Assembly: GCF_964204645.1 (NCBI RefSeq)
Contig: NC_134032.1
Coordinates: forward strand, 16,306,775-16,370,774
DNA from: Tubulanus polymorphus
Lineage: Eukaryota; Nemertea; Palaeonemertea; Tubulaniformes; Tubulanidae
Reading direction: 5' to 3'
Length of the DNA stretch: 64,000 nucleotides
Each line of letters starts with the position of its first letter. Positions within the stretch are counted from its first letter, which is position 1. Positions 1 through 64,000 of this stretch are shown here, piece by piece. The position numbers and the translations under genes were made by a program. The notes under the pieces were generated by a model that ran no database searches, was not told where the DNA came from, and saw only the letters and a program-made list of their open reading frames with translations.

Positions 1-180
1 TAGTAATAATCTCTTTATATCGTGGTAACGATAATGAATCCTAACTTTCCTTGCAACAATTATATTCCTAGAACAATTGAATTGAATTTGATGTATATAC
101 CAATAGATATGCAATTGATTCAAGGTGGAAACAATTGATCTCGTTTAACACCAATGGGGTGTAGGTTTTCACCAGCTAAT
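1..180. other. AT-rich unannotated flank
   Basis: No coding or RNA feature recognised before the first tandem array. Confidence 0.5.
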
Positions 181-189
181 AGCTGTTTT

Positions 190-489
190 GTAGCAGCATT
201 TGAGAGTTGATGTTTGGCAGTCTCGGAGCAGCATTTTGAGAGTTGATATTTGGCAGTCTCGTAGCAGCATTTTGAGAGTTGATATTTTGCAGTCTCGGAG
301 CAGCATTTTGAAAGTTGATATTTGGCAGTCTCGGAGCAGCATTTTGAGAGTCGATATTTGGCAGTCTCGGAGCAGCATTTTGAGAGTTGATATTTGGCAG
401 TCTCGTAGCAGCATTTTGAGAGTTGATGGTTGGCAGTCTCGGAGCAGCATTTTGAGAGTTGATATTTGGCAGTCTCGGAGCAGCATTAA
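190..489. repeat. 36-bp minisatellite, about 8 copies
   Basis: Consensus unit begins AGTTGATATTTGGCAGTCTC. The unit length is a multiple of three, so frames stay open on both strands as 12-residue repeats (NAAPRLPNINSQ on minus). This is a by-product of the repeat, not evidence for a gene. Confidence 0.9.
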
Positions 490-716
490 CAAAACCGACC
501 CTGCGCCACATGGTTATTCTTTGTTGTATGTTAGATGTATTTCGATAGTTGCGATTACACACAATGATCTGCGTAAATATAAAACTGAAACGACAAAGAA
601 AATGACAAATGAATAACAATGTCAAAGTAAATTTATTTAATCGTAAAAACAAATATGTAAATGTAATTTCATACAGTAACAGCATAATTACCTGATTTGC
701 ATTGATTCGATCTGAT

Positions 717-1133
717 GAGAAGCTGTTGATGTTCAACAAGGAGCTGTTGATGGATGACAGTGAGGAGCTGTTGACAAGGAGTTGTTGATGTTTAACAAGA
801 AGCTGTTGTGTGACGAGGAGCTGTTGATTTCCGATGAGGAGCTGTTGTGTGACGAGGAGCTGTTGTGTGACGAGGAGCTGTTGATTTCCGATGAGGAGCT
901 GTTGTGTGATGAGGAGCTGTTGATTTCTGATGAGGAGCTGTTGTGTGACGAGGAGCAGTTGATTTTCGATGAGGAGCTGTTGTGTGACGAGGAGCTGTTG
1001 ATTTTCGATGAGGAGCTGTAGTGTGACGAGGAGCAGTTGATTTCTGATGAGGAGTTGTAGTGTGACGAGGAGCAGTTGATTTTCGATGAGGAGCTGTTGT
1101 GTGACGAGGAGCTGTTGTGTGACGAGTAGCTGT
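717..1133. repeat. 18/21-bp compound minisatellite (GAGGAGCTGTTG)
   Basis: Alternates GAGGAGCTGTTGTGTGAC (18 bp) with GAGGAGCTGTTGATTTCCGAT-like 21-bp units. Open frames (Glu/Leu-rich on plus, Ser/Asn/His-rich on minus) follow from unit lengths divisible by three. Confidence 0.85.
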
Positions 1134-1239
1134 TGATTTTCATTCTTAGTCGTTGCAAAAGTTCTTCAAAAACATGCATAACGGGCGACCAATATGTGAC
1201 CAAAGTTTAATTTGTATATTATTTATCAATTATTTTATA

Positions 1240-1425
1240 TTCTAATTTTTCAGTTTGAGAATTTTTAGAAGTTCTTTTTTCAAATGCAACAGTTTGAGAA
1301 CTTTAAGAAGTTCTTTTTTCAAATGCATCTTACGACAATTTGCGAACTTTAAGAAGTTCTTTTATCAAATGCATCTTATTACAGATTGAGAACTTTAACA
1401 AGTTCTTTCAATTACACCATAAACT
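1240..1425. repeat. Degenerate repeat of AGAACTTTAAGAAGTTCTTT
   Basis: Four spaced copies of a short, self-complementary motif (GAACTTnAAGAAGTTC) about 50 bp apart. Confidence 0.6.
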
Positions 1426-1761
1426 AAGAACTTAAAGGATTCTATATTTTTCTAATTTTTCAATTTTTTTTTTGATGAATGCCATGAATCGTTGCGATAG
1501 GAATCGCACCCGCAAATAAATTGGATGAAATGAGATCAGATTTTTAAAGATTTTATAATGTTTTGTTTTGTTTTTAATTTTTTAATTTTTTTTGGATGAA
1601 TGACATGAATGGGTGCGATAGGAAACATAAACAGAAGGAACCAGGCCCAATTCCCGGCCACCTTCATACTGGACGTTGACTCAAAAACGTCCTTAAAAGA
1701 AAATTTAAAATGAGGGCAGTTTAAAGTCATACCCAGGACAAATTTCAAAAGCGAAGTCGAA

Positions 1762-1987
1762 TTAACCCTTTAAAGCCCAGACACTCTAGGAAACTTATCA
1801 AAGGTGAGTGTGTGATGGCACCTTTCCCATCACCTGCCTTTGATAAGCTCCCAGAGCGAGCACCTTTAGGAGCCAACGCCCAGTATGCTGGGCGGGAAAC
1901 AGAAACGGGAAGGAAACAGGCCCAATTCCCGGCCACCTTCATACTGGACGTTGAGTCAAAAAGGTGCTTTGGGCTTTAAAGAGTTAA
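1762..1987. mobile_element. TTAA-flanked MITE, piggyBac-like ends
   Basis: A 226-bp unit with TTAA at both ends. Terminal inverted repeats read CCCTTTAAAGCCCA on the left and TGGGCTTTAAAGAG on the right. A TTAA target with ends starting CC(C/T) is typical of piggyBac-type non-autonomous elements. There is no transposase inside. About 100 bp of it (GGCCCAATTCCCGGCCACC onward) is repeated at 1646-1748. Confidence 0.55.
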
Positions 1988-2071
1988 ATCGACACGCCTT
2001 AGAAATGAGTTAAAATCAGGGCAGTTTAAAGTCGTACCCAGGACGAATTCACCAGCCAAATCAAACCCATA

Positions 2072-2372
2072 CAACAATGTACAGTTAAAACTATGTACAG
2101 TTAAAACTATATACAATTGAAACTATGTACAGTTAAAACTATGTACAGTTAAAATTATATACAGTTAAAACTATGTACAATTAAAACTATGTACAGTTAA
2201 AACTATGTACAATTAAAACTATGTACAATTAAAACTATGTACAGTTAAAACTATATACAATTAAAACTATGTACAATTTAAACTATGTACAGTTAAAACT
2301 ATGTACAATTAAAACTATGTACAATTAAAACTATGTACAGTTAAAACTATGTACAATTAAAACTATGTACAA
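2072..2372. repeat. 16-bp minisatellite (CTATGTACARTTAAAA)
   Basis: About 19 units of CTATGTACAATTAAAA with A/G and G/A variants. The same unit forms a second array at 4509-4965. Confidence 0.9.
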
Positions 2373-2835
2373 GTCAGGGCAGTTTAACGTCATACCCCAG
2401 GACAAATTCACCCGTAGAACTGGTCCCAGAGTCAAAGCAAACCCAAACAACTGTGTGATTGGATCCAGACTCAAATCGAAACCAGAGAGAGTTAGTCACA
2501 ACCAGAAAACTGTGGAACTGAATCCCGACACAGGCAGCCAGTAACAACAGAACCATCGCGTCCTGTAAGCTACAAACTAATAAAAGTTTCCAATAAAAAA
2601 TCACTCAAGTCGGTTAAAAGCTTACTCCAGACTAGATAAGCCTTCGAGATAGAAAGTGAAGACCAACTCAGAATTAAAATCTGAGTTTAAAGAATGCCTC
2701 AAACACGTGCGATCAATTGATCTAACAAAAAGCCAGGGTTATACCATAGTTAACATAGACAGTAATATCACCTCACCCATGTGCAGGATGATATCTGTCC
2801 ACCTGTACAGTGTTCACCTGTACAGTGTTCTACAG
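2373..2835. other. Unique sequence, no gene seen
   Basis: Holds one stray copy of the ACTGTGGAACTG motif near 2511 and nothing coding that I can support. Confidence 0.5.
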
Positions 2836-3914
2836 TAATACCGGTCCGAACTAACAACTACGTTCAATCATCTAGTAATACCGGTCCGAACTAACTACCA
2901 CGTTCAATCATCTAGTTATACCGGTCCGAACTAACTACCACGTTCAATCATCTAGTAATACCGGTCCGAACTAACAACCACGTTCAATCATCTAGTAATA
3001 CCGGTACGAACTAACTACTACGTTCAATCATCTAGTAATACCGGTCCGAACTAACAACCACGTTCAATCATCTAGTAATACCGGTACGAACTAACTACCA
3101 CGTTCAATCATCTAGTAATACCGGTCCGAACTAACTACCACGTTCAATCATCTAGTAATACCGGTCCGAACTAACTACCACGTTCAATCATCTAGTAATA
3201 CCGGTCCGAACTAACTACCACGTTCAATCATCTAGTTATACCGGTCCGAACTAACTACCACGTTCAATCATCTAGTAATACCGGTCCGAACTAACAACCA
3301 CGTTCAATCATCTAGTAATACCGGTACGAACTAACTACTACGTTCAATCATCTAGTAATACCGGTCCGAACTAACAACCACGTTCAATCATCTAGTAATA
3401 CCGGTACGAACTAACTACCACGTTCAATCATCTAGTAATACCGGTCCGAACTAACTACCACGTTCAATCATCTAGTAATACCGGTCCGAACTAACTACCA
3501 CGTTCAATCATCTAGTAATACCGGTCCGAACTAACTACCACGTACAATCATCTAGTAATACCGGTACGAACTAACTACCACGTTCAATCATCTAGTAATA
3601 CTGGTCCGAACTAACTACTACGTTCAATCATCTAGTAATACCGGTCCGAACTAACAACTACGTTCAACCATCTAGTAATACCGGTCCGAACTAACTACCA
3701 CGTTCAATCATCTAGTAATACCGGTCCGAACTAACTACTACGTTCAATCATCTAGTAATACCGGTCCGAACTAACTACCACGTTCAATCATCTAGTAATA
3801 CCGGTACGTACTAACTACCACGTTAAATCATCTAGTAATACCGGTCCGAACTAACTACTACGTTCAATCATCTAGTAATACCGGTCCGAACTAACTACCA
3901 CGTACAATCATCTA
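2836..3914. repeat. 40-bp minisatellite, about 27 copies
   Basis: Unit begins TAATACCGGTCCGAACTAAC and ends AATCATCTAG. Variant positions (CCGGTCC/CCGGTAC, ACAACC/ACTACC) recur with a 320-bp period: the rare AGTTATA variant at 2914 and 3234, and the GTACGAA-ACTACTA pair at 3001 and 3321. This is an 8-unit higher-order repeat. Confidence 0.9.
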
Positions 3915-4044
3915 TCAGCCATAGAAATACAACCAGACAACGAGCGGCGAACGGGTTAAACAAGCAGGCTTAACGAACAGCCTTCACGAGTGGGCTTAAT
4001 GAGTGAGCATAACCAGCCGGCTTAATGAACAGGCTTAACGAGCC

Positions 4045-4410
<366 letters not shown>

Positions 4411-4508
4411 AGAGAGGGGGACCTGTATGTATATATATACATATATATGTTCATTAAGATGGTCACCATAGACACAAAGTGGAGGGAGAATTAAAAAGAA
4501 CCTATATA

Positions 4509-4965
4509 CACTATACAACTAAAACTATATACAACTAAAACTATATACAACTAAAACTATATACAACTAACACTATATACAGTTAAAACTATGTACAGTT
4601 AAAACTATATACAACTAAAACTATGTACAACTAAAACTATGTACAACTAAAACTATATACAGTTGAAACTATATACAATTAATACTATCTACAGTTAAAA
4701 CTATGTACAACTAAAACTATATACAATTGAAACTATATACAATTAAAACTATGTACAGTTAAAACTATGTACAATTAAAACTATATACAATTAAAACTAT
4801 ATACAATTAAAATTATATACAATTAAAACTATATACAATTAAAACTATGTACAGTTAAAACTATGTACAGTTAAAACTATATACAATTAAAACTTTGTAC
4901 AGTTTAAACTTTGTACAATTAAAACTTTGTACAATTAAAATTATATACAATCAAAACTATTAAAC
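4509..4965. repeat. Second 16-bp minisatellite array
   Basis: Same CTATRTACAAYTAAAA unit as 2072-2372, about 28 copies, more diverged. It abuts the 38-bp array directly. Confidence 0.9.
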
Positions 4966-6467
4966 GCACCGAACTGTGGAACTGAGTCCAAGTGTAATTA
5001 AACGCACCGAACTGTGGAACTGAGTCCAGGTGTAATCAAACGCATCGAACTGTGGAACTGGATCCAGGTGTAATTAAACGCACCGAACTGTGGAACTGAG
5101 TCCAGGTGTAATTAAACGCACCGAACTGTGGAACTGAGTCCACGTGTAATTAAACGCACCGAACTGTGGAACTGAGTCCAAGTGTAATTAAACGCACCGA
5201 ACTGTGGAACTGAGTCCAGGTGTAATTAAACGCACCGAACTGTGGAACTGAGTCCACGTGTAATTAAACGCACCGAACTGTGGATCTGAGTCCAGGTGTA
5301 ATTAAACGCAACGAACTGTGGAACTGAGTCCATGTGTAATTAAACGCACCGAACTGTGGAACTGAGTCCAGGTGTAATCAAACGCATCGAACTGTGGAAC
5401 TGGATCCAGGTGTAATTAAACGCACCGAACTGTGGAACTGAGTCCAGGTGTAATTAAACGCATCGAACTGTGGAACTGAGTCCACGTGTAATTAAACGCA
5501 CCGAACTGTGGAACTGAGTCCAGGTGTAATTAAACGCATCGAACTGTGGAACTGAGTCCAGGTGTAATTAAACGCATCGAACTGTGGAACTGGATCCAGG
5601 TGTAATTAAACGCACCAAACTGTGGAACTGAGTCCAGCTGAAATTAAACGCATCGAACTGTGGAACTGAGTCCACGTGTAATTAAACGCATCAAACTGTG
5701 GAACTGGGTCCACGTGTAATTAAACGCACCAAACTGTGGAACTGAGTCCAGGTGTAATTAAACGCATCGAACTGTGGAACTGAGTCCAGGTGTAATTAAA
5801 CGCACCGAACTGTGGAACTGAGTCCAGGTATAATTAAACGCATCGAACTGTGGAACTGAGTCCAGCTGAAATTAAACGCATCGAACTGTGGAACTGAGTC
5901 CACGTGTAATTAAACGCATCAAACTGTGGAACTGAGTCCACGTGTAATTAAACGCATCGAACTGTGGAACTGAGTCCAGCTGAAATTAAACGCATCGAAC
6001 TGTGGAACTGAGTCCACGTGTAATTAAACGCATCCAACTGTGGAACTGAGTCCACGTGTAATTAAACGCACCGAACTGTGGAACTGAGTCCAGGTGTAAT
6101 TAAACGCACCGAACTGTGGAACTGAGTCCAGGTGTAATTAAACGCACCGAACTGTGGAACTGAGTCCAGGTGTAATTAAACGCACCGAACTGTGGAACTG
6201 GATCCAGGTGTAATTAAACGCATCGAACTGTGGAACTGAGTCCACGTGTAATTAAACGCATCAAACTGTGGAACTGAGTCCACGTGTAATTAAACGCATC
6301 GAACTGTGGAACTGAGTCCAGCTGAAATTAAACGCATCGAACTGTGGAACTGAGTCCACGTGTAATTAAACGCATCCAACTGTGGAACTGAGTCCAGGTA
6401 TAATTAAACGCACCGAACTGTGGAACTGAGTCCACGTGTAATTAAACGCACTGAACTGTGGAACTGT
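4966..6467. repeat. 38-bp minisatellite, about 39 copies
   Basis: Unit: TGGAACTGAGTCCAGGTG, TAATTAAACGCA, then CCGAACTG. The TGGAACTGAGTCC half is shared with the 36-bp array at 32686-33138 and matches the terminal inverted repeat of a foldback element at 20892-21003. Confidence 0.9.
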
Positions 6468-6576
6468 AGAACGCTGTTGAAGCTGTTGTGTTATTCATTT
6501 GGGTATATGTTATAATTGATTTTTTTTCAGTGAAGGCATATTAGGTGCACATGAACGTCTCATGCGTTCAAGGCAC

Positions 6577-6963
6577 CTAATATCCCTTCACTGAAAGAAT
6601 ATTTTTCAAATCAGTCAACAAATCCGGAATTGTCCCAGAACGCAGCCGCTCCTCCCACATTCCATCCGTATGCCGGGCCACCACCTCTACCTCTCGGGCC
6701 ACTCGATCACTCGCCAGCTTTTTGGCGAGTGACCGAGTGACCGCCCGAGATACGGATGGAGGAGCAGGAGGAGCAGGACCCGCACCATCCCCAGCCCCAC
6801 CACCATCCCTCCTCGGCCTCTTCCTATTTATTCTTACCCCTTCCTCCTGATTGCCTTGATCAGCCACACCATCCGCAGGGGCAACTCTTGCCTCCCCTCC
6901 CTGAGGAGCCACGACGACCGCAACTTTTCTTTTTCTTTTAGTTTTTTTGGGCGGTGGTCGTGT
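6577..6963 (-). CDS. Micro-exon gene, exon 10 (last coding exon)
   Basis: 387 bp starting in phase 0 after TCTCTTTACAG and ending at a TAA at 6577-6579. It holds TRPPPKKTKRKRK (predicted nuclear-localisation cluster), an Ala/Asp/Glu-rich middle, a second basic patch (RINRKRPRRD), a Gly/Ala/Pro linker, and a C-terminal stretch ending in LRSGTIPDLLTDLKNILSV that looks helical. Directly 3' of the stop, 6535-6596 forms an imperfect inverted repeat around TGAAGGCATATTAGGTGC. Confidence 0.7.
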   Translation of the reverse strand, partial: TRPPPKKTKRKRKVAVVVAPQGGEARVAPADGVADQGNQEEGVRINRKRPRRDGGGAGDGAGPAPPAPPSVSRAVTRSLAKKLASDRVAREVEVVARHTDGMWEERLRSGTIPDLLTDLKNILSVKGY

Positions 6964-8547
6964 CTGTAAAGAGAAAAAATAAAAAATTTGTTTAGCATAA
7001 AATTAAATATCAGTATTAAAAATCAAAATGAGAAAACCAGCGATTCAACAAATAAACACCTATACGTAATTAAGATATTTGGCAATTGGCCGGGGGGGGA
7101 GAGGTGCGGGGAGGTGGGGAGTTTTAATACTGGGCTGTCATGTGATACAAATATCAGAAGTCTACAGCCTTCTTGTAAAAGTCGGCCTCTGCACACGGGC
7201 CACGGTGCCGAACTCATCAACCGAGTTGCCCCGATGACAAAATCGGATTTTGTTTGTCAGGAAATATTGGAAATCATATTCAGAGACGTGTCATGCATGC
7301 AATCTTCATTGAGAGGCTAGAGGAGTATTTCAGCCAATCACCAGTCGGACGGCATGACTCCGCAGATGGCGCTGATCGGCGAAAATATCCGTTATTCGAA
7401 AAAAAATTACTCGGATCGAAACGGTTTTACGTGGAAATCTATAATTCCATTAATAGGTTTTTGTTGAATTTGTTGCTAACTAGACGTATAGGATTATAGA
7501 ATATTTACTGAACAACTGAATTCTGAGTTGAGTGATAACTGTGCAGACTCAAAACATTGAATTCAATTCATCTTACAAACTCTAATAGAATATGATAAAA
7601 TAAATTCAGATTCTTACCTCCGTCAGATCTCCTTCAGACAGCCGTCCCCGGACTCTATCCGACCATCTTTTGGCACCCGGGGGCGGCTGTCTGATAGGCC
7701 GCTGCTGAGGCGAATTCCCGGGACGTTGTGGGGGAGGGGCAGCAGCGGGCAACAAAGGATTCACCGGTGGTGGGATCCTATCTGGTACCAAGTTTCGCGC
7801 AAAATCCTCGACAGGCCCCCTAAAGGGGCACTCCTGTAGAATATCTACGACTGTAAAATAGAAAGAGAGAAATACATTAAACAACGAGTCGAAGGGTTTC
7901 AAACGCTGTAAATATGAATATTATCCCACCAGGGGGCGTCTGACACTATTAAAATGTTATATCAATAGTTATTGCGTTGATTTAGCCGCAATCGCTGATC
8001 AGATTGTTTATTGTTTTTGGAATAACTAGGAAAAGATCAGTAATTTAAACGGTTTTACTTTGTTGTAAGGTTGCATGATTAATATTGGTTCATAATGATT
8101 CAACGAAAAATGTAGTTTTTCTAACTGAAACGTGAATTGTTTGTCTCGCTACGAGCAAATTGAGTATCAGAGATTCTGAACTTTGTGGGGCTAATAATTG
8201 GTTGAATATTTTGACTAGATTTTGAGATATCAGGTGACACTCTTATAGCTGCCCTTAAGGATATTGTATGAAAATAGTTGAACTACTTACACTCAGGTAG
8301 AAATAATCTGACGAACTCCTCTCGCCGGAACGCACGTCGAATACGAAATGCAAGTGCTGTAAAAACAATAATACAATTCATTAAAATCACATACATTGAT
8401 TACAAAACTAGTTTGAATTCTAAAGCAGTTTGTCATAGGTGAACTGTGGATCCTGAAACAGAACCCCGCCGGGTCCAGTGCCGGAACAACGATTCTGTTC
8501 TTCTAACTCTATCGAGGAGGTTGCCCCAAAACAGAGCAGATCCATCG

Positions 8548-8594
<47 letters not shown>

Positions 8595-11500
8595 CGACCT
8601 GAGATCTGTCTGTAATTAGCTGTAAATTTGTCATTTATTTATCCGTCACTCCGTGCATATAGTTCACATACAACCCGTGCGGTGGCGCTATTTATGATGT
8701 TATCTATGACAATCAACACAAGCACGTGTGCGCGCTAGTACATGGAGCCTATGCATAATTGATAAAATAAACATTGATTGTTCACTGTATTCACAGACCT
8801 ACGGCACTATTATTTTTAAGATTTCGTTAGCAATTCACTACTTTTCTAAAAATCACTATTTTTGATTTAATGGTTTAAATTCTCTCTCTTATCATCAGAG
8901 CATCAGAAAATTGACTATTTTTTTACTAAAAATCATTATTTTTGATTTAACAGTTTAAATTCTCTCTCTTTTCATCAGAGCATCAGAAAATTCACTATTT
9001 TTTTACTAAAAATTATTATTTTTGATTTATCGGTTTAAATTCTCTCTCTCTTTACAGAGAATCAGAAAATTCACTATTTTTTACTAAAAATTATTATTTT
9101 TGATTTATCGGTTTAAATTCTCTCTCTTTTCATCAGAGCATCAGAAAATTCACTATTTTTTACTAAAAATTATTATTTTTGATTTATCGGTTTCAATTCT
9201 CTCTCTTTTCATCAGAGCATCAGAAAATTAACTATTTTTCTAAAAAGCACTATTTTTGATTTAACGGTTTAAATTCACTATTTTTTTTAACTAAAATTCA
9301 CTATTTTTGATTTAATGGTTTAAATTCTCTCTCTTTTCATCAGAGCATCAGAAAATTCACTATTTTTTTACAAAAAATTATTATTTTTGATTTATCGGTT
9401 TCAATTCTCTCTCTTTTCATCAGAGCATCAGAAAATTCACTATTTTTTTACTAAAAATTATTATTTTTGATTTAACAGTTTAAATTCTCTCTCTTTTCAT
9501 CAGAGCATCAGAAAATTCACTATTTTTTTACTAAAAATTATTATTTTTGATTTATCGGTTTCAATTCTCTCTCTTTTCATCAGAGCATCAGAAAATTCAC
9601 TATTTTTTTACTAAAAATTATTATTTTTGATTTAACAGTTTAAATTCTCTCTCTTTTCATCAGAGCATCAGAAAATTCACTATTTTTTTACTAAAAATTA
9701 TTATTTTTGATTTATCGGTTTCAATTCTCTCTCTTTTCATCAGAGCATCAGAAAATTCACTATTTTTTTACTAAAAATTATTATTTTTGATTTATCGGTT
9801 TAAATTCTCTCTCTCTTTACAGAGAATCAGAAAATTCACTATTTTTTACTAAAAATTATTATTTTTGATTTATCGGTTTAAATTCTCTCTCTTTTCATCA
9901 GAGCATCAGAAAATTCACTATTTTTTACTAAAAATTATTATTTTTGATTTATCGGTTTAAATTCTCTCTCTTTTCATCAGAGCATCAGAAAATTCACTAT
10001 TTTTTTACTAAAAATTATTATTTTTGATTTATCGGTTTCAATTCTCTCTCTTTTCATCAGAGCATCAGAAAATTCACTATTTTTTTACTAAAAATTATTA
10101 TTTTTGATTTAACAGTTTAAATTCTCTCTCTTTTCATCAGAGCATCAGAAAATTCACTATTTTTTTACTAAAAATTATTATTTTTGATTTAACGGTTTAA
10201 ATTCTCTCTCTTTTCATCAGAGCATCAGAAAATTCACTATTTTTTTACTAAAAATTATTATTTTTGATTTAACGGTTTAAATTCTCTCTCTTTTCATCAG
10301 AGCATCAGAAAATTCACTATTTTTTTACTAAAAATTATTATTTTTGATTTAACGGTTTAAATTCTCTCTCTTTTCATCATGTTCTTCTAGTTCTTTTAAG
10401 GTTGCAGCAAAACAGAGCAAATTAATCAGGTTAATTCTGAATGTTTAAAACTCAAGGAAATTTGGGAATTTAATGGCAGTAAATGGTATTTCGGGCCATC
10501 CTATTGTAATTGATATTGCTCCCCTGCCAGTGGTGGTTCACCTGCCAGTTAAAATAAGTGTCATTTGAAAAAGTTGATAATTATTTAACTGGTCCAAGCA
10601 AATACCGGCAAATAAAAATCTAAACAAGAACAAATTGACTAAAATGGACTAAATTTTGGTCAGTGTCAATTTGTAATGAAATGTCTTTTATTAGAACATT
10701 CTTTAAAACTCAACAAATGATTTCAGGGATGAGATGAGGCACATTTTTTTCATATTGCTATTTCTACCTTTTGGCATTTCTTCACACATAACACAAAAAT
10801 ATTTCATGCAAGAATTGCATAGTTAAACATGTTTATGACAAAGTTACAATTATGACCTGTAATTAGGGTACTATAAAAATCAGTGACTGACACTAACCTA
10901 CGAACACATGTACATGAACTACAAACATGTACATGTACTCCAAACATGTGCATGTACTATGAACATGTACCTGTACTATGAACTTTCTTGGGTCAAATCA
11001 GAGATAGATAAATACATACAGCCTGTGAGGAAAACTATGTAGGAAACACAAGACTTTTCAAAAATCAAAGTTTCCAAAATTTTCAGATTTTTCAATCAAA
11101 ACTACTGTTCAGATATGTTCATGTTTTTTTTCATATTTTTCCCAGGAATCTCCTCATCGCTGTGATTTTGATAGATCCTGAGCAAGTGTATCAAAGCCAG
11201 TTACAATCTAGCGTGAAGGCCGCCTCAACAACTACACCGCGACAATTCATTGGTTACGCCAGAAACTTTACCCAACTATTAGATATCGGCATCAAAGCCT
11301 AAAAATCTCACAATGAAAATGAGATTAAACAGACCAGTGTTACGTGTAAAAGCCGGCCGGCCACAACGTCAAAGCCACTCTTAAGCTAAAGCTAGGGGCA
11401 CACGAGCTATAAAGCTTAAGCCAGGGGCACACGAGCTATAAAGCTAAAGCTAGGGGCACACGAGCTATAAAGCTTAAGCTAGGGGCACACGAGCTTTAAA

Positions 11501-14500
11501 GCTAAAGCTAGGGGCACACGAGCTATAAAGCTAAAGCTAGGGGCACACGAGCTATAAAGCTTAAGCTAGGGGCACACGAGCTATAAAGCTAAAGCTAGGG
11601 GCACACGAGCTATAAAGCTAAAGCTAGGGGCACACGAGCTATAAAGCTAAAGCTAGGGGCACACGAGCTATAAAGCTTAAGCTAGGGGCACACGAGCTTT
11701 AAAGCTAAAGCTAGGGGCACACGAGCTATAAAGCTTAAGCTAGGGGCACACGAGCTATAAAGCTAAAGCTAGGGGCACACGAGCTATAAAGCTTAAGCTA
11801 GGGGCACACAGCTATAAAGCTAAAGCTAGGGGCACACAGCTATAAAGCTAAAGCTAGGGGCACACAGCTATAAAGCTTAGGCTAGGGGCACACGAGCTAT
11901 AAAGCTAAAGCTAGGGGCACACGAGCTATAAAGCTTAAGCTAGGGGCACACGAGCTTTAAAGCTAAAGCTAGGGGCACACGAGCTATAAAGCTTAAGCTA
12001 GGGGCACACGAGCTATAAAGCTAAAGCTAGGGGCACACGAGCTATAAAGCTTAAGCTAGGGGCACACAGCTATAAAGCTAAAGCTAGGGGCACACAGCTA
12101 TAAAGCTAAAGCTAGGGGCACACGAGCTATAAAGCTTAGGCTAGGGGCACACGAGCTATAAAGCTAAAGCTAGGGGCACATGAGCTATGAAGCTTAAGGT
12201 AGGGGCACACAGCTATAAAGCTAAAGCTAGGGGCACACAGCTATAAAGCTAAAGCTAGGGGCACACGAGCTATAAAGCTTAGGCTAGGGGCACACGAGCT
12301 ATAAAGCTAAAGCTAGGGGCACATGAGCTATGAAGCTTAAGGTAGGGGCACACAGCTATAAAGCTAAAGCTAGGGGCACACAGCTATAAAGCTAAAGCTA
12401 GGGGCACATGAGCTACGATTAACAATCTTCAAGTTGTTTGTAGTCCAACTGACTAACTTTACTCACAAATGACGCCGTGCATCAAGATGGGATTTTTGAC
12501 ACCGTAGAACATCCTTATCATTTTTCTTTTTAAGTTTAGTCGATGTTAATCGGATGAGAATTTTATCTAGTTCATAACTTTTAAAGAGGGCAATAATACA
12601 TTCGACGATGAACCGGTTTACTCAACTGAAAGACGCTAGCTGCCTACGCGCTTGAATAAGTGCCAGTCTTATCGCTAAGCCTCGTATTATAACCAACAAT
12701 GAAAGGAACCGAGATTTTCTAAGATTTTAAATTTTTTAACGTTATTACGAAAAATAAACCTACGAAAGTGATGTAATTTCGTTGACAAGAAGTTAAGCAA
12801 GAAAGCTAGCGACGATGAAAATGAACTCTAATGATTCCATAAAAATTTGATGGATTAAAGCTAAAAAATGATATCGTACATTGTCTTTACCAAGCCTGTC
12901 ATAGAGTTATGATAACTGGTCATTTTAACAAAATAAAAATAGATTGAATGCTATGAAATTGAATTTAAAGAATGAACTTACTACGAGCTTGAAGTGCTGG
13001 AGGCGTCTCCGGCGGGAGGAGTGGTCCACTGTCGTCGAAACTCTGTAAATAGTAATAATTTAATAATTAAAATTGGAAAAGCGGCCGCTAACTACAGCAG
13101 TAGTTCACAGAAATACTGAAATGAACAAGGTCTGAGAAATAAATCATATTAAGATCATCATACAATTTGTCGGGGCATTGGCACCTACACTGTGGCGCAT
13201 GTTACCTATAACTGATAGTGGACGCCACCTACACCGTGGCGCGTGTTATCTATAACTGATAGTGAACGCCACCTACACTGTGGCGCGTGTTATCTAAAAC
13301 TGATAGTGAACGCCACCTACACTGTGGCGCGTGTTATCTATAACTGATAGTGAACGCCACCTACACTGTGGCGCGTGTTATCTAAAACTGATAGTGAACG
13401 CCACCTACACCGTGGCGCGTGTTATCTAAAACTGATAGTGAACGCCACCTACACTGTGGCGCGTGTTATCTAAAACTGATAGTAAACGCCACCTACACCA
13501 TGGCGCGTGTTATCTATATCTGATAGTGAACGCCACCTACACCGTGGCGCGTGTTATCTATAACTGATAGTGAACGCCACCTACACTGTGACGCGTGTTA
13601 TCTATAACTGATAGTGAACGCCACCTACACTGTGGCGCGTGTTATCTATAACTGATAATGAACGCCACCTACACTGTGGCGCGTGTTATCTATAACTGAT
13701 AGTGAACGCCACCTACACTGTGGCGCGTGTTATCTATAACTGATAGTGAACGCCACCTACACTGTGGCGCGTGTTATCTATAACTGATAGTGAACGCCAC
13801 CTACACCGTGGCGCGTGTTATCTATAACTGATAGTGAACGCCACCTACACTGTGGCGCGTGTTATCTATAACTGATAGTGAACGCCACCTACACCATGGC
13901 GCGTGTTATCTATAACTGATAGTGAACGCCACCTACACCGTGGCGCGTGTTATCTATAACTGATAGTGAACGCCACCTACACTGTGACGCGTGTTATCTA
14001 TAACTGATAGTGAACGCCACCTACACTGTGGCGCGTGTTATCTATAACTGATAGTGAACGCCACCTACACCGTGGCGCGTGTTATCTATAACTGATAGTG
14101 AACGCCACCTACACTGTGACGCGTGTTATCTATAACTGATAGTGAACGCCACCTACACCGTGGCGCGTGTTATCTATAACTGATAGTGAACGCCACCTAC
14201 ACTGTGACGCGTATTATCTATAACTGATAGTGAACGCCACCTACACCGTGGCGCGTGTTATCTATAACTGATAGTGAACGCCACCTACACCGTGACGCGT
14301 GTTATCTATAACTGATAGTGAACGCCACCTACACTGTGGCACGTGTTATCTATAACTGATAGTGAACGCCACCTACACCGTGGCGCGTGTTATCTATAAC
14401 TGATAGTGAACGCCACCTACACTGTGACGCGTGTTATCTATAACTGATAGTGAACGCCACCTACACCGTGGCGCGTGTTATCTATAACTGATAGTGAACG

Positions 14501-17500
14501 CCACCTACACTGTGACGCGTGTTATCTATAACTGATAGTGAACGCCACCTACACCGTGGCGCGTGTTATCTATAACTGATAGTGAACGCCACCTACACTG
14601 TGACGCGTGTTATCTATAACTGATAGTGAACGCCACCTACACTGTGGCGCGTGTTATCTATAACTGATAGTGAACGCCACCTACACTGTGGCACGTGTTA
14701 TCTATAACTGATAGTGAACGCCACCTACACTGTGGCGCGTGTTATCTATAACTGATAGTGAACGCCACCTACACTGTGGCGCGTGTTATCTATAACTGAT
14801 AGTGAACGCCACCTACACCGTGGCGCGTGTTATCTATAACTGATAGTGAACGCCACCTACACTGTGACGCGTGTTATCTATAACTGATAGTGAACGCCAC
14901 CTACACTGTGGCACGTGTTATCTATAACTGATAGTGAACGCCACCTACACCGTGGCGCGTGTTATCTATAACTGATAGTGAACGCCACCTACACTGTGAC
15001 GCGTGTTATCTATAACTGATAGTGAACGCCACCTACACTGTGGCACGTGTTATCTATAACTGATAGTGAACGCCACCTACACTGTGGCGCGTGTTATCTA
15101 TAACTGATAGTGAACGCCACCTACACTGTGACGCGTGTTATCTATAACTGATAGTGAACGCCACATACACCGTGGCGCGTGTTATCTATAACTGATAGTG
15201 AACGCCACCTACACCGTGGCGCGTGTTATCTATAACTGATAATGAACGCCACCTACACCGTGGCGCGTGTTATCTATCACTGATAGTGAACGCCACCTAC
15301 ACCGTGGCGCGTGATATCTATAACTGAGTGAACGCCACCTACACCGTGGAGCGTGTTATCTATAACTGATAGTGAACGCCACCTACACCGTGACGCGTGT
15401 TATCTATAACTGATAGTGAACGCCACCTACACTGTGGCGCGTGTTATCTAAAACTGATAATGAACGCCACCTACACCGTGGCGCGTGTTATCTATCACTG
15501 ATAGTGAACGCCACCTACACCGTGGCGCGTATTATCTATAACTGATAGTGAACGCCACCTACACTGTGGCGTGTGTTATCTATAACTGAAAGTGAACGCC
15601 ACCTACACCGTGGCGCGTGTTATCTATAACTGATAATGAACGCCACCTACACCGTGGCGCGTGTTATCTATAACTGATAGTGAACGCCACCTACACCGTG
15701 GCGCGTATTATCTATAACTGATAGTGAACGCCACCTACACGTGTAGCGTGGCGTGCGGGGAGGCGTGTGGGGAGGGGTGTGGCGAGGCGTGTAGGGAGGC
15801 GTGTGGGGAGGGGTGTAGCGAGGCGTGATGCGCTTATACTCTAAAACGCTCAGGAGTCGCAGGTACCCATTTACCGCTGGGTGGAGAGAGGTGATGAGGA
15901 TAAGTGTCTCGCGCGAGGACACTACGGTAATGTACGGGGTTCGAATCCACGACCTGGATTCCCAGAGCCGCACCGCTCCACACAGAACAAATACACACAG
16001 AAAACATCAAACTAGAATTATAACTTACCGGTCGTACGGGCGACAGCGGCACGGTAGAGTCTAATGTGGTGTTCTAGAAAAATAAAATGATTTTAAAGAT
16101 TAAATCATGCATTTTCACTGCCAGAAACTGAATTCATCAAATCTATTAAATATTTCAGTGAGATGAACTGTAAAGAGCCCCCCCGGGTATTAGGGTAATT
16201 AACAGACCCTTCAGGACCCTGTTTACAATACTCCACACAATTTGATGCAGTAAACCCGATTAGAGAGATTTCTCTATTATTTGTCGTCATGCGCTGATAT
16301 AGAATATTTTGTTTGTTACACAATATCCGGCCGGAACTAATAACCGAACGCACTATAGTTCGGTCTTAACGTATTTCACGGTGTCGGCCATCTTGGAAAT
16401 GGGTTGAAAACTACAGCGACCGGCGGCCGGGCAGCAGACACACTGATAGGTAACTTGTCGAATGTTCAGATTTTGGCAGCACGCGCTGAAGCTGCCCGTA
16501 AATTACCCCGGACATATAAGAGGGAATGGGAGTTTAGGATACTGACTGATTGAAATATTTATACTTACAGGCGTCAGCCGCGGCGACTGCCTCTGATGAG
16601 GAGGAGCTCTACCCTAGAAACAACAATAATATAAACATAATTAGTCAAATTCATTAAGGGTTGAATTTTCAAACATTTCTTATGCAATGTTTTTTATTTC
16701 AAAATCAATGATTGAAAAGTTGTTTTTTAAAGAAAAATTTGATGCACAATTTTTACATGATGTTAAATGTTCCTTAATAACACATACATTGGTGAAACAA
16801 TGCGACATTTGGCCACAAGGCGTCAAATTTGTCTTTAAAAAACAACTTTTCAATCGTTGATTCTGGAAAAAATGACTTTGAAATCACCATCAAAGAGGCA
16901 TTTTTTATTTCAACTTGTCGGTTTTAATCATTTTAAGTGAACAAAAAGTATTCCGGGATGGAATCCACGAATCAAGGTCCCCAGCGATGTGGCGCCGGTA
17001 TCGGGTCCCCAGCGATGTGGCGCCGGTATCGGGTACCCAGCGATGTGGCGCCGGTATCGGGTACCCAGCGATGTGGCGCCGGTATCGGGTACCCAGCGAT
17101 GTGGCGCCGGTATCGGGTCCCCAGCGATGTGGCGCCGGTATCGGGTCCCCAGCGATGAAGGGTTTATTCAGTTTCTTCATTTAATTAATTAGATCTTCGT
17201 TATTTCAACAAGAATCGTTTAGAGACCATTTATTTATTTGAGCATCTTTAAATTTTTCAATCAATGGAGCCTTGGATCCAGCCAGATTAAAAACCGACCC
17301 CTTACATACTCATCAACCTAACAGGTGCAACAAACAGTAAAGGTTTTCAATATAAGGGATCGTTCAATCAATATGCACACACCTCTCCGTGCCTTGTGCG
17401 ACGAGCTGTCAGGGGACGAGGGTAATGAGCTGTCAGGGGACGAGGGTAACAGCTGTCAGGGGATGAGGGTAACCAGCTGTCAGGGGACGAGGGTAACGAG

Positions 17501-19367
17501 TTGTCAGGGGACGAGGGTAATGAGCTGTCAGGGGACGAGGGTAACAGCTGTCAGGGGACGAGGGTAACGAGCTGTCAGGGGACGAGGGTAACGAGCTGTC
17601 AGGGGACGAGGGTAACAGCTGTCAGGGGACAAGGGTAACAGCTGTCAGGGGACGAGGGTAACAGCTGTCAGGGGACGAGGGTAACAGCTGTCAGGGGACG
17701 GCAGTAATGAGCTGTCACGGGACTTCCTAAGAAAACTAGATTTTATCTACAGACAGACGAAAAGTGAACGCAATAGCGCAATAACTTAAGTCCCCAGTGG
17801 GATAAAAAAAGCATGAATTAGTTTGGACTTAAATGCAAGATGTTTGTTTAATCACTTACAGCTGACGGTCCTGGTATTGGTGACAAATTCTGTAAAGATA
17901 AAATGAAACAAAATATTAGATTGATATTCATGAATACATGTATCACTGATTCTTCAGTAGTTCTATAACCAATCTAAAAATTCAACACCAGTCTAAACTC
18001 ATTTTAGTTCTATAACCAATCTAACAACTTAAGACCAATCTAAGCTCATTTTAATTCTAAAACTATTCTATCAACTTGAGACCAGTCTAAGCTCATTTTA
18101 GTTCTATAACCAATCTAACAACTTAAGACCAGTCTAAGCTTATTTTAGTTCTATAACCAATCTAACAACTTCAGACCAGTCTAAACTCATTTTAGTTCTA
18201 TAACCAATCTAACAACTTAAGACCAGTCTAAACTCATTTTAGTTCTATAACCAATCTAACAACTTGAGACCAGTCTAAACTCATTCTAGTTCTATAACCA
18301 ATCTAACAACTTGAGACCAGCCTAAACTCATTTTAGTTCTATAAACAGAGAGAACACATGTAGTTGTTACTTACAGGGGTCGGCGGCGGCGGTGGCGCCA
18401 CTTGTCCCGGCGTCGGAGGTACGATCTGTAAATACAATAAAAAAATACACAATTTAAAACAAGAACTGATTTTAGTTTTAAGGTTGGAGGGAAGTCTATC
18501 AGTTTTGGGGTTGGAGGGAAGTCGATCAGTTTTGGGGTTGGAGGGAAGTCGATCAGTTTTTGGGTTGGAGGGAAGTCTATCAGTTTTGGGGTTGGAGGGA
18601 AGTCTATCAGTTTTGGGGTTGGAGGGAAGTCGATCAGTTTTGGGGTTGGAGGGAAGTCTATCAGTTTTGGGGTTGGAGGGAAGTCTATCAGTTTTGGGGT
18701 TGGAGGGAAGTCTATCAGTTTTCTTGTTGATTGTATTTATTTCTGGAGTAGCATCAGAAACATGGTTCAAAGTTCCCCCTCCCCCCAGCTGCTTCAGACT
18801 CACTACATGTGTTTATTGTAGTTATAACTTACCGACTCGCCGAGTTGTTGTTGCTGCTGTTGCTGCTGCTGTTGATGCTGGAAAAGAAAAATATTCATGC
18901 AATGACAATTGAGCTTTAGTGATAATTATGATAGATATGGATATAGGAAGGACACAGCTGTGAAATTACACTTTCAAATACGATAATAAAATAGAATAAA
19001 TGTATCGCCATGGGAACGACCAATAATCGGTGCCAAATATCGTTATTTAAATGTTACCATGGTTACTATAAATAAAAACCAGTTCACGATAGCATTTTTC
19101 ACAGAATAAATTTGCTCAATCGACCTCAAATTCAATTCAAATACCGTTTTATTCAAAACGTTGCCAAATTCGTTCATGTTTATCATTGGTCTCATTAACG
19201 GTGTTATTTAACAGAACACTTTGACTCTACCTGTTTTTACACTTGTTTTCTAATATAGTATGAATAAATTAGCATGAAAGCAGTAAATTTGAACTTACCG
19301 AAGGACTTGACGTAAGCGGCCCGGGCCGCCCGCGCGCGCCAATTGATTTTTTTGTTGCTTTTGGCAT
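6577..19367 (-). CDS. Unrecognised ten-exon micro-exon gene, about 343-residue Pro/Gln-rich basic protein
   Basis: I do not recognise this family. Coding exons in transcript order are 19367-19299, 18877-18833, 18425-18375, 17889-17860, 16613-16569, 16073-16029, 13042-12982, 8356-8291, 7850-7618 and 6963-6577. Each is bounded by AG and GT(AAG), and one frame runs through all of them: exons 1-6 are multiples of three in phase 0, exons 7 and 8 end in phase 1, exon 9 returns to phase 0, and exon 10 ends at a TAA. The product starts with a basic segment holding an AT-hook-like RGRP core, then a Gln run, Pro-rich micro-exons, an Arg-rich amphipathic segment (exon 8), a Pro-rich exon 9, and a last exon with a KKTKRKRK-type nuclear-localisation cluster and a C-terminal predicted helical stretch. 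There is no signal peptide or membrane segment, so a nuclear location is inferred. Phase consistency and conserved exon copies at 24-29 kb support it being real; function is unknown. Confidence 0.7.
7618..7850 (-). CDS. Micro-exon gene, exon 9
   Basis: 233 bp, phase 1 to phase 0, acceptor TATTTTACAG and donor GAG|GTAAG. It encodes VDILQECPFRGPVEDF, a Pro-rich middle with PPPQRP and QPPPG, and a basic end (KRWSDRVRGRLSEGDLTE). Its two halves occur separately in the plus-strand mosaic, the start at 27471 and the end before 26335. Confidence 0.7.
7925..7945 (+). promoter_or_regulatory. CTCF-like motif
   Basis: CCACCAGGGGGCGTC matches the bilaterian CTCF core (CCASYAGRKGGC). It lies in intron 8 of the micro-exon gene and is conserved in the inverted copy near 27382-27400. 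Motif match only. Confidence 0.35.
8291..8356 (-). CDS. Micro-exon gene, exon 8 (Arg-rich helix)
   Basis: 66 bp, phase 1 to phase 1, encoding roughly TLAFRIRRAFRREEFVRLFL then PE. The alternation of basic and hydrophobic residues suggests an amphipathic helix. The plus-strand copy at 26956-27021 is nearly identical, including both splice sites. Confidence 0.7.
8550..8594. repeat. AT microsatellite
   Basis: About 22 AT dinucleotides inside intron 7 of the micro-exon gene. Confidence 0.9.
8825..10378. repeat. 80-bp minisatellite, about 19 copies
   Basis: Unit holds TCACTATTTTTTTACTAAAA, TTTTTGATTTATCGGTTT, AAATTCTCTCTCTTTTCATC and AGAGCATCAGAAAAT. It is intronic (intron 7). Its flanks (about 8500-8550 and 10380-10430) share a GTTCTTCTA...AAAACAGAGCA stretch, so the array appears inserted into, or expanded within, a duplicated sequence. 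Confidence 0.9.
10379..11379. other. Unique intronic sequence
   Basis: Part of intron 7. Contains a short cluster of ACATGTACATGTAC-type palindromes at 10905-10985 and no coding potential that I can support. Confidence 0.5.
11380..12415. repeat. 29-bp minisatellite, about 36 copies
   Basis: Unit GCTAAAGCTAGGGGCACACG plus AGCTATAAA. Alternate units read GCTTAAGCTA, and about a dozen units lack the GA of CACGAGCT (27 bp). It sits in intron 7 about 570 bp from exon 7. Confidence 0.9.
12982..13042 (-). CDS. Micro-exon gene, exon 7
   Basis: 61 bp from acceptor TTTACAG to donor CGTA|GTAAG. It starts in phase 0 and ends in phase 1, encoding SFDDSGPLLPPETPPALQAR plus one base. It lies between the two largest introns, which hold the 44-bp and the 80-/29-bp arrays. 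Confidence 0.6.
13155..15740. repeat. 44-bp minisatellite, about 58 copies
   Basis: Unit TGATAGTGAACGCCACCTAC, ACTGTGGCGCGTG, TTATCTATAAC. It fills most of intron 6. Variation is mainly at CpG-type positions (CACTGTG/CACCGTG, GGCGCG/GACGCG), consistent with methylated CpG decay (inference). Confidence 0.95.
15741..15830 (+). repeat. G-rich GGCGTGTGGGGAGGGGTGT repeat
   Basis: Short G-rich array at the end of the 44-bp repeat with several runs of 3-4 G; the strand could form a G-quadruplex (inference). A GGTTCGAATCC B-box-like sequence follows at about 15938. Confidence 0.6.
16029..16073 (-). CDS. Micro-exon gene, exon 6
   Basis: 45 bp, phase 0 to phase 0, encoding NTTLDSTVPLSPVRP. Two plus-strand copies exist: 24951-25001 (51 bp, two extra codons and substitutions) and 27722-27766 (45 bp). 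Both keep acceptor, donor and phase, the best evidence that this short segment has been an exon. Confidence 0.7.
16569..16613 (-). CDS. Micro-exon gene, exon 5
   Basis: 45 bp, phase 0 to phase 0, acceptor TTTCTAG and donor CCT|GTAAG. It encodes GRAPPHQRQSPRLTP, with SP/TP sites that could be proline-directed kinase targets (inference). Confidence 0.6.
16978..17153. repeat. 28-bp minisatellite, about 6 copies
   Basis: Unit CCAGCGATGTGGCGCCGGTA plus TCGGGTCC or TCGGGTAC, in intron 4. 28 is not a multiple of three, so the three plus frames each run through all phases; apparent ORFs here are artefacts. Confidence 0.9.
17399..17722. repeat. 21/24-bp minisatellite (AGCTGTCAGGGGACGAGGGT)
   Basis: About 14 units of AGCTGTCAGGGGACGAGGGT with AAC, AACG or AATG between them, in intron 4. 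Confidence 0.9.
17860..17889 (-). CDS. Micro-exon gene, exon 4 (30 bp)
   Basis: A 30-bp micro-exon between TTTACAG and GTAAG, phase 0, encoding NLSPIPGPSA. It is too short to trust alone, but both splice sites are near consensus and the phase fits its neighbours. Confidence 0.55.
17960..18345. repeat. 47-bp minisatellite derived from a foldback MITE
   Basis: About 8 units of TCTATAACCAATCTAACAAC, TTAAGACCAGTCTAAACTCA, TTTTAGT. The reverse complement matches the interior of the foldback elements at 49227-49370, 55542-55690 and 56741-56915 (TTAGATTGG-TATAGAACTA...CTGGTCTTAA). Confidence 0.85.
18375..18425 (-). CDS. Micro-exon gene, exon 3 (Pro-rich)
   Basis: 51 bp, phase 0 to phase 0, acceptor TTTACAG and donor CCT|GTAAG. 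It encodes IVPPTPGQVAPPPPPTP, a proline-rich linker of the type bound by SH3 or WW domains. No copy was seen in the plus-strand mosaic. Confidence 0.65.
18480..18722. repeat. 27-bp minisatellite, about 9 copies
   Basis: Unit GGTTGGAGGGAAGTCTATCA plus GTTTTGG in intron 2. 27 is a multiple of three, which opens frames on both strands. Confidence 0.9.
18833..18877 (-). CDS. Micro-exon gene, exon 2 (poly-Gln)
   Basis: 45 bp, phase 0 to phase 0, acceptor TTTTCCAG and donor TCG|GTAAG. It encodes His, ten Gln and LGES. The CAG/CAA mix is the kind of tract that expands and contracts. The exon is identical at 25232-25276 on the plus strand. Confidence 0.65.
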
Positions 19368-19370
19368 ATT
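19299..19370 (-). CDS. Micro-exon gene, exon 1 (start codon exon)
   Basis: The exon follows a good acceptor (TTTTTCTAG) with ATG three bases inside it at 19367-19365, so an upstream non-coding exon is expected. It encodes 23 residues, starting MPKATKKS and holding GARGRPGPL, whose RGRP resembles an AT-hook core. The donor is TCG|GTAAG, phase 0. A diverged copy with intact splice sites lies at 28772-28843 on the plus strand. Confidence 0.7.
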
Positions 19371-20322
19371 CTAGAAAAATAAATAAAACAATTAAATCAT
19401 ATGAAAATAGATTATTATATCAGACATGAATCATGCACAGTTTAGTCAATTATTCCTGTATATGGTTCACTCAGTAGAGTACTGAACATAAAGTAACTAA
19501 TAAACAGGTGAATCTAGTAACAATCGCTCAACAGAATGTAGAGTACAAGTCAGACACCTCGGCTACTAATGGATTTCTCTTCAAAAATGTGAATTAAGCT
19601 ATTTCAATCACAAGGTTGACCATTTCCCGACTTAAGCTCCCACTAACTGACAATCGGTTCCACATGTCGACTATCTGTAACCCATGATTTATCATATTAT
19701 ATCAAAAATTAATGCTATTTAACCTTGGCCTGACTCAAAAATGGCGTTGGAACAGCAGCAGTGAAACCACGCCAATAATTTACTAAATGACCTTTTTTTC
19801 TATTCTATACTGTTTTTGAAAATTGACGTAAATTCACTGCAGCAAAATAAAACCTGTCAAAAATTGGCAATTTGCTGCGACAATCAAAAATTGCTTCAGT
19901 GGCGTTGGAAGTGTAGAGACTGCAGCGGCGATAATTAACTGAATGACGTTTGTTTTTCTTTGAATACCACATTTTTGAAGAAATTAAGTAAATTTGCCGC
20001 AGCAATATTTAGAACCTGTCCAAAATCGGCGTTTGGCTGCGGCAATAAAAATTGCTTCCAACACCCCTGCTCAATATGGCCGCCAATTTGACCTTGACTT
20101 CACTGTAAATATGGCCGCCGGCTAGGAAAAATTTTCCACCAGCAAAAATGCTTTAAAATGATAAATCATGACCGATGTATATGTGATATCTAATAATTAC
20201 TAACTGGAGCTAGGAACTGATCTGATGTGTTTATCATCAGTTTATCATTCACTAAGGCCTTCAATACATGTGTATAATATTTACGCTGATTTAACGAAAA
20301 GTTGAAAAGTTGTTGCACTCAC

Positions 20323-20480
20323 TTTAATGTCTGTGAAACGAATGATTCGATCAACTGACCGCTGGTCATCGTTCAGTGACCCGCACCATCCTCAACCAAT
20401 CAACACGCGTCTTCGTGCATTTCATATTCAAATAAGCTCCGCCTCCACGATTCAAACCATATGTTCAACGCAAAATAAGG
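20323..20480 (-). promoter_or_regulatory. Candidate 5' UTR exon and promoter of the micro-exon gene
   Basis: On the minus strand a good donor (GTGAGT) ends at 20323, about 950 bp upstream of coding exon 1, which itself starts behind an acceptor. The stretch above it is GC-richer and contains an inverted CCAAT box (plus-strand CCAATCAAC near 20395). No TATA box was recognised. This is inference from position and splice signal only. Confidence 0.35.
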
Positions 20481-22667
20481 CTAATGTTGAGATGAGTTCA
20501 TGTTCATGCACAAAACGGAAGTAATACCGAAAAACAAAAAGGCAGCTTCTGAATCGAAGGAGGGTTCTTCAGGTGGTTCAACTGAACTAACCATCTCGCA
20601 TAAATCGGTGTTCATTGATTTAAAAACCGATATTAAAGTTTGAATCAGAATTATTACTGATATATTCAAAATGTGGTAAATGTTATGAAATAATTCAAAA
20701 TATAATGTAAAATGAATATTTCCGGTCATTATTTTTCAGCAATGAATTTTCAATGTAGACTCTGCTGCACGAGGAGTACTCCGACTCACTTACCAGGCAA
20801 CGGAATAACGCCAGTCCGGAGTTCGCCTGCCAGGGTATGGAACAGCGGCCGCGCGCGATTTGACAGACCCCGGTATGATCCTAATGCGACAAGCAGGACC
20901 CAGCTCCACACTCTGAGTTAGAGTTAACTCTGGGTTAAAATTAGTTTATTCCAATTACTTAACTCTGAGTCAAATCTTCACTCACAACTGTGGAACTGGG
21001 TCCGGCAGTATAAGTTAGTTCACAGATTTACCGCTATTGATTAGTATTGGGGCAGCACCCGACGGTCAAGAATTGACGAACTGATACACCTCAACATCTT
21101 ACTGTGGCATGCGAGGTTCAACATCATAGTATTCCATAGTACTAGTTTTACCTCGAAAGTTAATCAAAGTATCACCATCAATCAAACTCACACTTTGATT
21201 AAGAGCTGTAGAACTTTATCGTTATAAGCATACTGTATACAGAAATGCTTGTTATCGATGGAATATTCTAAATTCCCGAAAAAATACAATTATGCAAAAT
21301 CGTTCAATAAAATTTGTTTTAAGAGTTGAATCCGTTTTCTATTTCTTCAATCATTTCCTGAAGGTCGAGTTGCGCAGTGTGGGTCATGATAAGACTGGTC
21401 TGTCTTAAAGTTGTTACGATTTGCTAGTGAACTTAAGATGGTCTAAAAGAGACTGGGTCTTAATTACATCAATGAGTAAATTCCACCATTCTCTGCTAAG
21501 AGTAATAAGATGTGAGCTCAGATGAATCCCACAGAAAACATTACAACCAGAAAAAACAACTTTAAAATGAAGAAGCAATGTATATGATCGACAAACTAGT
21601 TTTATTAGAAGGCTTACGTTGGATCACATTTTTTTTAAAGACATGATCATGTAATATAAACATTACAGAAAATGATTTTAAAGTATGTTATAGACTTAAC
21701 ATTAGACAACTATAAATTAACTTTTGCTCAAAAAAAATAATATTTACATTTTGATTTATTTCAGAAATGAACAACAATTTCTCAATAAAAATGACATTAA
21801 TTTTAGAAGATGACTACACAATTTGTTTATTTCAATTAACACGAGAGCCTTATAATCATGATGTAATAATAAGAACAAGAAAAACTGGTATAAAATCGAC
21901 ACAAATCATGTCCAGAAACAAAACAGTTAAACCTCCTTAAGTCATTCTAGTTGTGACAATCATTGTTTCAACAACTTATCTGAATTGCAAATAAAATTGG
22001 GCGCCAAAAATAGAGATGACTTCAGTAATGTGACGACTTATCCAAATTATGACTTACACTTAGTGAATAGAATTAGAAATACAAATTGTGACTCAAAAAT
22101 AGAGATGACTTCAGTAATGTGACAATTCAATCAAGTTTGATTTTATAACATAAATTGTAAATGATTATGTTCAGGTTTTGCTCTGAATAGTTTTGTTGTA
22201 TCATACTGAATATTGTCCCTTAATGAAATATCACCCACAAAGTCTCATCCACTTTCGGAATATTGTCCATTTCTTTGATGTATATCTTCATTTCTCTTTC
22301 ATTTGAGTTATTAACATTTCCCTGAAAATACATTAAAATTGAAAATATCACTGCAGCTGTATCTTACGAGAATAAAACTTGCATGAACTAGAAACATTTG
22401 GTTTCAGTCTCTGGGTCCAGTTTCACAAAATGAAACAAATAACTTCTAAGAGTTAGACTTTTTAGAGAATTGGAACCCATGGCCCTAATTCACAAAACAA
22501 AGGAAAACTCTAAATTCTATTTAATTTCGTCAATTCCTTTCTGTGAAACTTTGCCCAGTTTTAAGGTGGATATTGTTATCAGAGCACATTGTAAATACCT
22601 TTTGAGCAGCGGATGTAAATATTCTCAGACGGATTGGTTCCATTAAACGCACCCAGCATAGCACGGA
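20481..22667. other. Intergenic spacer between the inverted gene copies
   Basis: No coding exon supported. It contains a foldback element (20892-21003), AT-rich sequence, and a locally duplicated segment at 21996-22150 (AAAAATAGAGATGACTTCAG twice). A related stretch recurs at the end of the window (63935-64000). Confidence 0.5.
20892..21003. mobile_element. Foldback MITE with GGACCCAG(C/T)TCCACA ends
   Basis: Left end GGACCCAGCTCCACACTCTG pairs with right end ACTGTGGAACTGGGTCC, and an inner CTCTGAGTTAGAGTTAACTC...TTAACTCTGAGT pair adds to the stem. About 110 bp, no coding capacity. Confidence 0.55.
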
Positions 22668-22968
22668 CTCAATGCTGATTTCATCCCAGTCTCAATGCCG
22701 ATTTCATCCCAGTATCAATGCTGATTTCATCCCAGTATCAATGCTGATTTCATCCCAGTATCAATGCTGATTTCATCCCAGTATCAATGCTGATTTCATC
22801 CCAGTATCAATGCTGATTTAATCCCAGTATCAATGCTGATTTCATCCCAGTATCAATGCTGATTTAATCCCAGTCTCAATGCTGATTTAATCCCAGTATC
22901 AATGCTGATTTAATCCCAGTCTCAATGCTGATTTCATCCCAGTCTCAATGCTGATTTCATCCCTGTGT
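22668..22968. repeat. 23-bp minisatellite, about 13 copies
   Basis: Unit CAATGCTGATTTCATCCCAGTAT with TTTAAT/TTTCAT and ATC/CTC variants. Confidence 0.9.
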
Positions 22969-23139
22969 CACTAAAATTAGAATAATGAAATCATAGATGG
23001 TGAAAATATACAAAGAGAAGAACAGACACTATGTGTAATAAATGAAACATGTGACCTGAGCTAGTAACAGCAACGGTTAGCGGACTAGTGGAGAATAAGA
23101 CACACAGGGGTACCACTAAATCAGGGAAAACAGGCCTCA

Positions 23140-23510
23140 GTCAGTGAGAACTATGTATGAGCGGACTGACGGATCGTCTCTCGATCTGCATGCATAAACC
23201 ACCTACATCCAGTCCGAAACGAAAAAAGACAAATGACAACAAGGCAAAGTGGCGCAAAAAATAACTAGACTGCAGTAGTGAGGTGGTTATGGTGCAGGGG
23301 TTGTTTGCAATCATACAGATCCTGGATCGATCGCCCAAAGAGCTCTCGATCTGCGTGCTTAAAATACCTCTCAATCCAGTCCAAATGACAAGTAGTGAAG
23401 TAGTGCAGAAAATAATGTGACCTTAGCAACAAGAAGGTGGTTATGGTGTTGGGGGGGGGGGGGTAAAGTTGCTCATGCTGCAGCTACCAACAAACTTCTC
23501 AAATCGGAAA
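23140..23510. repeat. Dispersed repeat, copy 1
   Basis: About 350 bp repeated in the same direction at 25637-25985 (CTCGATCTGCATGC...AAAGTTGCTCATGCTGC). On the minus strand it holds GATCGATCC, a fit to the Pol III B box, and it is repeated internally (CTCGATCTGC twice). A SINE is possible but not shown. Confidence 0.5.
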
Positions 23511-23884
23511 TGACTTTTAAAACGCAGGAACAATAATCAGTATGGATGTACAATCTGTAGATGGACTGTCCTTAGAGATCCACAATATCCAATAATAGTA
23601 TGGAATGAATATTCTCTAGTTCTACACAGTGCAGTCGTTATTCAGGAATTGTATATTTTCTTCACTTGAAAAAAAAGTGTTCTGCAAGAGATGAAGCTGC
23701 CAGTCACGAAGCAACTCTTAACTGAAAGCACAATGTGGGACTGCTCCTGCCAACATTCTGAGCAGTCCTCAGCATCTCCTGGAGCTCCACCATCGTGATG
23801 ACCAACCACCAAACTAAAACAACCAGGTACATCAGATGATCTGGCGGGGCTATACGGGCAATAACACAGCAGGACCTCGCCTGA

Positions 23885-24580
23885 AAGTATTGCCATTGAA
23901 TTGGCTAAGCAACAAGGAGAGTCTGAACAAGGCTACGAGGCAGCTACCCAACTATGGGAATCAGTAATCAGGTGCGCGAAAAAAATTAATCCCACCCCAA
24001 AGCTGTCTCAACAGCCTGAGGAGCTAGCTCCACGAACCCCTGAGTTGGCTCCTCCGCAGGTGGTGGACCCTGTTTCGCCGGTGCAGGTGGTTGCGCCCAC
24101 CGTATCTTCGGATACGGAGGTCGCGCCGCCTGTTGCCCCGGAGCAGGAAGTTGCCCCTGCCGTGGTAGCCCCGACAGAGGCGCCACAGGTTCAGGCTCCT
24201 GGCCCGCGCAGATCGCCCCAGAAAAAATCGAAAGGAGGTCGATTATACAGGAGGTTCGGGGCGATCTACTCCTAAAAAAAGAAAACGTGCGGCTCCTCCC
24301 CAACAGCCAGATACATCGGAGGAGTCGAGTGATGAGGAGTTACCTACAGCTCCTAGAGCCTCACCGCCAGGGTCCTCACCACCAGCGTGACGACCAACAC
24401 CACCAAAAACAACAACCGCTCCGGCGGGGGTAGAACCCTCCCCCGTCGTAGAGCTCGTCGCGCGGGGCCCTGGCTGGTCAAGGATAATTGAGTTCGACGA
24501 CCCAATTACCTTGCTCCGCGACGTCGAAGGGGCATTCCATGGGGAATACAAATTTATAAAGCGGAGGAGAACACGTTGAT
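23885..24580 (+). pseudogene. Broken long exon of the micro-exon gene family
   Basis: An open reading frame beginning ESIAIELAKQQGESEQGY and continuing through a Pro/Val/Ala-rich stretch. It shifts frame near 24235-24250. In the new frame it has KKRKR, the acidic ESSDEE and Pro-rich sequence to an in-frame TGA near 24388, then goes on in the same frame (WSRIIEFDDPITLL, ending KRRRTR) to TGA near 24578. The acceptor present at the 27879 copy (TTTCAG) is missing here. One frameshift, one stop and a lost splice site mark it as decayed. Function unknown. Confidence 0.55.
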
Positions 24581-24639
24581 TCTCCTCACCCCTTCACTCG
24601 CCGTCACTCCGTGGGCATCAAGATCAGCCCACACAGCAC

Positions 24640-24830
24640 GTCTGCAGATCGACACTTCAAGAGTTGTCCCTGTGGATGGTGCGGCTTATGAAAGCAATCA
24701 GGAGGAAGGGGTAAGAGTAAATAGGAAGCAGCCGAGCTGATGGTGGTGGGGCTGGCGAGTGATCGAGTGGCCCGAGAGGTAGAGGTGGTGGCCTGGCATA
24801 CCGATGGAGAGTGGGAGGAGCGTTAATTAC
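24640..24830 (+). pseudogene. Exon-10-like fragment fused to intron 5 sequence
   Basis: Resembles the middle and end of exon 10 (EEGVR-NRK, then VAREVEVV-HTDG-WEER) with a premature TGA. At 24827 it switches abruptly to intron 5 sequence (match to 16140-16200 on the opposite strand). Confidence 0.55.
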
Positions 24831-24950
24831 CCTAATACCTGGGGGGCTCCTTACAGTTCATCTCACTGGAATATTTAATAGATTTGATGAATTCAGTTTC
24901 TCGCAGTGAAAATGCATGATTTAATCTTTAAAATCATTTTATTTTTCTAG

Positions 24951-25001
24951 AACACGACATTTGACTCGGACGAAACCGTGCAGCTGTCGCCCGTACGACC
25001 G
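24951..25001 (+). pseudogene. Copy of exon 6 (51 bp, diverged)
   Basis: TTTTTCTAG and GTAAG flank NTTFDSDETVQLSPVRP. Two codons longer than the minus-strand exon 6 but still phase 0. The flanking introns also match the minus-strand gene. It could be functional if a transcript existed; context says fragment. Confidence 0.55.
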
Positions 25002-25231
25002 GTAAGTTATAATTCTAGTTTGATGTTTTTCAGTACTGTAAGATGACATAAATTCCGGATTTTTTCTTATATTTTACTAATTGTTGAAATTCAAAACAAA
25101 TGCTATATTCTATTTTATCATCGTATTTGAAAGTGTAATTTCACAGCTGTGTCCTTCCTATATCTATATCTATCATAATTATCACTAAAGCTCAATTGTC
25201 ATTGCATGAATATTTTTTTTTTCTTTTCCAG

Positions 25232-25276
25232 CATCAACAGCAGCAGCAACAGCAGCAACAACAACTCGGCGAGTCG
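25232..25276 (+). pseudogene. Copy of exon 2 (poly-Gln)
   Basis: 45 bp with intact acceptor and donor, same Gln run and LGES end as minus-strand exon 2. It sits downstream of an exon 6 copy, the reverse of the gene's exon order. Confidence 0.55.
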
Positions 25277-25474
25277 GTAAGTTATAACTACAATAAACAC
25301 ATGTAGTGAGTCTGAAGCAGCTGGGGGAGGGGAGGGGGAGGGGGGAACGTTGAACCATGTTTCTGCTGCTACTGCTGACACGTAATGATCCCCCCTCATA
25401 TACAACACCTCATACTACAGTAATGTATTGTAGTATTTGATTACTACTCCAGGTGGTTCGCCAGTTCTTTACAG

Positions 25475-25631
25475 ACACGACCACCTCCAAAAAAGAAAAA
25501 CAAACGTGGTTCACCAGTGAGGGGAAGCAAGAGTCATCACCAGTGGTTGATGAGCTTATTGAAGGTAATCAGGAGGAAGGGGTAGGGTTAGATAGGGGGA
25601 AGAGGCCAAGGCGGGATGATGGTGGGTCCTG
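25475..25631 (+). pseudogene. Exon-10-like fragment, frame lost
   Basis: Starts after TTTACAG with TRPPPKKKNKRGSP, as exon 10 does, then loses frame. The later EEGVG-RKRPRRDDGG pattern is in a different frame and stops at TGA. Confidence 0.5.
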
Positions 25632-25636
25632 AATCT

Positions 25637-25985
25637 ATAGATCTCTCAATCTGCATGCTTAAACCACCAGCAAAATACATCTACATCCAGTCCGAAAGAA
25701 AGAAGAGACAAATGACAACAAAGCAAAGTGGTGCAAAAAATAACTAGACCGCAGCAATGAGGTGGTTGTGGTGCAGGGGTTGTTTGCAATCAAACAGATC
25801 CTGGATCGATCACCTATTAAGCTCTCGATCTGCGTGCTCAAATTACCTCTAAATCCAGTCCAAAATAACAACAAGGTGAAATAATGCAGAAAATAACTAG
25901 ACCGCAGTAATGAGAAGGTTATCGTGGGTTGAGGGGGGTAAAGTTGCTCATGCTGCTGCTACCAACAAACTTCTCACATATCAAA
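25637..25985. repeat. Dispersed repeat, copy 2
   Basis: Second copy of the 23140-23510 element, inserted directly after the broken exon-10-like segment of the scrambled locus. The two copies bracket about 2.1 kb of gene fragments. Confidence 0.5.
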
Positions 25986-25997
25986 GGGTAGCCATGC

Positions 25998-26334
25998 CAT
26001 GCCGTGGTAGCCCCGACAGAGGCGCCACAGGTTCAGGCTCCTGGCCCGTGCAGATCGCCCCGGAAAAATCGAAAGGAAGCTGACTCACGGGAGGTTTGGG
26101 GCGATCGGGTATCAAGATCAGCCCACACAGCACGTCTGCAGATCGACACTTCTAGAGTTGTCCCTGTGGATGGTGCGGCTGATGAAAGCAATCGGGAGGA
26201 AGGGGTAAGAGTAAATAGGAAGCAGCCGAGGAGGGATGGTGGTGGGGCAGGTGCGGGTCCTGCTGCACCTCCTCTATCAGAAATTAGTCAGAAAGAGTCC
26301 GGGGACGGCTGTCTGAAGGAGATCTGACGGAGGT
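25998..26334 (+). pseudogene. Chimeric exon fragment (long exon, exon 10 middle, exon 9 end)
   Basis: Open from about 25998: VAPTEAPQVQAPGP (as in the 23885 exon), then VDGAADESNREEGVRVNRK (exon 10 middle), then a piece matching the end of exon 9 at the DNA level, finishing at the exon 9 donor (GAG|GTAAG). The three pieces are not collinear with the minus-strand gene. Confidence 0.5.
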
Positions 26335-26955
26335 AAGAATCTTTATTTGTTTTGTCTTATTCTATTTGAGTTTGAAAGATGAATTGAATTCAATGTTTTG
26401 AGTCTGCACAGTTATCACTCAACTCAGAATTCAGTTGTTCAGTAAATATTCTATAATCCTATACGTCTAGTTAGCAACAAATTCAACAAAAACCTATTAA
26501 TGGAATTATAGATTTCCACGTAAAACCGTTTCGATCCGAGTAATTTTTTTTCGAATAACGGATATTTTCGCCGATCAGCGCCATCTGCGGAGTCATGCCG
26601 TCTGACTGTTGATTGTCATAGATAACATCATAAATATAAAATAAAAAAGTTAAATTTAAAAAAAAATTAAATTAAATTAAAAAAAAAAAAAATAAAATAA
26701 AATAAATTTGTATTCGTTAAGAAATTGCGGAAAGTACAATTTTGACAGCATTTGCCCTTTAATCCGATTGATCTGCTCTGTTTTGGGGCAACCTCCTCGA
26801 TAGAGTTAGAAGAACAGAATCGTTGTTCCGGCACTGGACCCGGCGGGGTTCTGTTTCAGGATCCACAGTTCACCTATGACAAACTGCTTTAGAATTCAAA
26901 CTAGTTTTGTAATTAATGTATGTGATTTTAATGAATTGTATTATTGTTTTTACAG

Positions 26956-27021
26956 CACTTGCATTCCGTATTCGACGTGCGTTCCGGCGAGAGGAGTTCG
27001 TCAGATTATTTCTACCTGAGT
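26956..27021 (+). pseudogene. Copy of exon 8
   Basis: 66 bp, near-identical to minus-strand exon 8 with both splice sites. About 450 bp of intron on its downstream side also matches intron 8 in inverted orientation. Confidence 0.6.
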
Positions 27022-27470
27022 GTAAGTAGTTCAACTATTTTCATACAATATCCTTAAGGGCAGCTATAAGAGTGTCACCTGATATCTCAAAATCTAGTCA
27101 AAATATTCAACCAATTATTAGCCCCACAAAGTTTAGAATCTCTGATACTCAATTTGCTCGTAGCGAGACAAACAATTCACGTTTCAGTTAGAAAAACTAC
27201 ATTTTTCGTTGAATCATTAAGAAATTGTAATGTGACAAATAATCATGCAACCTTACAACAAAGTAAAACTGTTTAAATTACTGATCTTTTCCTAGTTATT
27301 CCAAAAACAATAAACAATCTGATCAGCGATTGCGGCTAAATCAACGCAATAACTATTGATATAACATTCTAATAGTGTCAGGCGCCCCCTGGTGGGATAA
27401 TATTCATATTTACAGCGTTTGAAACCCTTCGACTCGTTGTTTAATGTATTTCTCTCTTTCTATTTTACAG

Positions 27471-27597
27471 TCATAGATATTCTACAGGAGTGCCCCTTTA
27501 GGGGGCCCATTGAGGATTTTGCGCAAAACTTGGTACCAGATAGGATCCCACCACCGGTGGCCCGGCATACCGATGGAGAGTGGGAGGAGCGTTAATT
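27471..27597 (+). pseudogene. Exon 9 start fused to exon 10 end
   Basis: Begins as exon 9 (IDILQECPFRGP), but after PPPV it passes in frame into exon 10 sequence (ARHTDGEWEER) and stops at TAA where it meets intron 5 sequence. The exon 9/10 switch falls in a shared CCGGTGG-like stretch. Confidence 0.55.
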
Positions 27598-27721
27598 ACC
27601 CCTTATACCCGGGGGGGCTCTTTACAGTTCATCTCACTGGAATATTTAATAGATTTGATGAATTCAGTTTGTCGCAGTGAAAATGCACGATTTAATCTTT
27701 AAAATGATTTTATTTTTCTAG

Positions 27722-27766
27722 AACACGACATTAGACTCCACCGTCCCGCTGTCGCCCGTACGACCG
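27722..27766 (+). pseudogene. Second copy of exon 6
   Basis: 45 bp, NTTLDSTVPLSPVRP, intact splice sites; closest to minus-strand exon 6. Confidence 0.6.
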
Positions 27767-27878
27767 GTAAGTTATAATTCTAGTTTGATGTTTTTCAGTA
27801 CTATAAGATGACAATGATGTATATCCCAAATAAATGTCTCATATTCGTCATCCTTAATAATTTTTCTTTTCATTTCAG

Positions 27879-28087
27879 CTGAAAGTATTGCCATTGAATT
27901 TGCTAAACAACAAGGAGAGGCTGAACAAGGCTACGAGGCAGCTACCCAACTATGGGAATCAGTAATAAGGTGTGGCAAAAAAAATAATCCCACCCCAAAG
28001 CTGTCTCAACAGCCTGAGGAGCCAGCTCCACGAACCCCTGAGTTGGCTCCTCCGCAGGTGGTGGACCCTGTTTCGCCGGTGCAGGTG
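27879..28087 (+). pseudogene. Copy of the extra exon (ESIAIEFAKQQ)
   Basis: Follows a good acceptor (CATTTCAG). The long frame needs one base from the previous exon, so it fits after exons ending in phase 1 (7 or 8), not after the phase-0 exon 6 that precedes it. It reads ESIAIEFAKQQGEAEQGY and on to PVSPVQV, then is cut at 28087 by intron 9 sequence. No equivalent exists in the minus-strand gene. Confidence 0.55.
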
Positions 28088-28190
28088 TTTATAGGTGTTT
28101 ATTTGCTGAATCGCTGGTTTTCTCATTTTGATTTTTAATACTGATATTTAATTCTATGCTAAACAAATTTTTTATTTTTTCTCTTTACAA

Positions 28191-28490
28191 ACACGACCAC
28201 CGCCTAAAAAAACCAAAAGAAAAAGTTGCGGTCGTCGTGGCTCCTCAGGGAGGGGAGGCAAGAGTTGCCCCTGCGGATGGTGCGGCTGATCAAGGCAATC
28301 AGGAGGAAGGGGTAAGAATAAATAGGAAGAGGCCGAGGAGAGATGGTGGTGGGGCTGGGGCTGGTGCGGGTCCTGCTCCTCCTGCTCCTCCATCCGTATC
28401 TCGGGCGGTCACTCGTTCACTCGCCAGACAATGTTGTTCCAGCACTACAGCATTGATCAGAAAGAGTCCGAGGGCGGCTGTATGGTGAAA
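28191..28490 (+). pseudogene. Copy of exon 10, acceptor destroyed
   Basis: Matches exon 10 from TRPPPKK to VTRSLA, but the acceptor reads TTTACAA instead of TTTACAG and five bases are missing in the Lys/Arg cluster, shifting the frame. The tail (from 28428) is replaced by unrelated sequence plus a piece like the end of exon 9. Confidence 0.6.
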
Positions 28491-28771
28491 AATTTTTAGC
28501 CTGACCGATGAGGAATCACCTGACCAGGCGGGGAATCACCTGACCTAATTTACATTTTTGAGGAGAAATCCATTAGTAGCCGAGGTGTCTGACTTGTACT
28601 TTACATTCTGTTGAGCGATTGTTACTAGATTCACCTGTTTATTAGTTACTTTATGTTCAGTACTCTACTGAGTGAACCATATACAGGAATAATTGACTAA
28701 ACTGTGCATGATTCATGTCTGATATAATAATCTATTTTCATATGATTTAATTGTTTTATTTATTTTTCTAG

Positions 28772-28843
28772 AAAATGCCAAAAGCTATAAAAAAATCTGT
28801 TCGCGGGCGCGGGCGGCCCGGGCCGCTTACGTCAAGTCCTTCG
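28772..28843 (+). pseudogene. Copy of exon 1
   Basis: TTTTTCTAG, ATG at 28775, 23 codons with two RG repeats (RGRGRPGPL), donor TCG|GTAAG. Upstream 220 bp match the 5' intron of the minus-strand gene. It is the last exon in the mosaic although it should be first. Confidence 0.6.
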
Positions 28844-29434
28844 GTAAGTTCAAATTTACTGCTTTCATGCTAATTTATTCATACTATATTAGAAAACAAG
28901 TGTAAAAACAGGTAGAGTCAAAGTCCCTGCTTGCAGAGATTTAATATTTCTACCCTGCATGATTTTTGTAATTCTTTTTATTGTTGATGGTGAAATAATT
29001 ATCATTATTCTCTTTCTATTCGCTTTAAATCAAACTTTTATAAATAATATTTTGCAAAAATCTACGCGAAGAAAGTTGGATATAGGTGGCGCTGTTTAAC
29101 ATGTACAGGTCGAGCTGCTATACGCGTCCCATGGAAAGTGAAAATAAATTTGTATTCATATTTATTTAAGAAGGATCTAAGATTCATCAGAGTGAGAAAT
29201 ACAAGCAGTGAAGAACCAATTAATTTAATGCACAATCATATATTTATATATAAACTATAGGAGTTTAAACCTTAATTTTCATATTTTTTCCTAAGTCCCT
29301 ATTTTTCTTGCAATCATAAAAAGACAGCAGAAACAGCTGAACAGAAAAACATTGAAAACATTGGAAACAGCTGAACAGATAACATTGGAAACAGCTGAAC
29401 AGATAACATTGGAAACAGATGAAAAGATAACAAA
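28844..29434. other. AT-rich sequence, no gene seen
   Basis: The first 80 bp match intron 1 of the micro-exon gene, then the match ends near 28922. Remaining sequence shows four AACATTGGAAACAGCTGAACAG-like units at 29345-29425. Confidence 0.45.
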
Positions 29435-29700
29435 AATCACCTGACCGGGCGGGGAATCACCTGACCGGGCGGGGAATGACCTGACCGGGCGGGGAATCAC
29501 CTGACCGGGCGGGGAATGACCTGACCGGGCGGGGAATCACCTGACCGGGCGAGGAATCACCTGACCGGGCGGGGAATCACCTGACCGGGCGGGGAATCAC
29601 CTGACCGGGCGGGGAATCACCTGACCGGGCGGGAAATCACCTGACCGGGCGGGGAATCACCTGACCGGGCGGGGAATCACCTGACCGGGCTGGGAGGCGG
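29435..29700. repeat. 20-bp minisatellite (GAATCACCTGACCGGGCGGG)
   Basis: About 13 units. Two diverged single units occur upstream at 28505-28545, inside the scrambled locus, and may be the seed. Confidence 0.9.
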
Positions 29701-29789
29701 GGAGTTTTGAAAACTTGCATCTTTATTTCCTATACACTGAAAAAATTCTTAAGGCTTAAAGATTGAAATATTTCTACTTATCTTTTCTT

Positions 29790-30425
29790 TCATGCTGCTC
29801 CTGCGAGTGTGGTGGTCTCAGTGGATGCTGCTCCTGCGAGTGTGGTGGTCTCAGTGGATGCTGCTCGTGAGAGTGTGGTGGTCTCAGTGGATGCTGCTCC
29901 TGCGAGTGTGGTGGTCTCAGTGGATGCTGCTCCTGCGAGTGTGGTGGTCTCAGTGGATGCTGCTCCTGCGAGTGTGGTGGTCTCAGTGGATGCTGCTCCT
30001 GCGAGTGTGGTGGTCTCAGTGGATGCTGCTCCTGCGAGTGTGGTGGTCTCAGTGGATGCTGCTCCTGCGAGTGTGGTGGTCTCAGTGGATGCTGCTCCTG
30101 AGAGTGTGGTGGTCCCAGTGGATGCTGCTCCTGCGAGTGTGGTGGTCCCAGTGGATGCTGCTCCTGCGAGTGTGGTGGTCTCAGTGGATGCTGCTCGTGA
30201 GAGTGTGGTGGTCTCAGTGGATGCTGCTCCTGCGAGTGTGGTGGTCCCAGTGGATGCTGCTCCTGCGAGTGTGGTGGTCTCAGTGGATGCTGCTCGTGAG
30301 AGTGTGGAGGTCTCAGTGGATGCTGCTCCTGCGAGTGTGGAGGTCTCAGTGGATGCTGCTCGTGAGAGTGTGGTGGTCTCAGTGGATGCTGCTCCTGCGA
30401 GTGTGGTGGTCTCAGTGGATGTTCC
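29790..30425. repeat. 33-bp minisatellite, about 19 copies
   Basis: Unit GATGCTGCTCCTGCGAGTGT plus GGTGGTCTCAGTG. Because 33 is a multiple of three, long frames are open on both strands (HPLRPPHSQEQ on minus; VVVSVDAAPAS and MLLLRVWWSQW on plus). I treat none as a gene; a 229-codon minus frame (30463-29774) is the only one with non-repeat ends. Confidence 0.9.
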
Positions 30426-30429
30426 ATGT

Positions 30430-31820
30430 TCTCAAGAGGAATGCCTGAAATCATAAAATTCAAATGTTATAAAAACCAGTTTGATTGATCTGAAAATTAT
30501 GAAGCAAAGGTGGTCACAGGGGCGCGGTCCTAGTATTGTGTGACACTAAGGTAACGATTGAAACAGCAGCAGCAGAAGCTGCAGCAGCAACATCAATGGT
30601 TAGAGACTTTGATGGGTGTAATGCTGGTGGTGGCGGTATCAGTCAGTGGAGAGTTGTAAAACCCTAAACTAACAACATTTCACGGATTTGGTAACTTGTG
30701 ACCTGTACGTGTTTTTTAGATGACATCATATCGGGTCTGTTCATTCTCATGTTGTGCAATAAATGTTTTTAATCATCTTTGGTGATAACCTCTTTCGACT
30801 GGGCTTATAAATATAACTGGTTTAGTTTGTGATAGAGACCACACACTGGTTACAGACAGTGATACCGGCTGAAGCGCACACGTGTCACTACAGTCGTATT
30901 AGTGAAATGCTGAAGAGGAAGTGACTGGATTGCGGGGATTCCCCTGCAGAAATTCATCGCGCATTAAACTCTTTTGCTGCAGGTGTAACGATTATATTGG
31001 AGAGCGGAAGGAGGTAGATGCAATCCTCGCTTGCCAGGGCCACCTTCGGTTATCTGAGTTAGTCGAACTAAGTGAAACCGAATGTCCGTTAGTCGGAACT
31101 ATAGTCCGGAAATAGTTCGAAAATCAAGCGCATTCGATTATTTGTTCCGACCACTAGTCGACTAGATACGAAAACCGAATTTGGCCCAGGGGTCTGGTAT
31201 CGCTCAACGACTGACGTCATATATCAACTTGCGGAATACTTCCTTTCGCTGATCGCCGATTGGTCCATTTAACGGAATATCCAACTGACGGTTGTTACAA
31301 GCGCTGTGATTGGCCCGGTTCGAGAACAGATCAAAGCGCAGTGGGTTCGAATCCCTAGTGGGTGTCAAGATGAACTGAGGGTGGGACAACTTATAAAACA
31401 ATGGCATAATCCACGACAAATTTTGGTGGTGATTGCAAATTTACTTCCTTTGTGCAACTTCTAAGCAAAGTCCTGATGCTTTCTAGAACATTAACTGCAT
31501 TGAGATTTCCAGACAATAAATATGAATGGTGCCCTTTTGTTTATAGAATTATCAGCCTCGTCTTGTGAAAATGTGTGCCCCCTTTCTACCTATGGGATCA
31601 GACTATTATGAAAAGGGGCAGGAAATTTTGAAGACAGTAGCACATGCGCGTGGAGCATCATACCGTCTGAATCCGGAGCCAGCCTAGTTTCGTTGAATGT
31701 CAAACCACTTGCTTCCAGATAGGAAATTGCGCAACAAGTTTTCAACACCTTTCATTGAGCAAGAAACAAACGGTTTTCAGGAATCCTAATGAATATATGA
31801 TTTAAATAACTTACTCTTGT
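30430..31820. other. Non-repeat interval, no gene supported
   Basis: Contains a CAG/CTG-rich patch near 30565-30590, a B-box-like GGTTCGAATCC at about 31344 and an inverted-repeat-rich stretch at 31055-31165 (TAGTCGAACTA / TAGTCGACTA). No spliced frame that I trust. Confidence 0.4.
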
Positions 31821-31825
31821 CTGTT

Positions 31826-32419
31826 TTATCCGACCAAAAGGCGCTCATCGAGACATTCTTTCATTATAGTGCTTTTAACTGTTTTTTAGATACCTACAAA
31901 AGAATACAAAATATTGTACATTTCTAAATGAAATAAATGGAGCTTAAAACGACAAGAATTAAACAGTACCAATTAGTTCAATTGTAATTTGAAACAATTG
32001 GCCGAGACAGTTTTGTGAACAAATTTAAACCTAGATATTAACTGTTTAATTATGTGACCAATCCCAATTAAACTGAAAAGTTTAACAATTCACATTTCGA
32101 AAATGAACTTTTTGTTTTTAACTATTCGAGTCAAACTAAACCGATAACAGTTGAACCGGGTTCAGAAAAATGTAGTTAAAATGAAAAAGAGTTCGTGAAG
32201 CTTTTCTAAAATATATTTCTATCGGTTTGAACACTTACAGTTGAACCAAATGTAGAAGTTCCTGAGTTTCGGGAGCATTTTTCGCAGACGTGTTTGCTGT
32301 CTGGCGTCCTGTGGTCGAAAGGAATGTTGGATCAGGGTCGCGGTCCATCCATGCGTCCGTTGAACAATACCTCTCATATCCAATGGTAGCGTCGGAAATG
32401 GAATGCGCGCCGAGACCAT
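31826..32419 (-). CDS. Weak two-exon small gene candidate
   Basis: ATG at 32419 in a reasonable context (CACAATGG) opens 60 codons (starts MVSARIPFPTLPLDMRGIV; Arg/Gln-rich) ending at a perfect donor (AACT|GTAAGT) at 32239. A compatible acceptor (AAAAAACAG) at 31879 would add 16 codons (31878-31826) to TAA, about 77 residues in all. I do not recognise the product. An N-terminus rich in Arg and poor in acidic residues could be a mitochondrial presequence (inference). The second exon is the weaker half. Confidence 0.25.
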
Positions 32420-32685
32420 TGTGAAAAAAGTCGATTAGAATCGAACTGACCTGAACCTACATCCGGATACAATGGCAACAGTGGACCCAACATACGAAAT
32501 ATATAGGTTATAATGGGTGATAGATCCACTTACATGCTGTATGCTATTTTATAAACAGATGCTGTACTTTCTAGATAGAATAAATCAATTTCAAACATTT
32601 TTCAAATTCAGCATCTTTCTTAAGTCGATTTAATGAAAATGCGATGTGGAGGTGAAAAATTATTTTATACAAGACAAAACGTGAG

Positions 32686-33138
32686 ACACTGTGGAACTGA
32701 GTCCAGGTGGAACTGGCTCCATAACTGTGGAACTGAGTCCAGGTGGAACTGGCTCCATAACTGTGGAACTGAGTCCATGTGGAACTGGCTCCAGAACTGT
32801 GGAACTGAGTCCAAGTGGAACTGGCTCCAGAACTGTGGAACTGGGTCCAGGTGGAACTGGCTCCAGAACTGTGGAACTGAGTCCATGTGGAACTGGCTCC
32901 AGAACTGTGGAACTGGGTCCAGGTGGAACTGGCTCCAGAACTGTGGAACTGAGTCCAAGTGGAACTGGCTCCAGAACTGTGGAACTGGGTCCAGGTGGAA
33001 CTGGCTCCAGAACTGTGGAACTGAGTCCATGTGGAACTGGCTCCAGAACTGTGGAACTGGGTCCAGGTGGAACTGGCTCCAGAACTGTGGAACTGAGTCC
33101 AAGTGGAACTGGCTCCAGAACTGTGGAACTGGATCCAG
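32686..33138. repeat. 36-bp minisatellite, about 12 copies
   Basis: Unit TGGAACTGAGTCCAGGTGGA plus ACTGGCTCCAGAACTG. Alternating GAGTCCATG, GGGTCCAGG and GAGTCCAAG variants give a 2- to 4-unit higher-order pattern. Shares its core with the 38-bp array at 4966-6467. Open frames on both strands follow from the unit length. Confidence 0.9.
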
Positions 33139-33149
33139 AATTAGTCCAT

Positions 33150-33365
33150 GTTTTAGTTCCGCTTTCTATTGGACATCCCTGTACATCTTTTTTTCAGTAT
33201 CAGGACCACTCTGAATCAGTAATTACTGGGCTCGAACCCGGGACACCCATGTACTCCTCTATTCAGCGTCAGGACGTCTTTGAATCAGTATCAGTAATTA
33301 CGGGGTTTGAACCCGGGACACCCCTGTACATCCCCTATTCAGTATTCAGTATCAGTACTTACTTT
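33150..33365. repeat. About 80-bp repeat with tRNA B-box-like core, 2-3 copies
   Basis: Contains GGCTCGAACCCGGGACACCC and GGTTTGAACCCGGGACACCC about 75-80 bp apart, each followed by TGTAC and TTCAGTATCAG-type sequence. B-box similarity suggests SINE fragments. Confidence 0.45.
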
Positions 33366-33385
33366 TGTTAAGATATCAACATTTT

Positions 33386-33562
33386 ACCGTACGGTGCTGC
33401 CGCTATGCTCATTGTTAGCGGGATTTTCATACACTAACGTAAGTCAACTCTGGCAAGCTAGGGTGAGGGAGTATAACTGGACAGCACGTCGATTGCCAGA
33501 GTTGGCTTTAGTTAGTGTATGAAAATCCCGCTAACGATGAGCTTAGAAGCAGCACCGTACGG
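33386..33562. mobile_element. Foldback element, about 70-bp arms
   Basis: The left arm (CCGTACGGTGCTGC ... GTTAGCGGGATTTTCATACA ... CAACTCTGGCAA) pairs with the right arm around a roughly 40-bp loop. No coding capacity; non-autonomous foldback or MITE. The left breakpoint of the 1.9-kb tandem duplication falls inside its left arm at 33414. Confidence 0.6.
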
Positions 33563-34552
33563 CTGGATTTATCGGATATTGACCTGAAATATATAGTTCA
33601 CTAAAAATCTAATAGATGGCGATCATATAGGAATTCACAATGAGTGTTTAATTTCAATCAATTAGGTATCTACATTAATAGACTTGGGTTTGAACCCGGG
33701 ACGCACTCCGAGTGGGACAGCATTTAATGCATAATAGCAAAATCACTTAAAATCAAATTGATTGCAGAAAAATCCATACTTTTTTATTCTTCAAACAAAT
33801 GATTATAAATTTCAATTCGAAATCAACAAAAACTATACCAGGATCGCTGATACCAGGATCGCTGATACCAGGATCGCTGGAATCAGGAATCACTGATACC
33901 AGGATCGCTGATACCAGGATCGCTGGAATCAGGAATCACAGATACCAGGATCGCTGGAATCAGGAATCACTGATACCAGGATCGCTGATTTCAGGAATCA
34001 CTGATACCAGGATCGCTGAAAATCACTTCAAACACCTTTCACAATTTATTTATTTATACAAGAAAAAGTATCAAAACGTAGCGAAAAATTGGGTTAATTT
34101 TGAAAGTTAAGAATCCTCGTTTTAAAATCTATTCACAAATTTACACAGCATTATTTGGGTTCGCATGAGAAAATGCGATCAAGTTTCGCACATTCAGCAG
34201 TATTCGATTTCAGATTTTTTTAAACTCATCACCGAGTTAAAAATGAGTTCCTGGGTCCAGAGGGCGCTGCATATGCTCAATAGTTAGTTAGAGTTAACCA
34301 GTGGATGGTTGATATAGTAACAATTAAAACTTAATTGTAATCATGTTATCTTTCAGCAGGTTATACATATGTAACTCACGTTTGAGGAACTGCAGCGCCC
34401 TCTAAATATTGTAGAGTGCAACTAGGTCCAAGATTTCCTTCAAATCGAAAAAAAAACATTCTAAATAGGATAAAACATGTATATTGATTATAAATATGGA
34501 ATAAATTATGAATATGTGCCATAAAAGTTACCAGCATCTCGGCTTCACGAGG

Positions 34553-34592
34553 TGACCTTGAACCTTGACCTTGCAATGACAAGGTCAAGGTA
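34553..34592. promoter_or_regulatory. Cluster of nuclear-receptor half-sites
   Basis: TGACCTTGA (a perfect complement of TCAAGGTCA) followed by an 11-bp inverted repeat CCTTGACCTTG ... CAAGGTCAAGG with a 6-bp spacer. This fits ERR or FTZ-F1/NR5A binding sites. The same cluster recurs at 36447-36486 in copy 2. Motif only. Confidence 0.4.
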
Positions 34593-35123
34593 CTAAGCGT
34601 ACCGTACTTGTATTACTGAACCGGAACTCGACCGGAAATGAGTGACGTGTGATATTGAGATTGATAGAACGTCGCCCTTAATTACAATAAGCACTCTGTT
34701 AAACACAGAAACCCTAGGGCTGATCTCATCCTCGCGAGCCCTAGGGCTTCACGTCCTCACTAGCCCTAGAGCTTCTCGTCCCTCACTAGCCCTAAGGCTT
34801 CACATGCTCGTGAGCCATTTAATGCTTATACAATCGTGTAGATATATCTATGAAAGTGACTTCTAATTATCATTTTACTAGATATATTATATAAATTAAC
34901 AAATATCTCTTTGACTCAGTAATAAACAATGACTAGACAGCTGTAGGTTAGACAGCTGCTAAATAGACAGCCGCTAAATAGACAGCCGATAGATAGACAG
35001 CCGCTAACTATCATTTCATCACAACGAAATATTCACTATTTCTGTTTTTCCTATTTTTAAGATTCGTCAGAAAATTCGCGGACGAAATAAATTCTCTTTC
35101 GACTATAGACCCTTAAAGAGTAA

Positions 35124-35275
35124 TGACGTCATAGTGGGGATGCAAGTAAGCGGCCATCTTTTTTCGGAAGGATCTATAGTATTAATAGACGAAATAAAAC
35201 GAATATAATTCTACGTTCTAATTCATACATCTGACATTCCTATGACGTCATCATCGACGACGTTAGATGACGTCA
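35124..35275. promoter_or_regulatory. Three perfect CRE sites (TGACGTCA)
   Basis: TGACGTCA at 35124-35131, 35243-35250 and 35268-35275, with a YY1-like GCGGCCATCTTTT at 35150. Repeated in copy 2 at 37018, 37137 and 37162. The density suggests a promoter or enhancer, but no transcript start is visible. Confidence 0.4.
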
Positions 35276-35307
35276 TAACGTACTTCGAACACGCAACACA
35301 AAAAACC

Positions 35308-37201
35308 GTTAGCGGGATTTTCATACACTAACGTAAGTCAACTCTGGCAAGCTAGGGTGAGGGAGTATAACTGGACAGCACGTCGATTGCCAGAGTTGGC
35401 TTTAGTTAGTGTATGAAAATCCCGCTAACGATGAGCTTAGCAGCAGCACCGTACGGCTGGATTTATCGGATATTGACCTGAAATATATAGTTCACTAAAA
35501 ATCTAATAGATGGCGATCATATAGGAATTCACAATGAGTGTTTAATTTCAATCAATTAGGTATCTACATTAATAGACTTGGGTTTGAACCCGGGACGCAC
35601 TCCGAGTGGGACAGCATTTAATGCATAATAGCAAAATCACTTAAAATCAAATTGATTGCAGAAAAATCCATACTTTTTTATTCTTCAAACAAATGATTAT
35701 AAATTTCAATTCGAAATCAACAAAAACTATACCAGGATCGCTGATACCAGGATCGCTGATACCAGGATCGCTGGAATCAGGAATCACTGATACCAGGATC
35801 GCTGATACCAGGATCGCTGGAATCAGGAATCACAGATACCAGGATCGCTGGAATCAGGAATCACTGATACCAGGATCGCTGATTTCAGGAATCACTGATA
35901 CCAGGATCGCTGAAAATCACTTCAAACACCTTTCACAATTTATTTATTTATACAAGAAAAAGTATCAAAACGTAGCGAAAAATTGGGTTAATTTTGAAAG
36001 TTAAGAATCCTCGTTTTAAAATCTATTCACAAATTTACACAGCATTATTTGGGTTCGCATGAGAAAATGCGATCAAGTTTCGCACATTCAGCAGTATTCG
36101 ATTTCAGATTTTTTAAAACTCATCACCGAGTTAAAAATGAGTTCCTGGGTCCAGAGGGCGCTGCATATGCTCAATAGTTAGTTAGAGTTAACCAGTGGAT
36201 GGTTGATATAGTAACAATTAAAACTTAATTGTAATCATGTTATCTTTCAGCAGGTTATACATATGTAACTCACGTTTGAGGAACTGCAGCGCCCTCTAAA
36301 TATTGTAGAGTGCAACTAGGTCCAAGATTTCCTTCAAATCGAAAAAAAAACATTCTAAATAGGATAAAACATGTATATTGATTATAAATATGGAATAAAT
36401 TATGAATATGTGCCATAAAAGTTACCAGCATCTCGGCTTCACGAGGTGACCTTGAACCTTGACCTTGCAATGACAAGGTCAAGGTACTAAGCGTACCGTA
36501 CTTGTATTACTGAACCGGAACTCGACCGGAAATGAGTGACGTGTGATATTGAGATTGATAGAACGTCGCCCTTAATTACAATAAGCACTCTGTTAAACAC
36601 AGAAACCCTAGGGCTGATCTCATCCTCGCGAGCCCTAGGGCTTCACGTCCTCACTAGCCCTAGAGCTTCTCGTCCCTCACTAGCCCTAAGGCTTCACATG
36701 CTCGTGAGCCATTTAATGCTTATACAATCGTGTAGATATATCTATGAAAGTGACTTCTAATTATCATTTTACTAGATATATTATATAAATTAACAAATAT
36801 CTCTTTGACTCAGTAATAAACAATGACTAGACAGCTGTAGGTTAGACAGCTGCTAAATAGACAGCCGCTAAATAGACAGCCGATAGATAGACAGCCGCTA
36901 ACTATCATTTCATCACAACGAAATATTCACTATTTCTGTTTTTCCTATTTTTAAGATTCGTCAGAAAATTCGCGGACGAAATAAATTCTCTTTCGACTAT
37001 AGACCCTTAAAGAGTAATGACGTCATAGTGGGGATGCAAGTAAGCGGCCATCTTTTTTCGGAAGGATCTATAGTATTAATAGACGAAATAAAACGAATAT
37101 AATTCTACGTTCTAATTCATACATCTGACATTCCTATGACGTCATCATCGACGACGTTAGATGACGTCATAACGTACTTCGAACACGCAACACAAAAAAC
37201 C
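35308..37201. repeat. 1,894-bp tandem duplication, copy 2
   Basis: Second copy. The junctions share GTTAG (33414, 35308 and 37202), a five-base microhomology typical of replication-based or end-joining duplication. Confidence 0.9.
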
Positions 37202-37206
37202 GTTAG

Positions 37207-37833
37207 GTTTTAAATTTCGGTGAAGTTTTTACATCACCAATAGAAACAGAAACTAGAGACTCGTTACGCAAACAATAAACTATCATTACTAATCATAATT
37301 ATAATTATAATCATTTTAAATCGTTAATATAATTTACTATAACTTATAAATCAAGCCATGCTATAATAAAAACGAAAACAGAATTTCACATTTCAAATAT
37401 AGACCCTTCTGTTCCAGAGTCTGATTGTGTTTGTATCTGTGACGGAATCAGAGCCCTCTGTCGTCCAATATGTGTAACTATAACCATCACGTTGAAACCG
37501 AGCGAGCGACAATTCAGCGGGAATAGTGCTAGCACCTGAAATAGCAGCTACTGCTGCTGCTGCTGCTGCAATCGCAGCTAGTAAACAAGGACCTGGTACA
37601 CCTAGTGGACGTATGCATGTCACCTCTTGCCTCATACAGGGAAACCACGTGACATCTCGTATCGGTTCACGTGACCTCGTCCTCACACAGGGGTCACCCT
37701 CCACTGAAAATATAAACATAATATCTTCATCAGTATGTGATTGAAATAAGTAGCGCGATGAACGTAATTGTTTTTGGGGTCTCTGAAATCAGCAAACACA
37801 TAAATAATGTGATCTATCAGTTTACCGACTAGA
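37207..37833. other. 3' flank of the MTCL-like gene
   Basis: A minus-strand frame (37703-37393) follows an acceptor-like TTTTCAG but joins the previous exon out of phase and stops after six codons in the right phase, so it is not kept. Contains a GCT/GCA repeat near 37550-37575. Confidence 0.4.
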
Positions 37834-61734
<23,901 letters not shown>

Positions 61735-63210
61735 CTAGAAACAAAAATACACGATCTTTTTAGGGTTTCAACTTTTCCAAAATGACCTGATTCAAAATGG
61801 CTGACGAAACTGTTCATGGAATATAATGTTGAATTGCTCGTGATTGGACGAGTTGATATATTACTAAATGTTTTCTTATTCATTTGAATCAATTTTATTA
61901 TGAATATTCAAGATGGCCGCCTGGTGACATTGAAACGTGTGTGTTCTATGTGCTATTTATCTTCATTGATGAAATCTAAATACAAAGATGGCCGCCATGT
62001 GATAAATATTATTTCAATAAAACTGAATGAATGAAATACACGCTGGGTATTCTATAGATTCGAGTAGAACTGTGGTTTGTTTGTTTTTCTCCTATCTGAA
62101 GGTCAGAACAAATTTTTCAATGATATTTTTAACCTAGTCGATAGCAGCACAGATGATCCATCATTTTGAGATAGTGAGTACCATAACGCTACCACCAGTA
62201 CAGCGAACCGGGGTTGTTTAGTCAAATCATACCTGCCATCCGTTAGTTCTTATGTACATAAGTATGCCGCTATATTTAACGGGACTGACTTAGGTTATTT
62301 TTAATACCTCACATTGGTGTGTTACAGGTATAATACAACCACTGTGAACTGTATCTACCGCTACCGTATCTCAACGTACATATAAAATATTGCGTGCATA
62401 ACATACATGAAATTGTAAGTCAAATGTTTGGATCTTTGCTGCAAAACGAAAATTATTTGACGAAAAAATTGATAGTTTCACTATAGATTAAATTTGCTCA
62501 GGGTCCAGTTCTAAAGTTATTTACCTGACTCGAGGCTTTAGAATACGTGAATTTCTTATTGCCAATTATATATTATATATAGTCAATCTTTAACAGATAA
62601 AAGTAGAATGCCAGGTAGCAGTTGCTGAAAGTTGGTTCAACCAAAAAGTGGCATCGTGACAGTAAAACTAAATTGCTATCCATTGGAAGCGTGGCTATAA
62701 ACAAAACTGTTTTAAAATTCTCAATTACAGTTTACCTCGCAAAAACATAATATATAACATATTGGACATAAACACTGTTAGAATTGCTTTGATCATATAA
62801 TTAATGAATTCTGCTTGAAATTCTTCAACGATTTTATAGAAATTACTGAAAAGCTAGTTTTTGCTGGAAAATTCTATGTTTTTTTTCACTAAACGCAAAT
62901 TCAGCGATATAAGACGTGAGTTGTTAATATATGACGTCACGACTACTGGCGCTCCTGTGTGAAGCTGTCAGACGATGATATGATGTATTTTGATTAGGAT
63001 GATATATCAACATTAACAAACATTTTAATCTTGTTTTTGTTCGCAGAATCTGAGCTGAGGCAGCAATGCGCATAATATGTAAGATTAATTTAGAGAATCA
63101 TATCACCTAAAATATTCATCTTTATGTTCTAATTGTACTATCCTTTTTGTGGGAAAATAGCGCGTAAGGAATTGCCTCTGAAAATGCCTGATAATAGAGT
63201 CTGATTAAGG
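61735..63210. other. Upstream flank or first intron of the MTCL-like gene
   Basis: No coding exon seen. Two YY1-type AAGATGGCCGCC motifs (near 61911 and 61986) could mark an alternative promoter, and a CRE (TGACGTCA) lies near 62933. AT-rich otherwise. Confidence 0.4.
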
Positions 63211-63214
63211 GGAC

Positions 63215-63470
63215 AGTCACCTCTCCTGATTGGTCACCACAGCGCTATTCGGTCACCCACCAGATTGATCAGACGAACTTACAAAGCTCGTCTGTCACTA
63301 CTGGTATATGGCCTAAGGGTTAGTGTGCTCGGCTGGCATGCTGGTGGTATCAGGTTCGAGTCCTGCTAGGGTTAGGGTTACGGCCGAGCTCAGGTTCGAG
63401 TCCTGCTAGGGTTAGGGTTACGGCCGAGCGAGGGTTCCAGTCCTGCTAGGGTTAGGGTTACGGCTGAGCA
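63215..63470 (+). mobile_element. tRNA-like SINE, copy 2, with triplicated tail
   Basis: Same family as 59740-59965. The block CAGGTTCGAGTCCTGCTAGG plus GTTAGGGTTACGG is repeated three times in tandem, each with a B box. Confidence 0.6.
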
Positions 63471-63934
63471 AGGATTTAGCCTGATTGAGGACGTTCTATT
63501 TTATTTCCCGATTGTGCCTGAGACGCCCATTTCTTGTTTTTTGCAAGTGCTAATTTTACAATTTTGAAGACAATAAGTGGTAAATACAACTTCACAAAAT
63601 GTTACATATTGAATTGAGATTCAGTAAGTGTCGGGTGAATACTCGCAGCTCAGTGAGGATAGGTTTATACCTAGGATTAGTCAGACAGTTTATAAACAGC
63701 ATTATCAAAGGAAGTCAGAATTAAAATCAACAGTTTAAAACTTATGAAGTTCTTCAAAGTAGAAATAGCCAAACATCTTCAGGGAGGCGAGTAATAAATA
63801 CCAAGCGGTTAACCTCAAGTCTTAAACAACATCCTGCGAAATAAGGTGGTTTAAAGGTGAACCCACTTTCAGATTGTGGCTATTTTGGTTATGTTTGAAT
63901 CAATATTACAGCGAAACTGACAGCGACAATAATT

Positions 63935-64000
63935 GTGTCTATGAATTATCCAAATGATGACTTACACTTAGTTAATTGAATTAGAAATACAAATTGAGAC
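63935..64000. repeat. Dispersed repeat shared with 22035-22100
   Basis: TATCCAAATGATGACTTACA, then CTTAGT and GAATTAGAAATACAAATTG, nearly the same as the sequence at 22035-22100. Cut by the end of the window. Confidence 0.55.

Follow-up and report, generated by a model that had tools for sequence, protein, structure and literature searches.

Small secreted salivary gland protein (SSSGP-1) genes of the Hessian fly form a tandem cluster with one inverted copy. Their introns and other non-coding parts are conserved and their coding parts vary, and the authors propose positive selection together with concerted homogenisation of the non-coding parts (PMC2955719, in the part of the article drawn on here). 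In the pea aphid, KQY1a has 37 exons, 33 of which do not exceed 15 bp, and the KQY and KHI loci are described as mostly scattered, with a common signal peptide (PMC7495047, likewise from part of the article). The locus described here lies in the nemertean Tubulanus polymorphus, on contig C8 (NC_134032.1, positions 16,306,775–16,370,774). This stretch of 64,000 nucleotides is called the window, and positions given without a contig are counted from its first base.

A full-length gene of ten exons, gene A, was predicted on the minus strand of the window at 6577–19370 from consensus splice sites and reading frame. Its exons were placed at 19299–19370 (E1), 18833–18877 (E2), 18375–18425 (E3), 17860–17889 (E4), 16569–16613 (E5), 16029–16073 (E6), 12982–13042 (E7), 8291–8356 (E8), 7618–7850 (E9) and 6577–6963 (E10). 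E1–E6 are 72, 45, 51, 30, 45 and 45 nt long, all multiples of three, and the predicted product is open over 343 amino acids and starts with MPKATKK. A paralogue with an identical exon set is located at C8:15.135–15.149 Mb. Neither the predicted product nor the long exon discussed below matched a Pfam family above its cut-off, and the best PDB match of the product had an E value of only 0.91. A match to PF18140 at 29767–30453, over its cut-off, was disbelieved, because what is translated there is an array of 33-bp repeats.

The stretch at 23.6–28.9 kb was described in the initial annotation as scrambled head-to-head copies of the minus-strand gene. Exon-by-exon blastn returned 15 matches there, all inverted with respect to that gene and together covering 3001 of 5331 bases, and none in the same orientation; 20 of 20 first-order Markov random sequences of similar composition gave no match. 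The order of the pieces obtained by self-blastn and exon-by-exon blastn was the one first listed. Reading along the plus strand, the stretch opens with a frameshifted long exon readable in two frames (23881–24656). This exon had been counted as part of the minus-strand gene, but it is absent from gene A and matches another locus. Counterparts of 96% identity each lie on the same contig at C8:15898887–15899658 (open) and C8:15016608–15017378 (frameshifted), 0.4 and 1.3 Mb from the window, and the exon is taken here as the putative last exon of another gene, gene B. Two joined exon 10 pieces follow (24658–24822), then exon 6 (24926–25026) and exon 2 (25218–25301), both with flanking introns (24822–25048 and 25106–25373, respectively), and diverged exon 10 pieces (25466–25626; 76 and 93% by exon blastn). 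The segment 25678–26153, which goes beyond the first list, holds the non-genic flank 23200–23501 a second time (25678–25976, an 85% direct repeat) and two more pieces of the long exon (25997–26153).

To the right of this segment lie a further exon 10 piece (26154–26274; 86% by exon blastn) and the end of exon 9 (26287–26353), which continues into its following intron (to 26615; 97%). Exon 8 (26931–27046), intron 8 and the start of exon 9 form one piece (26764–27559). The start of exon 9 passes into the end of exon 10 (27446–27591, with the exon 10 part at 27556–27591; 92%). A second exon 6 (27697–27791, with flanking introns 27591–27813) precedes an intron end joined to the first 209 nt of the gene B long exon (27804–28087, with the exon part at 27879–28087; 94% to L013). 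The rightmost pieces are exon 10 (28166–28426) with its upstream intron and a unit tail (28090–28487), in which the acceptor AG has become AA and is lost, and exon 1 (28747–28868) with flanking introns (28546–28924; 97%), which forms the right edge. Exons 3, 4, 5 and 7 had no match in 23000–29300 by exon-by-exon blastn. Intron sequence accompanies the exons: in self-blastn, the match around exon 1 (72 nt) extends over 379 nt and that around exon 8 over 796 nt, each at 97%. The pieces are therefore DNA-level copies, as had been proposed, and a processed retrocopy was rejected.

Window positions 2834–33199 are duplicated collinearly at C8:15131356–15177109, 1.2 Mb away on the same contig. Chained matches comprise 21,493 of the 25,702 window bases outside the scrambled stretch, with a mean identity of 93.7%, and the middle part measures 4.7 kb in the window versus 19.2 kb in the duplicate. 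The place of the scrambled stretch is occupied in the duplicate by six regular tandem units (U1–U6) of 2679–2703 bp (about 2.69 kb) in the same orientation, five of which are 97.7–98.3% identical to the sixth, used as the query. Each unit is a shortened gene in the transcript order 1-5-6-(B)-10 and also holds sequence from upstream of exon 1. The initial annotation had called the order of the pieces wrong for any single transcript. This is true of the window but not of the unit that is its presumed source, in which the exons are in the correct order.

Twenty-eight window positions were probed for spanning matches. Seven of these, representing six junction types, recur in the array in 6–7 copies each at 91–98% identity. 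The junctions at 24755, 24822, 27591 and 28427 were each found in six units and those at 27808 and 28088 each at seven places in the paralogous locus, and the right edge of the stretch recurs once in the array. No spanning match was obtained for 19 of the 28 positions in the paralogous locus or for any of the 28 in the 17 other family loci compared. The six junction types common to window and units indicate inheritance rather than one misassembly. Since most of the probed positions are without a spanning match elsewhere, the later history of the window can only be inferred.

Within one gene family, the arrangement of inverted shortened copies is found close to the ends of at least three large contigs. 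On C3 and C6, as on C8, full genes have such copies upstream of them, and each of the 13 shortened exon 1 matches listed for C3 and C6 is oriented oppositely to the closest full copy in the list. A further tandem composite, containing exons 1-2-4-9, is located at C6:1036001–1050000; in it, exons 2 and 4 were placed by blastn (a sequence-pattern search matched neither) and exon 9 is frameshifted in two of the three recovered copies. The make-up of the composites differs from locus to locus, those on C6 and C3 included. TTAGGG arrays also occur in the assembly, for instance in the first 65 kb of C4, and a COX1 search returned no match.

We consider it probable that the scrambled stretch is the decayed remnant of a tandem array of shortened genes in inverted orientation. 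At the corresponding position of the collinear duplicate, and in the same orientation, stands a regular six-unit array, and the two loci have chimeric junctions in common. An ancestral shortened copy would have been built from exon–intron blocks of gene A and part of the gene B exon, upstream of gene A and in the opposite orientation. It would then have been tandemly duplicated and carried along in the duplication of the whole locus. The array in the window may later have shrunk and undergone further rearrangement, with end joining or template switching as the probable mechanism; it may also have gained inserted copies of exons 8 and 9 and of the flank beside it. The junctions themselves are weak evidence: of 13 in the window, six could be placed, with 0–2 bp of overlap and none explained across all 26 bases, and seven were too weak. 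Among the origins first suggested, a repeatedly rearranged cluster is the one that agrees with these results. An apparent jumble thereby becomes a readable history, in which one family has given rise, more than once, to tandem copies of itself that are shortened and inverted.

We assume that no protein is made from the stretch itself; at most, gene conversion might pass sequence between it and the full genes, and the introns would thereby stay alike. The shortened inverted copies could instead be live genes whose short proteins come from the small N-terminal exons, or they could produce regulatory transcripts for the full genes. The units do carry upstream sequence and splice sites, and the repeated arrangement upstream of full-length genes on C3, C6 and C8 would suit such a role. 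The frame 1-5-6-10 is still open in U2 and U3, so that some units may still make a short protein, which counts against the relic reading. However, among the six units U1 and U4 contain stops, and U5 and U6 have lost GTAA at the exon 1 donor. Where exon 6 is joined to the B piece, the gene A frame reads LKL and then a stop in five of six units. The frameshifted exon 9 copies on C6 and the lost exon 10 acceptor in the window point the same way, and we regard live copies as unlikely.

The initial annotation had also offered misassembly of tandem paralogues and a fragment-capturing transposon. The region is indeed rich in tandem repeats (95 rows) and close paralogues, but random joins would not recur at a second locus as the shared junctions do. 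The flanks are collinear on both sides, both loci lie on one contig, and exon variants are not alike between the copies at the C8 loci; a misassembly is accordingly very unlikely. We also regard a transposon of Pack type or resembling a Helitron as very unlikely, although pieces of two genes have been joined, introns included. Four open reading frames tested in the stretch had no Pfam family. Long terminal inverted repeats did not turn up in 23100–29000 in a search with minimum length 16 and seed 10, which shorter or diverged ends could escape; its best pair, 21 nt long at 90%, falls within the exon 10 copies. The unlike composition of the loci is a further objection, as is the origin of the shared flanks, which are the same at both C8 loci because they were themselves duplicated.

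Exons and introns of the family diverge differently. In exon 1 of 27 gene copies (of 28; L042, with a one-base deletion, was left out of the silent-site count), the proportion of differences is 36% at silent sites, 9% at replacement sites and 0.4% in the adjoining intron. The pN/pS is 0.25, and silent sites differ 84 times as often as the intron. Exon 1 was less conserved than the intron in 364 of 378 paralogue pairs; around the C8 loci, two of 45 pairs lacked this excess. The variation begins at the splice site and takes in the triplet preceding the ATG. Exon 8 resembles exon 1 (pS 0.230, pN 0.043; 20 of 40 listed matches), with introns again more conserved, and in one C8 copy 43 of its 66 positions differ. 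In both exons silent change exceeds replacement change (dN/dS is not above 1). In the compared pairs, E7 and the greater part of both E9 and E10 diverge about as little as the introns, which speaks against a simple rule for all exons. Whole gene copies that are simply old were rejected as an explanation: 18 pairs have no intron differences in 325 columns, yet differ at 0–14 of 66 exon positions (mean 3.4). Among the shortened copies, 12 of the 13 listed were examined, and all 12 have exon 1 variants found in none of the 28 genes, the nearest gene differing at 2–17 of 66 positions. Their flanks are 0–3 of 120 positions from a gene in seven copies and 11–16 of 120 in five.

We favour homogenised introns around protected exons. 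Quite improbable, in our judgement, is a single two-sided system that would take one of two forms. In an RNA-level conflict, transcripts of the inverted arrays would cause homology-dependent silencing, which exons would evade by diverging; exons are the part present in mRNA and would so be pushed to differ even at silent sites. In a cassette system, homology arms would be provided by near-identical introns, and additional exon variants would be stored in the shortened arrays. The 84-fold silent excess speaks for such a system, as do the edge of variation at the splice site, with the triplet before the ATG included, and the exon 1 variants private to shortened copies, seven of 12 inside near-identical flanks. 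The five shortened copies with diverged flanks speak against it, as do exon 7 and most of exon 10, which belong to the same predicted mRNA and are not divergent. No exact exon 1 match links shortened copies and genes, so no recent donation is seen. Silent sites of some exons that diverge far more than the adjacent intron are a pattern that protein selection alone does not explain, and the family offers a test case for gene conversion, selection and possibly RNA silencing in multigene families.

Several described systems share parts of this pattern. Another extremely variable gene family has single-gene loci with possibly thousands of alleles, whereas tens of loci in arrays are found here. As in the pea aphid KQY and KHI families, for which growth by combining parts is proposed, large genes contain small exons, but the exons here are at least 30 nt and the loci lie in arrays (PMC7495047, in the part drawn on). 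Schistosome micro-exon genes likewise have many short exons between long introns (E1–E6 here, 30–72 nt), and their products are secreted (PMC10526429, in the portion used); the product here is predicted to start with MPKATKK. Short exons in multiples of three, a feature of those genes, are also seen in E1–E6. As in the Hessian fly SSSGP-1 genes, introns are more conserved than coding sequence between paralogues (here at exons 1 and 8). In contrast to the dN/dS above 1 in the pairs tabled there, silent change exceeds replacement change in these two exons, and many small exons and also shortened composite arrays are found here; the likeness to SSSGP-1 is one of pattern (PMC2955719, as far as the part considered extends).

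The piece order described in the initial annotation was borne out, exon by exon, on the plus strand of window positions 23.6–28.9 kb (hereafter the stretch). It runs long exon, 10, 6, 2, 10, a flank copy with long-exon pieces, 10, 9 end, 8, 9 start–10 end, 6, long exon, 10 and 1. Fifteen inverted matches to gene A, the predicted minus-strand gene at 6577–19370, cover 3001 of the 5331 bases, and in a self-comparison of the window the inverted matches between gene A and 24.7–28.9 kb reach 796 nt (97% identity). Exon-by-exon comparison found no same-direction gene A match in the stretch, and first-order Markov random sequences (n = 20) gave zero matches. The long exon had been assigned to the minus-strand gene, but self-comparison and exon-by-exon comparison showed it to be absent from gene A. 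It matches C8:15.899 Mb, where it is open, and C8:15.017 Mb, where reading the frames suggests one frameshift, and we interpret it as the terminal exon of a different gene (gene B). Reading the window long exon needs two frames, an exon 10 copy has lost its AG acceptor, and the exon 1 copy at the far edge of the stretch has no known downstream exon.

The window occupies C8:16306775–16370774 in a genome of 267.8 Mb in 77 contigs. Contig C8 is 16,677,571 bases long, which leaves about 0.35 Mb between the stretch and the contig end; the clusters on contigs C8, C6 and C3 lie 0.3–1.7 Mb from a contig end. The gene models are predictions from sequence. Gene A has ten predicted minus-strand exons (E1–E10), from which consensus splicing yields an open 343-residue protein, and the same exons occur in its paralogue at C8:15.135–15.149 Mb. 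The predicted protein is proline-rich and contains a basic run, PPKKTKRKRKV, which we take to resemble the SV40 nuclear signal. A Pfam search with this protein returned nothing above the cut-off, and a PDB search returned no convincing relative. Minisatellite arrays (units of ∼24–80 bp) occupy five of the nine gene A introns at 8.8–18.7 kb. Elsewhere in the window, a 1.9 kb sequence is present as two head-to-tail copies with 99.9% identity (33414–37206). Several minus-strand open reading frames at 37.4–57.6 kb, coiled-coil-like by eye, may belong to a single large gene as its exons; of these, four yielded weak Pfam matches only. A tRNA-like match on the plus strand (59859–59931) scored 32.5 bits, slightly above the Rfam cut-off of 29.

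Window positions 2834–33199 are collinear with C8:15131356–15177109. Outside the stretch, 21,493 of 25,702 window bases lie in chained matches, and identity over the chain averages 93.7%; the paralogous sequence compared begins at C8:15131001, so the leftward extent of the duplication is a lower bound. The counterpart of 23881–28546 consists, in order, of a 38 bp repeat array, one variant unit, six complete units (U1–U6) of 2679–2703 bp and exon 1 of a seventh. Five units are 97.7–98.3% identical to the sixth, which served as the query. One unit contains, in order, exon 1, exon 5, a long-exon stretch fused to an exon 10 end, exon 6, approximately 200 nt from the start of the long exon, exon 10 and a short tail; a piece originating upstream of exon 1 then precedes the next unit. 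Unit exons 1, 5, 6, B and 10 follow transcript order. The 1-5-6-10 frame is open in U2 and U3 and contains stops in U1 and U4, and GTAA is missing at the exon 1 donor of U5 and U6. Exon 6 with the B piece, read in the gene A frame, gives LKL and then a stop in five of the six units. Both loci also carry a 33 bp repeat, present in the window as 19 copies (29792–30421) with open frames of 213–231 codons on both strands.

Junctions were tested using 61 nt probes at 28 window positions. Seven probes, representing six junction types, recur in 6–7 array copies at 91–98% identity, the right edge of the stretch has one match at the paralogous locus, and position 27230 is not a junction, its probe matching the full gene at the paralogous locus. 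The other 19 had no spanning match at the paralogous locus, and none of the 28 had one among 17 other compared loci. Of 13 junctions examined for overlap, six could be placed, with 0–2 bp of ambiguity and none explained in all 26 bases; seven were too weak to judge. The initial annotation had considered misassembly of tandem paralogues, against which the main argument is that junctions are common to the window and the paralogous array. A fragment-capturing transposon had also been proposed; terminal-repeat and Pfam searches found no mobile element in the stretch. Long terminal inverted repeats were absent, although short or diverged ends, target-site duplications or Helitron ends may have been missed, and the four open reading frames tested in the stretch matched no Pfam family. 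We consider it likely that the stretch represents shortened gene copies in an inverted array that has decayed and been rearranged, presumably giving no protein product. As the common chimeric joins recur in the paralogous array, they would predate the locus duplication, and the additional joins of the window probably arose later. The events would then have run from joins through duplication to later rearrangement.

Recurrence was examined using exon 1 of a C6 copy as the query, and the counts are lower bounds. At least 28 full-length exon 1 matches were found (at least 18 on C6, nine on C3 and one on C8), spaced 31–78 kb within an array among the matches listed, with at least 13 shortened matches alongside. 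All 13 listed shortened copies are opposite in orientation to the nearest listed full copy, as assessed by hand, and lie upstream of it, ∼10–27 kb from its exon 1. At C6:1036001–1050000 (loci L072 and L073) a minus-strand tandem composite, opposite in orientation to the C6 gene array, carries, in order, exon 1, another piece of exon 1 and exons 2, 4 and 9, its copies spaced 2.2–3.4 kb apart (one interval is 2.68 kb); two of three recovered exon 9 copies are frameshifted. The order at a C3 locus differs, with exon 2 and exon 10 pieces preceding exon 1. The composition of shortened copies thus varies among loci. Given the recurrence on C3 and C6, the family habitually carries inverted shortened copies on the upstream side of full genes.

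Divergence is concentrated in certain exons. Ten exon 1 copies around the two C8 loci differ by up to 19%, against 0–4% in flanking intron, with exon exceeding intron in 43 of 45 pairs. For full copies from C3, C6 and C8 (n = 28) the values are 15.5% and 1.1% (364 of 378 pairs); the contrast is smaller in 12 shortened copies (18.6% versus 10.2%; 49 of 66 pairs). The exon 1 contrast covers loci L032–L059 (C6, C3 and C8) and window positions 19299–19370 and 28774–28845. In 27 full copies, with one frameshifted copy left out, exon 1 differs by 0.364 at silent sites, 0.090 at replacement sites and 0.0043 in 100 adjoining intron columns. Variable columns number 26 of 66 in exon 1 versus nine of 159 in the flanks, a contrast matched by none of 100,000 permutations in a test that ignores kinship of copies. 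The triplet preceding the exon 1 ATG is also variable. Exon 8 (20 copies) gave 0.230 silent, 0.043 replacement and 0.0067 intron; in one C8 copy 43 of its 66 positions are unlike the window gene, with 80-base flanks 83–92% alike. Exon 7 and most of exons 9 and 10 showed no hyperdivergence in the compared pairs, and the window gene and its paralogue show very little difference in E2–E4. Exon and intron distances correlate weakly (0.28).

A plain account of this exon-limited divergence is gene conversion with escaping exons. Conversion would be the force homogenizing introns and would likewise keep some exons similar; certain exons, having diverged under selection, would escape it and so retain old silent differences. 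In the Hessian fly SSSGP genes (PMC2955719), introns are homogenized and coding parts diverge, and the present family is similar in its coding divergence beside homogeneous introns. The two differ in that dN/dS exceeds 1 in the SSSGP pairs tabled there, whereas silent change dominates here.
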